A stretch of 64,000 nt of DNA from assembly GCF_021531315.1 (NCBI RefSeq), contig NZ_JAFBIQ010000009.1, positions 1-64,000 on the forward strand, written 5' to 3'. This document shows, piece after piece, positions 1 through 64,000 of the stretch. Position 1 is the first letter of the stretch. Every line of letters begins with the position of its first letter. The stretch comes from Oscillibacter valericigenes (GTDB taxonomy: Bacteria > Bacillota > Clostridia > Oscillospirales > Oscillospiraceae). The translations under genes and the position numbers were made by a program. Under the pieces are notes generated by a model. That model did no database searches and was not told where the DNA came from. It was given only the letters and a program-made list of their open reading frames with translations.

Positions 1-71
1 AGTCTGCCGTCACAGGCATTTTCCGTGCCTGACGTTCACCCAAGACCGTTTCAAGGTGCACCTTAGACTGC

Positions 72-123
72 GGCGTACCACCTTGAAACCCCTTGTATAT
101 CAATGGTTTCAAGGTGGTACGCC
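72..123. repeat. 19-bp perfect inverted repeat (hairpin)
   Basis: GGCGTACCACCTTGAAACC (72-90) is repeated exactly in inverse at 105-123 around a 14-nt loop. The element GTTTCAAGGTG also occurs nearby at 48-58. A short T run follows the right arm, so it may end transcription of a gene left of the window, but a recombination or protein-binding site is equally possible. Confidence 0.6.
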
Positions 124-228
124 CTTTTGAGATAATGAGAGAACATTATGTCTTTCAAATGTCTTTCAGGCAGCTTGCGAGCTTGTCCCGCAGGAGGCGG
201 CTATCCTGTATATTTTTCGCAATTTTGG

Positions 229-257
229 TTGACAAGTGTTTACCTTTCTGCTATGCT
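229..257 (+). promoter_or_regulatory. Sigma-A promoter of the BlaI/M56 operon
   Basis: TTGACA at 229-234 and TATGCT at 252-257 are separated by 17 bp. The expected start of transcription lies just before the dyad at 269-286, upstream of the blaI-like gene. Confidence 0.8.
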
Positions 258-268
258 GTGCTCAAATA

Positions 269-286
269 GGTATACAGCCGTATACC
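269..286. promoter_or_regulatory. Operator-like dyad, probable BlaI-type binding site
   Basis: GGTATAC-AGCC-GTATACC is a perfect 7-bp dyad placed directly downstream of the -10 box and just before the ribosome binding site. BlaI/MecI repressors bind dyads at their own promoters, so autorepression is the natural reading; the half-site differs from the classical TACA/TGTA core. Confidence 0.6.
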
Positions 287-303
287 GAAAGGAGGAATGT
301 CCT

Positions 304-681
304 GTGTCCTGCAATCTGACCGACGCGGAGTGGAAGCTGATGCACCGTCTCTGGGATAGTGCGCCGCAGACCATCACACAGCTCACCACCACCCTGCGAG
401 AGGAAACCGGCTGGGAAAAGCACACCGTCATTACCATGCTCTCGCGGCTGGAGGCCAAGGGCGCGGTGCGCCACGAGGAGGGCGTACGCGCCAAGCAGTT
501 TTACCCCGCTGTCAAACAGGGCGACGCCGCCCGCGCCGAGACCGAGAGCTTCCTTGGCAAGGTCTACGGCGGGAGCCTTGGGCTGATGATGAGCGCCATG
601 GTCGAGGGCCGCGCGCTCACGCGCGAGGACATCGACGAGCTGTCCGCCATTTTGGAGCAAGCGGGAGGGAACACAAAATGA
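304..681 (+). CDS. BlaI/MecI/CopY family transcriptional repressor
   Basis: A 125-aa winged-helix repressor of the BlaI/MecI family. The start is taken as GTG at 304, because AAAGGAGG at 288-295 lies at the right distance and the family begins with a LTDAEW-type motif, seen here at residues 5-10. The recognition helix region contains HTVITMLSRLEAKGAV. The family binds operator dyads as a dimer and is inactivated by proteolysis triggered by a partner membrane metallopeptidase. The next gene is such a peptidase and overlaps the stop codon by 4 nt (ATGA), so the two are translationally coupled. The signal sensed cannot be read from the sequence. Confidence 0.9.
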   Translation: MSCNLTDAEWKLMHRLWDSAPQTITQLTTTLREETGWEKHTVITMLSRLEAKGAVRHEEGVRAKQFYPAVKQGDAARAETESFLGKVYGGSLGLMMSAMVEGRALTREDIDELSAILEQAGGNTK

Positions 682-3680
682 AAGAAATTCTGCTCACTTC
701 CTCTGTTTTGATCCTTGCGCTGCTGGCACTGCGGCGGCTGTTCCGCCGCACCATCTCGCGCCGTATGCAGTACGTGCTCTGGGCGCTGGTGCTCGTGCGG
801 CTGCTTGTACCGCTGAATGTCGGCACGCTGGCGCACAATGTGCTCTCCGCCGCCGAGCCGGTGCAGGCCGCCGTGGAAAAGCGGCTGGAAACGCCCATCC
901 TGTACACGCAGGACGGTACGGAGCGCCGCCCCGCGCAGCTTGCAGACGGCAATGCGCCGCAGGGTGAGTCTCAGTCTCCGCCCGCCGACGCGGCGCAGAG
1001 CGCCCCTGCCGACGAATATTCCCTCGTGACACCGACCTACCGCGCCGTCGCGCTCTCCGAAGCGCTCACCTATGTCTGGTACGCCGGTATGCTGATCGTG
1101 GGTGCGTGGTTTCTTTTCACCAATCTGCGCTTTGCCCGCGCGCTGCGCAAGGCGCGCACGCCTTACAGCGTCGAGGGCTGCCGTTATCCGGTCTACCTCG
1201 TGCCCGCGCTGCCCTCGCCGTGCCTCTTCGGCGTGCTGCGCCCCGCCATCTATCTCAACAACGCAGCGACCGCCTCGCCCGAAACGCTGCGCTTCGTGCT
1301 CGCGCACGAGCAGACCCACGCGCGGCACTTAGACCCGCTGTGGTCGCTGCTGCGCGGTCTGTGTCTGACCGTCTACTGGTTCGACCCGCTCGTGTGGCTC
1401 GCAGCGGTGCTCTCGCGCGAGGACGGCGAGCTTGCCTGCGACGAGGGGACGCTCCGCGCGCTCGGCGCGGACGAGCGCACCGCCTACGGAAAAGCCCTGC
1501 TCTCGCTCGTGCCCGTGTGCGCCAAGCCGCAGAACCCACTGCTCGGCGCGACGACCATGACCGGCGGTAAAAAGAGTCTCAAGGAGCGCGTCACCCGCAT
1601 TGCGGAGAACCGGCAGGCGAAGACTGCGGCGGTGTTCGCCGCCGTCGCGCTCGCGGCGCTCGTGTGCGCGGTGAGCTTCACCGGCGCGCCGGATACGCCG
1701 CCTGAGGTCACGCAGGAGTGGTACGACGCGGGCTTTTCTACCGAAGATGCGCAAGCCTGTCTCAAGTTCCTCGACTGGGCGGCAGGCTTCGACGGGGACA
1801 ATGCGACCGGCGCTTCATGGATGGCTGATGGGGAAGCAAGCCTGAACGCACTTGAACCGCAGGCAGAGTTTGCCCGTGTGGTGCGGAGCATCCGCATGGA
1901 GGAGCTTTCTCCGTTCACGGACTCCGACGAGAAAACGCTTTATACGCTCGGCTTCAACGACGGACGCGCAAACTACGGCTTTGGGCTGCACGAGAGCGGG
2001 CAAATTGCGCTGATCGCCCCCAAAGAGGTTGAGGTTGAAGGTGAGACGCACCTCTACAAAACATCCGTCGCCGTCGTGAATAACGCGGAACTGACGCAAT
2101 TCCTGCACCAGCTGCTCCGTCCCGCGCTCTCCGACAATCTGACAGAGGCCGAGCGCAGCGTCGTCGACGAATTTCTGCACTGGGCGCAAGCTCTGCGCGC
2201 AGAGGACATTCTCAACCTGCAATTCCGCGACGGCAGCAGCTCGCGCTTCCTCGTCGATGCGGAGCTGACCGCGCTTTCGGCGCAGCTCGTGCCCGCTCTC
2301 AACGCCCTCACCGAAGCGGAGCTTTACACACAACAGGGCTACGGTGACAGCACATACTACACGCTCACGGTGAATCTGCGGGACGGTACACAATACATCT
2401 TCCTCTGCGGCTTCGACTGCGTGCGGCTCCTGCATCCCACCTTTGAGCCGGCGCTCTCCTCCAGCTATCCCAGCGACCGCCCGACGCTCTGGCTCGACAG
2501 TCCCGCGCTGATGGCGTGCATCAACACCCTTCATTCCCCGCCTACGACGCTGCCGGACCTTGAGGCCGTCGACCCGACGCCGCTCGCGGACATCCTGCCC
2601 GCGCGGGAGCCGTGGATGACCATTCCCCTTGCCGGGAAGGCGCAGCGCATTGCCGACCGCCGCATCCCCTCCGATGCCCTTGACTGGCTCACGCAGATGG
2701 ACATGGACGGCGACGGCGTGTGTGAGATCGTCAACAGCTCCGATTTCCCCGCGATCTACTACAAGCGCGGCGGTCAGCTCTACGGCGTCGACCTCAAGAG
2801 CGTCATCACCGCCGCGTGGCCGGAGCTGAACTGGTGGGACTACACATCCGCCGCTCCCGCCAGCCGTTCGCTCCTCTTCTGCGGCTTGTCTGCGGGCGAC
2901 GCTCCCGGCGATGGGGTCAACTTCACGCGCTATCTCTATTTCGACGGTGAAAGCCTGCTGCTCTATAAGCCAGACCGCAGCCACACCGACCACGTCGCCG
3001 ACGCGACGCTTGCCAATCCGAGCGTTCCCGCTGAGGTCGCTGCGCGGGCAAAACAGCTTGTTCGGCAGCGGTACGACACCCTTGCGGGCAGCGCCGCGCA
3101 GTACGACGACTGGTACACAGACGTCTCCTTCCTCGGTGCGGAGACCCGCTATGAGGGTCTGACTCTGGAGGTTTATTGCTTCAGCCAGCATTACCACGCG
3201 CAAAAGCCGGAAAAGATCCTGCTCGCGGGCGGCACAGAGGTCGATGAGGACGGCTGGGCTGTTTTAGACGGCGACACGGTTTTGGACGGCCCCTATATCG
3301 TCTGCCTCTCGGACGGCGGCACGCGACGCATGTTAGAGGGCAGCATGAGCGGCGATTGCAGCACGGGCAGCCCCGCTTATTATGCCGATCTGACCGCGCT
3401 GCTGGCGAAAAACAATGTCCTCCGCCCTGACGCTCTGGACGGCGGCAGGCTGAAAGAGGCGATGAGCAGCGGCGGCAGCTTCCTCAACTGGCTGGGTCAA
3501 TACGACGCTGCCGAGCAGGACCGCGCGCTCGAAAGGCTGAGCGCCTACCGCGCCTCGCTCACCGACAGCTACGACCTCGATATGTTCTCCCGCATCGTCG
3601 CCTATCTGCTCGGCGACCGTGACGGCCTGACCGACGCGGGCCGCGCCGCACAAGCGCGTTTCCGCACGATGTTTGGATAG
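678..3680 (+). CDS. M56 (BlaR1-type) membrane metallopeptidase with a long extracellular region
   Basis: A 1000-aa BlaR1-like sensor peptidase. Hydrophobic segments lie near residues 4-20, 31-49, 127-151 and 316-335. The zinc motif HEQTH is at residues 210-214, followed downstream by the ELACDE motif typical of M56 peptidases. BlaR1 relatives cleave or cause cleavage of the partner repressor when the sensor domain is occupied. Here the C-terminal 660 residues do not show the penicillin-binding SxxK/SxN/KTG pattern of BlaR1, so the ligand is probably not a beta-lactam. That region contains a calcium-loop-like DMDGDGVCE stretch. It is much longer than the classical 585-aa BlaR1. The gene forms an operon with the upstream BlaI-like repressor. 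Confidence 0.85.
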   Translation: MKEILLTSSVLILALLALRRLFRRTISRRMQYVLWALVLVRLLVPLNVGTLAHNVLSAAEPVQAAVEKRLETPILYTQDGTERRPAQLADGNAPQGESQSPPADAAQSAPADEYSLVTPTYRAVALSEALTYVWYAGMLIVGAWFLFTNLRFARALRKARTPYSVEGCRYPVYLVPALPSPCLFGVLRPAIYLNNAATASPETLRFVLAHEQTHARHLDPLWSLLRGLCLTVYWFDPLVWLAAVLSREDGELACDEGTLRALGADERTAYGKALLSLVPVCAKPQNPLLGATTMTGGKKSLKERVTRIAENRQAKTAAVFAAVALAALVCAVSFTGAPDTPPEVTQEWYDAGFSTEDAQACLKFLDWAAGFDGDNATGASWMADGEASLNALEPQAEFARVVRSIRMEELSPFTDSDEKTLYTLGFNDGRANYGFGLHESGQIALIAPKEVEVEGETHLYKTSVAVVNNAELTQFLHQLLRPALSDNLTEAERSVVDEFLHWAQALRAEDILNLQFRDGSSSRFLVDAELTALSAQLVPALNALTEAELYTQQGYGDSTYYTLTVNLRDGTQYIFLCGFDCVRLLHPTFEPALSSSYPSDRPTLWLDSPALMACINTLHSPPTTLPDLEAVDPTPLADILPAREPWMTIPLAGKAQRIADRRIPSDALDWLTQMDMDGDGVCEIVNSSDFPAIYYKRGGQLYGVDLKSVITAAWPELNWWDYTSAAPASRSLLFCGLSAGDAPGDGVNFTRYLYFDGESLLLYKPDRSHTDHVADATLANPSVPAEVAARAKQLVRQRYDTLAGSAAQYDDWYTDVSFLGAETRYEGLTLEVYCFSQHYHAQKPEKILLAGGTEVDEDGWAVLDGDTVLDGPYIVCLSDGGTRRMLEGSMSGDCSTGSPAYYADLTALLAKNNVLRPDALDGGRLKEAMSSGGSFLNWLGQYDAAEQDRALERLSAYRASLTDSYDLDMFSRIVAYLLGDRDGLTDAGRAAQARFRTMFG

Positions 3681-3773
3681 ATCTCCCACGCTTTATTGCC
3701 ATGAAGCGAAGCGAGCGGCGGCAGACGGCAGCAGCGGAAAAACTGCCGCGTGAACACTGATAAACAGCAAAAG

Positions 3774-3797
3774 CGGAGCCGTCTTGGCTCCGTTTTT
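3774..3797 (+). terminator. Rho-independent terminator after the M56 gene
   Basis: CGGAGCC-GTCTT-GGCTCCG followed by TTTTT. Confidence 0.85.
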
Positions 3798-3830
3798 GCA
3801 CCGTTGCGCCGTCTCTTTCGTCGCATTTTA

Positions 3831-3859
3831 TTGCAAACGTACCCGCTCTATGGTATGAT
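3831..3859 (+). promoter_or_regulatory. Promoter of the DIP1984-like gene
   Basis: TTGCAA (3831-3836) and TATGAT (3854-3859) with a 17-bp spacer, 78 bp upstream of the start codon at 3938. Confidence 0.6.
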
Positions 3860-3937
3860 GCGTTTGAGAAGATTTGCGGCTCTCTCGACCGTCTGCCGGG
3901 CTGACAGTGGGCCGCAATGAAAGAAGGGGGAAACAAT

Positions 3938-4441
3938 ATGAAATACACCTCTGCCGAGGCAAACAAGCTGCTGAAAAAGCTGAACGATGAGTACGCCGCG
4001 CTGCTCGACAAGGAAACGCGCAGCCGCGACTTCCGCGCCGCGATGGGCGAGGATGTCGCGTCCGTGCGTCCCGCCTACGACTATGCCGAGACGCAGGCGC
4101 GTCTTGCGGAGCTGGAGGGGAAGATCCGCACCCTCAAGCACGCCATCAACCGCTTCAACACCACACAGGCGGTGGACGGCTTTGATATGACCATCGACGA
4201 GCTGCTGGTCTACATCCCGCAGCTCACAAAGCGCAAGGCCAAGCTCCTTGAGATGAAAAGCCGGCTGCCCAAGGAGCGCGTCGAGGAGCAGTACGGCCGG
4301 CAGTCGAACATCATTGACTACACCTACACGAACTACGACATCGCGGCTGTGGAGGCGGACTACGAGAAGACTGCCGACGAGCTTTCCCGCGCGCAGCTCG
4401 CGCTGGACGCGGTCAATGGGCGGGAGACCTTCGAGTTCTGA
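3938..4441 (+). CDS. DIP1984-like (DUF6847-type) coiled-coil protein
   Basis: A 167-aa soluble, strongly helical protein. The start at 3938 is chosen because AGAAGGGGG lies 8 nt upstream. The layout, with N-terminal helices, a LEGKIRTLKHAINRFNTT segment followed by DGFDMTIDELL and a second helical pair, resembles the DIP1984/DUF6847 family of small bacterial proteins of unknown role. No catalytic motif or signal peptide is visible. It sits alone between a terminator and a gene-poor stretch. The family call is from memory of the motif and is tentative. Confidence 0.6.
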   Translation: MKYTSAEANKLLKKLNDEYAALLDKETRSRDFRAAMGEDVASVRPAYDYAETQARLAELEGKIRTLKHAINRFNTTQAVDGFDMTIDELLVYIPQLTKRKAKLLEMKSRLPKERVEEQYGRQSNIIDYTYTNYDIAAVEADYEKTADELSRAQLALDAVNGRETFEF

Positions 4442-4924
4442 TAGTCATTTTTTCCGTCGCGCGGGGCGTTTTTGCCAAAAAGACTGACTGCTCTGTTTCC
4501 CGTTTGCGTTTAAAGTCATAGAGGGGAAACCGTTATTCTTTTTGTTATCTCTTATGCCTGCCTGTGTTTAATGATGGGGGTACCAACATTGATCCGGCAC
4601 GGCGCTCGGCGCGAAAAAACTTTTTGGAGACCGAAGTACGGTTATAGGCCTCCGCTTGAAATCGGCTTGCACCAAGTCGGTTTCGCGGCCCTCTGCTCCA
4701 ACCGAAAATAACCGAGTTTCCGACAAGTGAAAGGTCACATCACACAGCGTAATGTGACGATCAAAACATCGGTCTACCGCATCACCAACGGAGAGATCGA
4801 CGCCTTTGAGCGGGATTTTCAGGCGCTTTTCAATGCCTGCGAGCGCGGTGAGCACCTGAGCCCTGCAATAATGACTCGCCCCGCACGCCGACAAGGCGGC
4901 GCGGCCGCGGGCAGAAAATCATGG
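4442..4924. other. Gene-poor stretch with a possible coding remnant
   Basis: No convincing gene was found. A reading frame around 4736-4873 on the plus strand gives a plausible amphipathic peptide (YRITNGEIDAFERDFQALF) but has no ribosome binding site and runs into a compositionally different tail, so it looks like a remnant. GTCACAT at 4733-4739 pairs with ATGTGAC at 4751-4757, forming a small hairpin. Confidence 0.35.
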
Positions 4925-4953
4925 TTGAAAACGGTGGGCAAGCCGTGTATAAT
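4925..4953 (+). promoter_or_regulatory. Strong promoter of the 59-aa membrane protein
   Basis: TTGAAA (4925-4930), 17-bp spacer, perfect TATAAT (4948-4953). The ribosome binding site AAGGGGGG follows at about 4970. Confidence 0.75.
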
Positions 4954-4985
4954 GACGGTATCACATTACAAGGGGGGTAACCGCT

Positions 4986-5165
4986 ATGGGAAAGACCGCT
5001 CGTCTGGTATTGAAGCTCGTGGCCGCAGGTCTTGCGTTCTGCGCGCTCGTCTGCCTGATCGTAGGAAGCTGGTGCGATGTCGGCGAAGCCATCGATCGCC
5101 GCAAAAAGCAGCGCCTCGCCATGGATGAATACAGCGATTACGCGGATGAGGAGCTTCGCAGATAA
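4986..5165 (+). CDS. Small single-pass membrane protein (59 aa)
   Basis: ATG at 4986 follows a strong AAGGGGGGT ribosome binding site and a near-consensus promoter. One hydrophobic segment spans about residues 7-29 (LVLKLVAAGLAFCALVCLIV), preceded by lysine and arginine. The C-terminal 30 residues are highly charged and would face the cytoplasm or the outside. A palindromic terminator follows 35 nt after the stop, so it is a monocistronic unit. I do not recognise the family; its own promoter and terminator make it a real small gene. Confidence 0.7.
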   Translation: MGKTARLVLKLVAAGLAFCALVCLIVGSWCDVGEAIDRRKKQRLAMDEYSDYADEELRR

Positions 5166-5199
5166 AAGGAAATCTCAATAAACAGCATAACGAAGCAAA

Positions 5200-5233
5200 A
5201 GAGTCATCTTCTGCCGCGGCAGAAGATGACTCT
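5200..5233. terminator. 34-bp perfect palindrome, likely terminator
   Basis: AGAGTCATCTTCTGCC (5200-5215) is followed by GC and the exact inverse through 5233. The T-rich CGTTGTTCTT follows. It separates the small membrane gene from the ECF sigma gene. Confidence 0.65.
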
Positions 5234-5392
5234 CGTTGTTCTTCAAGAATATACGCTGCGCAAAAGCACCTTCGGATAACTCATTTCACCCGCCCCCAAA
5301 ATATGATATACTTTTGAAAATAATTGCGTTTTACCGTAGGATTTGCCGCGAAAACCGTAGTATATGGGTGAAGCCGGAAAGGAGGCGGTGTG

Positions 5393-5953
5393 ATGATAGA
5401 CGATGAAAAAATCATAGAACTATTTTTCGAGCGTTCCGAGCAGGCGATCCGAGAGCTGGATGCGAAATACGGAAAAGTTTGCCACAAGTTATCGTACAAC
5501 ATTCTGAGCAGCCGACAGGACGCGGAGGAATGTGTCAACGACGCTTATTTAGGCGTGTGGAACGCGATCCCCCCTGCAAAGCCCGACCCGCTGCTGACCT
5601 ACCTTTGTAAAATCGTCCGAAACATTTCCCTGAACGCCTATTACAGGAAGGACGCCGCCAAACGGAGCAGCCGCTGCACGGCAGCAATGGAAGAGATCGA
5701 AGATCGCATCGCGAGCCCCAACACGGTGGAAGCGGAGATCGAAGCCAAAGAGCTATCCCGCATCATTGAAGTTTTTCTGGACACGCTGAGCGCTGAAAAC
5801 CGCGTCATCTTCATGCGCCGCTACTGGTTTGCCGACAGCTATACGGACATCGCCGTATTCGTGGGACTGAGCGAGAAAAACGTCTCCGTCCGGCTGAGCC
5901 GTATCCGTAGAAAGCTGAGGCAATATCTGATCGAAAGAGAGGTGCTTATATGA
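5393..5953 (+). CDS. ECF-type RNA polymerase sigma factor
   Basis: A sigma-70 family protein of 186 aa (ATG 5393; GTG at 5390 is an equally good start, both behind GGAAAGGAGG). Region 2 is seen around DAEECVNDAYLGVWNAI and region 4 around the YTDIAVFVGLSEKNVSVRLSRIRRKLR helix-turn-helix. It directs RNA polymerase to a small regulon, typically including its own operon. The next gene overlaps its stop by 4 nt and looks like its membrane anti-sigma factor. Confidence 0.9.
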   Translation: MIDDEKIIELFFERSEQAIRELDAKYGKVCHKLSYNILSSRQDAEECVNDAYLGVWNAIPPAKPDPLLTYLCKIVRNISLNAYYRKDAAKRSSRCTAAMEEIEDRIASPNTVEAEIEAKELSRIIEVFLDTLSAENRVIFMRRYWFADSYTDIAVFVGLSEKNVSVRLSRIRRKLRQYLIEREVLI

Positions 5954-6501
5954 ACGCAAGGCAGTTTACCGAGGCCATGAGCGAGCTGGATGACAGGTAT
6001 GTCACGGAAGCTCTCTCCTACGAGTGCCCGCACACATCGAAGGCAAGCTCTAAAAAGCTCGTCATTCTGATCGCCGCAATCGTCGCCGTATTGGCACTTT
6101 GCGGTTTTACGGCGCATGAGCTTGGGCTGTTTGACCGTTGGTTTCAAAAGCCCTCTGCCGATCCGACGCAAACCGTCCAAAGCGCGATCGAGGGGCAAGC
6201 CGACAAGGTATATACGATCTGCGTGCGCATCGATGAGATCAAAGTGGACGAGGACGAAACCGCGCGCGTTGTCAAGATGTACGCCGGCAGCGAGCTCGCC
6301 GGATCAAGAGGCTGGACGGACGACTATCTATCAGAGCATTTTGTCGTGGTTTTGGCGAAATACTATGTGGAGTACGACCATACAAAAACATTTTTAGACG
6401 ACGGCTGCATGGAGCAATACTTCTATCTGACGCAGGATGCGAGAAGCGGAAAATGGACGATCGTTGACAACACCTCGCCAAGCACAAGGGTAAGTCCGTA
6501 A
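5950..6501 (+). CDS. Putative anti-sigma factor, single transmembrane segment
   Basis: A 183-aa protein with a short cytoplasmic N-terminus, a membrane segment at about residues 37-53 (LVILIAAIVAVLALCGF) and an extracytoplasmic domain of about 120 residues. Translation is coupled to the upstream sigma gene (ATGA overlap). Pairing with an ECF sigma suggests it holds the sigma factor at the membrane. The outer domain shows no family I can name. No zinc-binding HxxxCxxC motif is present, so it is not a ZAS-type anti-sigma factor. Confidence 0.7.
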   Translation: MNARQFTEAMSELDDRYVTEALSYECPHTSKASSKKLVILIAAIVAVLALCGFTAHELGLFDRWFQKPSADPTQTVQSAIEGQADKVYTICVRIDEIKVDEDETARVVKMYAGSELAGSRGWTDDYLSEHFVVVLAKYYVEYDHTKTFLDDGCMEQYFYLTQDARSGKWTIVDNTSPSTRVSP

Positions 6502-6503
6502 GG

Positions 6504-7094
6504 TCAACATTCAAAAGAGCGCAGCAATTCTTGCGCGAATGCTCCTGCACGCGCCGCCTTCTCCTCGCCCATAAATACGCTCCGATAGCCCGGGTCGTGC
6601 TCCGCCAGCATGCCCATGTAGCGGAGCTGCGAATGCTTGCAGTAGCGCCTGACGCCGCTCTCCCACAGGTCTGCACCCTTCTCGATCGGATAGCCGCAGG
6701 TCGTCAGCAGGGCGACCCGCTTACCCTCCCACAGCGCGCTCCCCTTCCGCTCGCCGTAGTACTTGTTCATACCGTAGACCAGCCGGTCCAGAGCAGCCTT
6801 CATGGGCGGCGTGCAATACCACGAGTAGATCGGCGTCGCCAGCACCAGCAAGTCGCTGCGCAGGACGCTCTCGGCGATCCCCTGCATATCGTCGTCGAGC
6901 GCGCAGCCGAAGGCGGCGTGGTCATTTTGGCAGCAGCAACAGGCGCAGCAGGGCTGAATCTCCTTTTCGTACAGCCAGATCAGCTCGCAGGCACAGCCGC
7001 CCTGCCGCAGTTCGTCCATGAACGGCTTTAGCAGGTGCATGGTGTTGCCGTCTTTCCGCGGACTGCCCATCAGAATACAAACTCTCTTTTCCAT
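6504..7094 (-). CDS. Flavodoxin-fold NAD(P)H-dependent FMN oxidoreductase
   Basis: A 196-aa protein of the NADPH-dependent FMN reductase/iron-sulfur flavoprotein group. The N-terminal GSPRKDGNT is the FMN phosphate loop, and TPIYSW at the flavin edge is typical. A cysteine-rich CCACCCC stretch sits at about residues 49-55, where related proteins use a CxxC cluster for iron-sulfur binding or disulfide chemistry. Substrate is unknown; related enzymes reduce quinones, azo or nitro compounds. A palindrome overlaps its promoter, suggesting control by a dedicated repressor not seen here. Confidence 0.85.
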   Translation of the reverse strand: MEKRVCILMGSPRKDGNTMHLLKPFMDELRQGGCACELIWLYEKEIQPCCACCCCQNDHAAFGCALDDDMQGIAESVLRSDLLVLATPIYSWYCTPPMKAALDRLVYGMNKYYGERKGSALWEGKRVALLTTCGYPIEKGADLWESGVRRYCKHSQLRYMGMLAEHDPGYRSVFMGEEKAARAGAFAQELLRSFEC

Positions 7095-7110
7095 GAAAGC
7101 AATTCACCTC

Positions 7111-7131
7111 TGTTAAATTATAATTTTAACA
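7111..7131 (-). promoter_or_regulatory. Palindromic operator overlapping a -10 box
   Basis: TGTTAAA...TTTAACA arms flank an AT-rich centre that contains TATAAT on the minus strand, 16 bp upstream of the flavin reductase start. A repressor bound here would block the promoter. Confidence 0.5.
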
Positions 7132-7290
7132 CAGAAATACATTGCCGTAAATACGCCTTTTGTAAATCCAAGTCGGGTGCATCATCCGAAAAGCTTATAT
7201 ATCACTTGAGCTAAAAGAGATTTCACGCTCGCCTGCACAGTCTATGTGTGCAGCCATCATAGAGCTTCGGCGTGCTCTTTCCGCGCGTCT

Positions 7291-8868
7291 TTATGCCTTG
7301 GCATCGCTGCTGTTATTGGGGATATTCTCGCCCTCCGGCTTTGCCCGCGGGGTACTGCCCTCCGGCTTTGGACCGTTGAAGCCGCCGGAAGGCGGCGCGC
7401 CGTCCGGCTTCTGCCCGCCGGGGCCGCCCATATTGCCCATGCCAGCGCTTACTGTGCCGGTCTGGGCGGCACTCTCCGTCTGGGTCTCACCAGAGGAAAG
7501 CGTATAGCTTCCTCCCTCCGAAAGGTCGCAAGATGAGAAGAATACAAAGGATGCGTCGCAGCCCGCCTCCCCCGTATAGAGGGCTGTTCCGTTGCTGTCC
7601 GCAACGGTAAAGGCGCTTCCCTGCGCCAGCAGCGACACGCCGCCGGGAAAGCCGCCCCGCGCAGGCCATGTTTCGCCGTTGGGCTGCTGGGATCCGTCAG
7701 GCTGTCCATTGCCGTTGGGCTGTTCTTCGCCGTTGGGCTGTTCGGGCGGGGTATGCCCGCCAAGCCTTCCCGCCGTATCCCCGCCGAAAATCACGCAGGG
7801 CTGGTTAGCTGCGAGATTCATCCCCATGCCGCTGCTGCCGCCCGCCGCCAGCACCGTGCCGCAGGAGACGGTCACCGTGCCGTCCGCGTCCAAGGGCTCG
7901 TTGTCGGCGGCGTTAGCGGTCCAGATGGTCACATGGCCGCCGGAGATTGTCAGATCGCCGTTGGAATCGAAGCCGTCGCCGCTGTCGGAGCGGGCCGTGA
8001 TGGTTCCGCCGGAGATGTTCAGTGCATAGGTAAAATCCGTCAGGTCGGCGTTGGCGGCGTTGATGCAGTCGTCCGTGGACTGGATGCTCACATTGCCGGA
8101 AAAGACATTGACGGCAGCGCCCTCTAATCCCTCGCTGCAAGAGGTGATGGTCACATTGGGGCCGTCCGTCCCCTCCGCGCCGATGTTCAGGGTGTAATCG
8201 CAGTGCAGCGCGTCATCCCCCGCCGAGAGGGTGAGGACGCCGCTCTCCACCTCCAGCGCCGCCTCCGCGTTCACCGCGTCGTTCACCGGCGCGTCGACGT
8301 TCAGCGTCAGCTCCCGGATGGTCAGGGACGCCTCGCCGTCCGCCGTTGTGGCCCCGGACTTGATGCCGTTCTTGCTGTTCGCCTGAAGGTTCAGCATCCC
8401 CGTGCCGCAGAGCACCACCTGGGAGCCATCCTTGCACTTGATAACGGCATTTTCCGCGTCAGCGCTGCCGGTCTCATCGTTGTTGCTTTCCATATCGGAT
8501 AGTGTGCTCTCCGTTCCACTTGCCGCCTCGATGGTAACGGCGCTGTCCTTGCCGCAGAGGATAGGGGCGGTAGTCTCCGAGGTGAGGGTCAGCCCGTTCA
8601 ACACCAGCGTCACGCCGTCCACGCCCTTTTCCACTTTTACGCTGCCGTCGGTGCAGCTGCCGGAAAGCACATAGGTGCCGGGAGCGGTGATGGTCAGGGC
8701 CGTCCCGTCGATGGTCACGCCATCTGTGGAGGCAGTTGTAACCTTACTGTCGCTGAATTGAATTTCCGTGCCGCTGACGGTTGCGGTATTCTCTTTTTGG
8801 TTAGCGGCGCAGCCCGAGAGCAGACTCAAGGCAAGCGCCAGCGCAAGAATGATTGCTGATTGTTTCAT
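7291..8868 (-). CDS. Cthe_2159-like (DUF4353) carbohydrate-binding lipoprotein
   Basis: A 525-aa lipoprotein: signal peptide with lipobox LLSGC (Cys20), then a repetitive body with NISGGTITARSDSGDGFDSNGDLTISGG-type turns that match the right-handed beta-helix of Cthe_2159/DUF4353 proteins. That family binds polysaccharide and calcium at the cell surface. After the helix come PNGE/QPNG repeats and a proline- and glycine-rich tail. It is the last gene of an operon with VTC and DUF4956 genes (4-nt overlap with the latter). CotH is often present in such clusters but is absent here. Substrate is inferred only. Confidence 0.85.
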   Translation of the reverse strand: MKQSAIILALALALSLLSGCAANQKENTATVSGTEIQFSDSKVTTASTDGVTIDGTALTITAPGTYVLSGSCTDGSVKVEKGVDGVTLVLNGLTLTSETTAPILCGKDSAVTIEAASGTESTLSDMESNNDETGSADAENAVIKCKDGSQVVLCGTGMLNLQANSKNGIKSGATTADGEASLTIRELTLNVDAPVNDAVNAEAALEVESGVLTLSAGDDALHCDYTLNIGAEGTDGPNVTITSCSEGLEGAAVNVFSGNVSIQSTDDCINAANADLTDFTYALNISGGTITARSDSGDGFDSNGDLTISGGHVTIWTANAADNEPLDADGTVTVSCGTVLAAGGSSGMGMNLAANQPCVIFGGDTAGRLGGHTPPEQPNGEEQPNGNGQPDGSQQPNGETWPARGGFPGGVSLLAQGSAFTVADSNGTALYTGEAGCDASFVFFSSCDLSEGGSYTLSSGETQTESAAQTGTVSAGMGNMGGPGGQKPDGAPPSGGFNGPKPEGSTPRAKPEGENIPNNSSDAKA

Positions 8869-9539
8869 AACATATCCCCCTGTCTGCCCTCTGCGGGAAT
8901 GCCGCAGGCGATCTCCAGATTTCCGTTGCGGCAGCGCATGGCGTCCAGCAATTCTTTTTCTTTGCCCGCGTCCTTCAGCGTGACCCGATAGTGGAGGCTG
9001 TACAGGCTACCCATGTTCACGGTTTTGACCCGCAGCAGCCGGGAAGCTGTGGTGTGCTCCGCGAAAAGGTCGGAAAACAGGTCGTTGTAGTCCAGATTTT
9101 CCGGGATCGTCACCCGGATGTCCCGCGCATCGGCGTCCGCCGCCTGTCTCCCTTGCAGCAGAAGAAGGATACAGGTCACCACCGCCGCCAGCACCGCTAA
9201 CGTGCAGTAGCCCATGCCGCAGCACAGCCCCACCGTCATGGCGAGGAAGATGGCCATGATGTCCCGGGCGGAACCGGGAGCCGAGCGGAACCGCACCAGA
9301 CTGAAGGCACCCGCCACCGCCACGCCTGCGCCGAGATTGCCGTTGACCAGCAGGATGACCAGCTGCACCAGAAAGGGCAGAACGGTCAGCGCCGAGATCA
9401 TGGTGCCGCCCTCCCCGCTGATTTTCCGATAGACCAGCGCGATGCCAAGGCCCAGTGCCACCGAGAGCAGGCAGACGGCGAGAAATACCGGCGCCGTCAC
9501 CGAGGTCGTATAAAGGGACGCGAAGATCCCGTCAAGCAT
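8865..9539 (-). CDS. DUF4956 integral membrane protein
   Basis: A 224-aa protein with four hydrophobic segments in the first 130 residues and a cytoplasmic C-terminal domain of about 90 residues. The motif GAFSLVRFRSAPGSARDI between the membrane segments is the signature of DUF4956. The gene overlaps the VTC gene upstream by 8 nt and the lipoprotein gene downstream by 4 nt, so all three are made together. The family's role is unknown; constant linkage to polyphosphate-polymerase-like proteins suggests a membrane partner for that enzyme. Confidence 0.85.
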   Translation of the reverse strand: MLDGIFASLYTTSVTAPVFLAVCLLSVALGLGIALVYRKISGEGGTMISALTVLPFLVQLVILLVNGNLGAGVAVAGAFSLVRFRSAPGSARDIMAIFLAMTVGLCCGMGYCTLAVLAAVVTCILLLLQGRQAADADARDIRVTIPENLDYNDLFSDLFAEHTTASRLLRVKTVNMGSLYSLHYRVTLKDAGKEKELLDAMRCRNGNLEIACGIPAEGRQGDML

Positions 9540-10257
9540 ATCGTTTCATCTCCATTTCGTTGATGTAATTTTTGCAGAGGGTTTCAAAGGCTCTGCCGCA
9601 TTTGGAAAACGAGATCGGGAAAATCCCGTTTTCCGAAAGGGCCTCCGCCAGCCACAGCGGGGCGGCGTTGGATATTTTTACCTCCATGAGCACCTGCCCC
9701 GGCTCCAGCAGCGGTTCGCCCCACGCCCCACGCCGCAGATCCAGCGCCTCGGTGCGCCAAAGGATCTCACGGTCCAGTGTCAGCCGCAGCGAAGAGTCCT
9801 CCCTCCCCCTCCACGAATCCCGCTCATAGCTGAGAAAAATCCGTGGCGCAAGGCTGCCGTAGGAGATGAGCATCCAGTTCAGCTCTTGAAAGATCTGCCC
9901 GTCCCCGCCGGGACGGCGGCGGGATAAGTAGTGGATCGCGTCGCCGTAGGGCATACGCACCCGGCGCTTATAGACGATCCCCTCCGCCTTCTTTTTGATC
10001 TCCGGAAACACCTGCGTCTCCTCGTCCGGCACGCCGTAGCCGCGCAGGCGGAGCTTTTCCTTATAGGCGGGCTTTTCCTGCGAGCGGCGGAGCATCCGAA
10101 AGTCCGGCGTGTCGTAATAGAGATTGGAAATGCTGCTGTGGGCAAAGGCGTCCGGTTCCATGTTGGTTTCCAGCGCCGGACGCAGGGCGGCAAGCTGCGC
10201 CTCCGTCAGCAGGTATTTTACTTCTTTCCGTTTGAATACGGCTTGATAGGTTTCCAT
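9532..10257 (-). CDS. VTC-domain polyphosphate polymerase-like protein
   Basis: A 241-aa triphosphate-tunnel (VTC) protein. Basic and acidic strand motifs are in the expected order: RKEVKYLL (about 11-18), YYDTPDF, KEKLRLRGYG, VFPEIKKK, VYKRRVRMP, LMEVKI and SFSKCGRAF. In yeast Vtc4 this fold makes polyphosphate from ATP inside a tunnel lined by such residues. As first gene of the operon it is transcribed from a promoter that mirrors the promoter of the divergent two-component system. Confidence 0.85.
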   Translation of the reverse strand: METYQAVFKRKEVKYLLTEAQLAALRPALETNMEPDAFAHSSISNLYYDTPDFRMLRRSQEKPAYKEKLRLRGYGVPDEETQVFPEIKKKAEGIVYKRRVRMPYGDAIHYLSRRRPGGDGQIFQELNWMLISYGSLAPRIFLSYERDSWRGREDSSLRLTLDREILWRTEALDLRRGAWGEPLLEPGQVLMEVKISNAAPLWLAEALSENGIFPISFSKCGRAFETLCKNYINEMEMKRYA

Positions 10258-10289
10258 TGTGATGCCTCCTTTTGGTTTTACTGCCCCCT

Positions 10290-10369
10290 ATTATCCATGT
10301 ACTTCTGAAAAAATACTGAAAGACGGCGCAAAACTTTTTTCAGAACTCTTTCAGATTTCCGTGTACAAT
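10290..10369. promoter_or_regulatory. Mirror-image divergent promoters with tandem TTTCAG boxes
   Basis: On the plus strand TTTCAG occurs at 10338-10343 and 10349-10354 (11 bp apart), then 9 nt, then TACAAT (10364-10369). On the minus strand the same layout is found: CTGAAA at 10316-10321 and 10305-10310, 9 nt, then GATAAT read in reverse at 10290-10295. Neither promoter has a TTGACA-like -35, so both probably need an activator. Repeats one helical turn apart fit an OmpR-family regulator such as the one encoded at 10402. Confidence 0.7.
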
Positions 10370-10401
10370 GATAAAATGAACCAAAAAAGGAGGGCTTTCC
10401 G

Positions 10402-11076
10402 TTGAATATTCTGATCGTAGAGGACGAAACCGCCTTGGCGGAGGCTGTGGAGCATATTCTCCGCAAGGCGGGGCACAACACGGATCGGGTGGCGGACGGG
10501 CAGTCCGCGCTGGATTATATCCGCCTCGGCGCCTATGACCTGATCCTGCTGGACATCATGCTGCCAAAGCTGGACGGGCTCACCGTTCTGCGGCAGCTGC
10601 GAAGCGAGGGCGCGCAGACCCCTGTGCTGATGCTCACCGCCCGCACCACCGTCCCCGACAAGGTGGCCGGGCTGAACGCCGGGGCGGACGACTACCTCAC
10701 CAAGCCCTTTGACCCGGAGGAGCTGCTGGCCAGAGTCGGCGCCATGACCCGCCGGAAGGGCACGATGGTGCTGAACGAAATTTCCTTTCAGGACCTGACC
10801 CTTGACCTGAACGCCGTCACCCTCCGCCGGGGCAGCCGGGACGTGCAGCTCAGCCCCAAGGAATTCGCGCTGGCGCGGCTGATGCTCTCTGAACCGAGCA
10901 TGACCTACTCTAAGGACCTTCTCATCAGCCGCGCGTGGGGGCTGGATTCTGAGGCGACGGACAACAATGTAGAGGCCTACATCTCTTTCCTGCGCAAAAA
11001 GCTGCGGTATCTCGGCTCCAAGGTCAGTATCAGGAACCTACAAAAGATCGGCTACCGCTTGGAGGTCGCGCCATGA
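10402..11076 (+). CDS. OmpR-family response regulator
   Basis: A 224-aa regulator with a receiver domain (acidic pocket E7-D8, phosphoacceptor D51 in LILLDIMLP, lysine in YLTKPF) and a C-terminal winged helix. The start is TTG at 10402, eight nt after AAAAGGAGGG. It overlaps the kinase gene by 4 nt. Mirror-image binding sites upstream suggest it controls both its own operon and the divergent VTC/DUF4956/DUF4353 operon. Confidence 0.92.
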   Translation: MNILIVEDETALAEAVEHILRKAGHNTDRVADGQSALDYIRLGAYDLILLDIMLPKLDGLTVLRQLRSEGAQTPVLMLTARTTVPDKVAGLNAGADDYLTKPFDPEELLARVGAMTRRKGTMVLNEISFQDLTLDLNAVTLRRGSRDVQLSPKEFALARLMLSEPSMTYSKDLLISRAWGLDSEATDNNVEAYISFLRKKLRYLGSKVSIRNLQKIGYRLEVAP

Positions 11077-12305
11077 GTCCCTATCGGAAACGCTTTGTAC
11101 AGTTCAACATGCTGCTCATCGGCATCATTCTGACCGTCATGGTGGCGGCAGTCGCTATTTATATGGTGAACGACTACTACAACAGTCTGCGCGTGACCAT
11201 GGAGCAGGTGGTGGCGCCCCTGCAAGGCTTCTCGCAGCCGCCGAAGGGCGAGCCGCCGGAGGAAAAGCCGGGGCGGGACGGCTTTGCGCGGGAGAAGAAC
11301 ATCCTCACGGTGTTCTACTCCCCGGAGAGCGGCGAGTATTCCGTCCTGTCGCCCAACAACTCCTATACGGAGGCGGAGCTGCGCAGGCTTTTGAGCGCCA
11401 TCGTTTCCCAAAAGGAGGACTTCGGCACCCTGCGCCAAAGCGGCGTCATCTACTATCGCAGCGGGAGCGCCCCCTGCCGCATCGCCATCGCCTCCACGGA
11501 TTACATCACCCGTTCCATGTTGAACTCCGCGCCGGTGCTGCTGGGGATCTGGCTGGGGGCCATGCTGCTGTTTTTCGCCGTCAGCGTCAAGCTCTCCGCC
11601 CTTGCCGCAAGGCCGATGGAGGAGGCCATGCAGCGGGAAAAGCAGTTCATCGCGGACGCCTCCCACGATTTGAAAACGCCCCTGTCCGTCATTTTGGCAA
11701 ACAACGCCATTCTATCAGAGAACCCGGAAATGCCGGTGGGCAGCGTCCGCCGCTGGGTGGACGGCACGCAGGAGGCCGCCAAGCGGATGCAACAGCTCAT
11801 CTCCCAAATGCTCACTCTCTCTGATGTAGAGCGGCCGGACACAGCGCTTTCCATGCAGCCCGTCGACCTTGCCGCCATCGCAACAAAGGCGGCGCTGGAG
11901 ATGGAATCCCTCGCCTATGAGAAACGCGTCACGCTGGAAACAGCGCTCCCCGGGGAATGTATGCTGCGGAGCAATCCGGACTATTTGCGGCGCATCGTCA
12001 GCAGCCTGCTGGAAAACGCCCTGAAATATGAGCCAGCAGGCGGGCGGGTACGGCTGACGCTCATGCGGGACAAGCGGCGGGCGCGGCTCTCCGTTCAGAA
12101 CTTCGGCAGCAGTATCCCGGAGGAAGATCTCCCCCACGTTTTCGACCGCTTTTACCGCGGCGACAAGAGCCGAAAAAACGAGTATGGCAGCTTCGGCCTT
12201 GGCCTTGCCATCACGAAGGAAATGGCGGAAAAGCTCGGCGGAGAAATTTCCGTGTCCAGCTCCGCGGAGGACGGCACTGTGTTTCAAGTCACCCTTCGTC
12301 TGTGA
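11073..12305 (+). CDS. Sensor histidine kinase
   Basis: A 410-aa kinase with two membrane segments (about 9-31 and 153-173) enclosing an extracellular region of some 120 residues. The phosphoacceptor is H198 in the motif ASHDLKTPL, followed by N, G1 and G2 boxes of a HATPase domain (LLENALKYEP; GSFGLGLAI). The sensor domain has a proline/glutamate-rich linker after the first membrane segment and no named fold. It is translationally coupled to the response regulator. Ligand unknown; the linked genes point to the cell envelope. Confidence 0.92.
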   Translation: MSPYRKRFVQFNMLLIGIILTVMVAAVAIYMVNDYYNSLRVTMEQVVAPLQGFSQPPKGEPPEEKPGRDGFAREKNILTVFYSPESGEYSVLSPNNSYTEAELRRLLSAIVSQKEDFGTLRQSGVIYYRSGSAPCRIAIASTDYITRSMLNSAPVLLGIWLGAMLLFFAVSVKLSALAARPMEEAMQREKQFIADASHDLKTPLSVILANNAILSENPEMPVGSVRRWVDGTQEAAKRMQQLISQMLTLSDVERPDTALSMQPVDLAAIATKAALEMESLAYEKRVTLETALPGECMLRSNPDYLRRIVSSLLENALKYEPAGGRVRLTLMRDKRRARLSVQNFGSSIPEEDLPHVFDRFYRGDKSRKNEYGSFGLGLAITKEMAEKLGGEISVSSSAEDGTVFQVTLRL

Positions 12306-12361
12306 ACGAATTTCTGCCGTAAGCGCTTTCCGATCCTGTACATATGGCTGTGCAGACAGCA

Positions 12362-12402
12362 AAAGTCCTCGGCCCGCTGCGGTGCAGCGATCCGAGGACT
12401 TT
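12362..12402. terminator. Bidirectional terminator between convergent genes
   Basis: AAAGTCCTCGG (12362-12372) pairs with CCGAGGACTTT (12392-12402). It separates the kinase gene from the convergent XRE/zinc-ribbon gene; a T run follows in the minus direction. Confidence 0.75.
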
Positions 12403-12420
12403 GGTTTGCTTGTGAGTGCC

Positions 12421-13185
12421 TTATCTCTTCTTGTAAACGACCAGCTCCGGGTTTTTGCCGTTTTCCTCATAGGTGCAGACCAGCAGAAACTCCATATTCG
12501 CGGCTATGCCGAAACATCGATCTCCGCCAAATTCACATTCCAGCTGGTTGCCGAGATAGGTTGCCCGGTCGTCAAGGAATTTGACGGTATCCCCGTTGGG
12601 AAGGCGGTATGCAAGGTTGATGTACTTGCCTACAAGCGCGTTGAGCTTTTCCACCTTGGGCATCCCGTCAATGTGCAGATCGTTGAATTCGTCCATCAGC
12701 GCTTGCTTGTATTTCTCAAACGCTTCCGCGCCGCCAAGGTTTTCATACCGCTTCCAATAATTGAGCTTGGGCAGCGTGTCCCGCAAATAGGCCCGCGCCT
12801 GCTCGGCGGGAAATTCCTCGCTGGCCATGTTCCGCACACAGACCTCAATCAGATCGTCTAAATCGTGGTACATATATTCGCCGTCGGCATAGCACCATTT
12901 GCAATATTCTTCGTTGAAAAGGCCGTCCGTCTCCCTGCTGATGTCGCCGTCCGCAAGGGGCATCCCGCAGCATTGGCAGATAAGCTGTCTCGGTGAGCCG
13001 AGCAGCGTATTGATGGAGACATCAAAGAGCTTTGAGAGCAGCTTCAGCGTTTCCGTATTCGGCGTTGTTTCGCCGTTTTCCCAACGGGAGACCGCCTGAC
13101 GGGTCACAAATACCTTTTCCGCAAGCTCGTCCTGCGACAGCCCCATCTTTGTCCTGAGCTCTAAAATCACATTTTTGGTATCCAT
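12421..13185 (-). CDS. XRE-family regulator fused to a zinc-ribbon domain
   Basis: A 254-aa protein. Residues 1-62 form an XRE helix-turn-helix (LRTKMGLSQDELAEKVFVTRQAVSRWENG). A zinc-ribbon follows: CQCCGMPL at about 69-76 and EYCKWCYADGEY near 92-103, the pattern of the putative zinc ribbon domain PF12674. The C-terminal 120 residues contain LPNGDTVKFLDDRATYLGNQL and have no family I recognise. Such fusions are usually cytoplasmic regulators sensing metal or small molecules, but the target is unknown. It is a single-gene unit. Confidence 0.8.
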   Translation of the reverse strand: MDTKNVILELRTKMGLSQDELAEKVFVTRQAVSRWENGETTPNTETLKLLSKLFDVSINTLLGSPRQLICQCCGMPLADGDISRETDGLFNEEYCKWCYADGEYMYHDLDDLIEVCVRNMASEEFPAEQARAYLRDTLPKLNYWKRYENLGGAEAFEKYKQALMDEFNDLHIDGMPKVEKLNALVGKYINLAYRLPNGDTVKFLDDRATYLGNQLECEFGGDRCFGIAANMEFLLVCTYEENGKNPELVVYKKR

Positions 13186-13292
13186 ACGATCATCACCTCG
13201 GGCCCATTATAACGCAGGGCCGGTCGGCGGGGCAAGCAACGCGCTGTTGCGGAGCCGCGCCGCAGGCTTCATTTATCGCGCAGCCGTTTCTC

Positions 13293-14543
13293 TCAGTCGT
13301 CCATCTCCACCTCGCACCAGAGGATCGCGCCGGTGGCGGCGTTGATCTCATAGCTGTACTCCATACCGCCGGACTTGAACTCGACCTCGTAGATGAACAT
13401 ACCGTCCTCGTCGTCCAGCTCAATGTCCATGTCATACGCCTTGCTCTCACTCACGCCCGCGTGGTTTAGGGCGATGGACTTCGCCTTGGCATGACCGATG
13501 TCCGCGCTGCCGGACGGCTGGACAGGCTGGGAGGACTGGGCAGGCGGGCTGACGGGCTGAGAGGGCTTTACCGCGTCATTCCGAGCGGAAACGGTGGACG
13601 GCAGGTCCTTCTGTCCGCTGATCACCTTTCCCGTGTAAGCGTCCACCAGATACTCGAACTCGCCCCATGCCGTGTGCAGCTCCACCTCGTAGTAGGCGAG
13701 ATACTCGTCCAGCTCCGGGTCGACCTCCGCTGTGACGGAATCCAGTGCCGCCGTTCCGGCGTACTGCTCCGCGGCGTAAGCGGCGGCAGCCTTGCCGATG
13801 GGCATAGCGGGCGCGCCCGCCTCGGCGAGATCCTTGAGTTCCTCCACGGAGAGCGCCGCCAGCTCATCGAACTTGAGCGTGGAATTGATGGCGAGGACAC
13901 GGTTCACCAGCGCCGCCTTTCCGGTGGAAATGTTGTTTTCCCGCGCCTGCTGCTCCCGCCCCGCGTCCTGCGTCAGCGTCTGCGTCAGGACCGCCGCCTT
14001 TGCCGCGCTCGTCTGCAAAACGCCGTCCACGGCGCTCGTCAGCTCGCGCTGGAGCTTTTCCGCACGCGATGTATCCTTGTCCTCCACCGAGATCATGATG
14101 GCAGAGGAAATGCTGCTGAGATAGCCGTTGCGCACAAGACTTCCCACGATGGCGTTTACCGCCACATCGAGCTTCGCGCCCTTGAGGTCTGCGCCGTTGC
14201 CCATATCCGCAAGGATCGACTTGGCATCCTCATTGAGCGGGGTGCAGGAGAGCACCTTTTCGCTCCGATTTACCTTCAGTTCAATACTCGGGTTCACATC
14301 CAGCGACACCACGGACGCCACCGCGTTCGCCCGCTGGTAGAACACGCCTCCGCCGCCGAGCAGCGCCACCGCAAGGCAGGCGGCGATGAGCGATGTCCAT
14401 CTTCTCTTTGCTGCTTTTTTCGTTGTCATGTTGATTACCGTTCCTTTCCGCTCTTCACAGCGGGAGAGAACGCCGTGCGCATCGTCCGGCGCGGTCTTTT
14501 CAAGCGCCGCAGCCAAACGCTGCTCCATTTTTTCATTGGTCAT
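13293..14543 (-). CDS. RsgI-like anti-sigma factor with PepSY domains
   Basis: A 416-aa membrane protein. The cytoplasmic N-terminus (1-50) is followed by a membrane segment at about 51-68. Next is the VVSLDVNPSIELKVNRSEKVL motif typical of RsgI-type anti-sigma factors. The outer C-terminal part holds two PepSY-like repeats (about 255-310 and 350-416; the second ends EINAATGAILWCEVEM) joined by a proline/serine linker. It is transcribed after and overlaps the ECF sigma gene, so it most likely binds that sigma at the membrane and senses an extracellular cue. Confidence 0.85.
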   Translation of the reverse strand: MTNEKMEQRLAAALEKTAPDDAHGVLSRCEERKGTVINMTTKKAAKRRWTSLIAACLAVALLGGGGVFYQRANAVASVVSLDVNPSIELKVNRSEKVLSCTPLNEDAKSILADMGNGADLKGAKLDVAVNAIVGSLVRNGYLSSISSAIMISVEDKDTSRAEKLQRELTSAVDGVLQTSAAKAAVLTQTLTQDAGREQQARENNISTGKAALVNRVLAINSTLKFDELAALSVEELKDLAEAGAPAMPIGKAAAAYAAEQYAGTAALDSVTAEVDPELDEYLAYYEVELHTAWGEFEYLVDAYTGKVISGQKDLPSTVSARNDAVKPSQPVSPPAQSSQPVQPSGSADIGHAKAKSIALNHAGVSESKAYDMDIELDDEDGMFIYEVEFKSGGMEYSYEINAATGAILWCEVEMDD

Positions 14544-15115
14544 CGGGCGTCATCTCCTTCCAGAAAAATCCGCATCTTTTTCAATGCTCTGTGATATTTT
14601 GACAGGACGGTGGGAAGCGGCAGCTCCAGCAGCGCCGCGATCTCCCGATGCTTCATGCCCGTGACCGCGTGGAGCAGCACGATGCGCCGCTCTTCGTCAG
14701 CGAGGCTTGCCAATGCACCTTGCAGCAGTGCGCGCTCGTCGGCGTCCAGTCCGCACTCCTGCGCGGGAATGGCGTCCCATTCCTCCTCGCTGAGCGTGGC
14801 GTGGCTCTCCTCCCGCCGCAGGCGCATCAGGCACAGGTTTCGGCACACGGCCAGCAGCCAGCCCATGGGCGAGCCGGTGGACCGGTACTGCGCCGCGCAG
14901 TCCCACACCTGCACATAGACGTCCTGTGTGAGATCCTGCGCGTCCTGCGCGTTTTTGAGGTACGACAGCGCAAGGCCGTATACAGCCGATCTCGTGCACT
15001 GATACAGTTCCGCCAGCGCGTCGCGCTCACCGCCGGCAATGTGAACCAACAACTGCTGCAGCTCGTGTCGATCCTCTGCCGGCGCATATTCGGTTGTCAT
15101 CAGCATACTGAGCAT
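14540..15115 (-). CDS. ECF-type RNA polymerase sigma factor
   Basis: A 191-aa sigma factor. The start at 15115 (MLSMLMTT) is preferred because AGGAG lies 10 nt upstream; a longer reading begins at 15148 without a ribosome binding site. Region 2 is seen at DAQDLTQDVYVQVWDCAAQYRSTGSPMGWLLAVCRN and region 4 at MKHREIAALLELPLPTVLSKYHRALKKMR. It is coupled to the RsgI-like gene. Confidence 0.9.
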   Translation of the reverse strand: MLSMLMTTEYAPAEDRHELQQLLVHIAGGERDALAELYQCTRSAVYGLALSYLKNAQDAQDLTQDVYVQVWDCAAQYRSTGSPMGWLLAVCRNLCLMRLRREESHATLSEEEWDAIPAQECGLDADERALLQGALASLADEERRIVLLHAVTGMKHREIAALLELPLPTVLSKYHRALKKMRIFLEGDDAR

Positions 15116-15190
15116 GGGCTTTTTTCTCCTGTCATTTGTGTAATGCACGAAAAGGACGATTTATTGCATTTGAAATTAAATAATTTTTGA

Positions 15191-16966
15191 TTAAGATCCG
15201 CTGAGCACCTCGTAAACACGGATCAGTGCTGCGACCTCGCAGGCAAACCGATCTGCCAGTGCTTGCTCCTCCCACCATGTTCTCTGCGGCGTTGCGTGAT
15301 GCCCCGCGGCCTGCTCCACTTCCGCCTTGGCGGCACGGATGGCCTTCTGAGCGGAGAGCCACCGGCCGTAGGCCCCGCCGTGCAAGTCCTTTTTCAGTTT
15401 CCGCAGCGCAGCCTTGTACATCTTCTCCGCTCCGCTGGGGCCGTTGTAGTTGAGATAGATCGCCAGCTCCTGAAAGGTCATGCCAACCTCGTCCGGCTGA
15501 CCGATGCCAAGGTAGCTTCGCACCAGATTCAGCTCTCTGGGCGTCAGCACCTCCTCCATCCGCTGCATCAGCAGCGTCCAACGCATCAGGCGGTCACAGG
15601 CAACGGCGGGATCGCCGCCACAGCTGACGGAGAACACCTCGTCACCTAACTGCCGAGCGCAAAACAGCGTCCGGTATTCTTTTATCAATGCTCCAGCTAC
15701 CTTGGCAGATACATTCAGTTCTCCGCACACCACCTTGACCAACTCAGCATCAGATGCGTCACATCCCTCCACACCGAGGTATGCCACCCTGCGCAGTTGA
15801 TTGCACCGGCTGATGGGAATGGACAGAGAGGAAGAATACCGCGCGGCATAATCGGACAGCGCCGCTTCCATCACGGGCGTCGCATAGGTCAGCAGCTTCG
15901 TTCCGTAGGCGGGATCAAATCGCCTTGCCGCGTCCAGCAGCGCCTTGTCCCGGCAGCTCCCCGCCAGATAGAGCGCCTCCCGTCTTAGTTCGTCGGAGAT
16001 TTTGCCCCGCCAGTGATGCTTGCGGATTGTCCCGGTTCGGGTATTGAACAGGCGATAGACCGGGTGCTGTTTATTCTGCTCCTTCTGGTGCATCATCGCG
16101 CCGTACTGCCGGCAGGTGTAGCGGCTGTCCTGCGGGGCGATGCCGTCGCAGTATTTTGGGATGTGGCCGTTGGTGGTCAGAAAATATTTTCCACAGCCTT
16201 GGCACTGGCTGGGCGCGTGGCCGTGGTGCAATCCGTTCATCAGGTCGAACACATAAAAGTCGATGGCACCCTTGCAAATCACGCGCTGCGCGGTTTTCCA
16301 TTTTTCTTCATTGTTCTCATCCTGAAAATAATTGAATCCTGTGATAACTCTTGGATAGGAGAAGAATTCTTCCACCCCGCCAAACGGCATTTGCTCCAGC
16401 AGGATCAGAAAGCTGTCATCCTCATCAAAGCACTCATGCGCCGCCTTTGCGAAGGCGTCTGCATTGCGCTGCTTTGATCTGTGCAGATATTTCATCTCGA
16501 ATGTGCGGATGAGCAGGCAAAAATTATAGATCGCCACCAGGATTCTCAGGATCGGCTCGCAAAAGGAAAGCGTCAAGTACGGAAGATGCTCCTCCTTTTC
16601 CTCATAGTCCCGATCGAGCCGTTCCTCGCTCAAAGCATGTTCAAGATCCTCATACGTACCTTGGCTTTCGCAATAGCAAAACGGCGGGCAAGTATACAGC
16701 CAGGAAACCGTGTCATGCAGCAGCGGTTTCAGTTGTGCCGCAATATCATGGCGCTTGCTCTTTTCGACTGTGCTCAAATCGTCCACAAGCGCCGTCAGCA
16801 CAGTGATACGCTCCAGCAGAGGATCGTGGATCACACCGGCAAAGTTCAAGATCTCCGCCGCAAACTGTCCTGCCGGAAACTCCTTTCCCTCGTAGTACAC
16901 ACGGTCATTCCAGCAGTCCATTGTCATGGTGTCAAATGTGTTATACTGATCCGTCCCGATCTTCAA
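15191..16966 (-). CDS. DUF6076-like zinc protein fused to sigma-70-like regions 2-4
   Basis: A 591-aa protein with two parts. The N-terminal 340 residues resemble DUF6076 proteins and carry a likely zinc site: C255/C258 (CQGC) with C273 and C285, then a basic YRLFNTRTGTIRKHHWRGK stretch. Residues about 343-527 align in order with a sigma-70 factor: region 2 (LLDAARRFDPAYGTKLLTYA, 343-362, then IPISRCNQLRR), a region 3-like helix-turn-helix (SDAELVKVVCGELNVSAKV, 405-423), and region 4 (LTPRELNLVRSYLGIG then MTFQELAIYLNYNGPSGAEKMYKAALRKL). Region 1.2/2.1 is not visible. The gene is divergent from a truncated AAA ATPase and probably belongs to a decayed mobile element. It may be a noncanonical sigma factor or a DNA-binding derivative. 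Confidence 0.7.
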   Translation of the reverse strand: MKIGTDQYNTFDTMTMDCWNDRVYYEGKEFPAGQFAAEILNFAGVIHDPLLERITVLTALVDDLSTVEKSKRHDIAAQLKPLLHDTVSWLYTCPPFCYCESQGTYEDLEHALSEERLDRDYEEKEEHLPYLTLSFCEPILRILVAIYNFCLLIRTFEMKYLHRSKQRNADAFAKAAHECFDEDDSFLILLEQMPFGGVEEFFSYPRVITGFNYFQDENNEEKWKTAQRVICKGAIDFYVFDLMNGLHHGHAPSQCQGCGKYFLTTNGHIPKYCDGIAPQDSRYTCRQYGAMMHQKEQNKQHPVYRLFNTRTGTIRKHHWRGKISDELRREALYLAGSCRDKALLDAARRFDPAYGTKLLTYATPVMEAALSDYAARYSSSLSIPISRCNQLRRVAYLGVEGCDASDAELVKVVCGELNVSAKVAGALIKEYRTLFCARQLGDEVFSVSCGGDPAVACDRLMRWTLLMQRMEEVLTPRELNLVRSYLGIGQPDEVGMTFQELAIYLNYNGPSGAEKMYKAALRKLKKDLHGGAYGRWLSAQKAIRAAKAEVEQAAGHHATPQRTWWEEQALADRFACEVAALIRVYEVLSGS

Positions 16967-17049
16967 AAGCCCGCCCCCTGTCCTATATCCGTTTTACAGC
17001 TGTCCTGCGATATTCTCATTCTATCAAAAAATACAGAATAATCAAGTGA

Positions 17050-17089
17050 AAGGGTTAGAGCCTCGACTGCAGCGAGGTCTCTGCCCTTA
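17050..17089 (+). promoter_or_regulatory. Long hairpin upstream of the ATPase fragment
   Basis: AAGGG...TAGAGCCTCG pairs with CGAGGTCTCT..CCCTT around a short loop, followed by TTATTCTTTT. It looks like a terminator or attenuator in the 5' region of the ATPase fragment. Confidence 0.5.
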
Positions 17090-17112
17090 TTCTTTTATCC
17101 GGATGTTTTTTT

Positions 17113-17529
17113 ATGTCTCAAATCAAACGACTGCAAACCATTGACGCGGACACGCTGCAAAGCACCGCTTACGAACCGGTCTCCTTCGTGGTCGACGATT
17201 TGCTCCCCCAGGGACTGCACCTGCTGGCGGGCGCGCCGAAGATCGGCAAATCGTGGCTGGCGCTGTGGCTGGCCGTCACGGTGGCGAAGGGCGATCCCGT
17301 CTGGGGCATGGGTGTGAAGCAGGGCGCCACGCTCTATCTCTGCCTGGAGGACTCCACCCTCCGCATCCAGAACCGTCTGTTCGAAATCACAGAGGACGCC
17401 CCCGCCAGCGTCCACTTCACCACCAACAGTGACACTCTTGGAAAGGGTCTGGAGGAACAGCTCTGCGCGTTCCTCGCTGAGCACCCCGACACGGTGCTGG
17501 TCATCATCGACACGCTGCAAATGGCTTGA
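17113..17529 (+). pseudogene. AAA_25/RepA-type ATPase, truncated after Walker B
   Basis: The 138 codons encode the N-terminal part of a RepA-like AAA ATPase: Walker A GAPKIGKSW at about residues 37-45, a CLEDSTLRIQNRLF motif, and Walker B VLVIIDTLQ at the very end. Intact relatives continue for 150 or more residues. The frame stops at 17529 immediately after the Walker B aspartate, exactly where unrelated lower-GC sequence begins, so the gene was cut by a recombination or insertion event. Its ribosome binding site is weak. Confidence 0.8.
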
Positions 17530-17915
17530 TTTGACATATAGCCTTGGACATAATACGAGACCATTCTTGTAGACGCTCGCTGAGTTGTGTCTGCATATCC
17601 ATTGGAAAAATAGCATCCATAACAGTTTGGTACTGTTGAAGAGCAGATGTTATTCCAGAAGTATCCATCTTGGAGATGATCTCTTGAGTGCGATATATAG
17701 CGGCCATAGACTGGCTATCAAAAAACTCTGATCACTTTGTTAAGGTCACGGATTGCAGGCAAATCAAACACGGCGATGATTGTTTTTGTCAATGTTGCAT
17801 AATTTGCCTGCATTTCCATTTGGGGACGTGTCAGCAGATTCATCTGTCGTTGAAGTTGATTCAATTTTTCAAACCAGGGAGGAAGTTCATAAAACGCCGC
17901 CATCGTCTTTGTCAT
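17530..17915 (-). pseudogene. Frameshifted hypothetical gene
   Basis: Two adjacent minus-strand frames belong to one protein: residues from 17915 (MTKTMAAFYELPPWFEKLNQL...) end at a TGA just after AGAGTTTTTTGA. Reading one base on from the T6 run at about 17718-17723 continues as DSQSMAAIYRTQEIISKMD toward 17530. A single base slip in the T run would restore about 130 residues. The sequence is helical, glutamine-rich, and of no family I know. Its 3' end runs into the broken ATPase, so it is probably decayed. Confidence 0.6.
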
Positions 17916-18126
17916 ATTTTCAAGTGCTCCTCAGAGTTCGTTTTGCATAATTATACCCCATATATGGCGTTTTTTCAAGGACTTGTGTTGCTATATTGTG
18001 TTGTGATGCACTGAGTATAGAAAGATTGGGGCAGATGGAATTGTCTCTCTATGTTCACTTTCGGTAAAAACAAGATTATAGCATGAAAGAATTAACCGGA
18101 GGTGCAGCTTAAAGTACACCTCCGGT

Positions 18127-18211
18127 TGGTACGGGTAGTGGGACTTGAACCCACACGCCTTGCGGCACAGGAACCTAAATCCTGCGTGTCAACCAATTCC
18201 ACCATACCCGC
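18127..18211 (-). tRNA. tRNA-Leu (anticodon TAG)
   Basis: An 85-nt class II tRNA. The acceptor arms GCGGGTA and TACCCGT pair with a G-U at the first position, the anticodon loop TTTAGGT is closed by CAGGA/TCCTG, the variable arm is long, the T arm reads GTGGGTTCAAGTCCCAC, and CCA is encoded. Confidence 0.93.
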
Positions 18212-18263
18212 ATATTAAGTTTTAAGAGCTTGTACTGGCGATAAACCCTACACTGAGGTGACA

Positions 18264-18304
18264 TCACCTAAATCTCGCATGTCTACCAATTCCATCACAG
18301 GCGC
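18264..18304 (-). pseudogene. 5' half of a second tRNA-Leu (TAG)
   Basis: The minus-strand sequence from 18304 reproduces a leucine tRNA 5' acceptor strand, D arm (ATGGAATTGGTAGACAT) and anticodon loop (ATTTAGGT), closely resembling the intact tRNA 50 nt away. No matching 3' anticodon strand, T arm or 3' acceptor strand follows. It is a tRNA remnant, not a functional gene. Confidence 0.65.
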
Positions 18305-18452
18305 ATGTTCTGTTATTTTTGATGGCACCGGGCGCAGACAGCCGCGCCTTCCTCGCGCCGACACGGCCAAAGGCCCGCATGACCATGCTATTATAGCACA
18401 GGTGAGGAAGCGGGGCAAGCGGAAATTTCGGCAGGCAGCCCATAGAGTGAAA

Positions 18453-18484
18453 ATGGAGAAGTCTCATTTCCGAGACTTCTCCAT
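18453..18484 (-). terminator. Terminator overlapping the stop codon of the 42-aa gene
   Basis: A 13-bp perfect stem, ATGGAGAAGTCTC/GAGACTTCTCCAT with a 6-nt loop, then TTTTC in the minus direction. The left arm codes for the last residues of the small protein and the stop lies in the loop/right arm. Confidence 0.8.
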
Positions 18485-18592
18485 CGCTTCTTTCAGCTTG
18501 TTGTCGATGGCCCGCAGCCCCTTCCAGCACACCGCCGAAACGACGGCGAGCAGGATCATGGCGAGCGGAAACTGACGGTTTTCCTTTTTCAT
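18464..18592 (-). CDS. 42-aa single-pass membrane protein downstream of htrA
   Basis: A small protein with a charged N-terminus (MKKENRQ), a hydrophobic segment at about residues 8-24 (FPLAMILLAVVSAVCWK), and a helical charged tail (IDNKLKEAMEKSRK). It starts 8 nt after the HtrA stop codon, with a GAGG-type ribosome binding site overlapping the end of htrA, so translation is probably coupled. A terminator overlaps its stop codon, marking it as the last gene of the unit. The family is not recognised; a modulator of the protease is possible. Confidence 0.6.
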   Translation of the reverse strand: MKKENRQFPLAMILLAVVSAVCWKGLRAIDNKLKEAMEKSRK

Positions 18593-18599
18593 GCCTGCC

Positions 18600-19928
18600 T
18601 CATTTCTTTGCTTCGAGTGTGACGGTGATCTCCAGATACTCCCCGCCGCGGAAGACCTTGAGAAGCATTTCCTCTCCCGCGATATGACGGTGGCGCATCC
18701 GCAGCAGATCGCTCGAGGTCTCCGTACGCACGCCGTCTGCCTCATAGATCAGATCGTCCACCTCCAGCCCCGCCTTGTCACCGGCATGGCCGAGGTCGAT
18801 GCTGTAAACGCGCAGCGCCTGTCGGCCGTCGGGGAGATACGCGGGCGTGCGGTCGACCGAGATGCCGAGCATCGGCTCGCCCTGCACCTCGCCGCAGCGG
18901 AGGATGTCGTTGATCACATAGGCGCTCGACGAGATGGGGATGGCAAAGCCGAGCCCCTCCACGCTTGCGGTGGAGTAGACGCTTCTGCCCATCTTCATCA
19001 CATTGATGCCGATGACCTGTCCGTACTGATTGATGAGTGGGCCACCGGAGTTGCCGTTGTTGAGCGCGGCGTTGGTCTGGATGAGCGTCATCATCACGCC
19101 CTCCATCTCGACGTCGCGGTTGATGGCGGAGATGATGCCGTCGGTCAGTGTACCACGCAGCTCTACCCCAAGGGGATTGCCGATGGCGTACACCGGATCG
19201 CCGACGCTCAGTGCATCGGAATCGCCGAACTCCGCGGCGGGAAGGCCCTTTGCCGCGAGGCCCTTGGTATCCTGTGCCTTGATGACGGCGAGATCCTGCT
19301 CCATATCATAGCCGACGAGGGCGGCGTCATAGATCGCGCCATCCGCGAGGACGATGCAGCAGTCCGTGCCGCCGGCGACGACGTGCGCGTTGGTGATGAC
19401 GTAGCCGTCGGAGGTCATGATAACGCCCGTGCCGATGGAGGCGCCGCGCTGAAGCTCCGTGACCACCGTGACGGTCGAGGGGTTGACCTTGCGGTAGATG
19501 TCCTGAACGCTCAGCGTGTCGCCATGGCCGTCCTCATAGACGAGGCGCACACCGTCGGCCGCCGATACGACCGGCAGCTCCGGCGCGGCGCTTTCCTCAG
19601 AAGCGTCATAGTAATAGTAATAGCCGTAGTCATTATCGTAGGGATCGTCGTAGAAGCCATCCGGCAGCAGACCGAGCCACCACAGGACAACGAGTCCCGT
19701 GAAGAGCACAAGGAGCGAGGCGAGGCAGAGCAGGAGGACCTTCAGCGCTTTGCGCCATCTGCGCCGCGGCTTGGCGGGTGTCTGCGCGGGCGGCTCCACC
19801 CTCTTTCCGGGCAGAGGACAGGGCTGCACATAGTAGGCGACATAGGGCTTCGGCTCGGCGACATACTCCAGCACGACCTCATCCGGTTCGTGCTGTGTGA
19901 TGAAGTTGTCCGGTCGGTTCTGATCCAT
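18600..19928 (-). CDS. HtrA/DegP-like membrane-anchored serine protease
   Basis: A 442-aa protein: a proline-rich cytoplasmic N-terminus, one membrane segment (about 61-88), a tyrosine/aspartate-rich linker (YDDPYDNDYGYYYYYD, 93-108), a trypsin-like domain with catalytic H182 (TNAHVV), D212 (MEQDLAVI) and S294 (GNSGGPL), and a C-terminal PDZ domain starting near residue 345. HtrA proteins degrade or refold misfolded envelope proteins. The gene lies directly downstream of a two-component system, which fits envelope-stress control. Confidence 0.93.
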   Translation of the reverse strand: MDQNRPDNFITQHEPDEVVLEYVAEPKPYVAYYVQPCPLPGKRVEPPAQTPAKPRRRWRKALKVLLLCLASLLVLFTGLVVLWWLGLLPDGFYDDPYDNDYGYYYYYDASEESAAPELPVVSAADGVRLVYEDGHGDTLSVQDIYRKVNPSTVTVVTELQRGASIGTGVIMTSDGYVITNAHVVAGGTDCCIVLADGAIYDAALVGYDMEQDLAVIKAQDTKGLAAKGLPAAEFGDSDALSVGDPVYAIGNPLGVELRGTLTDGIISAINRDVEMEGVMMTLIQTNAALNNGNSGGPLINQYGQVIGINVMKMGRSVYSTASVEGLGFAIPISSSAYVINDILRCGEVQGEPMLGISVDRTPAYLPDGRQALRVYSIDLGHAGDKAGLEVDDLIYEADGVRTETSSDLLRMRHRHIAGEEMLLKVFRGGEYLEITVTLEAKK

Positions 19929-19943
19929 GAAAAAACTCCTGTA

Positions 19944-21395
19944 TCACGGCTGGGGGACGATGGTATTCGCGAGCGAGAGCGTGAAGGCAAAGGTCGTGAT
20001 GCCGTTCTCGCTCGTCACGGCGATGTGCTCGTGGTGCTGTTCCAAAATGGTTTTGACAATGTAGAGCCCGAGGCCCACGCCGTCCTTATCCTCGCTGCGG
20101 GACTTGTCGCTCTTGTGGAAGCGCTCAAAGAGCAGGGGGATCTCCTCGGCTGGGATGGTGTCGCCCTCGTTGCGCACGGAGACGACGGCTCTGCCGTTCG
20201 TCACCGCGAGACCGAGATAGAGCGTCGAGCCCTCGCGGGCAAACTTCGTCGCATTCTCCAGCAGGTTGTAGATGACCTGCGTGATGAGGTCGTTGTCGCC
20301 GAGCACAGTGACGGGCTCGTCGGGAATATCGGCCTCGACATCCAGTCCGCGGTCGGTGATCTTCTTTTCCATCGAGATGAGCACCCGACGCATACTCTCG
20401 CACACGTCGAAGGGCGCCTTGCTGCGCATCAGGTCGCGCGATTGGAGCTGCGAGACCTCAAGCATCCGGCGCACGAGGCGGCTGAGCCGCCGGCTCTCGT
20501 CAGAGATGATGCGCAGGTATTCCTTTTCCTTTTTGGGCGGGATCGTCCCGTCCAGAATGCCGTCGGTGTAGCCGGCGATGCTCGTCATCGGCGTTTTCAG
20601 CTCGTGCGAGATGTTGGCGATGAACTCGCGCCGCTGACGCTCGGTCTCCTGCAAGGAATCCGCCATCGCGTTGAAGGCACTCGCCAGCTCACCGATCTCA
20701 CCCGCGCCGTAGTCGTGCATGCGGGTGTCGAAATTTCCCTCGGCAAAGCTGCGCGTGGCTGCGGCCATCTCGTGAATGGGACGTGATTGGCGCATACTCA
20801 CCCACGCCGAGGCGACGAAGGAGAGCAGCAGCACGATGACGCTCGTCATCAGGAACATGGCAAAAAAGGCCCGCCACATCGTCGTCAGCCGGCCCGTTTC
20901 GGTCACGGCGAACACCGCGCCGACCGTCCATATCTCAGACTCGATGGGAACGCCGACGACAAAGCGCTTGTCCTCGTAGATCCCGCCGAGCGAGGTGCGG
21001 GCGCTGTATTGCGCGTCGGAGAGCAGCGTGCCCATCGTATCCGAGGGCACGGTCAGCACGCGGTCGACGAGGCTCTCGTCCGTTGTCAGCAGGACGTTTC
21101 CCTCGATGCTGCACACCAAGAACTCCACATCGGTCATCGACGCGGCCACGCCCGCCATCTCGCGCATATCGCGCACATCGCCGCTGGCGGCATAGGAGGC
21201 GACAAGGCGCGCCACCACGCCCGCCTTCTGCGACATCTCGTCGCTGCGCTCTTCAAGCGCGTAGGCATAGCTGAGCGCGAAGAACGACGCGCCGAGCAGC
21301 ACGAGCGTCAGCATGACGATGCCCGCCGTCAGCGCGAAATTCTGCCAGTAGATCGTCCGAAACTTCTGTGGGAGCGCCCATTTTTTGTTCTTCAC
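19944..21395 (-). CDS. Sensor histidine kinase with HAMP domain
   Basis: A 483-aa kinase. Membrane segments at about 21-44 and 177-199 enclose a 130-residue extracellular sensor; a HAMP linker follows (RPIHEMAAATRSFAEGNFDTRM). Phosphoacceptor H264 is in ISHELKTPM; the HATPase motifs LLENATKFA and GVGLGLYIV are intact. It overlaps the response regulator gene by 4 nt and sits 15 nt before htrA, so a VicK/CssS-like envelope-sensing role is plausible, though the signal is unknown. Confidence 0.92.
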   Translation of the reverse strand: MKNKKWALPQKFRTIYWQNFALTAGIVMLTLVLLGASFFALSYAYALEERSDEMSQKAGVVARLVASYAASGDVRDMREMAGVAASMTDVEFLVCSIEGNVLLTTDESLVDRVLTVPSDTMGTLLSDAQYSARTSLGGIYEDKRFVVGVPIESEIWTVGAVFAVTETGRLTTMWRAFFAMFLMTSVIVLLLSFVASAWVSMRQSRPIHEMAAATRSFAEGNFDTRMHDYGAGEIGELASAFNAMADSLQETERQRREFIANISHELKTPMTSIAGYTDGILDGTIPPKKEKEYLRIISDESRRLSRLVRRMLEVSQLQSRDLMRSKAPFDVCESMRRVLISMEKKITDRGLDVEADIPDEPVTVLGDNDLITQVIYNLLENATKFAREGSTLYLGLAVTNGRAVVSVRNEGDTIPAEEIPLLFERFHKSDKSRSEDKDGVGLGLYIVKTILEQHHEHIAVTSENGITTFAFTLSLANTIVPQP

Positions 21396-22078
21396 GGCTT
21401 TTTCACTTCAAACTTGTAGCCCACGCCCCATACGGTCTTGAGCTCCCATTGGTCGGAGACGTTCTCCACCTTCTCGCGCAGGCGCTTGATGTGTACGTCC
21501 ACGGTGCGGCTGTCGCCGAAGTAGTCGAAGCCCCACACCTCGTCGAGCAGCTGGTTGCGCGTGTAGACGCGGTTGGGCGTCGCGGCAAGGTGATAGAGCA
21601 GCTCCAGCTCCTTAGGCGGCGTGTCGATCTTTTTGCCGTTCACGATCAGCTCGTAGGAGTCGAGGTCGATGATGAGCTTATCGAATACCAGCCGTTTTTT
21701 TGTGTCCTCGGGGATCTCCGTGCGGCGGAGCACGGCGTTGATGCGCGCGATGAGCTCCTTCATCTCGAAGGGCTTGACGAGATAGTCGTCCGCGCCCATC
21801 TCAAGGCCGTGGATGCGGTCGTTGACCTCACCCTTGGCAGTGAGCATGATGATGGGGCACTTCGAGCTCTCGCGGATCTTGGCACACACGCCCCAGCCGT
21901 CGAGCACAGGCAGCATCACATCGAGCAGCACGAGATCGGGCTCCCTGGCCTTGAATTCCTCCACAGCTCTGCCGCCATCGGCGGCGAGGCGGACCTCAAA
22001 GCCCTCCTTCTCAAGATACATCCTGATAAGGTCGGAAATGTTGTTGTCGTCTTCTACCACAAGGATATTGCGCGCCAT
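21392..22078 (-). CDS. OmpR/PhoB-family response regulator
   Basis: A 228-aa regulator. The receiver has acidic residues E9-D10-D11, phosphoacceptor D53 (LVLLDVMLP) and YLVKPF; the winged-helix output domain ends GVGYKFEVKKP. It is the first gene of the minus-strand unit regulator-kinase-htrA-42-aa protein. Its resemblance to VicR/PhoB-type regulators is strong, but no binding site was identified. Confidence 0.92.
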   Translation of the reverse strand: MARNILVVEDDNNISDLIRMYLEKEGFEVRLAADGGRAVEEFKAREPDLVLLDVMLPVLDGWGVCAKIRESSKCPIIMLTAKGEVNDRIHGLEMGADDYLVKPFEMKELIARINAVLRRTEIPEDTKKRLVFDKLIIDLDSYELIVNGKKIDTPPKELELLYHLAATPNRVYTRNQLLDEVWGFDYFGDSRTVDVHIKRLREKVENVSDQWELKTVWGVGYKFEVKKP

Positions 22079-22171
22079 GGCAGTTTCCTCCGTTTGTGTA
22101 TGATCGGTCAGTTTTTCTTATTATAATCGTTTTTTGGGCTTATTCCTAAACTTTTTGTAAAGCTTGCGCCG

Positions 22172-23296
22172 CTACGCCGTCACCTCATTGAGCGCCGAGA
22201 TGGTGCAGCTCTCCGAACGCAGGCGGCTGAGCGCCGCAGTGAGTGCGGCAGGGATCGCGCTCTCCGCGCCGAGGTAGAGCCGCACGCTTGCCGAGCGGCC
22301 GCCCCATTTGAGCGCCGTATCCGCCCAGTGAGAGCCGCTGCGCGTGAAGTCGGAGGCGTTCACCGTGATGGGGCAGTAGCCCGCGTCGGCGACCGCCGCG
22401 CGCAGCGCCCTGTCCGCGTTTTCCAGATAGACGAGCCGTGTGCGCAGGCTCGCGGCGCGCCAAAGTGCGTCGTTGCCCCGCTCGATCTGCGCGATGGCCT
22501 CCGCCGAGGTTTCCGCGCTCACGCGCAGCGCGACCGCGTTGCCTGTTCCTGCGGCGCGGCGCACACCGTCGCCCATGTCTGCGAGCTGTTCCGGCGTGAG
22601 CAGCAGCGTAGCGTGGCTGCGATTGCCCTCCAGCGTCGAAAGCATCTGCGTGAGCGCCGTTTCGTCCGCAGCGGGCAGCAGCAGATAGACCGTCAGATCG
22701 TCGCGGTGCGCGGGTGTCTCGGATTGGATCGGCGTTTCCTGTGTTGCAGAGGCCGCGGTATGCGCGCGCTCATACTGTGCGTAGCGCCTTTGGATGGGGT
22801 CGGTCGCCGCATCGAGGAAGGCTTCATCCGAAAGCACGGCATTGTCATTTCGGATGCGCAGCAGGTAGCCGTAGGTGATCCTGGTGCTGGAATATTTGAG
22901 GTCAAACATCTTCGTCAGCGCACTGATGGGAAAGAACACCATGCCATTGCGCAGAATGGGCGTGCCGGCGTAACGCTCGCCGGTGCGATTGTTCTCCATC
23001 GAACCGATGGTCAGGTCGCAGTAGAGCACGCGCTGACCCTTATAGAGAATGGCGACGGATTTCTCCTGATTGTAGGAATAGCGGATGCCGAGGTCGTCCG
23101 GCGCATCCATCGTCGCGCCGGCGACATAAAGGATGCCGTACTGCCAGAAGGGCATCGTGTCGTCGCTGAGGTCGCACATACGGTCGTTCACGGCGGTGAA
23201 GTACAGCGTGGGTGCGGCAAGCGCGCGCGGCGGCAGAAGCGTGCAGAGCAGCAGCACACCGAGCAGCAGCGACATCAGTCTTCTTTTCCGCGTCAT
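22172..23296 (-). CDS. Secreted stalk-domain protein with a degenerate deacetylase-like fold
   Basis: A 374-aa secreted protein. The start at 23296 is chosen for GGGAGGTGCGG just upstream. A signal peptide (LLLGVLLLCTLLPPRALA) is followed by a region resembling the copper amine oxidase N-terminal/stalk domain (GILYVAGATMDAPDDLG; LRNGMVFFPISAL). The C-terminal 170 residues have strand-helix alternation like a NodB deacetylase (VYLLLPAADETALTQML; ALRAAVADAGYCPITVNASDF), but the metal-binding HxxxH motif is absent, so it is probably not an active enzyme. Both assignments are moderate. Confidence 0.6.
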   Translation of the reverse strand: MTRKRRLMSLLLGVLLLCTLLPPRALAAPTLYFTAVNDRMCDLSDDTMPFWQYGILYVAGATMDAPDDLGIRYSYNQEKSVAILYKGQRVLYCDLTIGSMENNRTGERYAGTPILRNGMVFFPISALTKMFDLKYSSTRITYGYLLRIRNDNAVLSDEAFLDAATDPIQRRYAQYERAHTAASATQETPIQSETPAHRDDLTVYLLLPAADETALTQMLSTLEGNRSHATLLLTPEQLADMGDGVRRAAGTGNAVALRVSAETSAEAIAQIERGNDALWRAASLRTRLVYLENADRALRAAVADAGYCPITVNASDFTRSGSHWADTALKWGGRSASVRLYLGAESAIPAALTAALSRLRSESCTISALNEVTA

Positions 23297-23371
23297 ATTC
23301 CGCACCTCCCGTCGTTCGGTTTTTTCCTTATCACAGTATAGCAAATTCCGCGTTTTTTTGCAATCCCCTTG

Positions 23372-24373
23372 TCAGCCCTGCCACTGCACGACCTGCGCGC
23401 CGGTGAAGTAGTGCTCCAGGATCTCCTCGCAGGAGCAGCCCTCCTTTGCCATCGCGTTCGCGCCGTACTGGCTCATACCGACGCCGTGACCGTAACCCGT
23501 AACATGGAAGGTCAGACTGCCGCTGTCGGCCTCAACGGTGAAGGACGGCGAGCGCAGGCCGAGGATGGTGCGCAGCTCGTTGCCGCGCACGCTGACGCCG
23601 CCGACGCGCAGCGTGGAGACAAAGCCTGCGTCGTTGCGCTCGACATCTGTGAGAAAGCCGCTTGCGTCCCCGCTGAGCTTTGCGGCGGGATAGACGGCGC
23701 AAAAGCGGTCGCGGAACTCCTGCGCGGTGAAGGTCACAACGGAGTAGTAGTTGGGGACAAGACTGTCGTCCTCGGGGCTTTCGACGCTTTGGAGATACGG
23801 AAGGTCCGTCTGCCAGACCTCGCCCGCTCCCTGCGTGTGTCCCGCGGCAGAGGAGAAAAAGACTGCCAGCACCGGCGTCCCGTCGTAAACGATCACCTCG
23901 CCGTCCGTTTCCGCCACGGCGCGCGCGAGCTTTTGCTCATACCGGCGCGCGCCCGGTCCCCAGCCGACCGCCGCCTCCGCGGCGGTCTCGTAGGCCTTGC
24001 AGCAGGTGATGTCGTCGCAGGCGTCCGCGTCGGGATGACGCGCGATCGGCCCCTGCGCCATCTTGTAGAGCGTGTAGGTCCGCGCGGCGATTGCCTGTGC
24101 CTTGAGCGCCTCCGGCTCGAAGGAGGCGGGCATCTCGGCGCGCAGAACGCCGAGCAGGTATTCGTCCATCGGCATCTCCTCGACGCTGCCGCCGTGCAGC
24201 ACGCGCAGCGTGCGCGTGCTGTCGGGCACCGCGGCGTCGGGCCGCTGCGAGCCGTTCGAGGCCGCGCCGTGGGGCGAGACCGTATCGCCTCCCTGCCGCG
24301 CGGGCGCAAAGCCCCACGCGAAAAGAAAGAGAACAGCGATCAGCACCATGCTGATGCGCAAGGCGTTTTTCAT
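23372..24373 (-). CDS. spoIID: SpoIID/LytB-type lytic transglycosylase
   Basis: A 333-aa protein with an N-terminal membrane anchor (about 8-22) and the SpoIID domain: MPMDEYLLGVLRAEMP contains the expected catalytic glutamate, followed by EALKAQAIAARTYTLYKM, VFFSSAAGHTQ and the terminal HGVGMSQYGANAMAKEG. SpoIID cleaves glycan strands during engulfment of the forespore. It indicates a spore-forming lineage together with the bofA gene nearby. Its identity as the sporulation paralog, not a general SpoIID/LytB homolog, is likely but not certain. Confidence 0.85.
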   Translation of the reverse strand: MKNALRISMVLIAVLFLFAWGFAPARQGGDTVSPHGAASNGSQRPDAAVPDSTRTLRVLHGGSVEEMPMDEYLLGVLRAEMPASFEPEALKAQAIAARTYTLYKMAQGPIARHPDADACDDITCCKAYETAAEAAVGWGPGARRYEQKLARAVAETDGEVIVYDGTPVLAVFFSSAAGHTQGAGEVWQTDLPYLQSVESPEDDSLVPNYYSVVTFTAQEFRDRFCAVYPAAKLSGDASGFLTDVERNDAGFVSTLRVGGVSVRGNELRTILGLRSPSFTVEADSGSLTFHVTGYGHGVGMSQYGANAMAKEGCSCEEILEHYFTGAQVVQWQG

Positions 24374-24523
24374 TTTGTCATTCCTCCCTTGCAGGATCGT
24401 TCCCCCTTACTATATGAAGGGCTGTCCCAAAGATGCACGGCGGCGCAAAATGCGTGGACAAATCGCCTTGCCCGTGCTACAATGGCGGCAACAGATCATT
24501 TTTCTCACGAAAGGATGCCCCTT

Positions 24524-25264
24524 ATGAAGACCTCCGACCGTCTTGCAACGCTGCTTTTTCTTCTTGCCGCGCCCGCCGCGCGCTTTCTTGAGCTGGAAAA
24601 AAATCTGGATGCCGACGGCCTGCCGACCGGCGGCCCTCCGTACCTGCCCGCCGTGCTGCTTACGGCGGCAGCCGTGTTTTTGCTTTTATCGCGCGCGCTG
24701 CCCGCGCGGGACGCCGTGACGGCTGATTTCGGCCGCATCTTCCGCTTTGACGACCAGTTCATGCTGACCGCCGCGGTCGCGGGCGGTCTTCTGCTGCCTG
24801 TCTCCGCTGCGCTGCGGCTCGTGAGCGGGGGCGCATCAGGGCTGAATTTAATATTGTCTGTGTTTCTCGCCTGCTCCGGTGCAGCAATGCTCTATGCGCT
24901 CGTCGCGCAGCGGCGCAGCGGCGCGTTCGCGCCGGTCGCGCTGCTGGTGCCGACCTGCTATCTCGTGGTGCAGCTCATCGTCACTTACCGCGCCAACGCG
25001 CGCGAGAGTGTGCTCACGCACTTCTATCCTGAGCTGCTGCTGCTTGCCGCACTCTGCCTTGCGTCCCTCTACCTTGCGGCCTTCGCCTACCGCTGCGGCG
25101 CTCCGCGCAGCTTTGCCACCGCTGCGCACATGGCGGTCACGCTCGCGGCGGCCTGCTGTGTGGACATGATGCTCGCGCGCCGCTATGACGGCCTTGCCGC
25201 CTGCGTCGGTGCGGCCTTGCTGCTCCTTGCCTACCGAAAGGCGGCGGGCGACTTCGAGGGCTGA
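24524..25264 (+). CDS. Seven-helix membrane protein of unknown function
   Basis: A 246-aa integral membrane protein with about seven hydrophobic helices (for example 43-60, 79-96, 107-124, 135-149, 163-181). The start at 24524 follows AAGGATG by 7 nt; an upstream ATG at 24515 is possible. A strong terminator lies 26 nt after the stop and the gene stands alone. I do not recognise a family; no transport or enzyme motif is visible. Confidence 0.65.
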   Translation: MKTSDRLATLLFLLAAPAARFLELEKNLDADGLPTGGPPYLPAVLLTAAAVFLLLSRALPARDAVTADFGRIFRFDDQFMLTAAVAGGLLLPVSAALRLVSGGASGLNLILSVFLACSGAAMLYALVAQRRSGAFAPVALLVPTCYLVVQLIVTYRANARESVLTHFYPELLLLAALCLASLYLAAFAYRCGAPRSFATAAHMAVTLAAACCVDMMLARRYDGLAACVGAALLLLAYRKAAGDFEG

Positions 25265-25290
25265 GACAAAGGATACGAAAACGGAAAAAA

Positions 25291-25314
25291 CGGCTGCTCT
25301 CGCAGCCGTTTTTT
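25291..25314 (+). terminator. Rho-independent terminator
   Basis: CGGCTGC-TCTC-GCAGCCG followed by TTTTTT. Confidence 0.9.
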
Positions 25315-25416
25315 CCTATTGATTGGAAGATTGGATGAAAAGAAGCTATTGTCTCTTGCAAGTATTAAGATAACGGCCGAGTTTTAATAAAGTTCGCGAC
25401 AGTTGTTAAAAAAGTA

Positions 25417-25908
25417 TTAAATCTTCAAATCCTCCCCCGTCGCCCCGATTTCCTGCTTTTCCGCGCGAAGACCGCGGAAAAAGTCCTCCAGCACAGCGCG
25501 GCATTCGTCTGCGAGGACCCCGCCGACGAGCGCGGGGGTGTTGGCAAAGGGCTCCATGTAGAGATTCAGCACACCGCCGCAGGAACCCATCGCGCGGTCG
25601 CGCGCGCCGTAGTACACGCGCGGGATGCGGGCGTTGAGGATCGCGCCCGCGCACATCGGGCAGGGCTCAAGGGTGACATAGAGCGTGCAGTCGTCCAGCC
25701 GCCACGAGCCGACGGCGGCGTTCGCCATCTCGATTGCCTCCATTTCAGCGTGGGAGGCGGTGGACTGCTTCTCCTCACGGCGGTTGCGTCCGCAGCCGAC
25801 GATCTCGCCGCCGCGCACGATCACGCAGCCGACCGGCACCTCGCCCGCCGCCGCGGCCTCGCGCGCGAGTGCGAGCGCCTGCGCCATATAGCGTTCCTGT
25901 TCGCTCAT
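25417..25908 (-). CDS. tadA: tRNA(adenine-34) deaminase TadA
   Basis: A 163-aa cytidine-deaminase-fold enzyme that converts A34 of tRNA-Arg to inosine. Zinc and catalytic residues are in HAEMEAI and PCPMCAGA; TLYVTLEPCPMC is diagnostic. The start at 25908 (MSEQERYM) is supported by GGGAGAG 8 nt upstream. In Bacillus tadA sits before dnaX-recR-yaaL-bofA; here it is divergent and immediately next to yaaL-bofA, with dnaX and recR missing from the set. Confidence 0.93.
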   Translation of the reverse strand: MSEQERYMAQALALAREAAAAGEVPVGCVIVRGGEIVGCGRNRREEKQSTASHAEMEAIEMANAAVGSWRLDDCTLYVTLEPCPMCAGAILNARIPRVYYGARDRAMGSCGGVLNLYMEPFANTPALVGGVLADECRAVLEDFFRGLRAEKQEIGATGEDLKI

Positions 25909-25984
25909 GCGTTTTCTCTCCCGTGGTTTAAGTTTTGGCATAATCGTCCATACTCTCCGTAAACTGTTAGGGGAGTTGAAAAAT

Positions 25985-26251
25985 ATGCGTAAGATCAATC
26001 TGTTGCAGCAGCCGGTCGCAAGCGACCCGAAGCTGCAGGAGCTTTTCACCGAGCTGAGCGACACGCGCTTCGCGCTCGCACAGGCCTATACCCGCTTTGA
26101 CAACACCACCGAGCCTGAGCTGGTGGACGCCTGCATCTTTGAACTCAACGCGCTCCAGTCACGCTACAACTATCTGCTGCGGCTCGTCAAGGAGCGCGGC
26201 GGCATCGCCGCGGCCAAGATCTACTCGGAGGGGGCGACGGTATGGGTCTGA
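25985..26251 (+). CDS. YaaL/DUF2508 family protein
   Basis: An 88-aa helical protein with the pattern LSDTRFALAQAYTRFDNTTEPELVDACIFELNALQSRYNYLLR typical of DUF2508 (YaaL). The start at 25985 follows GGGGAG. It overlaps bofA by 10 nt. The function of the family is unknown; it is nearly always next to bofA in spore formers. Confidence 0.85.
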   Translation: MRKINLLQQPVASDPKLQELFTELSDTRFALAQAYTRFDNTTEPELVDACIFELNALQSRYNYLLRLVKERGGIAAAKIYSEGATVWV

Positions 26252-26508
26252 CAGATAAAATAGGCGTCGTTATCCTCTGCGCCTTTCTGTTCTTTTCGGT
26301 GCTGCGGCTGTTCGCCGCACCGCTGAAGCTCGCGGCGAAGGTGCTGCTCAACACGGCGCTGGGCTTTCTCGCGCTCTTTTTGCTGGGGCTGACCGCGCCG
26401 CTCACCGGCTTTTCGCTGGGGCTGAACTTCTTCAACGCCGTCACGGTCGGCATTCTCGGTGTACCCGGACTGGTGCTGCTGTTGCTGCTGCAAATGCTGT
26501 TTGTTTAG
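26242..26508 (+). CDS. bofA: BofA-family pro-sigma-K processing inhibitor
   Basis: An 88-aa membrane protein with two to three hydrophobic helices (about 6-30, 36-60, 67-88) and the motifs FNAVTVGILGVPGLVLLLLL typical of BofA. In Bacillus it holds the SpoIVFB protease inactive in the outer forespore membrane until sigma-K processing is triggered. Overlap with the yaaL-type gene and position near spoIID support sporulation. Confidence 0.88.
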   Translation: MGLTDKIGVVILCAFLFFSVLRLFAAPLKLAAKVLLNTALGFLALFLLGLTAPLTGFSLGLNFFNAVTVGILGVPGLVLLLLLQMLFV

Positions 26509-26525
26509 CTTACATAAAGTTGGAA

Positions 26526-26548
26526 AGGCCGCCTAATGGGCGGCTTTT
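26526..26548. terminator. Terminator between bofA and the convergent ttcA
   Basis: GCCGCC-TAATG-GGCGGC followed by TTTT; AAAG precedes the left arm so the minus direction also ends in a short T run. Confidence 0.7.
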
Positions 26549-27273
26549 CACTGCTCTTCGCCGCCGATCCCCCAGCCGTAGAGCGGGTAGCGCTGCATCG
26601 CGCCGAAGATCTTCTGCTTGAGGTCGGGGTAGCGCCCCTCCAGCGAGGCGATCAGCTCCTTGACCTCCTGCCGGCGTGTTTCGCCGTTGGCGGGGCAGGG
26701 ATTCTCGACGATGGGGAGCGAGAGCCGCTTTGCGGCATTCACGATCTGCCGCTCCTTAACATAGAGCAGCGGGCGGAGCTGCGTGACATCCGTGCGGCTC
26801 AGATAGGTCACGGGCTGAAAGCAGCCGATGCGCCCCTCGAAGATGAGGCTCATGAGCATGGTTTCAACCGCGTCATCGTAGTGGTGGCCGAGCGCGATTT
26901 TTTTGATGCTGTGCTCGTTCATCGCGGTCGAGAGCGCGCCGCGGCGCAGCTTCGCGCACAGCGAGCAGGGATTTTTCTCCTTGCGCTCCAAAAACACGAC
27001 CTCGTAGATCGGCACCTGTGCGCGGATATACTCCACGCCGAGGCCGCGGCAGTAGTCCGCCACGCCGTCGAAGCTCATGCCCGGCGTGCCGGCCTCGATC
27101 GTCATGGCGACAACGCGGAACGGCTCGGGGTAAAAGCGGCTCAGGCGCGCGAGCGCGGTGAGCGTGAGCAGCGAATCCTTGCCGCCCGAAACGCCGACGG
27201 CAACGGTATCGCCCGCCTGGATCATGTCGTAATCCTCGACGCAGCGGCGCACGAGGCCTAAAATTTCCTGCAT
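26548..27273 (-). CDS. TtcA-like tRNA 2-thiocytidine synthetase (PP-loop ATPase)
   Basis: A 241-aa PP-loop enzyme: SGGKDS (about 32-37), central CSLC cysteine pair in KNPCSLCAKLRRG, and GHHYDDAVETML. These are hallmarks of the TtcA group that thiolates C32 of tRNA via an iron-sulfur cluster. The start at 27273 is chosen for GGAGGG 8 nt upstream. Firmicutes homologs can act on other positions, so substrate is inferred. Confidence 0.85.
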   Translation of the reverse strand: MQEILGLVRRCVEDYDMIQAGDTVAVGVSGGKDSLLTLTALARLSRFYPEPFRVVAMTIEAGTPGMSFDGVADYCRGLGVEYIRAQVPIYEVVFLERKEKNPCSLCAKLRRGALSTAMNEHSIKKIALGHHYDDAVETMLMSLIFEGRIGCFQPVTYLSRTDVTQLRPLLYVKERQIVNAAKRLSLPIVENPCPANGETRRQEVKELIASLEGRYPDLKQKIFGAMQRYPLYGWGIGGEEQ

Positions 27274-27392
27274 GGTCGGGTGTCCCTCCGAAAGAAAAAG
27301 TGAAAATTTCAATTTGCCATCTTCGAAAACGAGAGCAAATCGAAGAAAAAATGAGATTTCGAGAGTATTATATATTCTAAATCAAATTGGTG

Positions 27393-27504
27393 TTGACACA
27401 CTCGCCGGGAAGTGCTATAAATAGCCTTGTTCCGATTTTAACAGGGAACAGAGAAAATGTAAAGCGAAAGCATACATGATAGATTGAAACGGAGGAAACA
27501 CACC
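27393..27504 (+). promoter_or_regulatory. Promoter and 5' leader of rplM-rpsI
   Basis: TTGACA (27393-27398), 17-bp spacer, TATAAA (27416-27421). The leader of about 75 nt forms a hairpin TGTTCC...GGGAACA (about 27428-27451), then leads to GGAGG before rplM. L13 autoregulatory leaders occur in Firmicutes, so this may be one; no consensus could be checked. Confidence 0.65.
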
Positions 27505-27936
27505 ATGTCCACTTTTATGGCGAACAAGGGCAACATCGAGCGTAAGTGGTACGTCATCGACGCTGCCGGCAAGCCCATGGGCAAGACCGCGGTCGTGGCA
27601 GCCGATCTGCTGCGCGGCAAGCTCAAGGTCACCTACACCCCGCACGCCGACTGCGGCGACAACGTCATCATCATCAACGCGTCCAAGGCCGTTCTCACCG
27701 GCAACAAGATGGAGCAGAAGTATTATCGTACTCACTCCGGCTGGGTCGGCGGCCTCAAGGAGACCAAGTACCGCATCCTCATGCAGGAAAAGCCCGAGCT
27801 TGCGATGCGCGTCGCAGTCCGCGGCATGATGCCCCGCAACACCGTCACCAAGGACTCCCTCAAGCGCCTGCACATCTATGCCGGCGAGGCCCATGAGCAG
27901 CAGGCTCAGAAGCCCGAAGTCTGGGAAGTCAAGTAA
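27505..27936 (+). CDS. rplM: 50S ribosomal protein L13
   Basis: A 143-aa protein with the expected KWYVIDAAGKPMGKTA start, LLRGKLKVTYTPHADCGDNVIIINA core and PEL-MRVAVRGMMPRNT C-terminal signature. The start at 27505 follows GGAGG. It is followed by rpsI in the standard L13-S9 operon. Confidence 0.97.
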   Translation: MSTFMANKGNIERKWYVIDAAGKPMGKTAVVAADLLRGKLKVTYTPHADCGDNVIIINASKAVLTGNKMEQKYYRTHSGWVGGLKETKYRILMQEKPELAMRVAVRGMMPRNTVTKDSLKRLHIYAGEAHEQQAQKPEVWEVK

Positions 27937-27952
27937 AGGAGGATAAAGAAGA

Positions 27953-28357
27953 ATGTATCAGTCTAAAAAGCCTTACCTCTACGGCACCGGCCGCAGAAAG
28001 TCCTCCGTTGCCCGCGTGCATCTTTTTGAGAACGGCACCGGCGCCATCACCATCAACGGCCGCGACATCGACGAGTATTTCGGTCTCGAGACCCTCAAGA
28101 TGGTCGTCCGTCAGCCCCTGGTCGCCACCGAGACCCTCGGCAAGGTCGACATTGTTGCCACCGTCGAGGGCGGCGGCGTGTCCGGTCAGGCCGGCGCTCT
28201 GCGTCACGGCGTTTCCCGCGCCCTGCTGCTCGTCAATCCCGAGTACCGCGCCATTCTCAAGAAGGCCGGCTTCCTCACCCGCGATCCTCGTATGAAGGAG
28301 CGCAAGAAGTACGGCCTCAAGGCTGCCCGTCGCGCGCCGCAGTTCTCCAAGCGCTGA
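27953..28357 (+). CDS. rpsI: 30S ribosomal protein S9 (3' end is an attachment site)
   Basis: A 134-aa protein with [13 protein letters not shown] near the start, GRDIDEYF and a basic C-terminus ending in RRAPQFSKR, the tail that reaches the ribosomal P site. The AGGAGG ribosome binding site precedes it. The last 46 nt of the gene before the stop are repeated near 41.9 kb at the other end of a genomic island, so the island entered at this 3' end while leaving the protein intact. The stop codon and following terminator come from the island. Confidence 0.97.
28308..28353 (+). other. Left attachment site (attL) in the 3' end of rpsI
   Basis: The 46 nt here match 41903-41948 at 39 positions. The rightmost 14 (CAGTTCTCCAAGCG, 28340-28353) are identical and are the probable crossover core. 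Confidence 0.8.
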
Positions 28358-28366
28358 TTTTTCAAG

Positions 28367-28401
28367 AAAAGCCAGAAACTGCAATGGTTTCTGGCTTTTT
28401 T
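28367..28401 (+). terminator. Element-supplied terminator of the rplM-rpsI operon
   Basis: AAAAGCCAGAAAC/GTTTCTGGCTTTT with a 7-nt loop and a long T run. It replaces the native terminator that now lies at 41964-41996, beyond the island. Confidence 0.88.
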
Positions 28402-28450
28402 CTTTTTGCTTGATCTGGTTTGTTTTGACCTGCAACAGCCCTTTTAGAAT

Positions 28451-28499
28451 GGGCTAAAACTGGGCTAAATTGCGAGAAAAGGGCTAAAAAAAGGGCTAA
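28451..28499 (+). repeat. Four GGGCTAA(A) direct repeats near attL
   Basis: GGGCTAAA at 28451, 28462 and 28481, and GGGCTAA at 28493, all in the same direction. Two more copies lie near attR. They fit integrase arm-type binding sites. Confidence 0.65.
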
Positions 28500-28795
28500 T
28501 TTTTAGCTGCCTTTCTCTCTCGTATTTTCTTGTCAAGCAGCTCTATTGCTCCCGGCTTTTTAATGAATTCTCTGTAGCATTCCAATGTCGCCGCAGCAAG
28601 TCTGTCTCTAACATAATCCGGCACGGAATCAAGGTCAAATTCAACATGATCGGTGCGGTCATAGATGATTCCCTCATGTTCAATGCTTTCCGCTTTTTGT
28701 GTACTTCCGTCAAGCTTGACAACCACAATATACTGCGCGGGCTTCGTTCTGCTTTTGTACGCTGCGGAATTTGATTCACCGTTCTTTTGCTTCAT
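28496..28795 (-). CDS. Hypothetical protein (99 aa)
   Basis: The start at 28795 follows GGGGGT by 7 nt. The protein has a basic N-terminus, a beta-rich centre (YIVVVKLDGSTQKAESIEHEGIIYDRTDHVEFDL) and a helical lysine-rich C-terminus (ELLDKKIRERKAAKN). Its position between attL and the rest of the island is where an excisionase or attachment accessory protein could be, but no such motif is visible. Family not recognised. Confidence 0.6.
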   Translation of the reverse strand: MKQKNGESNSAAYKSRTKPAQYIVVVKLDGSTQKAESIEHEGIIYDRTDHVEFDLDSVPDYVRDRLAAATLECYREFIKKPGAIELLDKKIRERKAAKN

Positions 28796-28912
28796 AATCA
28801 ATACCCCCATAATTATTTGGACTATCGGTCCACCCACAATATAGCATAACATCACCGCCTCCGGGCGATGCTCCAGTGCAATTCTGGTGAGTCCCGCATT
28901 CGGACATAAAAA

Positions 28913-28942
28913 AAGACCCGACTGCTGCAACAGTCAGGTCTT
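28913..28942 (-). terminator. Hairpin terminator
   Basis: AAGACCCGACTG/CAGTCAGGTCTT with a 6-nt loop and one G-T pair, followed in the minus direction by seven Ts. Confidence 0.7.
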
Positions 28943-29049
28943 GCGCCCTCAGGCGATATGGTTTTGCACTATCGATACTATATTACAACCATATCACAAT
29001 TTGCGCAGACAGTCAAGCCGGCTGGACTGCGCAAGGAAGGATGAGCGCC

Positions 29050-29160
29050 ATGTCTGAAGCTATTGATGTCATTGCCGAGGAAACGGAGGTAAGCACGACA
29101 GAGCTGGCGACGGTGCTGGACGTGTCTGTCCGGCAAACAATAGGTGATATGATAATCTAA
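29050..29160 (+). CDS. Small open frame (36 aa), possibly real
   Basis: ATG at 29050 has AAGGAAGG 9 nt upstream. It encodes MSEAIDVIAEETEVSTTEL followed by ATVLDVSVRQTIGDMII, an acidic helix then a helix-turn-helix-like end. A hairpin that may act as terminator, GCGGCAGCTGC/GCAGTTGCCGC, follows at 29161-29190. It may be a remnant of a regulator. Evidence is limited to the ribosome binding site and terminator. Confidence 0.35.
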   Translation: MSEAIDVIAEETEVSTTELATVLDVSVRQTIGDMII

Positions 29161-29190
29161 GCGGCAGCTGCCATGAGAGCAGTTGCCGCT

Positions 29191-29415
29191 TTAATATTTC
29201 CGATTGCGCCGATGGCGCGAGTAATATCCGATCCATTTTCCTGTTGTTATCCTGGCGTCACATGGCCGACCTGCATCTTTGGGAATGATCCAGGCATGGC
29301 CGACCTTTCCGGCACCAGCGACCCTGCCGAGGTTACACAGGCGAAGCACGCTTGCCATGGTCATACCCCACTGCTCCGCAGCTTCCCTCGTAGACATGTA
29401 ATCGTCAACAGCCAT
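29191..29415 (-). CDS. Excisionase-like helix-turn-helix protein (74 aa)
   Basis: The protein has the pattern MSTREAAEQWGMTMASVLRLC then GHAWIIPKDAGRPCD, shared with small MerR/excisionase-type DNA-binding proteins of integrative elements. The start at 29415 (MAVDDYM) is behind AGGGACGGGG; a TTG 21 nt upstream is less likely. It may assist excision or control element genes. Confidence 0.7.
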   Translation of the reverse strand: MAVDDYMSTREAAEQWGMTMASVLRLCNLGRVAGAGKVGHAWIIPKDAGRPCDARITTGKWIGYYSRHRRNRKY

Positions 29416-29656
29416 ATTCCCCGTCCCTTTCGCCAAAACAATACCAAAAGCAGCTGATATTTAACCGATTTTTCCAACGCAAAGCGGAACGGAAATGACA
29501 ATTTTTCGCTCCGGCAACTACGCGAAAATCGGGGTCGGCGAGCCCGCGGCAAAGGGCCGCCCCCTCTTCACAGTACCTTGCACCTCTGGCGTCATGATAC
29601 CAGCTCGGAACGCTTTGGAACAGGCAAACCGGGTGGGTGATCTTGCGCTTTCCCGC

Positions 29657-29700
29657 AGTCCTCCTTTCGTGCGATATGCTCTTTGCACGAAAGGAGGGCT
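29657..29700 (+). promoter_or_regulatory. Hairpin that buries the ribosome binding site of the DUF6431 gene
   Basis: CCTCCTTTCGTGC (29660-29672) pairs perfectly with GCACGAAAGGAGG (29685-29697); three more pairs, one of them a G-U, extend the stem to 29657-29700. The AAAGGAGG of the next gene lies entirely within the right arm, so the RNA would hide it unless opened. Confidence 0.75.
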
Positions 29701-29703
29701 TTT

Positions 29704-30036
29704 ATGCTTGTTGCAACGCACTACACGGTATCTTTAGACATTGGCAAGGGTGTTTATGTGGTGAGGAACAAAGACGCGCCTATGTGTCCTGAATGCGGTG
29801 TTCTGATGTCCGGCTACGATCACCGGAAAAGGAAGGCCATAGGAGCAGACGGCAAGCCTCGCATCTTTCTGATCCGGCGCCTGCGCTGCCCGGTGTGTAG
29901 ACAGATCCATGCTGAGATCCCAGACAGCTTGATCCCGTACAAGCACTATGCGTCTGAGGTCATCAAGACTGTACAGCAGGGGGATGATTCTCTCTGTCCA
30001 GCCGATGATTCCACAATCCGCAGGTGGAAAAAATGA
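29704..30036 (+). CDS. DUF6431-like zinc-ribbon protein
   Basis: A 110-aa protein: start at 29704 behind AAAGGAGG. Zinc-ribbon cysteines are in CPECGVLM (about residues 27-34) and CPVCRQIHAEIPDSLIPYKHY, then a short DDSTIRRWKK end. The pattern fits DUF6431, a family often found near transposase-like genes and resembling the N-terminal zinc ribbon of IS transposases. It could be a DNA-binding fragment or regulator. Translation is probably limited by the upstream hairpin. Confidence 0.75.
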   Translation: MLVATHYTVSLDIGKGVYVVRNKDAPMCPECGVLMSGYDHRKRKAIGADGKPRIFLIRRLRCPVCRQIHAEIPDSLIPYKHYASEVIKTVQQGDDSLCPADDSTIRRWKK

Positions 30037-30178
30037 GTTTACCCACCTGCTTTGCCTGTACTTATCCGCTCCGGCTCAGTATGCTTTATATGAACGAATT
30101 CGTATCACCTTGTAGTAGGAGGGGATATTGGAACAGTTGCACCGGGCATTTATCAAAAATAGAAAGGAGCGAAATATC

Positions 30179-31990
30179 ATGAAGAAATCATCAAAACTGT
30201 TCTCTGCAATTTTGGCTGTGATGCTTATGGTTTCCGCTTTGGGCGCTATTCCCGCAAATGCCGTCGAAGCCGAGGTGACAGTGAATTCTCTGCCAGAGCT
30301 TGAGGAGGCTATAGCTGCAGCAGTCAATGGGGATATGATCTACATTGCCAAGGATATAGATATCCAGGAGGAAGTAAGCTTAGGAAGCGTTGACAAGACC
30401 GTGTTCCTCGCCGGAGCCGAAGGGACAAGCGTTGTCCTTTCAATATCGCCGGATTTTCCAGATGGGCAGTCTGTCTCTTTTGCGAATCTTGTATTTTGTG
30501 GCGGTCAGAGCAGCGGCCTTTCATTTGTCCAGAGCGGGGGCACCTCTTATTTCCAGACAGTGAGATTTCAACACCCGAATGAGAGTTCGGGGAAAAGCGC
30601 CTGTCTCGTTGAAGCTGGTAATGCTACTTTTTCAAACTGCCACTTCGAGGAAGGCCGCGCAGAAAAGGGCGGTCACATCTATGCGGGAACCGATGCCGCA
30701 GTCCACGCGGATAACTGTGTCTTTATGACAGGGGCTGCGTCTGAATGCGGCGGCTCCATTTACGCGCTCGGCTCTGTCAATATTACGGACTGCTCTTTTT
30801 CCAATGGCGGTGCTGAAAATGCTGGAGGCAGCGTCTACGCGGCAGGACCGCTGCGATTGGTAGACTGCACCTTTTATGGCGGCAATTCCGGCATGGGCGG
30901 ACAGCTCTTTTGTTCCGATACCGCCGCTGAAATCATAGGCTGCTCTTTCGCTCAGGGGTACGCTTCACGATATGGGGGAGGAATCGGCTCGGATGGAGAC
31001 ATCTCCATTGCCGATTGCACGATCACCAGCTGCTCTGCTGGACAGTACGGCGGCGGAGTATGGAGCGCAGGTACCGCCGAGATCCAGCGGTGTAAAATCT
31101 ATGGCAACTCCGCAGAAATTGCGGGTGCAGACTTATATGCAGCGAATGGCCTCACAGCACTTGACACCGCTGGGGACTACCTGACGCTTTATGAAAGCGA
31201 ACTCGCCGCCGCAGAGATGAACGCCGCAGGCTGGTATCTTGATGACGCCTCGCAGCGCTATGCCGGAAATTCTCCAACTATGGCATTTGCAACTCCGAGC
31301 GAAGCCAACGGCCAGCCGATTGCGTTGGCATTCGCCCTTAGCCGGGTTTCGTTGCCCGATCCGCCGGAGGAGGATTCCGGCAATGACTCCCAGTCCGATC
31401 CGCCGGTGCCAACAACGCCGCCTTCATCGTCTTCCAGACATCACAGCAGTGGGACAACTTCACCGGCGCAAAATAATAAACCCACAAGAACTCCGTTGCG
31501 TTGTGGCACCGCCGAGATCAACACTTCTGCAGCAGCTGAGTTGTGCCAAGTATTGCCGAAATATATTCCAGAAGGCAAGATTATCTCCCGCGCGGAAGCA
31601 ACCGGCTATCTCTATGGGATTTTGGATCGCGAAGCAACCGCTGGCACTTCTCCAAAGACGCCGGCCTTTTATTCCGACACAGAGAACATTGCCTATCGGA
31701 AGGAAATAGATTCGCTCACTGAGGATGGAATATTCTCCGGATGCGGAAATAGCAGGTTTGCCCCAGACAGTCCTCTGACCCGCGCGCAGATGATTATGAT
31801 CTTCGCTCGCTTTGTTGAGCCGCAAGAGTACGGCATCAGGCATATGGACATAACTGGTCACTGGGCGGAATCCGGGATAAAAACAGCAGTTGCGTTGGGC
31901 TGGATGGAGGACAACCCGATCGATCTTCATGCTGCAATTACTCTAAGTGATTTCGTGTCCTTCTTGTCTAAGGTCGTAAACGCGCAATGA
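30179..31990 (+). CDS. Secreted beta-helix protein with C-terminal SLH-like repeats
   Basis: A 603-aa surface protein. The start at 30179 follows GAAAGGAGCG. A signal peptide (LFSAILAVMLMVSALGAIPANA) leads to a right-handed parallel beta-helix (about 40-370) with repeats of the type GGSIYALGSVNITDCSFSNGG. A proline/serine linker (DSGNDSQSDPPVPTTPPSSSSRHHSS) joins it to C-terminal SLH-like segments (FYSDTENIAYRKEIDSLTEDGIFSG; RFAPDSPLTRAQMIMIFAR; ITGHWAESGIKTAVALGWM) that would hold it at the cell wall. It is a cargo gene of the island, likely involved in adhesion or glycan binding. Confidence 0.88.
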   Translation: MKKSSKLFSAILAVMLMVSALGAIPANAVEAEVTVNSLPELEEAIAAAVNGDMIYIAKDIDIQEEVSLGSVDKTVFLAGAEGTSVVLSISPDFPDGQSVSFANLVFCGGQSSGLSFVQSGGTSYFQTVRFQHPNESSGKSACLVEAGNATFSNCHFEEGRAEKGGHIYAGTDAAVHADNCVFMTGAASECGGSIYALGSVNITDCSFSNGGAENAGGSVYAAGPLRLVDCTFYGGNSGMGGQLFCSDTAAEIIGCSFAQGYASRYGGGIGSDGDISIADCTITSCSAGQYGGGVWSAGTAEIQRCKIYGNSAEIAGADLYAANGLTALDTAGDYLTLYESELAAAEMNAAGWYLDDASQRYAGNSPTMAFATPSEANGQPIALAFALSRVSLPDPPEEDSGNDSQSDPPVPTTPPSSSSRHHSSGTTSPAQNNKPTRTPLRCGTAEINTSAAAELCQVLPKYIPEGKIISRAEATGYLYGILDREATAGTSPKTPAFYSDTENIAYRKEIDSLTEDGIFSGCGNSRFAPDSPLTRAQMIMIFARFVEPQEYGIRHMDITGHWAESGIKTAVALGWMEDNPIDLHAAITLSDFVSFLSKVVNAQ

Positions 31991-32238
31991 TCAGAATTCA
32001 GCTATCAAAGCTCTTGGGTGAGAAGCGGCTGACCCAGGCAGACATAGCAAGGATGACCGGGATCAGGGCTGGTACGATCAACGACCTCTACCATGAAATC
32101 GCCACACGAATCAGCCTTGAGCATCTGGACCTGCTTTGTGAGGCCCTCGACTGCGATATAAGTGACCTGCTCACCCGAAGCAAAAGAGATTCGCCCTATG
32201 TAGCACAGCAACTCCGCCATCGTGCCGGGCATAAATGA
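31987..32238 (+). CDS. XRE-family helix-turn-helix regulator (83 aa)
   Basis: The pattern RIQLSKLLGEKRLTQADIARMTGIRAGTINDLYHE and LDLLCEALDCDISDLLT is typical of small Cro/CI-like regulators. It overlaps the stop codon of the surface-protein gene by 4 nt (ATGA), so both are translated together, an unusual pairing of regulator and surface cargo. Confidence 0.85.
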   Translation: MIRIQLSKLLGEKRLTQADIARMTGIRAGTINDLYHEIATRISLEHLDLLCEALDCDISDLLTRSKRDSPYVAQQLRHRAGHK

Positions 32239-32240
32239 AG

Positions 32241-32275
32241 AAATAGCAGGCGCCGCTCTGACGCCTGCTATTTTT
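32241..32275. terminator. Bidirectional terminator
   Basis: AAATAGCAGGCG/CGCCTGCTATTT with a 9-nt loop, followed by TTTTT on the plus strand; it separates two convergent regulator genes. Confidence 0.85.
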
Positions 32276-32483
32276 ATATCTCTGTCCCATCGGGAAATTT
32301 GAAATAACAAACAAATTCCGCTCCAAGCGCGGAAGCAATCGCGTCGAGATCGGCAGAAGAGAACTTTCCAGTCTTGATGCGCTGACCGAAGGCCTGTGAA
32401 GTCGTCCCCATTTTGCGAGCAAGTTCGGCTTCGCTCATTTTTGCATAGGTTTCCGCGAGCTTGATCTTTGTTGAAATATCCAT
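32274..32483 (-). CDS. Small HTH repressor-like protein (69 aa)
   Basis: Start at 32483 behind GGAGGTG. The helix-turn-helix lies at about residues 14-50 (KMSEAELARKMGTTSQAFGQRIKTG) and the end DLDAIASALGAEFVCYFKFPDGTEI is seen in phage-type Cro-like proteins. It is divergent from the long plus-strand gene block starting at 32653; matching promoter-spacer sequences suggest it represses both directions. Confidence 0.8.
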   Translation of the reverse strand: MDISTKIKLAETYAKMSEAELARKMGTTSQAFGQRIKTGKFSSADLDAIASALGAEFVCYFKFPDGTEI

Positions 32484-32502
32484 GTGCACACCTCCTGAAC
32501 AT

Positions 32503-32602
32503 AATATAAACGAAAACCTTTCTAATGTCAAATAAAAAGCTTCAAATATACAGGAAAACATTAAAGAAAACCATTGACATCTGAAAGGAAATCCTTTATA
32601 AT
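32503..32602. promoter_or_regulatory. Divergent promoters sharing TTGACATnnGAAAGG
   Basis: Plus strand: TTGACA (32574-32579), 17 bp, TATAAT (32597-32602). Minus strand: TTGACA read at 32526-32531, 17 bp, TATATT at 32503-32508. In both, the -35 is followed by TWWGAAAGG-like sequence, and the plus spacer carries the dyad AAAGGA-AA-TCCTTT. A common repressor is likely. Confidence 0.75.
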
Positions 32603-32652
32603 AATACTCGTAAGGCAGAGGAAAAGCCTCTTACGAAAGGACGGTGAGGTGA

Positions 32653-32766
32653 ATGAACGAGATGCAGGTCGCGGAGGCTCTGCTGAGAGCGATCCTCGAA
32701 CTCATTGAGAAGTGCGAGACGCTTGAAGAACTCAGAGCCAGCGTGAAGCGAATCATGGGTAAGTAA
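32653..32766 (+). CDS. Small helical protein (37 aa)
   Basis: ATG at 32653 follows GGTGAGGTG and a strong promoter 50 bp upstream. The peptide is a single amphipathic, glutamate-rich helix (AEALLRAILELIEKCETLEEL). As first gene after the divergent operator it may act in the element switch, but no family is recognised. Confidence 0.55.
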   Translation: MNEMQVAEALLRAILELIEKCETLEELRASVKRIMGK

Positions 32767-32889
32767 AAAAGTGAGCGGCCGCCCCGCAAAGAACGCCGCT
32801 CACAACACCCCGAAAGGCGAGCGGGAAGCCTTACTCCCGCCGCCTTGATTATAACCGAGTAAGGCAGAAAAATCAAGGAGGAACGCAAA

Positions 32890-33486
32890 ATGATGATGTC
32901 CGAATTTATTGACCGAACCGGCTTCGAGCCGACCGCCAAAGAGTACGCCAAGATCGAAGAAGCCTATTACGACTTCGACGGTGACAAGGACGCCTTTTGT
33001 AAGGCTTTCGTCAAAGACGGCGGGGCGAGGAAGCTCTGCAAGGCCAGAGCCGCCGAGATCGACCGCCTGAATAGCTTGCTTCTGGAGAGCGAGCGGCAGT
33101 ACAAGAAGGATATGGCCGACCGTGAAAAGCGGATCGATGAGCTGACCGCCGAGCTGGACCGTGAGCTTGAATGGAAGCCCAGCGATGGTGCCGGCACGAA
33201 CATGGAACAGAAGCGTTACGAGGAGCTTGCCAAATACGGCAAGGCGATGACCGACGAGGAGGCCAAGGCGTTTATCGCTGACGAGTGCGGCTTCGATCCC
33301 GAGAAGATCCGCATTCTGCACGAGGTCAACACCTACGAGGTCAACAAGCACCGCCGCCTTCGCAAGTCTGGCACCTTTGACCGCGCGCCCGTGTACGAGG
33401 CCACCGATTGGAACTATGTCCGCTTTGACTGTGCCTGCTTCATGTATGAGCTGGTCAACGGCGAGCTTCGCTTCTACTGCTGCTAA
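32890..33486 (+). CDS. Hypothetical coiled-coil protein (198 aa)
   Basis: Start at 32890 (ATG ATG ATG) behind AAGGAGG. Residues 40-95 are a long charged helix with coiled-coil spacing (AAEIDRLNSLLLESERQYKKDMADREKRIDELTAEL); the N-terminus (FIDRTGFEPTAKEYAKIEEAYYDFDGDKDAFCKAF) resembles small proteins seen in phage and integrative elements. The C-terminal part contains NTYEVNKHRRLRKSG and ends in a cysteine pair. Function unknown. Confidence 0.75.
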   Translation: MMMSEFIDRTGFEPTAKEYAKIEEAYYDFDGDKDAFCKAFVKDGGARKLCKARAAEIDRLNSLLLESERQYKKDMADREKRIDELTAELDRELEWKPSDGAGTNMEQKRYEELAKYGKAMTDEEAKAFIADECGFDPEKIRILHEVNTYEVNKHRRLRKSGTFDRAPVYEATDWNYVRFDCACFMYELVNGELRFYCC

Positions 33487-33531
33487 ATCACCACCCGCCC
33501 CGGAGGTTACGAGGGCAAGGAGGTAATAACG

Positions 33532-33897
33532 ATGTTAGACAGAGAGATTGCTAAGGAAATTCGCAAGGCGAATGGAGATGGTGGTCGTGAAGCTAAGCTT
33601 AAGCTGCTGCGGCAAGTGAAGGCTGCGAATAAAGACCTATCCAGCACTAATGTCCGTGACCGCTTCGATGAAATTATGAAAAAACATGGTCGCGTACCTG
33701 TGGCAATTTGTGTGGGCGTTACAGCTGTAATGAGAAAAGATCGGCTGAACCGCTGGATTGTCGATTGGGGGCGAGAGGTGCTTGCCCTTTGGACTAACAG
33801 GCCACATGATATTTCTGCGGCGCTGATAGAAGATAACCTGCACCCGTCCAGAATTGAAGAATATGCCGGTGGCTTTGTGCGAGCCACGACCGAATGA
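33532..33897 (+). CDS. Hypothetical protein (121 aa)
   Basis: ATG 33532 follows AAGGAGG. Helical N-terminus with many lysines, then VAICVGVTAVMRKDRLNRWIVDWGREVLALWTNRP and a C-terminal LHPSRIEEYAGGFVRATTE motif. The composition suggests a soluble element-encoded protein; family not recognised. The stop overlaps the ribosome binding site of the next gene. Confidence 0.7.
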   Translation: MLDREIAKEIRKANGDGGREAKLKLLRQVKAANKDLSSTNVRDRFDEIMKKHGRVPVAICVGVTAVMRKDRLNRWIVDWGREVLALWTNRPHDISAALIEDNLHPSRIEEYAGGFVRATTE

Positions 33898-33909
33898 GGA
33901 GGTTTGACC

Positions 33910-34140
33910 ATGAACAAAATCCGCAGAAAGAGCCTGCAAAGCATCATCGACCAGTTGGAGGAGCTGAAGGGCAGTCTCGAAGATCTCCAGGCCGAGGAGG
34001 AAGAGTACCGCGACAATATCCCTGAGAATATGCAGGAGAGCGAACGCTATGAAAAGGCAGACGAGGCCTGCGACAACCTCTCCGAAGCCGTAGATAACCT
34101 GGAGGAAGTCATCAGCAGCATCGAAGCTGCCATTGAGTGA
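33910..34140 (+). CDS. Short coiled-coil protein (76 aa)
   Basis: The start at 33910 follows GAGGAGG. The whole protein is acidic and helical (IIDQLEELKGSLEDLQAEEEEYRDNIPENMQESERYEKADEACDNL), a pattern common in small phage/element proteins. No enzymatic motif. Tight spacing with both neighbours indicates one operon. Confidence 0.7.
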   Translation: MNKIRRKSLQSIIDQLEELKGSLEDLQAEEEEYRDNIPENMQESERYEKADEACDNLSEAVDNLEEVISSIEAAIE

Positions 34141-34153
34141 AAGGAGCGTCTGT

Positions 34154-34624
34154 ATGAACGAGAACGAAGCCAGGACGCTGATCGAGCGTTTTGCAGAGAA
34201 GCAGCAGGGCGGGCGTTTTGCCTGCCCCCGCTGCGGGAAGATGACGATGGATGCGGAGAGCGTCACCCGCAACGCACTGAGCCGCAGGGCAACGGTCCAT
34301 ATCTGTGATGCCTGCGGAATGCAGGAGGCCTTGGAGGACATGATGGACATCATAACTCCGCTGACCGCATGGGCTATCGCCGCCGCGCCGGAGAACTGGC
34401 GCATGAGGAGGCACTACTCCGCCGCAGCGTGGGCGCGTGAGCAGTACACCGACCGCTGGAATGATTGCCCGTACTTTCGGGATATGGTCGAGCGCGGTGA
34501 AATTCCAGCGGATTACATCGGTCGCCGTACCGTCATGATCCACGCGCCAATCAAAGGGACTGTGCTTTTGACCGAGGGCTATCATTTCACCGTGGACGAT
34601 GAAGAAGGGAGACAATACCTGTGA
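34154..34624 (+). CDS. Zinc-ribbon hypothetical protein (156 aa)
   Basis: Start at 34154 behind AAGGAGC. A C4 zinc ribbon is visible: FACPRCGKMTM at about residues 21-31 and VHICDACGMQEALEDMM at about 49-64. The C-terminal half has PENWRMRRHYSAAAWAREQYTD and ends with GYHFTVDDEEGRQYL. It overlaps the next gene by 4 nt (GTGA). Function unknown. Confidence 0.75.
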   Translation: MNENEARTLIERFAEKQQGGRFACPRCGKMTMDAESVTRNALSRRATVHICDACGMQEALEDMMDIITPLTAWAIAAAPENWRMRRHYSAAAWAREQYTDRWNDCPYFRDMVERGEIPADYIGRRTVMIHAPIKGTVLLTEGYHFTVDDEEGRQYL

Positions 34625-34929
34625 GTAAATCTTGGACGCCCGAGGAGCTGGCCGCTGCCAGTGCCGCGATGAAAGCGGAGGGCCACATGAGCTACGAGGA
34701 GTTCTGCGCCGCGCCAGTGTTGCGGCTGGAACACAGAGGCCGCGACAGCTGGGGTCGCCCCGTCTACGAGTGCGATGGTCGGCTCTATGTCGATGTCGAC
34801 CCGCGCCGGAGCAGACCGGCAGACATCTGCACGAAGCAAGGCAACGCCTTTGACGGCGAGCCCTGCGACCCTGTGCCGGAGGGAACGATCATTGAGTTTG
34901 TTCCAGCACGGGACACATGGGATTTCTAA
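34621..34929 (+). CDS. Hypothetical protein (102 aa)
   Basis: GTG start at 34621 overlapping the upstream stop. N-terminal helical SWTPEELAAASAAMKAEGHMSYEEF, then beta-rich LRLEHRGRDSWGRPVYECDGRLYVDVDPR and IIEFVPARDTWDF. Such small proteins occur in mobile elements; family not recognised. Confidence 0.65.
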   Translation: MSKSWTPEELAAASAAMKAEGHMSYEEFCAAPVLRLEHRGRDSWGRPVYECDGRLYVDVDPRRSRPADICTKQGNAFDGEPCDPVPEGTIIEFVPARDTWDF

Positions 34930-34941
34930 GGAGGACTGACA

Positions 34942-35208
34942 ATGGATTACATCAAGCGTAGCGTTGTGGTGCAAAAGGTGATGGAAACGAAGTGGGAAAG
35001 CGGCTCTGATGGAGCGGCGGCTATGGAAATTGTTGCCGCTACCCCAGCCTCTGATGTTGCCCCTGTGACACACGGGGAATGGATTGAGGACGACTACGGT
35101 TATAACCGTTGCTCCGCCTGCGGCTGGGAGTGGGACGAGCCGGAGGCTGTCTCTCTGTACTGTCCTCATTGCGGCGCAAAAATGGAGGAGGGTGAAATTG
35201 ATGCCTGA
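34942..35208 (+). CDS. Small zinc-ribbon protein (88 aa)
   Basis: ATG 34942 behind AAGGAGGACTG. The C-terminal part has the phage-type zinc ribbon: GEWIEDDYGYNRCSACGWEWDE then YCPHCGAKM. The preceding APVTHGEW matches the PVVHG motif in the next two proteins. It is the first of three consecutive related genes. Role unknown. Confidence 0.75.
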   Translation: MDYIKRSVVVQKVMETKWESGSDGAAAMEIVAATPASDVAPVTHGEWIEDDYGYNRCSACGWEWDEPEAVSLYCPHCGAKMEEGEIDA

Positions 35209-35539
35209 ATACATTGAACGTGAAGCGTTACTGCTTCGCATTGATTGCCATGGCACGAACAAATTTGGTATGCTTGACGAGAATATAAGAGCTTTTGTCA
35301 AAGCACAGCCCGCCGTCGATGCCGCGCCTGTGGTGCACGGGTTGTGGATGCCTGTTTATGAAAGCGAAATGACCGGATGGAATCCCGCAGTTGCAGGACG
35401 CGACCCGATCGGCGGATATATCTGCTCTGCCTGCAAAGAGGAAGCTGTTTACGACTGCAACGACAAGTTTGTTCTGTCGAACTACTGCCCACACTGTGGG
35501 GCGAGGATGGAAGGAAGTAATGAGCATGAGACTGATTGA
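35201..35539 (+). CDS. Small zinc-ribbon protein (112 aa)
   Basis: Start at 35201 (MPEYIEREALL) behind GAGGAGGG, overlapping the upstream gene. It has the VDAAPVVHGLW motif followed by ICSACKEEA and NYCPHCGARM zinc-ribbon halves. Its N-terminus EYIEREALLLRID is shared by a large class of phage/element proteins. Role unknown. Confidence 0.75.
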   Translation: MPEYIEREALLLRIDCHGTNKFGMLDENIRAFVKAQPAVDAAPVVHGLWMPVYESEMTGWNPAVAGRDPIGGYICSACKEEAVYDCNDKFVLSNYCPHCGARMEGSNEHETD

Positions 35540-35774
35540 CGCCGATAAACTCAGCGCAAGGCTAAGTCGCAACGCAACGCCGTATTTCACGGTACCAGAT
35601 ATCGAAAATGCGCCGACAATTGATGCCGTTCCCGTGGTACGATGCGAAAGTTGCTGCTATGCAACATGGGCGGCATGGGCGAACAAATACTCTTGCGGTC
35701 AAGTTCACGGATTGTTGGTCTTTGGAGATCATTTCTGTGCATTCGGCAAACGAGAGAGGACGGAGGGCGAATAA
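35520..35774 (+). CDS. Small zinc-ribbon-like protein (84 aa)
   Basis: Start ATG 35520 (or 35526) behind GGAAGGA, overlapping the previous gene. It carries RLIDADKL and IENAPTIDAVPVVRCESCCYAT, the first cysteine pair of the zinc ribbon seen in its neighbours; the second pair is replaced by CGQ and a single later cysteine, so the site is atypical or degenerate. Confidence 0.7.
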   Translation: MSMRLIDADKLSARLSRNATPYFTVPDIENAPTIDAVPVVRCESCCYATWAAWANKYSCGQVHGLLVFGDHFCAFGKRERTEGE

Positions 35775-35902
35775 AAAGCCCCTCTCGCCGCCGTAGGCGA
35801 GTTGCAACACGCCCTTTGCATCGTGGGAGGGTAGACGCACACCCAAGCCACAAAAAGCGCCACAGCGCCACGTAAACGCGAAAGCGCCGGAAAATAGAAA
35901 AA

Positions 35903-35942
35903 CCCCCTCGACAGGACGGTAAAATCCTGCGAGGGGGCTTTC
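35903..35942 (+). terminator. Terminator of the plus-strand block
   Basis: CCCCCTCG..CAGGA pairs with TCCTGCGAGGGGG around a short loop, followed by CTTTC. Confidence 0.75.
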
Positions 35943-35946
35943 GGAT

Positions 35947-36246
35947 TTATTGCTCTTTGTGAAGGAGGCCGTGCATCAGCTCACGAGCATTTGCTGCGTT
36001 GGCGTTTTCCTGTGGGGGCTGCGCAAGCAAGGCCTTTACCCTAGCGCGCGCAGCGTCCATTGGCTTCTGTACCGGTGGCGCTGCAGCTGCCTGTGCTGAA
36101 CCCCATCGAAGGGCTGCTCGAAGCAAGCCGTAGGGGTCAGTATCCTTGGATGCTGCTTTTTTATATGCTTTTCCAAAGGTTGCGACTGCGCGATCTCTGT
36201 TCGTAGCACTTTGAGCAAAAGCATGAGAGAACACATCTTTTGCCAT
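35947..36246 (-). CDS. Hypothetical alanine-rich protein (99 aa)
   Basis: The start at 36246 (MAKDVFSHAFAQS) is preferred for AGGTGA upstream; longer forms are possible. Mostly helical and alanine-rich, with KAYKKAASKDTDPYGLLRAALRWG and a glutamine-rich end. It follows the replication-initiation-like gene in the minus-strand block. Family not recognised. Confidence 0.6.
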   Translation of the reverse strand: MAKDVFSHAFAQSATNRDRAVATFGKAYKKAASKDTDPYGLLRAALRWGSAQAAAAPPVQKPMDAARARVKALLAQPPQENANAANARELMHGLLHKEQ

Positions 36247-36426
36247 GTTTTGTTTCACCTGCCTTGAATTCTTGAATTTATAACCCTCTGCGGTCATCCT
36301 GGGCTGACGAAGGAGGAACGCGCTGACTATGACGCGTAATGAAGAAGGGCGGTGCACCGGATGACCGCAGATGGCGGATAGATTATCCTACGGGAGGTCC
36401 CCGAATGGCATTTTGGAAAGGTCCTG

Positions 36427-37437
36427 TCATCTGAATATGTGCCTCCATGCATGGTGTTTTTGACATGGTATTACCTTGGGGCAGAGTATTTCTCGCTTAA
36501 CTGTCGGGAGTTTCCTTGTCGAGATCATTTCCCCAGCGAAGTAAGGGGCGGTATCATTTGAGTACCCATCTTGCTCCCCCTCCCACGATTCGTACATCTG
36601 ATGAAGCTGCTGCAACTCGTCCATAGCGTTCCTGCCAAAGCCGCGCCGTTCTCCATTGCCGCTGCCGTTTCGGATGCCCCAATGGTCGCGGCTGCATCTG
36701 CGAATGACCAGATTCCAGTCCTTCCATCGGTTTTTATTCCCGGTGCTTTGCGCGGACTCGTCTATGTAGTCGATGCAGCGTGTCAACTCCTCTTCGCCGA
36801 GATCGTCGATCAGCCGGGCGTATTCCTCCTCGGTAAGCCGCACCCAGCCGTGCGCGCCGTGCTTGTGGCGCGTAGCCGCCCCTGCGGGAGTGGGCGCGGC
36901 AGCGCCGGATTGCTTGGTCAAATCCGAAACTGGCGGTTTTCCTTCCCCCGCGCCCCTATTCTCCCTCTCTTCTCTCTTTTTCTCATCTAAACCTATACTA
37001 ATCTTTCCTATTCTTATCTGTGGTTCCAAAGTGGAACCAGATTGGAACCGATTTGGAACCATTTGCTCAGCTTGGCTAAGTTGAGGTGTCAGAGGAGCCT
37101 CCGAGTATGCTTTCGATGGCTCAATCAGGAGCCTTGCAAGCTCTTCCTGATAGTCGGTAAGGCGATACCGGTCGCTTTTGATAGTGTTGTGGATTTTCCA
37201 GTGTCGAATGACGATGACTCCAGACTCAAATCCGATGACAAACCGCTTTGTCAAGAGAATCTTCAAGTCATCGACCGACGCGTTCACATAGTCTGTGATA
37301 CGCTTTGGATTGTTGACAAAACCATCATCATCGGCACGCATATTGAGGTGAAAATAAAGCGCTTGTGCCGAAAGCGGCATTTCAAGAAAGGCATCGCTGT
37401 CAATGATTTTTCGCGCAAACATTCGTTTCTCAGCCAT
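36427..37437 (-). CDS. Phage-type replisome organizer / replication initiation protein
   Basis: A 336-aa protein. The N-terminus (MAEKRMFARKIIDSDAFLEMPLSAQALYFHLNMRADDDGFVNNPKRI) is the hallmark of replisome-organizer proteins, followed by a winged-helix region and a basic KSDRYRLTDYQEEL segment. A variable linker leads to a C-terminal helical part (WVRLTEEEYARLIDDLGEEELTRCIDYIDE) as in DnaD-type helicase-loading domains. It probably opens the element origin and recruits the host helicase loader. Confidence 0.85.
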   Translation of the reverse strand: MAEKRMFARKIIDSDAFLEMPLSAQALYFHLNMRADDDGFVNNPKRITDYVNASVDDLKILLTKRFVIGFESGVIVIRHWKIHNTIKSDRYRLTDYQEELARLLIEPSKAYSEAPLTPQLSQAEQMVPNRFQSGSTLEPQIRIGKISIGLDEKKREERENRGAGEGKPPVSDLTKQSGAAAPTPAGAATRHKHGAHGWVRLTEEEYARLIDDLGEEELTRCIDYIDESAQSTGNKNRWKDWNLVIRRCSRDHWGIRNGSGNGERRGFGRNAMDELQQLHQMYESWEGEQDGYSNDTAPYFAGEMISTRKLPTVKREILCPKVIPCQKHHAWRHIFR

Positions 37438-37440
37438 GGG

Positions 37441-37608
37441 TCAGTCCTCCTCGTACGGAAGCAGACCGACAGAAACATCATGACTCAAAAGAATAGCTGC
37501 GAGGCTTTCTGCCTCAGCAACAGAAATTCCGTTGAGACGAATCACTTTGTGTTCGTCAAAGGCGTTTGCAAGGTTGTCGCCAGCATAGATCAACAGATCA
37601 TGCTTCAT
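37441..37608 (-). CDS. Hypothetical protein (55 aa)
   Basis: Start at 37608 behind GGAGGTGCAGCACG. Sequence MKHDLLIYAGDNLANAFDE then IRLNGISVAEAESLAAILLSHD, an alpha/beta small fold. It lies 3 nt upstream of the replisome-organizer gene, so it is co-translated. Family not recognised. Confidence 0.6.
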   Translation of the reverse strand: MKHDLLIYAGDNLANAFDEHKVIRLNGISVAEAESLAAILLSHDVSVGLLPYEED

Positions 37609-38044
37609 CGTGCTGCACCTCCTTTGCCTTAGGATCTTCGCCGGAGGTTTCCAGCACACGCTGCTGTGCGGCAGAGCCAAGCTCGGCAACGATCTCTTTC
37701 ACCCGTGCAAGGATTTCAGCGTCGGACTGGGGACGGGCTTTCGGGGACGTGGCCTTGAGAGCAGCTTTGCCGGGCGTGTACTCCCGCGCTGCGGTATCGA
37801 GCAGATACAGGTCACTCGTGACCTCAGACAGGTAATGGCTCAGAATGTCCATGCGCCAGATAAGCTCCTTGAAGGTGGCACGCAGGACATATTGGTCTGT
37901 GTCATCGATTTCCTCGTCATCGAGACGGAAGTCCATCGCACTGTTGAGCAGATGATTCGCAAGCTGTGCGCCACGAAAAGCACCGAAAATCTCATCGGAC
38001 AGCAGATAAGCGGCGCGGGTCTTTTCACAAGTTAACTTTTCCAT
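37598..38044 (-). CDS. Hypothetical protein (148 aa)
   Basis: Start at 38044 (MEKLTCEKT) behind GAGGAGG; overlaps the next gene by 11 nt. Mostly helical: AAYLLSDEIFGAFRGAQLANHLLNSAMDFRLDDEEI, FKELIWRMDILSHYLSEVTSDLYLL, and SDAEILARVKEIVAELGSA. It belongs to the early replication/regulation block of the island. No motif of known function. Confidence 0.65.
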   Translation of the reverse strand: MEKLTCEKTRAAYLLSDEIFGAFRGAQLANHLLNSAMDFRLDDEEIDDTDQYVLRATFKELIWRMDILSHYLSEVTSDLYLLDTAAREYTPGKAALKATSPKARPQSDAEILARVKEIVAELGSAAQQRVLETSGEDPKAKEVQHDEA

Positions 38045-38057
38045 CAAAATTTCCTCC

Positions 38058-38261
38058 TCAAAATTTGCCGGAGGCGTTGACTGCGCAGCCTGTCTTATGT
38101 AAAATAGGGCTGACAGTCCGCTTCGGCGGTCGGTTTGTATAGGGACGCTCACACTGCTTGGTCGGCTGGTGGGCGTCTCTTTCTGTTGTGCGGCAGTCCT
38201 CGCAGACCTCGCCGGGGTCGAGGTTGGCACCGCAGTGAGGGCAGGTTCGATAGTATGCCAT
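38058..38261 (-). CDS. Small zinc-ribbon protein (67 aa)
   Basis: Start at 38261 behind AAAGGACGGTGA. MAYYRTCPHCGANLDPGEVCEDCRTTERD is a compact CxxC-CxxC zinc ribbon; the remaining 40 residues are basic and unstructured. It is common in phage and element early regions. Confidence 0.7.
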   Translation of the reverse strand: MAYYRTCPHCGANLDPGEVCEDCRTTERDAHQPTKQCERPYTNRPPKRTVSPILHKTGCAVNASGKF

Positions 38262-38266
38262 CTGCG

Positions 38267-38500
38267 TCACCGTCCTTTCTGTCTGGGCTTGCGGTAGGTT
38301 GTTGCAACAGCGTTCAGCGGCTTTGCCGGGTGCGTGCAGCGGGCAAGCCATGCGTCGATGTGCTCCTGCCGGAAGAATACCTTGCCCCCAGGCCGCAACT
38401 GGATGTATGCCAGCCGCCCTGCGGCCCGTGCCTCGTCGATGACCGACAACGCACACGGAATTTGCTCGGCGAGCTGTTGGCGGGTAATCAGATCAGTCAC
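38267..38500 (-). CDS. HTH_17/excisionase-like DNA-binding protein (77 aa)
   Basis: A GTG start at 38500 fits GGAGG 10 nt upstream; GTG 38506 is also in frame but too close. Sequence LITRQQLAEQIPCALSVIDEARAAGRLAYIQL then GGKVFFRQEHIDAWL is the classical excisionase-like winged helix. It overlaps the XRE gene and is likely a partner in the switch or excision. Confidence 0.75.
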   Translation of the reverse strand: MTDLITRQQLAEQIPCALSVIDEARAAGRLAYIQLRPGGKVFFRQEHIDAWLARCTHPAKPLNAVATTYRKPRQKGR

Positions 38501-38708
38501 TATCACACACCTCCACCAGTTCCGTCACATCAATGCCCAGCGCGCGAGCAATGCGGCCAGCCGTTTTCGGACTTACGCCACGACCTGAAATTGCATTGTT
38601 GAGCGTTGGACGCGGCATTTCTGCTGCTTTCCGAAGGTCATCTGCGTTCATACATGCCCGCGCCATTGCAATTTCGAGTTTCTGTCTTTGAATCTTCAAT
38701 CTACTCAC
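38493..38708 (-). CDS. Cro-like XRE regulator (71 aa)
   Basis: MSRLKIQRQKLEIAMARACMNADDLRKAAEMPRPTLNNAISGRGVSPKTAGRIARALG is a single helix-turn-helix. It is the first gene of the minus-strand replication block, transcribed from the promoter whose spacer holds an operator copy, opposite the CI-like gene at 38857. The pair resembles a phage Cro/CI switch. Confidence 0.8.
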   Translation of the reverse strand: MSRLKIQRQKLEIAMARACMNADDLRKAAEMPRPTLNNAISGRGVSPKTAGRIARALGIDVTELVEVCDSD

Positions 38709-38720
38709 CTCTTCAATTAA

Positions 38721-38835
38721 ACATTTGAACTAATGCCCGTTCACATAATACAACATTCGTTCAAATGTGTCAAGGTATAATTTACATTTGTTTTAATGCT
38801 TTTGCATTGACTTTGAATTGCCTATCGTGTATCAT
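38721..38835. promoter_or_regulatory. Phage-type switch: three ACATTTG..AATG operators and divergent promoters
   Basis: Operator copies: ACATTTGAACTAATG (38721-38735), its inverse-oriented ACATTTGAACGAATG (38754-38768) and ACATTTGTTTTAATG (38784-38798). The minus promoter has TTGACA read at 38768-38773 and TATTAT at 38745-38750, so the second operator fills its 17-bp spacer. The plus promoter is TTGACT (38807-38812) and TATCAT (38830-38835). Confidence 0.8.
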
Positions 38836-38856
38836 AAAAAAGGGGTGATTTTCAGA

Positions 38857-39429
38857 ATGACCATTGGAAGTAAAATTAGGCAGATTCGATTAGAGCGCGG
38901 AATAAAGCAAAAGGATTTGGCCGCTTCGGCTGGTATACCTACAATTACGTTGCAGCAATATGAACGAGGCGTTACGAAACAACCGAAAATCGATCAAGTC
39001 AAAAAGATAGCTATAGCATTGGATGTTCCTGTTTCCGTCCTTCTGAATACAGCAGAGATTGAGAATAGAGTTCAGGAAGAAACCTTGGAGCTAATTGCAG
39101 AAAATTTAGGGACAACCCCGTCGGCTCTTAAAGGCGAAATTGAATCTGCGAAGCGTAAAAAAAGCCGCAAGATTCTTAGTCAAGAAGAAGTCAACCGACA
39201 AATTGCAGAAGCTGAGCAGGAGCACACAGCCTATTTGGAAAAGCTCTGCTTTGACCCGAGAATGCCGGACGAGGATTACCCCGCCAGAATCCGCTATGTC
39301 ACCTCATTCATTGAAAACAATTCAGACACACTAAAGCTCGCAATGCCTGGCACAAGTATGCTTCCGGATGACATTGAGGAAGCAAAAAAAATAAGAGCCG
39401 CCGGTGGAACACCGGACAGCTCAAAATGA
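38857..39429 (+). CDS. CI-like XRE-family regulator (190 aa)
   Basis: Start at 38857 behind AAAGGGGTG. The N-terminal helix-turn-helix is IRQIRLERGIKQKDLAASAGIPTITLQQYERGVTKQPK; the rest is helical and charged without the peptidase motifs of LexA-like repressors. It faces the Cro-like gene across three operators and is the likely lysogeny-type repressor. Lower GC than the host DNA. Confidence 0.82.
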   Translation: MTIGSKIRQIRLERGIKQKDLAASAGIPTITLQQYERGVTKQPKIDQVKKIAIALDVPVSVLLNTAEIENRVQEETLELIAENLGTTPSALKGEIESAKRKKSRKILSQEEVNRQIAEAEQEHTAYLEKLCFDPRMPDEDYPARIRYVTSFIENNSDTLKLAMPGTSMLPDDIEEAKKIRAAGGTPDSSK

Positions 39430-39433
39430 AAAT

Positions 39434-39462
39434 GCCGCTCCAGACTGATACTCTGGAGCGGC
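39434..39462 (+). terminator. Hairpin after the CI-like gene
   Basis: GCCGCTCCAGA/TCTGGAGCGGC with a 7-nt loop. No strong T run follows, so termination is likely but not certain. Confidence 0.55.
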
Positions 39463-39493
39463 GGAAAGCAATGCACAAGGGAAACACTCATAC

Positions 39494-39530
39494 ACGGCTC
39501 GGAATCATTCTACCATTTCCTCCGAGCCGT
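39494..39530 (+). promoter_or_regulatory. Hairpin directly upstream of the rhuM-like ribosome binding site
   Basis: ACGGCTCGGA/TCCGAGCCGT with a 17-nt loop ends 6 nt before AGGGAGG of the next gene. Confidence 0.5.
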
Positions 39531-39550
39531 GACAAGGGAGGATTGTTGAA

Positions 39551-40579
39551 ATGGATAATCAGTTTGAATTTTTGGTGTATCGCACAGCGGAAGAAGATAT
39601 TTCAATCAACGCTGTTGTCAAGGACGAAACCATTTGGCTCACGCAAAAAGCCATGGGCGAGTTGTTCGGCGTGGACAAATCCTCCATCAGCCGACATCTG
39701 AAGAACATCTTTGCGGAGGGTGAACTTCAGGAGGAAGTGGTTGTTGCAAAATTTGCAACAACCACTCCGCACGGTGCGATTGAAGGAAAAACGCAAACCA
39801 AGGACACACAGTTTTATAATCTGGATGCCATTATTTCTGTCGGCTATCGCGTCAACTCCCACCGCGCAACGCAGTTCCGTATCTGGGCCACCGGCGTTTT
39901 GAAGGAGTACATGACAAAGGGCTTTGCGTTGGACGATGATCGTCTCAAACAGGGAAAGACCGCTTTCGGAAAAGATTACTTCCGTGAGCTGCTTGAGCGC
40001 GTTCGCTCAATCCGTGCCAGCGAGCGCCGCATCTGGCAGCAGATCACAGATATTTTCGCCGAGTGCAGCATCGACTATGACCGCAATTCCCAGATCACAC
40101 ATGATTTCTACGCCATGGTGCAGAACAAATTTCACTATGCCATTGTCGGTCAGACTGCGGCCGAGATCGTCTACTCCCACGCTGACCGGAGCAAAGACAA
40201 CATGGGGCTGATGACATGGAAGCACGCGCCGGATGGACGCATTTTAAAGTCAGATGTCTCCGTCGCGAAAAACTATCTCGAGGAAAAACAGATCCGTCAG
40301 CTGGAGCGCGCCGTCACTGGCTATTTCGACTACATCGAAGACCTGATCGAGCGGGAAAACACCTTCACGATGGAGGAATTTGCCGCCAGCGTAAATGAGT
40401 TTCTGACCTTTCGCAGATATAAAATACTTCCGGACAAGGGGCGCATTCCCGCTCAGGCCGCAAAGAAGAAAGCGGAAACCGAATATGCCGAGTTCAACAA
40501 AACGCAGCGAATCTCCTCCGACTTCGATAAGGAGGTCAAGCGGATGCTGGAAAGCGGTCAACAGGGAGAACTTGACTGA
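39551..40579 (+). CDS. RhuM-family protein
   Basis: A 342-aa protein of the virulence RhuM family (PF13310): YRTAEEDISINAVVKDETIWLTQKAMGELFGVDKSSISRHL is an N-terminal DNA-binding-like region, and the body carries TKDTQFYNLDAIISVGYRVNSHRATQFRIWATGVLKEYMTKGF, the family signature. RhuM was named on a Salmonella pathogenicity island, but its role is unknown and it is common on mobile elements. It overlaps the integrase gene by 1 nt. Confidence 0.9.
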   Translation: MDNQFEFLVYRTAEEDISINAVVKDETIWLTQKAMGELFGVDKSSISRHLKNIFAEGELQEEVVVAKFATTTPHGAIEGKTQTKDTQFYNLDAIISVGYRVNSHRATQFRIWATGVLKEYMTKGFALDDDRLKQGKTAFGKDYFRELLERVRSIRASERRIWQQITDIFAECSIDYDRNSQITHDFYAMVQNKFHYAIVGQTAAEIVYSHADRSKDNMGLMTWKHAPDGRILKSDVSVAKNYLEEKQIRQLERAVTGYFDYIEDLIERENTFTMEEFAASVNEFLTFRRYKILPDKGRIPAQAAKKKAETEYAEFNKTQRISSDFDKEVKRMLESGQQGELD

Positions 40580-41805
40580 TGGGCCGCCCGAAAAAGCAAA
40601 CGCCCCAGTATAGCATCGATGTAATCAACGGCTATACCTATTACCGAACGCGAATTGTCGATGCGGATGGAAAGCGGGTTTCGCTCCGTGCGAAATCCCC
40701 CGAGGAGCTGGAGGCGAAGAAAGCCGAGGCTCTGCGGCAGATCGCGGAAGCAACCTTCCGGCTTGAAAATCCAACGGTTGCCGATTACTGCGAAAAGTGG
40801 CTGACAATGAAGACGGCCAACATTAGGGCAACGACCCTCGCGGATTACCGCTCCAAGGTGAAACAGCATATTATCAAGCCGCTGGGGGATAAGCTCATGG
40901 CAGATGTGACGCCGGATGATATCAATCTGGCCATTCTCCCGGCATCGAAGCTGTCGCAGTCGGTCTATCAATCTGTTCAGATGCTCTACAAGCTGATTTT
41001 CGAGGCCGCGGTCAAAAGCCGCATCATCCAGGACAACCCTGCCGCAGATTTAAACCCCAAAGGTGGAAAACCACCGAAGGAAACGACAGCTTTGACAGAC
41101 GAGCAGGTAAAAATCCTGCTGGATGCGATTCGCGGCCTGCCTCCCTATCCGTTTGTCATGATTGGTCTATATGCCGGCCTGCGCCGGGAGGAAACACTTG
41201 CTTTGAAATGGGACAGCATCGATCTTGACGGGAAGACGCCAACGATTAAGGTCTGCCGCGCATGGCATACCGAGCACAACCGCCCCGTCATATCAGATCA
41301 GCTAAAGACAAAGGCTGCACGCCGGAATATCCCCATACCGCCGCAGCTCGTCGAGTGCCTGAAAGAAGTCAAGTTGAAATCGACCTCCGAGTATGTTTTC
41401 GCCAGCAGCATCGACGGAGGCCCGCTGTCCTACACGCAATTTGCACGCCTGTGGAAGTACGTCACGGTTCGCTCCACCAAGCCGCGCACCTATACCCGTT
41501 ATCTTGAAAACGGAGAGAAGCTGAAGCGCACCGTCACCCCTGTTTTGGGTCAGCGCGCCACCCATAACAATACAGTCATCTACAGCATGGATTTTCAAGT
41601 CAAGACTCACCAGCTGCGCCGTACCTACATCACCAATTTGATTTATGCCAATGTGGACCCGAAGACGGTGCAGTATCTGGCTGGACATGAAAATATCAAG
41701 GAGACGCTTGATATCTACGCAAAGGTCAAATATAATCGTCCCGAGGATATTGCGGCAACAATCAACAGCGCCTTTGCCCCGAAGCGGCAGGATGTCTCAC
41801 CATAG
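40579..41805 (+). CDS. Tyrosine recombinase (integrase) of the rpsI island
   Basis: A 408-aa integrase: N-terminal arm-binding region, core-binding SAM-like domain (about 65-155), catalytic domain with R202 (AGLRREE), H344 and R347 (HQLRRTY), H370 (AGHENIKET) and nucleophile Y380. It resembles Tn916/phage-type Int proteins. It lies directly next to attR, with two GGGCTAAA arm-site candidates in between, and is the obvious enzyme for integration into rpsI. Confidence 0.95.
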   Translation: MGRPKKQTPQYSIDVINGYTYYRTRIVDADGKRVSLRAKSPEELEAKKAEALRQIAEATFRLENPTVADYCEKWLTMKTANIRATTLADYRSKVKQHIIKPLGDKLMADVTPDDINLAILPASKLSQSVYQSVQMLYKLIFEAAVKSRIIQDNPAADLNPKGGKPPKETTALTDEQVKILLDAIRGLPPYPFVMIGLYAGLRREETLALKWDSIDLDGKTPTIKVCRAWHTEHNRPVISDQLKTKAARRNIPIPPQLVECLKEVKLKSTSEYVFASSIDGGPLSYTQFARLWKYVTVRSTKPRTYTRYLENGEKLKRTVTPVLGQRATHNNTVIYSMDFQVKTHQLRRTYITNLIYANVDPKTVQYLAGHENIKETLDIYAKVKYNRPEDIAATINSAFAPKRQDVSP

Positions 41806-41821
41806 AAAACTCTTCATAAAA

Positions 41822-41841
41822 GGGCTAAACAAAGGGCTAAA
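41822..41841 (+). repeat. Two GGGCTAAA repeats near attR
   Basis: GGGCTAAA at 41822-41829 and 41834-41841, 12 bp apart, in the same direction as the four copies near attL. Confidence 0.65.
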
Positions 41842-41902
41842 TATCAAGATAAATATGCATAGTCCTTGAAAACAAATGGTAATTCAACGAAGGAAAATCA
41901 GC

Positions 41903-41948
41903 AGTACGGTCTCAAAGCAGCTCGTCGTGCTCCCCAGTTCTCCAAGCG
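41903..41948 (+). other. Right attachment site (attR), codon-recoded copy of the rpsI end
   Basis: This encodes [16 protein letters not shown] followed by a TAA. It matches the rpsI end at 28308-28353 in 39 of 46 positions; all seven differences are third codon positions. The 14 bp at 41935-41948 are identical. Confidence 0.85.
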
Positions 41949-41963
41949 TTAAAATCCATGCAA

Positions 41964-41996
41964 AAATACCCGAAAGCAGTTGCTTTCGGGTATTTT
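41964..41996 (+). terminator. Original host terminator of rplM-rpsI
   Basis: AAATACCCGAAAGCA/TGCTTTCGGGTATTT lies right after attR, where the native end of rpsI would have been before integration. Confidence 0.75.
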
Positions 41997-42121
41997 CCTA
42001 TATGTGCCAAAAGGAAAGCGCTGTTCAGGGTCGTCGGTGAGATCGTATTTCACACGAGGATGTAGTATAATTCACAAGGATACTTTGCGTCTCAGCTGTG
42101 CAGAAGGGCAGGAGAATGCTA

Positions 42122-43348
42122 ATGAATATGGGAAATAAGAAGCATCTGCGCGGAGCGGTGGCCTTTATTACGCTGATGGGGGTCGTCAGCCTGTTCTCAG
42201 ATATGACGCATGAGGGCGCGCGGAGCGTGCTCGGCGAATATCTGAACCTGGCGGGAGCGTCCGGCGCGACCATCGGCTTCGTCTCCGGTGTGGGGGAGCT
42301 GTGCGGCTATTCGCTGCGGCTCCTCTCCGGCATCTTTGCCGACAGAACGAAAAAGTACTGGACGCTGGTCATCACGGGCTACGCACTGCAGGTGCTGGCG
42401 ATCCCGGCGCTGGCGCTCATTCCCGAAAACGGCTGGCTCATCGCCTGCGGTCTTGTGATCTTGGAGCGTGTCGGCAAGGCCATTAAAAAGCCGGCGAAAA
42501 ATACGCTTGTGAGCTTTGCCGCCAGCGAGATCGGAACAGGAAAGGGCTTTGCCTATCAGGAGTTTTTGGACCAGTTGGGCGCCTTTTTGGGCCCCGTCAT
42601 CCTCTTTGTCATCGCCGCCGTGAAGGGGAGCGGCGATCTCTTTTCCACCTACCGCCTCTGCTTTGCCGTCCTCGGCATTCCGGCGCTCATCACCATTGCG
42701 CTGGTGGTGCTTGCCAAGTTCCGATACCCGCACCCCGAGCTGTTTGAAAAAGAAACAGACGCATCGACGGCGTTTCACACGCAGAAGTCCTTTGTGCTGT
42801 ATATGATCGCCATTTGCCTCTTCGCCTTCGGCTTTGCCGACTTTACTCTCATCACGCTCCACGCGGCAAAGATGCAGATGTTTCCCGCCTCGGCCCTGAG
42901 CCTGCTCTACGCGGCGGCTATGGCGGTGGACGCCTTTGCGGCACTCTTTTTCGGCTGGCTCTTTGATAAGATCGGACTCAAGGCCCTGATGCTCTCCACC
43001 CTGTGCAGCGCGTTCTTTTCCTTCTTTGTTTTCCTTAGCGGGAGTGCCGCGCTCATGGGCGTCGGCATCGTTCTCTGGGGCATCGGCATGGGCGCGCAGG
43101 AGAGCATTATGAAGGCCGCTGTCAGCAAGATCGTGCCCTCCGCCATGCGAAGCACGGGCTTCGGTATTTTTGAAACGGGCTTCGGTATCGCGTGGTTCCT
43201 CGGCAGCTGGCTGCTCGGCGCGCTTTATGACACAAGCCTTGTATGGCTTGTGATCGTTTCCGTTTCCGTGCAGCTCCTTGCCGTCGCCTTTTACGGTCTC
43301 TGCCTCCGAAAGCAGCGTGTCGAGCTTTCCTCCGAGGCGCACAGGTAA
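42122..43348 (+). CDS. Major facilitator superfamily transporter
   Basis: A 408-aa protein with about 12 hydrophobic helices. The start at 42122 (MNMGNKKHLRG) fits GGCAGGAG 7 nt upstream. After the second helix comes GELCGYSLRLLSGIFADRTKKYW, the loop 2-3 MFS motif, and a long central loop separates two six-helix halves. It may be an efflux pump; the substrate cannot be read. It stands alone with its own terminator, between the island and the rhodanese remnant. Confidence 0.85.
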   Translation: MNMGNKKHLRGAVAFITLMGVVSLFSDMTHEGARSVLGEYLNLAGASGATIGFVSGVGELCGYSLRLLSGIFADRTKKYWTLVITGYALQVLAIPALALIPENGWLIACGLVILERVGKAIKKPAKNTLVSFAASEIGTGKGFAYQEFLDQLGAFLGPVILFVIAAVKGSGDLFSTYRLCFAVLGIPALITIALVVLAKFRYPHPELFEKETDASTAFHTQKSFVLYMIAICLFAFGFADFTLITLHAAKMQMFPASALSLLYAAAMAVDAFAALFFGWLFDKIGLKALMLSTLCSAFFSFFVFLSGSAALMGVGIVLWGIGMGAQESIMKAAVSKIVPSAMRSTGFGIFETGFGIAWFLGSWLLGALYDTSLVWLVIVSVSVQLLAVAFYGLCLRKQRVELSSEAHR

Positions 43349-43357
43349 GGCGGAAAG

Positions 43358-43391
43358 GCGGGAGAGCTGGTGTGTCCATCAGCTCTCCCGC
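43358..43391 (+). terminator. Terminator of the MFS gene
   Basis: GCGGGAGAGCTG/CAGCTCTCCCGC with a 10-nt loop. Confidence 0.75.
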
Positions 43392-43396
43392 TTGGC

Positions 43397-43600
43397 ATTC
43401 GTATTCAAACTTTCTCCATTTCACGGGGATAGGCGCTCTGCCATACCATCTTGCCGGAGGCCGGCCCGTCCAGATGCTCCCGCAGATCGTTCTCGGAAGC
43501 CCTCCAGGCAGCCATGCTGATATTCGCCATCAGTGCGGACATCCAGCAGCGCCACGCTGCTGTCCCGGGGCAAGGCGGCGGCCTCATCCCAACGGCGGCC
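43397..43600 (-). pseudogene. Decayed rhodanese domain, C-terminal piece of a CoA-disulfide-reductase-like protein
   Basis: In one minus-strand frame the sequence gives WDEAAALPRDSSVALLDVRTDGEYQHGC then LEGF, the start of a rhodanese domain; a frame change continues as NDLREHLDGPASGKMVW. The active-site CxxGxR loop and the enzyme body are absent. The remnant lies downstream of the YeiH-type gene. Parent family (CoA-disulfide reductase with rhodanese tail) is inferred from the linker. Confidence 0.6.
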
Positions 43601-43630
43601 TTTCTAAATATTGCCGCACAGCCGCCTCCC

Positions 43631-44659
43631 TTACCAGATGCCCATGACGCGCTGCATCAGCAGGCTGACGGCAGTGATGCCCGCCCAGCAGCATCCGCCC
43701 AGCAGCAGCGGCTTGCCGCCGCTTTTCACCAGCTTTACGATGTTGCTGTTCAGTCCGATGGCGGCCATGGCCATGACGATGAAAAACTTGCTCAGCTCCT
43801 TGAGCGGCTTGAATATCGCCGCGGGCACGCCGAGCGAGGTGCAGACGGTGGTGACTACCGACGCACAGATGAACCACAAAATGAACATGGGGAAGGCATT
43901 TTTCAGCCGGAAGCCGCCCTGTCCACCCCCGGCTTTCTTTGCCTGCACCAGCGAGAGCACCAGCGTGATGGGAATGATTGCCAGCGTGCGCGTGAGCTTG
44001 ACGGTCACAGCCTTATCCAGCGTCTGGCTGCCCAGCGCCCACATACTGTCCCAGGTGGAGGCCGCCGCCGTGACGGAGGAGGTGTCGTTCACCGCCGTGC
44101 CGGCGAAGATGCCGAAGGCCTCGCCGGAGGAAGTGTCAAAGCCGATTGCCTGCCCCAGCAGCGGGAAGAGCAGCGCCGCGAGCACATTGAAAAAGAAGAT
44201 GACGGAGATGGCCTGCGCCACCTCCTCGTCGTCCGCGTGGATCACCGGCGCGGTGGCGGCGACGGCGCTTCCGCCGCAGATGGAGGAGCCCACGCCGATG
44301 AGCGTGCTGATGTTGGCGTCGATGTGCAGCAGCTTATGCAGCGCGTAGGCCACCAGCAGTGAGGTGGCGATGGTGCAGACGATGATGGGCAGCGACTGCC
44401 TGCCGGTTTGCAGCACCACGCTCAGGTTCAGCCCGAAGCCAAGCAGCACCACAGCGGTCTGCAAAATTTTCTTGGAGGTAAACGCCACGCCCGGCTTGCA
44501 GGCCGCGCCCGGTGTCCAGATCAGGGCGACGACCATGCCGATAACGATGGAAAACACCGGGCCGCCGATCACCGGCACCATCTTGCCCAGCAGCCAGGAA
44601 GGAATGGCGATGGCAAGGCATACGCCGATCCCCGGCAAAAGCTTCTGATAATTTCTCAT
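43631..44659 (-). CDS. YeiH-family putative sulfate exporter
   Basis: A 342-aa membrane protein with about ten helices. Motifs [38 protein letters not shown] and [16 protein letters not shown] are diagnostic for the YeiH/PSE family, and [21 protein letters not shown] is near the end. Members are proposed to export sulfate or related anions; a decayed rhodanese next to it suggests a former sulfur-metabolism cluster. It is 14 nt from the next membrane gene. Confidence 0.9.
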
Positions 44660-44673
44660 TTTTTCATCCTCCC

Positions 44674-45105
44674 TTAGGCGCGCTCTTTTTTTGCGGCGAC
44701 CGTCGCTTTGCCGAAGTGACAGCCAAACAGCAGCCCCGCCAGCAGCAGTGAGGCGCCGAGACCTGTGTAGAAAAACGCGATGAAGCGCTCAGGAGCCAGC
44801 CCGCTCGAGCGCAGAGCGATGCCGCCGCTCATCATCACCGCCATGATGGCGAAGGATTTGACATCGAAGAATTTGAGAAAGAAATGCAGTTCCTCCTCAT
44901 AGGCGCTGATCCTTGTCGTGTGCTTTTTCACGAGTCGCCCGAAGATGAAGAGCTGGAACACGGTAAAGACCAGCGCGGAGAGCAGATAATTCACCGCGCC
45001 GCGATAGTCGGGATAGGCTGTGAGCCCGATGCGAAGAATGTTGAAGCCCGCCGCGCTCCACACGAGGCAGGCGAGAAGCAGCAGAGTATTTCGTTTGACT
45101 TTCAT
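44674..45105 (-). CDS. Membrane protein of unknown function (143 aa)
   Basis: The start at 45105 (MKVKRNTLL) is behind AAAAGGAG. Four hydrophobic helices (about 8-24, 34-56, 78-96, 108-128). It is cotranscribed with the YeiH-type gene. A perfect promoter lies 47 bp upstream. Family not recognised. Confidence 0.7.
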
Positions 45106-45151
45106 GGTCTTTCTCCTTTTGGTAAACGCGATGGGAACGATGTTCATTGCC

Positions 45152-45179
45152 ATTATACGAAAATTGTGTAGGCTGTCAA
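45152..45179 (-). promoter_or_regulatory. Strong promoter for the membrane gene/YeiH operon
   Basis: Read on the minus strand: TTGACA (45174-45179), 16-bp spacer, TATAAT (45152-45157). Confidence 0.85.
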
Positions 45180-45454
45180 GAGGCGGGAGATCGGTTGGGC
45201 GCTTTCGGACAAAAAAGCAGGAGAGCGCCGTGCCGCGGCCCCTCCTGGTCTTGCGTCATAATATGTAATTCTGTGCAAACCGATCGGCCTTTCCCATGAC
45301 GCGCCAAAGAAGCGGACAGCATGGGCGCTCAAAGCCTCACAATATATTTATTATACACTACAAAGACCATCAGAGTCAATAAAAAGAGGGTCGGAATGCT
45401 TAAAATCAGAGGTTTGCACAGCAATACCTGCCGCCGATTCGTGCAGTCTGCGGA

Positions 45455-45769
45455 TTGTTTTGCCGCGGAAATTCTGCTATTATTTAGGTACAGAAAGAAA
45501 GGCGAGTTGGATACACGGTGAAGCTCTCCCCTATTTCTGCGGCAGTTGGCATCCAAGGTTTCGTTCCAAGTTTCTCTCTCAAAATGCACCGTCATTCACG
45601 GGATACATCGCACAGCGATGTGTTTACATAGAGAGCAGTATCCAAAAGAGCAATCCCCGATGCCAAGACCCAAACGAAAGCAGAGGTACCAACCATGGCA
45701 GAACCCAAGACCCACGCAGACTGACCCTTGACTGCTGAACACGGAAGCGGTCAAGGGTCAGTCTTTTTT
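45455..45769 (+). ncRNA. Candidate structured RNA with own promoter and terminator
   Basis: Promoter: TTGTTT (45455-45460), 17 bp, TATTAT (45478-45483); transcription would start near 45490. The RNA of about 280 nt contains TTGGAT (45507-45512)/ATCCAA (45551-45556), and GGATAC (45601-45606)/GTATCC (45638-45643) enclosing the hairpin ACATCGC-ACA-GCGATGT. It ends in a 15-bp terminator AGACTGACCCTTGAC/GTCAAGGGTCAGTCT plus six Ts. No convincing protein frame or known RNA consensus (T-box, tmRNA, SRP, RNase P) was found. The promoter is included in the coordinates. Confidence 0.5.
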
Positions 45770-45807
45770 GCTATTGGAGCGGATACCGCTACATCTGCGC
45801 GCGTTTT

Positions 45808-46953
45808 TCAGCGGCAGATGCGCGCGATGCGGTCGCTGATGAAGGTCAGCAGCGCATCGAAGGTGCGCCCTGTGCGCTTTTCAATGCTGTAAACGCTGAT
45901 GCGCTCGTCACCGTCCTGCCCAATGAGCGTCACCTCGTCCCCCACCTTGCAGGGAATGCCGGTCACATCGATGATGGACTGGTCCATGCACAGCTCAAGA
46001 AAGCGGGTGCGCCGGCCATGTACAAGGATGGGCCCCTGCCCTCTGGCATAGTCCACCGGGATCCCGTCGGCAAAGCCGACGGAGAGCGTGGCGAGCTGCA
46101 GGTCGGTGCCGCTGCGGAACTTCTGCGGATAGCCGATGCTCTCGCCCGCGGGCATGGTGTGGAGGTTTGTGATATAGGCGCGCAGAGTGATGATCTCCTG
46201 AATGTCGACCGGCTCAACGCCGTCCTCCATCACGAGATGCCCGTAGAGGATGCCGCCGACGCGCACACTGTTGTGGAAAGCCTCCTTGAACCAGGTCACC
46301 GCCGCGCTGTTGCAGCAGTGGACATACTGCGCGCGGATGCCCGCCGCCTCGATCTGCCGCAGGCCCCGCGTAAAGCGGTCGTGCTGCTCGATGGTGAAGG
46401 CGTCGTTCACACAGTTCGTTGCCGTAGCAAAGTGCGAGTACACGCCGCACACGGAGAGGTGCGGACAGGCGGCAAGCGTCGTGAGCAGCGCCGCGAGATC
46501 CTCGCCCGGCCGGACACCCAAACGGTTCATACCGGTCTCGATCTTGATCTGAATGCGGCCGACACGCCCCTCCGCCGCGCAGAGCTCTTCGTAGGCAAGG
46601 GCGCACTCCGGTCGGAAGATCGAAATGATGATGTCGTTATGCAGCGCGATGTGATACTGCTGCGGCGCGATGCCGCCGAGCAGCATCAGGTCGCAGTCCA
46701 CGCCGCGGCGGCGCATTGCGGTCCCTTCGCACAGAGCGCCCACGCCGATTACGCGCACCTTGCAGTCGTTCACCAGCACATCGGTGATCTCCTCGGCGCC
46801 GTAGCCGTAGCAGTTGCCCTTGATGACCGGGATCAGTGTGACCTCCGGCCCGACATGGCGTTGGAGCTTGCAGTAGTTTTCGATCAGCGTCGCGCGGTCA
46901 AGCAGAAGATAACCGCTCTTTTCCAAAATATCATCGTTCTTTGCAATATCCAT
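45808..46953 (-). CDS. Alanine racemase family PLP enzyme
   Basis: A 381-aa fold III PLP enzyme. K45 in LIPVIKGNCYGYGAE is the cofactor lysine; IETGMNRLGVRPGED and SIGYPQKFRSGTDLQLATLSVGFADGI match the C-terminal alanine-racemase domain and include the catalytic tyrosine. The start at 46953 is behind AAAAAGGAAACG. It interconverts L- and D-amino acids, probably alanine. Coupling with a YjiH carrier and absence of cell-wall neighbours suggest it may be a catabolic or serine-type racemase, so no symbol is given. Confidence 0.88.
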   Translation of the reverse strand: MDIAKNDDILEKSGYLLLDRATLIENYCKLQRHVGPEVTLIPVIKGNCYGYGAEEITDVLVNDCKVRVIGVGALCEGTAMRRRGVDCDLMLLGGIAPQQYHIALHNDIIISIFRPECALAYEELCAAEGRVGRIQIKIETGMNRLGVRPGEDLAALLTTLAACPHLSVCGVYSHFATATNCVNDAFTIEQHDRFTRGLRQIEAAGIRAQYVHCCNSAAVTWFKEAFHNSVRVGGILYGHLVMEDGVEPVDIQEIITLRAYITNLHTMPAGESIGYPQKFRSGTDLQLATLSVGFADGIPVDYARGQGPILVHGRRTRFLELCMDQSIIDVTGIPCKVGDEVTLIGQDGDERISVYSIEKRTGRTFDALLTFISDRIARICR

Positions 46954-47025
46954 GGTCGTTTCCTTTTTCCGCCCTCCCGCCTGCAATCTGCCGCGGGAGG
47001 GTCTGCACCCTTCCGCGGGAAGGAG

Positions 47026-47065
47026 AAAAGAGCCGAAGCGGCCGGTACGGCGCTCCGGCTCTTTT
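47026..47065. terminator. Terminator between YjiH-like gene and racemase gene
   Basis: AAAAGAGCCG (47026-47035) pairs with CGGCTCTTTT (47056-47065); works in both directions. The two minus-strand genes may thus be separately controlled or only partly co-transcribed. Confidence 0.7.
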
Positions 47066-47113
47066 CTGGAGAGAGCTTTTTGATACTCTATGCGTTTTTC
47101 CTGTGCGTTCTTC

Positions 47114-48478
47114 TTAGAACAGAAGGTGCGCGATGGGGCAGACGATCAGCAGGCTGATGATCGTGCGCTCCAGGAAGATCACGAACAGCTCGCCGATGTT
47201 GATCGGCAGCTTGGAGCCGAGGATCAGTCCGCCGACCTCAGAGAGGTAGAGTACCTGCGTGACGGAGACGACCGCGACGATGAAGCGGGTCATGTCGCAC
47301 GCACCGGCGCCCGCGATCAGGATGGACGGGGTGAACATATCGGTAAAGCCGATGATCATCGTGGAAGCGGCAGCGGAGGCATCCGGCACCTGCAGCAGCT
47401 TGAGCAGGGGCAGGAAAGGCGTGCCGAGGATTTGGAAGATGTTGGTATAGTTGGCGCAGATCAGCGCAATGGTGCCGATGCACATAACGGTGGGCAGGAT
47501 GCCGAACCACATATTACAGGCGTTCTTTGCGCCGTTCTGAAGGAACCCGCCGATGCCGGGGAAGTGGGAAACGCGCTCGAGCGCAAGCTCCATGCCGTAC
47601 TCGCTGGAGCTCTTGTAGCCCTCGGGGATGGTCTCGGGCGCAGCTTTGCCCTCGATCACATAGGTCTCGGGCTTTTTGTGCAGGGGCCACAGCAGCGGGC
47701 AGATCAGCGCGCAGATGATGCCGACGAAGCAGATGAGCAGGTAGTAAACACCGAAGTACTGCACCATCCCGACCTGATCGAGCACGACCAGCGCAAAGGT
47801 GATGGAAACAGCGGAGAAGAGCGTCGCAATGATGCTCGCTTCCTTGGCGGTATAGTAGCCGCCCTCATACTGGTTGAGGGTGAGCATGACACCGAGCGTG
47901 CCGTCGCCGATCCACGAGGTCACGCAGTCGACCGCGGCGCGGCCGGGGACCTTGAAGAGCGGGCGCATGAGCTTCGTCGCCAGCGCGCCGACATACTCGA
48001 GCAGACCGAAGTCGGTCAGCAGCGGCAGCAGGAAGGACGCGATCACATTGATGATGACCAGTGTACCGATCAGATCATAGAGCACGAAGCCGCCCTGATC
48101 GGCGCTGGAGATGGCATAGAGGATGCCGCTCCCCTTGTCGGCGCCCAGCTCAAGAAATGTGATCCACGCGAAGACCGCACCCAGCACGCGCACGACGATC
48201 CAAAACGGACCGCAGATGAAGCAGCTGTTAAGTACGGGACTTTCCATGATGAACTTGGGCTTTGCCAGCGCCACGAGCGTCATCACGGCGGAGATCGTCA
48301 CGATCGCCACGCTCAGGATCGGCAGGAACCCGCCGATCGCACCGGCAATGATGTCCGCGATGATCTTGACTGTGACCGTCCACTCACCCGCCGCGTTTTT
48401 GACCGGGATCATAAAGAGAATGACGCCGATCACAGACGGGATGATAAACATCGCTTTCAGTTTACCTCTGTTTTCCAT
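47114..48478 (-). CDS. YjiH-family membrane transporter
   Basis: A 454-aa protein with about ten helices and nucleoside-recognition/Gate-type segments (FLPLLKLLQVPDASAAASTMIIGFTDMFTPS and CFICGPFWIVV). YjiH proteins are uncharacterised carriers, often next to amino-acid or peptide metabolism genes. Here it lies upstream of an amino-acid racemase on the same strand, so uptake of the racemase substrate is a plausible but untested reading. Confidence 0.85.
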   Translation of the reverse strand: MENRGKLKAMFIIPSVIGVILFMIPVKNAAGEWTVTVKIIADIIAGAIGGFLPILSVAIVTISAVMTLVALAKPKFIMESPVLNSCFICGPFWIVVRVLGAVFAWITFLELGADKGSGILYAISSADQGGFVLYDLIGTLVIINVIASFLLPLLTDFGLLEYVGALATKLMRPLFKVPGRAAVDCVTSWIGDGTLGVMLTLNQYEGGYYTAKEASIIATLFSAVSITFALVVLDQVGMVQYFGVYYLLICFVGIICALICPLLWPLHKKPETYVIEGKAAPETIPEGYKSSSEYGMELALERVSHFPGIGGFLQNGAKNACNMWFGILPTVMCIGTIALICANYTNIFQILGTPFLPLLKLLQVPDASAAASTMIIGFTDMFTPSILIAGAGACDMTRFIVAVVSVTQVLYLSEVGGLILGSKLPINIGELFVIFLERTIISLLIVCPIAHLLF

Positions 48479-48697
48479 ATTCTTCCTCCTTATTGTTGAA
48501 CATATAAAAATGTTTCTTTTTTCTGCCCACGTTTTTTATATGTTCTCAACAAGCATCTTACCTTTCTTTTCCAGAAGGTCAAGTACCAGTGAGCCCTTTG
48601 CACCGTGTGCCGCTCGCGGGACAAGACCGCGGCGGACTATCCGCCGGAACTCGTCAACGAGATCCTAATGATCAACAAGGCGGCCGCTCTCCCCTGC
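48479..48697. other. Intergenic stretch, possible coding remnant
   Basis: Contains the upstream region of the YjiH-like gene. A plus-strand frame around 48600-48685 gives a short peptide (RDKTAADYPPELVNEILMI) with no start signal; probably a fragment. Nothing else was seen. Confidence 0.3.
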
Positions 48698-49735
48698 TCA
48701 CTTTTCGATCCGGTAGCTGTCGTCGCCGTAGATGCGCACCGCACGCGCACGATAGATGTCCATGACCGCGCCGGCCAGCGCGTCAGGATCGTGACGGGCA
48801 AAATCGCCCGCGGCGGAGGCGAGCGGGCGCTCGATCAGCTCGACGCCCATTTGCGCGATGCGCGCGCGGTCGATCGTCAGCGCCTCCGCGCCCTCGGCGC
48901 GGTAGCGCTCGGCCAGCTCGGGCGGGATAGGCGAGGAGTTGGCAAGGCACAGCTCCACCATATCTCCCTTGCCGTGGCGCAGCAGCGCCGCAAGGTGATC
49001 GGCGGCGGTGCAGCCCTCGGTCTCGCCGTCCTGTGTCATGATGTTGCACACATATATTTTCTGCGCGTCGGACGCGGCGATGGCCTCCGCCACACCATCC
49101 ACCAGCAGGTTCGGAATGATGCTCGTATACAGGCTCCCTGGGCCGAGGAGAATGAGGTCCGCCGCCGCGATGGCGTCGAGCGCCGCAGGCAGCGCTTTCG
49201 GGTGCGCGGGCAGCAGCTCAACATGGTCGATGCGGCAGTCCTGCTGCTTTTTAAAGCCGAAAATGCTGCTCTCGCCGACGACATAGGCGCCGTTTTCAAA
49301 GGTCGCCGCCAAACGCACATCCGTCGTCGTGACGGGAATGACCGTGCCGCTGATGGCAAGCACCTGCCCCATGCTGCGCACCGCCTCCTCAAACGAGCCG
49401 GTCACGCCGTTGAGCGCCGCAAGCAGGAGATTACCGAAGCACTGCCCGCGCAGCGTGCCGCTCTCAAAGCGGTAGCTCAAAAGCTGCTGCATAACAGGTT
49501 CGGTGTTCGCCAGCGACTCCATACAGTGGCGGATGTCGCCGGGCGGGAGCATCCCGATGTCCCGCCGCAGCATCCCGCTGCCGCCCCCGTCATCCGACAC
49601 GGTGACGATGGCGGTGAGGTTCTTCGTGTATTTTTTAAGGCCACGCAGCATGGTGGAAAGGCCCGTGCCGCCGCCGATGGCGACGATGCGCGGTCCCTGC
49701 GCCCACGCGCGGTGCTCGGGAAGCAAAGCGTTCAT
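48698..49735 (-). CDS. yvcK: YvcK-family gluconeogenesis/envelope factor
   Basis: A 345-aa protein of the YvcK/CofD-like family. The start at 49735 follows AAAGAGG. GGGTGLSTMLRGLK is the nucleotide-binding loop, DDGGGSGMLR and PPGDIRHCMESL follow, and DLILLGPGSLYTSIIPNLLV is the second signature. YvcK binds UDP-GlcNAc and is needed for growth on gluconeogenic carbon sources and for PBP1 placement. It is usually linked to rapZ and whiA; those are absent here. Confidence 0.92.
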   Translation of the reverse strand: MNALLPEHRAWAQGPRIVAIGGGTGLSTMLRGLKKYTKNLTAIVTVSDDGGGSGMLRRDIGMLPPGDIRHCMESLANTEPVMQQLLSYRFESGTLRGQCFGNLLLAALNGVTGSFEEAVRSMGQVLAISGTVIPVTTTDVRLAATFENGAYVVGESSIFGFKKQQDCRIDHVELLPAHPKALPAALDAIAAADLILLGPGSLYTSIIPNLLVDGVAEAIAASDAQKIYVCNIMTQDGETEGCTAADHLAALLRHGKGDMVELCLANSSPIPPELAERYRAEGAEALTIDRARIAQMGVELIERPLASAAGDFARHDPDALAGAVMDIYRARAVRIYGDDSYRIEK

Positions 49736-49904
49736 TCTCTGTCCTCTTTTCCGTAAACGCACCGGAGTGCGGCAAAAAGGTATCCTGATCTTTAAGAATT
49801 ATAGCATTTTCTTTAAGACTGCACAAGCGCCCTTGCGTTTTTTGCCGCGGCGTGTTACACTTTTTCCATCCTGTTTTGATTCCGCAAAGAAAGGTTTTTC
49901 CCCT

Positions 49905-50645
49905 ATGACATATTTTCTGGAGACTGTTGAAACCGTTGCCCCCGGTCTCGGCTGGGCGCACTTCGGCCCCTTTCACCTCACTGTGCTCGCCTCGTTCATC
50001 CTGCTTGCCGCCGCGCTCTGCCGCGGCTATCGCCGACTCGACCAGAACGGACGCTGGCGCTGGCAGCAGATCGTCGCGGTGCTGCTGATCGCGGACGAGA
50101 TGCTCAAGGACCTCGGCCTGCGCGTCGGCGGCAACTACACCCTCGACTATCTGCCGCTGCACCTGTGCTCGATCAACATTTTTCTCATCGCCCTCCATGC
50201 GTGGCGGCGGCCGAGGCTGCTCGACACCTTCCTCTATTTCATCTGCCTGCCCGCCGCCTGCGCGGCGCTGCTGTTCCCGACCTGGAACGCGCTCCCCCCG
50301 CTGAATTTCATGGTCTTCCACAGCTTTTCCGTGCATTTCCTGCTCGCGCTCTATCCCCTCGTGCTGACCCTCTGCGGCGACATGGAGCCGCAGCCGCGCG
50401 ACTTTCCGCGCTGCTTTGCCCTGCTCATGGTGATGGCCGTGCCGATCTACTTCTTCAACCGCACCTTCGGCACGAACTTCATGTTCCTCCTGCGTGCCGA
50501 CGAGGGCAACCCCCTCAAGCTCTTTGAGCGCTTCGGCAGCCACCTGCTCGGCTACCCCGTGCTCATCGCTGCGGTCTACGCCGTGATGGATCTGCTGCTG
50601 CGCCGGATCCAGCGCAGCCGCGATGCCCTTGCCGTTTGGAAATAA
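49905..50645 (+). CDS. TIGR02206/YwaF-family membrane protein
   Basis: A 246-aa membrane protein with about seven helices; the start at 49905 follows AAGAAAGG. DYLPLHLCSINIFLIALHAW and YFFNRTFGTNFMFLLRADEGNPLKLFERFG are characteristic of the TIGR02206 (YwaF) family. Its function is unknown. Convergence is not an issue as it is divergent from yvcK. Confidence 0.88.
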   Translation: MTYFLETVETVAPGLGWAHFGPFHLTVLASFILLAAALCRGYRRLDQNGRWRWQQIVAVLLIADEMLKDLGLRVGGNYTLDYLPLHLCSINIFLIALHAWRRPRLLDTFLYFICLPAACAALLFPTWNALPPLNFMVFHSFSVHFLLALYPLVLTLCGDMEPQPRDFPRCFALLMVMAVPIYFFNRTFGTNFMFLLRADEGNPLKLFERFGSHLLGYPVLIAAVYAVMDLLLRRIQRSRDALAVWK

Positions 50646-50710
50646 GCTCCCCCGCCCGCCTTATGGCGGGCGCTTTTTTGTGAACTTTTTGTGTCATTTT
50701 CATTTCCCGC

Positions 50711-50760
50711 TTGACAATAAAAAATGTTTCGGCTACAATACGCAGGTCAATAGGTCGTAT
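50711..50760 (+). promoter_or_regulatory. MarR-controlled promoter
   Basis: TTGACA (50711-50716), 17 bp, TACAAT (50734-50739). Just downstream ATACG (50738-50742) is matched by CGTAT (50756-50760), a dyad placed for a repressor. The encoded MarR protein is the natural candidate. Confidence 0.7.
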
Positions 50761-50792
50761 GCGACGCAATTTTATTTCCGAGGTGAGGAACC

Positions 50793-51284
50793 ATGTGCAA
50801 ACGATCCGTCCCCAGGGGACTGCGCTTTGCGATCCTGCAAAAAACCATGCGCCGTCAGATGGACGAATATGTGCGCGAAACGGGCCTGACCGGTACGCAG
50901 GTCGGCGTGCTCGGCGAGCTGGGCCGGCTGGAGCGCGAGGGCGCGGGCGAGGTGACGCAGAAGGCGCTGGAGACAGCGGCGCATGTCACGCATCCGACGA
51001 TGACCGAGCTTCTGAAAAAGCTGGAGAAAAAAGGCTTTGTCACCTGCCGCACCAGCGAAAAGGACCACCGCTGCAAGGTCGTCTCCGCCACCGAGAAGGC
51101 GCACGAGCTGCATCACGCCATCGGTGTTTTCGACGATCGCGTGTTCACGGCGCTCTGCCGCGGGCTGAGCGAGCGTGAGGTCGCGGAATTCTTACGCATC
51201 ACCGATGTGATGCTGGAAAACGCAAAAAATATGAACGACGCGCGGGAGCTTGCCCCGTGCGGGAGAGGATGTGATGCCGAATGA
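50793..51284 (+). CDS. MarR-family transcriptional regulator
   Basis: A 163-aa winged-helix regulator. The start at 50793 follows GAGGTGAGG. VTQKALETAAHVTHPTMTELLKKLEKKGFVTCRTSEKDHRCKVV is the MarR DNA-binding helix and wing. It overlaps the first ABC transporter gene by 4 nt, so regulator and exporter are one operon, a classic drug- or lipid-responsive arrangement. Ligand unknown. Confidence 0.92.
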   Translation: MCKRSVPRGLRFAILQKTMRRQMDEYVRETGLTGTQVGVLGELGRLEREGAGEVTQKALETAAHVTHPTMTELLKKLEKKGFVTCRTSEKDHRCKVVSATEKAHELHHAIGVFDDRVFTALCRGLSEREVAEFLRITDVMLENAKNMNDARELAPCGRGCDAE

Positions 51285-53023
51285 TCCGACAGCTCACAAA
51301 ATGTATCCGCGAATATAAAGCCCCGACGATCTGGACGCTTGTGCTCATTTTAGCCGAGGTCGCCATCGACGTCATCATTCCCTTCCAAACGGCAAACCTC
51401 ATCAATGAGGTCAAGGCGGGTGCGGAGCTTGGCGGCATCGTGCGCGTGGGCCTCGTGCTGGTGCTGCTGGCGCTGATCTCACTGGTGTGCGGCGGCGCGG
51501 CGGGCTTCACCGGCTCCAAGGCCGCTTCGGGCTTTGCCAAAAATGTGCGCCACGATCTTTTTACCAGGGTGCAGGACTTTTCGTTTGAGAATATCGACAA
51601 GTTCTCCTCTGCCTCTCTCGTCACGCGCATGACCACCGACATTCAGAATGTGCAGATGGCCTATATGATGTGCATCCGCATCGCCGTGCGCGCCCCGCTG
51701 ATGATGATTTTCTCTATCATCATGGCGTTTATCATGGGCGGAAGGCTCGCGCTGACCTTCGTGGTCATCGTGCCCGCGCTGGTCATCGGGCTGCTCTTCA
51801 TCGCGCGCGAGGCCATGCCTGCCTTCCGTGCGGTGTTCCGCAAGTACGATAAGCTCAACGAGTCCGTGGAGGAAAACGTCCGCGCGATGCGCGTCGTGAA
51901 GGGCTTTGCGCGCGAGGGCTATGAAACGAAGAAATTCACCGCCGCGAGCGACGACATTCGCGGCGACTTTACCCACGCCGAGCGCGTGGTCGCGCTCAAC
52001 TCCCCTCTCATGCAGCTGTGCGTCTACTTCAACATGGTATTCGTACTCTATGTCGGCTCCAAGCTCATCATCACCAACGGCGGCACGACCATCGACGTCG
52101 GCCAGCTCTCGGCCATGCTCACCTACGGTATTCAGGTGCTCATGTCGCTGATGATGGTCTCGATGATCTATGTCATGCTCACCATGTCCGCCGAGTCCGT
52201 CAAGCGCATCTGCGAGGTCTTGCAGGAGCAGAGCGCCATCGCCGATCCCGCCGCGCCAGTCATGTCCGTTGCCGACGGCTCCATCGACTTCGACGGCGTG
52301 CGCTTCAAATACTCCGCCGACGCAGAGAAATACGCGCTGGAGAGCATCGACCTGCACATCGCCTCGGGGCAGACCGTCGGTATCTTAGGCGGCACAGGTT
52401 CAAGCAAGTCGACGCTTGTGCAGCTCATCCCGCGCCTCTATGACGTGAGCGAGGGCAGCGTGAGGGTCGGCGGCGTGGACGTGCGCGAATATGACCTCGA
52501 TGTGCTGCGCAGCGCCGTGAGCATGGTGCTGCAAAAGAACGAGCTCTTCTCCGGCACGATCCGCGAAAACCTCCGCTGGGGCAATGAGAACGCCACCGAC
52601 GAGGAGATTGAGGAGGCCTGCCGCCTCGCGCAGGCGGATGACTTCATCCGCGCCTTCCCCGACGGCTATGACACCCACATCGAGCAGGGCGGCACGAATG
52701 TCTCCGGCGGGCAGAAGCAACGCCTGTGCATCGCCCGCGCGCTGCTCAAACGGCCGAATATCCTGATTTTGGACGACTCGACCAGCGCGGTCGATACGCG
52801 CACCGACGCGCTCATCCGCGAGGGCTTTAAGTCCTATATCCCCGAAACCACCAAGCTCATCATCGCCCAGCGCGTGGCAAGCGTGCAGGACGCCGACCTC
52901 ATCCTCGTGATGGACGGCGGCAGCATCGCCGCCTCCGGCACACACGAAGAATTGCTCAAGACCTCGGAAATTTACCGCGAGGTCTACGAATCCCAAACGA
53001 ACGGAGGCGACGAGAATGCGTAA
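51281..53023 (+). CDS. ABC exporter subunit with degenerate catalytic site
   Basis: A 580-aa half-transporter: six-helix membrane domain (about 1-300), ATPase domain with Walker A GGTGSSKST, signature NVSGGQKQR and Walker B ILILDDSTSAVD. The residue after Walker B is aspartate, not the catalytic glutamate, and Walker A has serine where glycine is usual; both are seen in the degenerate half of heterodimeric exporters. It overlaps the partner gene by 8 nt. Likely a multidrug or lipid exporter. Confidence 0.93.
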   Translation: MIRQLTKCIREYKAPTIWTLVLILAEVAIDVIIPFQTANLINEVKAGAELGGIVRVGLVLVLLALISLVCGGAAGFTGSKAASGFAKNVRHDLFTRVQDFSFENIDKFSSASLVTRMTTDIQNVQMAYMMCIRIAVRAPLMMIFSIIMAFIMGGRLALTFVVIVPALVIGLLFIAREAMPAFRAVFRKYDKLNESVEENVRAMRVVKGFAREGYETKKFTAASDDIRGDFTHAERVVALNSPLMQLCVYFNMVFVLYVGSKLIITNGGTTIDVGQLSAMLTYGIQVLMSLMMVSMIYVMLTMSAESVKRICEVLQEQSAIADPAAPVMSVADGSIDFDGVRFKYSADAEKYALESIDLHIASGQTVGILGGTGSSKSTLVQLIPRLYDVSEGSVRVGGVDVREYDLDVLRSAVSMVLQKNELFSGTIRENLRWGNENATDEEIEEACRLAQADDFIRAFPDGYDTHIEQGGTNVSGGQKQRLCIARALLKRPNILILDDSTSAVDTRTDALIREGFKSYIPETTKLIIAQRVASVQDADLILVMDGGSIAASGTHEELLKTSEIYREVYESQTNGGDENA

Positions 53024-54935
53024 AATGAATCCGCACGCCGAGCCCATGCGGCGCGATCTCGGCCCCGCCGCCTTGAAGCGCACGGTGAAAAAGCTCTTTT
53101 CCTACTACCCCGTGCTCGCCCCCGTTACCTTCGTCTGCATCCTCTTTTCCTCCATCGTATCCTCTATCCCCTCCCTCTTTACGCAAAATATCATTCAAAT
53201 CATTCAAAAGTGGTACCTCAGCCGTGACTGGGCCGCCGCGAAGGCGGAGATCGTTCCCTATCTCACGCTGCTCGTCACGCTCTACGCGCTCTCCATCCTC
53301 TCGATGCTGCTCTATACACAGCTCATGGCGTATATGACGCAGGGCTTTTTGCACAAGCTCCGCTGCGAGATGTTCGGCGGGATGCAGTCTCTCCCCATCC
53401 GCTACTTTGACACACACCAGCATGGCGACATCATGAGCCACTATACGAACGACATCGACACGCTCCGCCAGCTTGTCTCGCAGGCGCTGCCCGCACTCAT
53501 CCAGTCCGGCGCGGTCGTGCTCGTGGTCTTTTCCATCATGCTCTACTTCAGCCTCTGGCTGACGCTGGTGCTCGTGCTCGGCATCATCGCCATGGTATTC
53601 GTCACGAAGAAGGTCGGCGGCGGCAGCGCAAAATACTTCGTCCGCCAGCAGAGGGCGGTCGCCGCCACCGAGGGCTTCATTCAAGAGCGAATGGCGGGTC
53701 AGAAGGTCGTCAAGGTCTTCTGCCACGAGCAGCGGAGCATCGAGGAGTTCGACCGCCTCAACGACGCACTCTTTGAGGATAGCTTCCGCGCGCAGGCCTA
53801 TGCCAGCGTCCTCGGCCCCATCATCGGCAACATCGGCAATATCCTCTATGTGACGCTCGCGCTCATCGGCGGCGTGTTCCTCCTCATCGGGCTGCCGAAC
53901 CTGTCCTTCTCCGGCAAAGCGCTGGACATCTCCATCCTCGTGCCCTTCCTCAACATGACGCGCCAGTTCACCGGCAACGTAAATCAGCTCTCGCAGCAGA
54001 TCAACGCCGTCGTCATGGCGGGCGCGGGCGCGCAGCGCGTATTCTCCCTCATCGATGAAAAGCCGGAGACCGACGAGGGCTATGTGACGCTCGTGAACGC
54101 CGACATCGCACCCGACGGCACGGTGACGGAATCCGAGCAGCGCACAGGTCAATGGGCGTGGAAGCACCCGCACAGTGACGGCACACTCACCTACACCGCC
54201 CTGCGCGGCGATGTGCGCCTCGCCGATGTGGACTTTGCCTACACCGAGGGCAAGGAGGTGCTGCACGATGTCTCCGTCTACGCCGAGCCGGGCCAGAAGG
54301 TCGCTTTCGTCGGCGCGACCGGCGCGGGCAAGACGACCATCACCAACCTCATCAACCGCTTTTACGACATTGCCGACGGCAAGATCCGCTACGACGGCAT
54401 CAACATCAATAAAATCAAAAAGGCGGACCTGCGCCGCTCGCTCGGCTTGGTCTTACAGGAGACCAACCTCTTCACCGGCACGGTGATGGAGAATATCCGC
54501 TACGGCCGCCTCGACGCGACGGACGAGGAGTGCCGCGCGGCGGCACGGCTCGCGGGTGCGGACGACTTCATCACGCGCCTGCCGCAGGGCTATGATACCG
54601 AGCTTCAAAACAACGGCGCGAACCTCTCGCAGGGCCAGCGCCAGCTCATCGCCATCGCCCGAGCGGCGGTCGCCGACCCTCCGGTGATGATCCTCGACGA
54701 GGCCACCAGTTCCATCGACACGCGCACCGAAGCCATCGTCCAGCGCGGCATGGATCAGCTCATGGAGGGGCGCACGGTGTTCGTCATCGCCCACCGCCTC
54801 TCCACCGTCAAGAACTCCGATGTCATCATGGTGCTCGATCACGGGCGCATCATCGAGCGCGGCAGCCATGAAAAGCTCATCGCCGAAAAAGGCACCTATT
54901 ATCAGCTCTACACCGGCGCCTTTGAGCTGGAATGA
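53016..54935 (+). CDS. ABC exporter subunit with canonical catalytic site
   Basis: A 639-aa half-transporter with six membrane helices in the first 350 residues and an ATPase domain with Walker A GATGAGKTT, signature NLSQGQRQ and Walker B MILDEATSSID including the catalytic glutamate. About 40 extra residues precede the ATPase domain (VTESEQRTGQWAWKHPHSDGT). Start at 53016 follows GGAGGCGACGAG. Together with the upstream subunit it forms an asymmetric heterodimer. Confidence 0.94.
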   Translation: MRKMNPHAEPMRRDLGPAALKRTVKKLFSYYPVLAPVTFVCILFSSIVSSIPSLFTQNIIQIIQKWYLSRDWAAAKAEIVPYLTLLVTLYALSILSMLLYTQLMAYMTQGFLHKLRCEMFGGMQSLPIRYFDTHQHGDIMSHYTNDIDTLRQLVSQALPALIQSGAVVLVVFSIMLYFSLWLTLVLVLGIIAMVFVTKKVGGGSAKYFVRQQRAVAATEGFIQERMAGQKVVKVFCHEQRSIEEFDRLNDALFEDSFRAQAYASVLGPIIGNIGNILYVTLALIGGVFLLIGLPNLSFSGKALDISILVPFLNMTRQFTGNVNQLSQQINAVVMAGAGAQRVFSLIDEKPETDEGYVTLVNADIAPDGTVTESEQRTGQWAWKHPHSDGTLTYTALRGDVRLADVDFAYTEGKEVLHDVSVYAEPGQKVAFVGATGAGKTTITNLINRFYDIADGKIRYDGININKIKKADLRRSLGLVLQETNLFTGTVMENIRYGRLDATDEECRAAARLAGADDFITRLPQGYDTELQNNGANLSQGQRQLIAIARAAVADPPVMILDEATSSIDTRTEAIVQRGMDQLMEGRTVFVIAHRLSTVKNSDVIMVLDHGRIIERGSHEKLIAEKGTYYQLYTGAFELE

Positions 54936-55000
54936 ACGGCATCGAAAAAAAGCAGAAAATGCGTTTGCCGATGCCAGATAAGGAAGTTTTTATGTAGGGT

Positions 55001-55038
55001 ACGGTGTAACTCAGTAAAATGGGTTACACCGTATTCTT
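55001..55038 (+). terminator. Terminator of the MarR-ABC operon
   Basis: ACGGTGTAAC (55001-55010) pairs with GTTACACCGT (55023-55032), then ATTCTTTTTTC. It lies at the left edge of the recombinase region. Confidence 0.8.
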
Positions 55039-55043
55039 TTTTC

Positions 55044-56744
55044 TTATGCTACAAAGCGGAAGTCTTGCGGGTTTGCCCGTATTTCCTCCATCATAGCAAG
55101 TATTTCCTGTTCGGTTGGAATATCTATCATACCAACCGCAGTAAAGTAAATATCTACCTTTACATAACAATGACCGCTTGATTTGTCGTTGTTATGGACT
55201 TCGATACGCTCAATCAGAGAATTTACAAGTGTCGGCGTGAGTTCGTTAATTTCGGTCATTTCACGCAGAGTACGGAGTAAAAGCCTTAAATCCGTTGCTT
55301 TCTGCTTGGCTTCCTCTAAGGTCTGCCTGCTGTCGGCAACCTCCTGCGTTAATGCTTTCTGCTCTTTCTCATAGCTTTGAAGCATTTTAGAAAAGCGTTC
55401 ATCGGAAAGTACGCCGATGGCATTCTGCTCGAAAACCTTTTCAATCAGCCTGTCGATTTCGACAATTCTCTTTGTGCCTTGTTCCACCGCCTGCTCAAGT
55501 CTTTTATGTTCTTTCTGTCGCATAGCATTGGTTTTCTTTGCAAGTATATACAGAAATACGGATTCGTGACATTTCACAAAATCCGCTAAGCTGCTGATTG
55601 CTTCAAACACAATTTTTTCAAGCACCACATCTCGGATAAAGTGAACAGTACAACTGCCACGCCCCGACTTATAGTTGGAACAGCGGAAGTGTTCTTGATT
55701 TCGAGTTAAACTTTTAGCGGCGGCGAAGTGCATTTTTGCACCGCAATCTGCACAGTATACCAATCCCGAAAACAAGCTTGTTCTTCCCGTTGCTGTCGGT
55801 CTTCGGCGGTGTTTGCGAAGTTCCTGCACCCTTAGCCATTGTTCTTCGGATATTATCGGCTCCTGCATATTCGGTATGATTTGGTAATCTTCTGTGGCAT
55901 TATGGATTTTCTTATGAACCTTGTAGCTGACCGTAGTGCTTTTGAAGTTCACGGCACAACCCGTATACTGTCGATTTTCAAGAATACCTACAACCGTTGC
56001 CTGATCCCAACTACACGGATTAGTTGGTACTTTCTGTGAGTGGCTTCTGCCGACAAATTCATAGTAGGCAGAGGGAACAAGGATTTTCTCTTTCTCCAAC
56101 TGTCTTGCAATTTGTGACGGTCCTCGCCCTGCAAGACATAAAGCATAGATTTGGCGTACCACTTCGGCAGCGGGTTCATCAATCAGCCATTTCTCTTTAT
56201 CACCGGGGTCTTTCACATATCCAAAAGGAACAGTCGGTGAGACACGCTTTCCGTTTTCCGCTTTCGATTGCCATACCGCACGGATTTTCTTAGAGGTTTG
56301 TGCCGCATACCACTCGTTGAATATGTTGTAAAACGGCAGCATTTCCATACCCTCGCCGGTGGTGCTGTTTACATTCTCGTGGAGCGAGATAAAGGTAACA
56401 CCCAAAGAGGGATATACAATCTGAGTAAGTCTGCCTGCTTCAACCATTTCTCGACCGAAACGGGAGAGGTCTTTTACAATAACCCTGCATATTTTGCCTT
56501 CCTCCACCATTTTCTGCATCTGCTGAAAACCGCCTCGCTCAAAACTTGTGCCGGAAATACCGTCATCTACAAAGAACATCGTGTTTGTAAAGCCCTGCTT
56601 TTGGCAGTAATCTAACAGTATTTGCTTTTGATTGGTTATGGAATTTGACTCGGCGTCTTTCTTGTCATCATCAACAGATAATCTACAGTACAACGCTGTG
56701 ATTTTTTCTTCTGTCTGCCCGTTAATATTGTTTGCTGTTGTCAT
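55044..56744 (-). CDS. Large serine recombinase
   Basis: A 566-aa recombinase. The N-terminal resolvase domain begins ALYCRLSVDDD with nucleophile S23 and contains DLSRFGREMVEAG; the recombinase domain follows (VPFGYVKDP), then a zinc ribbon (YCADCGAKM with RCSNYKSGRGSC) and a long coiled coil (about 420-500). It resembles TnpX-type recombinases of clostridial mobilizable transposons and Tn1549-like elements, which excise and insert elements with a dinucleotide core. Lower GC than the flanking chromosome. Confidence 0.95.
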   Translation of the reverse strand: MTTANNINGQTEEKITALYCRLSVDDDKKDAESNSITNQKQILLDYCQKQGFTNTMFFVDDGISGTSFERGGFQQMQKMVEEGKICRVIVKDLSRFGREMVEAGRLTQIVYPSLGVTFISLHENVNSTTGEGMEMLPFYNIFNEWYAAQTSKKIRAVWQSKAENGKRVSPTVPFGYVKDPGDKEKWLIDEPAAEVVRQIYALCLAGRGPSQIARQLEKEKILVPSAYYEFVGRSHSQKVPTNPCSWDQATVVGILENRQYTGCAVNFKSTTVSYKVHKKIHNATEDYQIIPNMQEPIISEEQWLRVQELRKHRRRPTATGRTSLFSGLVYCADCGAKMHFAAAKSLTRNQEHFRCSNYKSGRGSCTVHFIRDVVLEKIVFEAISSLADFVKCHESVFLYILAKKTNAMRQKEHKRLEQAVEQGTKRIVEIDRLIEKVFEQNAIGVLSDERFSKMLQSYEKEQKALTQEVADSRQTLEEAKQKATDLRLLLRTLREMTEINELTPTLVNSLIERIEVHNNDKSSGHCYVKVDIYFTAVGMIDIPTEQEILAMMEEIRANPQDFRFVA

Positions 56745-56830
56745 AAATCATTTCTCCTTTCCGACAACAGGGCATAGCAAAGGCACAATTATTGTAGTAT
56801 GCCCCGTTATCTTTTTCTATGGTGCGATTG

Positions 56831-57109
56831 TTAAATTAAATGTTCGGACAGTATCAATTCTTTGAATTGTTCCAATAAACACTGTCTACCCTTTGGATTA
56901 AAATGTGTAGATACTTCGTATGTTGTCCCACCGATTTTCACTGTGAAATTATCTTCACCGAAACGGCGTACCTTGGTATAATCAAATATACGCTCATTAC
57001 TTCTCGGTATCAGGTAATCAACAACGCAGATTTCTTGGGTTTCATCTATCTGTTCCGGCGGAGTCACATAAACTGCTTCATTGTTCGGAAACATATCTAT
57101 TTTCTTCAT
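56831..57109 (-). CDS. TnpW-like transposon protein (possibly 5'-truncated)
   Basis: A protein of up to 92 aa with the C-terminal NFTVKIGGTTYEVSTHFNPKGRQCLLEQFKELILSE motif of TnpW-like proteins accompanying serine recombinases. The first usable ATG is at 57109, with another at 57094; neither has a ribosome binding site, because foreign sequence begins at 57110. The natural 5' region may therefore be missing. Role in transposition unknown. Confidence 0.6.
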   Translation of the reverse strand: MKKIDMFPNNEAVYVTPPEQIDETQEICVVDYLIPRSNERIFDYTKVRRFGEDNFTVKIGGTTYEVSTHFNPKGRQCLLEQFKELILSEHLI

Positions 57110-57586
57110 AAGAACGGCCAGCGGCAGTATGAATGGGGACATTACGGCAACGATCTGGCCGCTATGGAACAGGATTTTTCAGACCGGGTAAAGGACTATC
57201 AGCGGCTTTACTATGCGGGGATCGTGCAGACCGAGGCCCCCGGCCTTTACAAATATTACTCTACCCAGCGGCCTGTGGACATCGGGACATTCCCCAAACC
57301 GCCCCACAATGCCCCGGATGAGATCGTCAACTATGACCGCCGCATCCCGGTGGAGGGCGGCGCATTTCTGGCATGGGGTCATCTGACTTATACAAGACCG
57401 CTGACCGAAAAGGAGGCGTCTGACTATGAGCTCCGTCCTGCCCCCGTCATTTCTGAATTATCCCGAAAAAACGATGACAGGCCCCTCTCGATTGCCCAGC
57501 AGATGAAAGAGGCCGGAGCTCTGGCCGAAGCCAGCCAGGGCGATCCCATCCATAAGAAAAAGGCCCCCGACCGGGGCGACCGATAG
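57110..57586 (+). pseudogene. YodL/DUF4316-region conjugation protein, 5'-truncated
   Basis: From 57110 the plus frame reads KNGQRQYEWGHYGNDLAAMEQDFSDRVKDYQRLYYAGI then DIGTFPKPPHNAPDEIVNYDRRIPVEGGAFLAWGHLTYTRPLT, the C-terminal end of a protein found in Tn1549-type elements. No start codon or ribosome binding site precedes it; the reading frame upstream is the antisense of the TnpW-like gene. The N-terminal part was lost at the junction. The stop is followed by a good ribosome binding site for the next gene. Confidence 0.7.
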
Positions 57587-57596
57587 GAGGATTTGT

Positions 57597-57767
57597 ATGG
57601 AAGAAAGATATAACCCGATGAAAAGTGCGGAGATCGCCACCGAGCACAATTACAATATGCTGGACGGTGTTCTCAATAACCAGGCCCCACCCCCGGAGGA
57701 AAAGGAGCTGGATAAGGTTAAGGAACCGCCCCACAAGCGCCGGAGCCGGGAACGGGAGGAACGATGA
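57597..57767 (+). CDS. DUF4316-like small protein (56 aa)
   Basis: ATG 57597 follows TAGGAGG. The sequence NPMKSAEIATEHNYNMLDGVLNNQAPP matches the tail of DUF4316-like proteins of Tn1549-type elements; the end is basic (HKRRSREREER). It overlaps mobC by 4 nt. Function unknown. Confidence 0.7.
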   Translation: MEERYNPMKSAEIATEHNYNMLDGVLNNQAPPPEEKELDKVKEPPHKRRSREREER

Positions 57768-58111
57768 CAAAGAAACGCCGCCGCCCGATCCATCTCCATG
57801 TGATGGTGTCCGAGGAGGAGCAGGCCCTTATTCAACAACGCATGGCCGAGTCGGGCATCCGCAATATGGGGGCCTATATGCGGAAAATGGCCCTCAATGG
57901 CTATGTGCTCCATGTTGACCTCTCGCCCGTCCGGGAGTTGGTATCGCTCCAGCGGCGGTGCTCAAACAACCTCAATCAAGTGGCGATCCAGACCAACACC
58001 TACGGCGGGATTTACCCCGAGGAGATCGCCGCTTTGCAACGGGACTATGCCGCCCTGTGGGGGCCGCTGTCCGATCTGCTGAAAAAGCTCTCCGCATTGG
58101 TGGAGCTCTGA
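57764..58111 (+). CDS. MobC-like relaxosome protein
   Basis: A 115-aa protein with a ribbon-helix-helix-like start (RRPIHLHVMVSEEEQALIQQRMAESGIRNMGAYMRKMALNGY) and the C-terminal SLQRRCSNNLNQVAIQTNTYGGIYPEEI typical of MobC. MobC binds at oriT and opens it for the relaxase. It overlaps the upstream gene and is followed by a terminator-like hairpin. Confidence 0.9.
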   Translation: MTKKRRRPIHLHVMVSEEEQALIQQRMAESGIRNMGAYMRKMALNGYVLHVDLSPVRELVSLQRRCSNNLNQVAIQTNTYGGIYPEEIAALQRDYAALWGPLSDLLKKLSALVEL

Positions 58112-58116
58112 TCCTG

Positions 58117-58150
58117 CCGGGGAGTGGCGTATGCCGCTCCCCGGTTTTCA
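58117..58150 (+). terminator. Hairpin terminator after mobC
   Basis: CCGGGGAGTGGC/GCCGCTCCCCGG with a GTAT loop and one G-T pair, followed by TTTTC. Confidence 0.8.
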
Positions 58151-58156
58151 CTACTT

Positions 58157-58173
58157 CGGGACAATTTGTCCCG
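58157..58173. repeat. Palindrome GGGACAATTTGTCCC, copy 1
   Basis: CGGGACAATTTGTCCCG, between mobC and the CD1845-like gene. Copies 2 and 3 are at 58569-58583 and 60091-60105. Confidence 0.85.
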
Positions 58174-58274
58174 AGGTGCTGAAAGCCGGAGGCATCCTTG
58201 TTGTCCCTCCCGGACAGAGGTATAATTATCATGTAAGGAACCATAAACCACACTTTTCAAGGAGGTATCAAGCG

Positions 58275-58562
58275 ATGCGGATCATTCTGAAACTTTTAGC
58301 GGCCCCCTTTGTTCTGGCCCTCACGCTCCTTGTGGCAGTATTGAATTTTGCTTTTTCCTTTGCGTCATGGGTGTTCTGCGCCCTGTCCTTTCTCTGTCTG
58401 ATCGGAGCCCTGTTTGCTTTATTCACGGGGGATCGCTGGGGCATACAGGGGCTTGTGATCGCCTTTGCTGTTTCGCCCTTCGGCCTGCCTGCTGTGGCGG
58501 AGTGGCTCATTGACAAGCTGGACAGTCTCAACTACTCGCTAAAGAGTTTTATCACAGGATGA
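58275..58562 (+). CDS. CD1845-family membrane protein
   Basis: A 95-aa protein with two to three hydrophobic helices (about 5-30, 32-48, 57-70) and the GLPAVAEWLIDKLDSLNYSLKSFI end typical of CD1845-like proteins in Tn1549-type elements. Start at 58275 behind AAGGAGG. Unknown function; always next to mob genes. Confidence 0.8.
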   Translation: MRIILKLLAAPFVLALTLLVAVLNFAFSFASWVFCALSFLCLIGALFALFTGDRWGIQGLVIAFAVSPFGLPAVAEWLIDKLDSLNYSLKSFITG

Positions 58563-58568
58563 CGCTTT

Positions 58569-58583
58569 GGGACAATTTGTCCC
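58569..58583. repeat. Palindrome GGGACAATTTGTCCC, copy 2
   Basis: Lies between the CD1845-like gene and the relaxase gene, 6 nt after the CD1845 stop. Confidence 0.85.
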
Positions 58584-58637
58584 GAAGCCCCCTGCGGCGG
58601 CTGGACGGACAGCCGCCGTTTTCTTTTGGAAGGAGGT

Positions 58638-60050
58638 GTGCTCACGGCTACAACTTATATCCGGCCCTACAAGGTGGCGGCTGGGAAAGGCGCTGTCCAG
58701 ACAATGGAGGAACGCTTTAACTATGGGCTTAATCCGAAAAAGCTGGGAGCCCTGTCCTCATACCTCTGCGATCCGGCCACGGCTCCCGCTGAGTTTCTGC
58801 TGGTAAAGAGCCAGTACCAGGCGGAAATGGGCCGGGCCGTAGAGCGTGGAGCCCTGTTTTTTCAAATCCGGCAGGCGTTCCCACCCGGCGAAGTAACAGC
58901 AGAGGAGGCCAACCAGATTGGCTATGAAACAGCCATGCGCTGGACAAAGGGAAAGTATCAGTTTTTTGTCTGCACCCACACAGACAAGAGCCACCTCCAC
59001 AATCACATTTATTTCAATTCAACGGCCTTTGACCGCTCCCGGAAGTTCCATAATTTTATCGGCTCCAGCTTTGCTCTGCGGCGGCTCTCTGACCGGGTGT
59101 GCGTTGAGCATGACCTCTCTGTGATCCAAAATCCAAAACAGCACAGCAAGGGCCGGTATCTCCATTATGGCCAGTGGATTGGGGAAAAGCCGCCCTCTGC
59201 AAAACAGCGGGTGCGGCTGGCCATCGTGGAGGCTCTGAAAAAACAGCCCGCCGATTTTCCGGCGTTTCTGAGGCTCATGGAGGAGACCGGCTTTCTGGTA
59301 AAGCATGGCCGTGGCGGTGTGATCTCCTTTCTTGCTCCCGGACAGGATAAGCCCACCCGCCTGCGGGCATCTACCCTCGGGGATGGTTTTGATCCCGAGG
59401 ACATCCGGGCTATGATTGCCGGGGAGCGTCCGATCCCGGAGCTCCCGCAGGAGGCTCCGGCTCCTGCCCGGCGTGTTAATCTGATTATAGACATTCAAGA
59501 GCGCATGGCACAGGGCAAGGGCCCGGCCTATGAACGGTGGGCCAAGGTTTACAATCTGAAACAGATGGCTGCTGCGCTCCAGTACCTGCGGGAAAATGAT
59601 TTGATGGACTATGAGGCGCTGGCGGCCAGTACAGAAAAGGCAGTAGAGCGTTTTCACACGCTGTCCGAGGAATTGCGGCAAACGGAGGCGGAGCTGGAAA
59701 AGACCTCCGGGCTCATGGCGGCTACTGTGGACTACGCAAAAACCCGGCCTGTGTTTGACGGTTACAAGGCGGCCCGGTACAGTAAAAAATATCTGTCGGA
59801 GCATGAGGCGGAGCTTGCCGCTTACCGGGCGGCCCGGGCCACTATGAATGAGCTTTTGGACGGTGCAAAATTGCCAAAGATGGCGGATATGAAAAAGTCC
59901 CGCCAGGAATTGGCGGGAAAGAAAAAAGCCCTCTATGCGGAATACCGCAAGGCCCAGGCGGATATGCGGCAGGCTGTGGCGGTCAAAGCGAACATAGATC
60001 ATCTGCTCGGCGTGACAGACGGGCGGGAAAATAAGGCCCAGGAGCGATAG
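58638..60050 (+). CDS. MobA/MobL-type relaxase
   Basis: A 471-aa relaxase (if GTG 58638 is the start). AAGGAGG at 58630-58636 is only 1 nt from GTG 58638 and no other start codon is well placed, so the exact start is uncertain. The N-terminus TTYIRPYKV is typical, and HTDKSHLHNHIYFNS (about residues 119-133) is the HUH metal motif. After the nuclease domain comes a long helical tail (RQTEAELEKTSGLM...). It nicks oriT to start transfer. Confidence 0.88.
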   Translation: MLTATTYIRPYKVAAGKGAVQTMEERFNYGLNPKKLGALSSYLCDPATAPAEFLLVKSQYQAEMGRAVERGALFFQIRQAFPPGEVTAEEANQIGYETAMRWTKGKYQFFVCTHTDKSHLHNHIYFNSTAFDRSRKFHNFIGSSFALRRLSDRVCVEHDLSVIQNPKQHSKGRYLHYGQWIGEKPPSAKQRVRLAIVEALKKQPADFPAFLRLMEETGFLVKHGRGGVISFLAPGQDKPTRLRASTLGDGFDPEDIRAMIAGERPIPELPQEAPAPARRVNLIIDIQERMAQGKGPAYERWAKVYNLKQMAAALQYLRENDLMDYEALAASTEKAVERFHTLSEELRQTEAELEKTSGLMAATVDYAKTRPVFDGYKAARYSKKYLSEHEAELAAYRAARATMNELLDGAKLPKMADMKKSRQELAGKKKALYAEYRKAQADMRQAVAVKANIDHLLGVTDGRENKAQER

Positions 60051-60090
60051 CGACAGGCCGCAGACAACAGGCGCATAGCGCCGGAACTTT

Positions 60091-60225
60091 GGGACAATTT
60101 GTCCCGAAGTCCAGCGGGTTTGGGGAGCTCCCCAACAAGCATTTTTGCGGGCCTGCGGCCAGCAAAAATTTCGGAGTGTGGCCACACCCGAATTGCTTGC
60201 CATTTAGCGGCACCCCCGAAAAGCC
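60091..60225. other. Candidate oriT region with nested inverted repeats
   Basis: In 135 bp downstream of the relaxase: GGGACAATTTGTCCC (60091-60105, copy 3), palindrome TTGGGGAGCTCCCCAA (60120-60135), ATTTTTGC/GCAAAAAT (60141-60148/60162-60169), and GTGTGGCCACAC (60176-60187) enclosed by TTCGG/CCGAA, then AATTGCTTGCC. Dense dyads next to relaxase and MobC are typical of oriT. The nick site is not identified. Confidence 0.6.
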
Positions 60226-60254
60226 CCCTAAAAACGAGAAAAACGAAGGCCCTC

Positions 60255-60617
60255 TTACTTGACCTCCGTTTCTCTGGCTTTTTGTAGTCCCTCTGCTGTG
60301 GCCTCCATGACCGTCAATTCCTTTTCGTCCATTGTATTGAGTAGCCTGTCAATATGCTGGCGGCAGTCGCTTTCGCCGTTCTGCCTGTCAGGATAAAAGA
60401 ATTGGTCTACGGAAATGTCCAACAGGGTGACGATTTGGTAAAAGGTGTTCAGGCTCGGATGCTGGCCCCGGTTCTCAAAATACATGATGGAACGAGGGGT
60501 ACGATCTACGAGCTGTGCAAGGTATTCCTGTGTCCAGCCTTTGGCTTCTCTTTTGCGCTTGATCTCCCGGCCTAATGCGTGGAAGTCAAGCCGCCTGGTG
60601 TCTTGGTACATTCTCAT
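60255..60617 (-). CDS. XRE-family regulator (120 aa)
   Basis: The helix-turn-helix is REIKRKREAKGWTQEYLAQLVDRTPRSIMYFENRGQHPSLNTFYQIVTLLD (about 17-68), then DQFFYPDR and a helical tail. It lies between the oriT-like region and the two-component genes and may regulate element transfer. Strand is opposite to the mob block. Confidence 0.85.
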   Translation of the reverse strand: MRMYQDTRRLDFHALGREIKRKREAKGWTQEYLAQLVDRTPRSIMYFENRGQHPSLNTFYQIVTLLDISVDQFFYPDRQNGESDCRQHIDRLLNTMDEKELTVMEATAEGLQKARETEVK

Positions 60618-60709
60618 ATCACCCCTATATTATTTTACATTTCGGGTTTGACTATGAGAACGAAACACAGTTTTATGTTTTGGTAGTATTTTATTGTCCG
60701 CTGACAAGG

Positions 60710-60787
60710 TTGCCGATGTTACACGGCCAAGGTATAATAACAGAAAGAAAATTTGAAAACTACACTTTAATCACAAAAATCTATGAT
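60710..60787 (+). promoter_or_regulatory. Promoter region of the VanR/VanS-like pair with ACTACAC..ATCACAAA box
   Basis: TTGCCG (60710-60715), 17 bp, TATAAT (60733-60738). The box ACTACACTTTAATCACAAA (60759-60777) lies downstream of it and recurs at 62920; a second -10-like TATGAT (60782-60787) sits 4 nt after the box. Confidence 0.65.
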
Positions 60788-60810
60788 ACGCTATCTTTGG
60801 AGGTGTTACC

Positions 60811-61482
60811 ATGCAAAGGATTTTAGTCGTTGAGGACGATTTTGATATTCAAGAACTTTTACAGAATTTTTTACAAGAAGCAGGATATGAAGTAGCTGTT
60901 GCAAATGATGGTGTCGAGGCACTCTCTTTATTTGCAGGCCAACGATATGACTTGATTGTATTGGACATTATGCTCCCCAAAATTGACGGTTACGGTGTCT
61001 GTGAATTGATACGCAAGCAATCTGATGTTCCTATCATTATGCTAACCGCATTAAGCGGAGAAGAAGATCAGATTAAAGGATTGGATTTGCAGGTGGATGA
61101 CTACATCACAAAACCGTTTTCTATGCCTGTCCTGCTCCGCAAAATTGCGGCTGTACTTCGGCGCAGTAACCGGGAAACAGATGAAAAGTATCAAATCATT
61201 ACTTATGGCAATTTGCTTTTGAACTGTGACAGCTACACCGCCACCGTGGACGGAGCTAATTTTGAACTGACACAAAAGGAATTTGAAATACTGCGGGAAC
61301 TGCTGACCCATCAGGGCCGGATATTGACCCGGCAGAACTTGTTGGATAAGCTGTGGCGATATGATTTTTATGGGGACGAGCGTGTTGTTGATACCCATAT
61401 CAAAAATCTACGAAAAAAATTGGGAATAGATTTCATTCAAACGATCAGAGGGGTGGGATATAAAGTTGATAAAGAGAATTAA
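60811..61482 (+). CDS. OmpR-family response regulator (VanR-like)
   Basis: A 223-aa regulator with phosphoacceptor D52 (LIVLDIMLP), DYITKPF, and a C-terminal winged helix ending TIRGVGYKVDKEN. Start at 60811 follows TTGGAGGTG. It overlaps the kinase by 17 nt. Resembles regulators carried by Tn1549-type elements; no vancomycin-resistance genes are present in the window, so drug resistance is not implied. Confidence 0.92.
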   Translation: MQRILVVEDDFDIQELLQNFLQEAGYEVAVANDGVEALSLFAGQRYDLIVLDIMLPKIDGYGVCELIRKQSDVPIIMLTALSGEEDQIKGLDLQVDDYITKPFSMPVLLRKIAAVLRRSNRETDEKYQIITYGNLLLNCDSYTATVDGANFELTQKEFEILRELLTHQGRILTRQNLLDKLWRYDFYGDERVVDTHIKNLRKKLGIDFIQTIRGVGYKVDKEN

Positions 61483-62878
61483 AGGCAGTCTGTTTGCTAA
61501 AGTCTTTATTCTGACTGTGGCAGTTTTGCTCTGCGTGAGCTTTCTTGTCTATGGCGTTTTGGCTTGGTATATGCCTCAAACCTATTCTAACAATCTCAAT
61601 GCGGCATTAGATGAACAGACAAGCGACTTTATTTATGAATTAGAACATATCCGTATGCAGGATAGCGGCGGACTTTTTGATCAGTTTCTTCAAAACACGA
61701 CAATTAGCATGGTGGAGCTTTATACTGCTGATGGTGTTCTGGTGGAAACACCGTCTAACCAAAATAGCTTTAACGATGGGATCACCGGGGAGGCTCTTGG
61801 CGGAGCATCTTATGAAAGTGCGCCGATTATATCCAACAGCTATTACTTCTCATTTGCAGATGATAATAGCCAATATATTTTAACAGTTTATGGAGAAGCC
61901 TCTCAAATCGCAGAACTGCGGCAATCATTTGTAAGCGTATTACCGATTTTGTTTTGCGTTATTCTCCTTGTATCGTTGGCAACTGCTTGGGTGTATTCTC
62001 GTATTATTACAAACCCGGTATTAAAAATCAGTCGGATTTCTAAAGAAATGTCTGATATGCGGCTGGAATGGCAACTTGAGGAACGCCGTTCTGACGAGCT
62101 GGGTGTACTGGAGAATAGCTTGAATACGCTGTCCCGGAAACTATCTGCTACCTTGGAGGAGTTGCAAAGTGCAAATCTCCAGCTCCAAAAGGATATTGAA
62201 CATCAAAAGGCGCTGGAACGGGCACAACAGGATTTCTTTTCTTCCGCTTCCCATGAACTGAAAACCCCTATCACCATTATCAAGGGTCAATTAGAGGGGA
62301 TGCTATTGGGTATAGGGGCATATAAAGACCACGAAAAGTATCTTGCCCGATCCTTGGAAGTTGCAGCTACGCTTGAAACGATGGTGCAGGAAATATTAAC
62401 GATTTCAAGGCTGGAAACCAATGTCGATTTCAAAATGGAGCATTTTGATTGCGCTCCCATGATACATGGCTATTTGAGGGAGATTGATGATTTAGTGGCA
62501 ACAAAAGAGCTGCAAATACATCTTGATATACAGTCTCCCGCTTTTATCAATGGGAACAAATTACTGATTGAAAAGGTGTTTTCCAATTTGATTTCAAATG
62601 CTGTAAAGTATTCGCCGCATGGAGCAAGCGTTGATATTATTTTACAAAATACCAACGGACGCTTTTTGTTCTCCGTAGAGAACACAGGTACACATATACC
62701 AGAAGATGATATTCCCAAATTGTTTGACGCTTTTTATCGTATGGAGCAATCCCGCAGTAGAAGAACAGGCGGTAGCGGCTTAGGGCTTTATATGGTTCAA
62801 AGAATTTTACAACAACATAACAGCTATTGTGAGGCTTGCAACACAGAAAACGGTGTTAAATTCTTCTTCACGATTTAG
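61466..62878 (+). CDS. Sensor histidine kinase (VanS/VncS-like)
   Basis: A 470-aa kinase. TTG start at 61466 overlaps the regulator. Membrane segments at about 12-34 and 157-178 enclose a 120-residue sensor; a HAMP-like linker follows. H263 in ASHELKTPIT is the phosphoacceptor; N box LISNAVKYSP and GGSGLGLYMV complete the ATPase. A strong terminator follows the stop. Confidence 0.92.
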   Translation: MIKRIKGSLFAKVFILTVAVLLCVSFLVYGVLAWYMPQTYSNNLNAALDEQTSDFIYELEHIRMQDSGGLFDQFLQNTTISMVELYTADGVLVETPSNQNSFNDGITGEALGGASYESAPIISNSYYFSFADDNSQYILTVYGEASQIAELRQSFVSVLPILFCVILLVSLATAWVYSRIITNPVLKISRISKEMSDMRLEWQLEERRSDELGVLENSLNTLSRKLSATLEELQSANLQLQKDIEHQKALERAQQDFFSSASHELKTPITIIKGQLEGMLLGIGAYKDHEKYLARSLEVAATLETMVQEILTISRLETNVDFKMEHFDCAPMIHGYLREIDDLVATKELQIHLDIQSPAFINGNKLLIEKVFSNLISNAVKYSPHGASVDIILQNTNGRFLFSVENTGTHIPEDDIPKLFDAFYRMEQSRSRRTGGSGLGLYMVQRILQQHNSYCEACNTENGVKFFFTI

Positions 62879-62887
62879 CGGACAATC

Positions 62888-62918
62888 AGCGGCAGGTGAA
62901 CAACCTGCCGCTTTTTTT
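62888..62918 (+). terminator. Terminator of the two-component operon
   Basis: AGCGGCAGGT/ACCTGCCGCT with a 5-nt loop and seven Ts. Confidence 0.9.
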
Positions 62919-62919
62919 A

Positions 62920-62975
62920 ACTACACATAAATCACAAACTAATCCCAAAGGTATCCCAAAATGCTTTGCTATACT
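62920..62975 (+). promoter_or_regulatory. Lipoprotein promoter with the second ACTACAC..ATCACAAA box
   Basis: ACTACACATAAATCACAAA (62920-62938) matches the box upstream of the response regulator at 17 of 19 positions. A -10-like TATACT is at 62970-62975 without a good -35, so activation by the regulator is likely. Confidence 0.7.
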
Positions 62976-63009
62976 TGGGGTACATTCAAAGAAAGGATTG
63001 GTAAACACT

Positions 63010-63882
63010 ATGAGAAGAATGGCATTATGCGCTGCGTCCATGCTCTTGTTAGGCTGTTTGGCTGGATGCAGTACGACACCACAGAACAGCCAGGAACAAG
63101 GTAATCCCGTTATCAAGGAAGAAATCAGTCAACCTCTTGGCGGTTCTGAGGCGCTGGGAAACAGCGAGGACAGCTCGGCACTCTCCGCCGCAGACAAAGA
63201 AAAAATGTTTGCACCTTATGAACAATACGGGATGACCTATGACGCGGTCAAAGATGAACTTACCTATAACGGGAATTTGGTTCGCTGGTTTGAGGACTAT
63301 TATCCCATCAGTAACAACGAAACCGCCGGTATTGATTTTCTAAATGAGAACGGCACAGTAGATGTGTATGCTGTACGGGATTTAGAGAGCTTTTCAAAAG
63401 CGGCTGACGGCTCCGTTGATCCGGCGGGTAAACTGATTGGCTTAAAAGAGTTTACCCAGCAGGAATTTGACGCACGGGATATTGAGGCGTTGAAAAACAG
63501 CACATCCGTTGCTATGGCAGGAACGCCGCTTGAAGATAGCGAAACTGCAAAGCTCGTTGCAGAGTATGAGGCATTTGGAGTAACCTATGATGCCGAAAAA
63601 GATCAGTGGTATTTCAATGGTGAGGAAGTCCGCTATTTCCGGGATGTTCTCACTTCTAATGGTGAAAGCCTCACCAGCGGAAAATTCCGAGGCGAAATGA
63701 GAACGCTTGGAAGTGGTGTTGGCACAATAGACATTTATACCGTTCGTGATTACGGCCACTTGAACAGCGAACATCACGGAACATTAACTGGCATTGAGAA
63801 ATACAGTCAAGAGGAATTTGACGAGCATACACAGGCCGGAATGTCTGGAAATCAGCCCATAGGTAATGCAAGCCATAACTAA
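63010..63882 (+). CDS. Lipoprotein with two tandem copies of a small domain
   Basis: A 290-aa lipoprotein: signal peptide with lipobox LAGC (Cys20), a serine/glutamate-rich linker, then two related units of about 85 residues: YEQYGMTYDAVKDELTYNGNLVRWFEDYYP...VDVYAVRDLES and YEAFGVTYDAEKDQWYFNGEEVRYFRD...IDIYTVRDYGH. Start at 63010 follows AAAGGA. Its promoter shares a box with the response regulator gene, so it is a likely output or feedback partner of the kinase. Domain family not recognised. Confidence 0.8.
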   Translation: MRRMALCAASMLLLGCLAGCSTTPQNSQEQGNPVIKEEISQPLGGSEALGNSEDSSALSAADKEKMFAPYEQYGMTYDAVKDELTYNGNLVRWFEDYYPISNNETAGIDFLNENGTVDVYAVRDLESFSKAADGSVDPAGKLIGLKEFTQQEFDARDIEALKNSTSVAMAGTPLEDSETAKLVAEYEAFGVTYDAEKDQWYFNGEEVRYFRDVLTSNGESLTSGKFRGEMRTLGSGVGTIDIYTVRDYGHLNSEHHGTLTGIEKYSQEEFDEHTQAGMSGNQPIGNASHN

Positions 63883-63958
63883 ACAAACCATCTATCTGCC
63901 GGACGACGGCAAAAGAAAAAAAGCTGTCGTAGAGCAGACAATTTGACACGCCCATTTG

Positions 63959-63991
63959 AAACGGCGGCTTTGATTTTCAGAGCCGCCGTTT
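63959..63991 (+). terminator. Terminator near the window end
   Basis: AAACGGCGGCT/AGCCGCCGTTT with an 11-nt loop; a short T-rich run follows. It closes the lipoprotein unit or begins the end of the element. Confidence 0.75.
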
Positions 63992-64000
63992 CTCTTTGGA

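Follow-up and report, generated by a model that had tools for sequence, protein, structure and literature searches.

The open reading frame of Oscillibacter valericigenes in which a DUF6076 protein runs directly into a sigma-70-like protein is most likely, judging from its relatives, what a small deletion left behind when it joined two adjacent genes. The DNA around it, within the 64,000 nucleotides analysed here (the window), very probably remains from a mobilizable element that underwent this deletion. In relatives the two genes are separate and usually overlap by a few base pairs, and the second encodes a sigma factor that still carries the front part missing from the window.

Results

The original prediction had placed a fusion of a DUF6076-like zinc protein with sigma-70-like regions at 15191-16966, giving no strand. 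The frame exists, lies on the minus strand and has no internal stop over its 591 codons (Table 1). It starts with TTG, as does its counterpart in Flavonifractor sp. AGMB03687 (L031), ATG being the start codon in most of the 25 aligned sequences. The N-terminal half had been correctly assigned to DUF6076 (PF19553), which matches residues 213-346 with 162.3 bits (Pfam cut-off 23.5) over profile positions 12-145 of 168, the last positions being absent because they were lost by the deletion described below. The cysteine site (CxxC...YC...CR) lies within residues 255-289, and the four Cys, the Tyr and the Arg that are invariant in DUF6076 are all present.

The sigma-like peptides quoted in the prediction were found at residues 343-362, 383-393, 474-489 and 517-524. 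Taken alone, the fused frame has a modest likeness to sigma factors and is a weak case for Pfam: Sigma70_r2 matches residues 343-376 at E 0.011 with 16 bits, under the curated cut-off of 24, the best of the NCBIfam sigma models also gives E 0.011, and the best phmmer match in the PDB, aligned to SigA, has E 0.47. PHROG 351 ('RNA polymerase sigma factor') matches significantly, at E 9.8e-8, over residues 342-408. The frame lacks regions 1.2 and 2.1 and the beginning of 2.2, and the profile of the A1 subfamily of intact proteins matches it only from model position 66. The sigma descent of this C-terminal part is settled by its intact homologues, which match sigma models.

Table 1 Features of the fused gene, its surroundings and a second mobile element in the window.
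Feature	Position	Strand	Basis or remark
Fused ORF, 591 codons	15191..16966	-	DUF6076 protein and C-terminal three quarters of a sigma-70-like protein, in frame
DUF6076 part of fused ORF	15945..16966	-	Pfam E 1.1e-47
Cys4 site (CxxC..YC..CR) of DUF6076 part	within 16100-16204	-	Cys positions
Deletion scar, single copy of 13-bp repeat	15932..15944	-	L031 has two copies
Sigma part, second half of region 2.2 to region 4, and C-terminal tail	15194..15931	-	A1 profile, PHROG 351
Conserved non-coding block upstream of DUF6076, GACAG repeats	16974..17053	-	Alignments
Promoter-like site toward DUF6076	17045-17018	-	TTGATT-16-TAGAAT, TG ahead of second hexamer
Hairpin in front of AAA_25	17050..17088	+	Fold z -2.28
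AAA_25 ATPase gene, cut short	17113..17529	+	138 aa (355 aa in L031); homologous as far as 17523
Serine recombinase	55044-56744	-	By eye
Relaxase-like ORF	58626-60050	+	tblastn 4.7e-15 at 58752-59339
Two-component regulator pair	60811-62878	+	By eye

Judged by its sequence, the intact second gene is a genuine relative of sigma-70. Sigma70_r2 matched 20/20 intact proteins at E<=1 (best 5.8e-12), the first member scoring 29.3 bits against the cut-off of 24, while the Pfam model of region 4 matched 5/20 at E<=1 (best 0.0071). HTH_16 (PF12645), which we take to be a domain of conjugative-transposon proteins, matched 10/20 (best 9.5e-6). The alignment profile of the intact proteins matched SigA of Staphylococcus aureus at 8.9e-19 over profile positions 14-225, and PHROG 351 matched the intact gene at 9.4e-20. 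The assignment to sigma-70 made by eye in the original prediction was right. Specifically, the intact gene is homologous to primary-type sigma-70 proteins (SigA/RpoD, RpoH, RpoS) across regions 2 to 4. It differs from them in being encoded on a mobilizable element beside DUF6076, in its long C-terminal tail and in region 2.3, where the Trp-Trp of SigA (TYATWWI) is replaced (TYATPAI); the window copy differs further in being without regions 1.2/2.1. Residues D58, L59 and Q61 are invariant in all 20 intact proteins and E62 is conserved in 19 of them; they align with DLIQEG of SigA, and all are lost in the window. The equivalent Asp, Gln and Glu of Escherichia coli sigma-70 touch the beta-prime coiled coil as part of the core-binding face (region 2.1 to 2.2).

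Searched against 197 genomes of the order, the sigma profile also matched apparent housekeeping sigma genes, at 6e-21 and weaker, and some match at E<=1e-10 was present in 189 of the genomes. At E<=4e-79 eight places were found, all directly at a DUF6076 gene by coordinates, one of them being the window. Structure models were made from intact relatives: when the two L062 proteins were modelled as one linked chain by reading through the stop, Foldseek retrieved sigma-RNA polymerase entries (1.6e-6), the target-normalised TM-scores being low (0.19-0.36) because the domain arrangement is not placed with confidence in the model. Profile comparison links a divergent subfamily of seven members, A2, to A1 (98.5% probability, E 2e-15). 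Two of its seven members matched Sigma70_r2 at E<=1 (best 0.00077), and its best match in a PDB profile search, FliA at 0.09, was not significant. Where A2 genes lie downstream of DUF6076 (L018-L020, L057 and others), the region-4-like part of their products contains a conserved stretch, NAICMTCGRVS, which is possibly a second metal site.

In the genome set compared, with one genome per species, the two halves were separate genes at 35/35 distinct related junctions and none was open across; loci holding one half were left out of this count, and L001 and L059 (the window itself) were set aside. Overlaps of 4 bp (ATGA or GTGA) were found at 24 of the 35 junctions and genes in the same frame with a stop codon between them at two, and in L010 the first gene is frameshifted. 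By tblastn, residues 1 to about 345 and 342-589 of the window protein align to relatives separately, with as a rule some 250-290 bp of extra DNA between the halves, mostly in another reading frame. In the relatives the first gene reaches its own stop after another 25-30 residues or so, and the second starts at or near that stop, about 65 residues preceding the segment found in the window. No second fused copy was met among the relatives examined. The proposal of an evolved architecture, with a zinc module in place of the front of a sigma factor, was therefore rejected, since the two genes are fused at none of the 35 distinct junctions and the separate second gene has the missing front.

Two weak tests looked for the junction elsewhere: in 17 other genomes of the genus the longest match across it was a single one of 22 bp, and its 25-mers had no match in viral contigs, where the sigma relatives were not found either. 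A viral origin was also considered and rejected, as the 70 pattern stretches that the sigma alignment picked out in viral contigs included no relative. A phage collection contained two matching records (41% cover at 88% and 21% at 39%), 'Bacteriophage sp.' entries from human faeces that carry no annotation, and a plasmid collection contained one match, to the DUF6076 part only.

Among the matches listed, a sigma-like gene lay downstream of 17/26 core DUF6076 genes and of 2/22 weaker matches, core genes being those with E<1e-33 against our own HMM in family-only searches and at least 900 bp of downstream sequence, the window excluded. The corresponding figure for all loci (55/68) is biased upward, as it includes loci obtained by searching with the fused protein, and the window is counted in it on account of the unrelated ECF sigma gene next door.

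Comparison with L031, which is 89-90% identical to the window at the DNA level in the aligned pieces, locates the missing DNA. L031 carries GGCGCTGATGGAC at 6023 and GGCGCTGCTGGAC at 6322, repeats identical at 12 of 13 positions and 299 bp apart (298 bp in L033), whereas the window retains one copy (15944-15932) and lacks 299 bp, bracketed exactly by the repeats. The loss took with it sigma region 1.2/2.1, the start of region 2.2 and the invariant D-L-x-Q; the absence of region 1.2/2.1 had been noticed correctly in the original prediction, and its cause is the deletion. With the two genes in different frames, a loss not divisible by three is able to join them in frame, as occurs here. Most simply, slippage or recombination between the 13-bp repeats would have removed the DNA and made the end of DUF6076 continue in frame into sigma region 2.2, with region 1.2/2.1 and the D-L-K-Q-E stretch cut out. 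L033 retains both genes at the same ECF-sigma/anti-sigma flank (window 15944-13279 aligns at 86% over 2,667 columns), which means that the two-gene state occurs at this very site, and the window's own genome carries an intact pair on contig C32 (L063). Gene order, overlap, sigma family membership and the deletion can all be read from the aligned DNA and proteins.

The flank shared with L033 contains (13296-15148, minus strand) one gene for an ECF sigma factor (Sigma70_r2 1.7e-15) and another whose product has RsgI-type anti-sigma and PepSY domains. This system adjoins the remnant and is unrelated to the fused gene.

In L031 and L033 the intact pairs are surrounded by genes for a MobA/VirD2-type relaxase, a NikA/MobC-like protein and an AAA_25 ATPase; one protein of each was scanned, the L031 relaxase matching PF03432 at 2.6e-32 and the L033 protein being NikA-like at 2.8e-18. 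In these Oscillospiraceae mobilizable elements the AAA_25-MobC-relaxase genes are divergent from the DUF6076-sigma operon, and beyond the sigma gene of L031 and L033 lie DUF6550 and DUF6809, followed by variable genes. An ORF of 515-534 aa after the relaxase in L038 and L039 was named a serine recombinase by eye. Defence cargo comprises an LlaJI-type restriction-modification set (L040), Abi_2/AbiD (L036) and Druantia DruE and DruD (L115); in the last locus the Druantia-type genes lie at 3786-10075 on the minus strand beside an intact pair (DruE1 E 0, DruD1 4.9e-11). The link to mobile elements raised in the original prediction is supported in that the relatives sit in such elements, with an AAA_25 ATPase gene adjoining the intact pairs.

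The window has no relaxase beside its module, the sole relaxase match (58752-59339) being about 41 kb away, and a search of the window with MobC of L033 gave no match. With its ATPase cut short and no MobC match, the window element is predicted to be unable to move by itself. Beside the cut AAA_25 gene, the region 17530-18300 contains, on the minus strand, a small ORF that has decayed and is broken by stops, a tRNA-Leu gene (18127-18211) and, by eye, a tRNA-like fragment near 18265-18300, and is possibly an old integration site. A second mobile element occupies 55044-63882.

Codon changes unique to the window's sigma part comprised 8 silent and 11 replacing ones, against 34 and 14 in L031, L033 and L064 together; the difference (Fisher two-sided p 0.048) is marginal and comes from four sequences that may recombine, and we regard it as a weak but consistent sign of relaxed selection in the window copy. 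Pairwise dN/dS of the sigma part was 0.27 between the window and L031, 0.27-0.29 between the window and L031, L033 and L064, and 0.18-0.26 among those three. As the fused frame is fully open and dN/dS with L031 is 0.27, decay is not obvious.

The control block between AAA_25 and DUF6076 is more alike than the flanking genes, both in 25 aligned sequences and pairwise. The motif GA(T/C)AT(A/G)GGACAG is found a single time in 41 of the 113 loci, some of which are the same place, and in the divergent subfamily CATGACARG repeats are found at the same position. The hairpin in front of AAA_25 has fold z-scores of -2.47 to -4.43 in four relatives. By eye, from T-runs in the relatives, it looks like a terminator or attenuator toward AAA_25; a terminator scan of the window did not list it.

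All 37 aligned DUF6076 relatives are invariant at C253, C256, Y270, C271, C283 and R284 (L063 numbering). The model of the protein is confident (pLDDT 94, pTM 0.79) and consists of a helical domain and a Cys4 zinc-finger-like domain; Foldseek gave no match to it at E<=0.001, and the best Z in VIA was 8.2, the rows being mostly helix bundles and mostly covering residues 43-157. We therefore assign the protein to no known fold and do not call its fold a new one.

A 28-bp motif of fixed spacing, TRGCTWT-N11-TGTGNTAWKG, that is T(A/G)GCT(A/T)T-N11-TGTGnTA(A/T)(T/G)G, was observed at L031:7973 (-), L038:7953 and 1617 (-), L063:8460 (-) and in L155-L194. In these elements it lies about 50 bp before DUF6809 genes, though the upstream DNA does not align, and it likewise stands about 50 bp ahead of serine recombinases of more than one kind and of tyrosine integrases. 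The strict motif had 53 sites in 38 of 300 family genomes, against 1 for a reversed control; with up to 2 mismatches the excess was smaller (84 sites against 37 in the control, six genomes). Among 40 sites read, 18 are followed by DUF6809 genes (tblastn), 8 by serine recombinases (5 by tblastn, 3 by eye), 4 by tyrosine integrases (by eye) and the remaining 10 by another gene or by none that is clear, and 9 of 12 loci read from the 2-mismatch list precede integrases or DUF6809-like genes (by eye). The motif resembles a promoter recognised by an alternative sigma factor that unrelated mobile elements employ.

This motif was first taken as the promoter of the DUF6076-linked sigma, but it is not generally found near such a sigma. 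Nine of the 53 strict sites lie in elements with an intact DUF6076-sigma pair. The other 44 were examined together with flanking DNA of at most some 10 kb per side, often cut short by a contig end, and since 39 of them had no sigma match nearby a link between motif and sigma is unproven. The rest comprise L228, with a clear mobile sigma gene, L234, with a 167-aa sigma-like frame, and L208, L226 and L237, with weak matches; in L217, one of the 39, the contig ends at DUF6076, so that any sigma gene behind it would have been lost. At the genome level and among the matches listed, P0001 was matched by 25/38 motif genomes and 63/262 others (one-sided p 6e-7), and 9/38 motif genomes and 8/262 others were sigma-positive (p 4e-5), a test that leans towards a link because the motif was defined on such elements.

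Discussion

We predict that the fused product is most likely inert as a sigma factor. The frame is open over its whole length, regions 2.3 to 4 remain and the pairwise dN/dS of the sigma part is 0.27, all of which would fit a working protein in which DUF6076 tethers a shortened sigma and which acts on RNA polymerase, by recruiting or redirecting it, or else is a competitor of the intact sigma of C32; the paralogue in the same genome would give such a dominant-negative form a target. This is nevertheless very improbable, given that the fusion recurs in none of the 35 distinct relatives, that the invariant D-L-x-Q of region 2.2 is gone, that the surrounding element is truncated and that the window copy has extra replacing changes. 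We also find it hardly credible that the fusion is an assembly or binning error in which 299 bp were dropped at a short repeat. The genome is a 122-contig draft and the gap sits exactly at the repeat, but an imperfect repeat of 13 bp is shorter than customary assembly k-mers, and the flanks are continuous in a contig of at least 64 kb. A deletion between neighbouring genes of a decaying mobilizable element is therefore the reading that we prefer.

In the intact element, a housekeeping-type promoter is placed to transcribe the DUF6076 gene and then a complete sigma-70-type gene, usually overlapping its stop, with the AAA_25-MobC-relaxase genes running the opposite way. The sigma protein would direct RNA polymerase to promoters of the element, and DUF6076 would control either the sigma protein or its promoter, so that regulator and sigma factor together may set the expression of the element.

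How DUF6076 would do so can be read in two ways. It may well be a DNA-binding regulator of the GACAG repeats between the divergent operons, acting beside the sigma rather than on it, though we would not go so far as to call this probable. The GACAG block stays alike while the DUF6076 proteins are mostly 42-50% identical to that of the window, a different repeat (CATGACARG) takes the same place in the divergent subfamily and the Cys4 site is invariant in 37/37 proteins; however, the AAA_25 protein or the sigma could also be the binder of the repeats. That DUF6076 is instead an anti-sigma factor holding the sigma protein of the parent module is a more doubtful proposition. Sigma/anti-sigma pairs are frequently co-transcribed, and the DUF6076 and sigma genes are adjacent and usually overlapping. 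Against this, 9/26 core DUF6076 loci have no sigma-like gene downstream (among the matches listed), the Cys4 pattern resembles by eye that of DNA-binding treble-clef fingers (with no fold match at E<=0.001), and the linked DUF6076-sigma model has no confident arrangement (pTM 0.48), for which reason no interface between the two proteins is claimed.

The DUF6076 Cys pattern and two-domain layout recall the ABATE-CGNR proteins (DUF1470), described as having an N-terminal domain with an unknown ligand and a C-terminal treble-clef finger proposed to bind DNA, and as co-occurring with regulators that include sigma factors in Streptomyces (PMC2954205). This is, in terms of that description, an analogy and not a membership, as we found no sequence or fold match and the last two DUF6076 cysteines (C271 and C283) are 12 residues apart. 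The Tn6164 island of Clostridioides difficile has, in its published gene list, a protein of unknown function whose C-terminus is a CGNR zinc finger (Orf6) beside an ECF sigma gene (Orf7) and an LlaJI endonuclease gene (Orf5) (PMC3485107), and LlaJI genes are also cargo beside the DUF6076-sigma pair in L040. Orf7 is of the ECF type, runs in the opposite direction and is assigned to another region of the island; the resemblance, compared by description, is a lead only.

Sigma-type genes on mobile elements also include the PHROG 351 phage family, a sigma-70 gene given for the Streptococcus pyogenes tet(O) fragment (PMC5704250) and Orf91 of a 100-kb island of C. difficile, named 'sigma-70, region 4' (PMC3485107). 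The descriptions of the latter two genes in these papers name neither DUF6076 nor the DUF6076-sigma gene order. With integrative and mobilizable elements as outlined in the former paper (PMC5704250), our relatives share a relaxase, a NikA/MobC-like protein, a serine recombinase (by eye) and defence cargo, most of which the window remnant has lost. In the literature searched, preprints being outside its scope, we found no paper on DUF6076, no report of a sigma factor on mobilizable elements in Flavonifractor or Oscillospir- taxa and none from a search on integrase promoters.

It is rather unlikely, to our mind, that the DUF6076-linked sigmas are dedicated mobile-element sigma factors which direct RNA polymerase to the 28-bp motif and run a shared excision and mobilization regulon, with DUF6076 as a zinc-dependent switch. 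If this were true, unrelated elements in Oscillospiraceae would have a regulon for excision and mobilization in common.

An eye-catching domain fusion thus turns out, most likely, to be a deletion scar, which cautions against taking such apparent architectures in draft genomes at face value. Of more use is the parent module, which ties the uncharacterised DUF6076 to a full sigma factor, as an overlapping gene pair on mobilizable elements with defence genes, and which may offer a testable route to how such elements govern their own expression.
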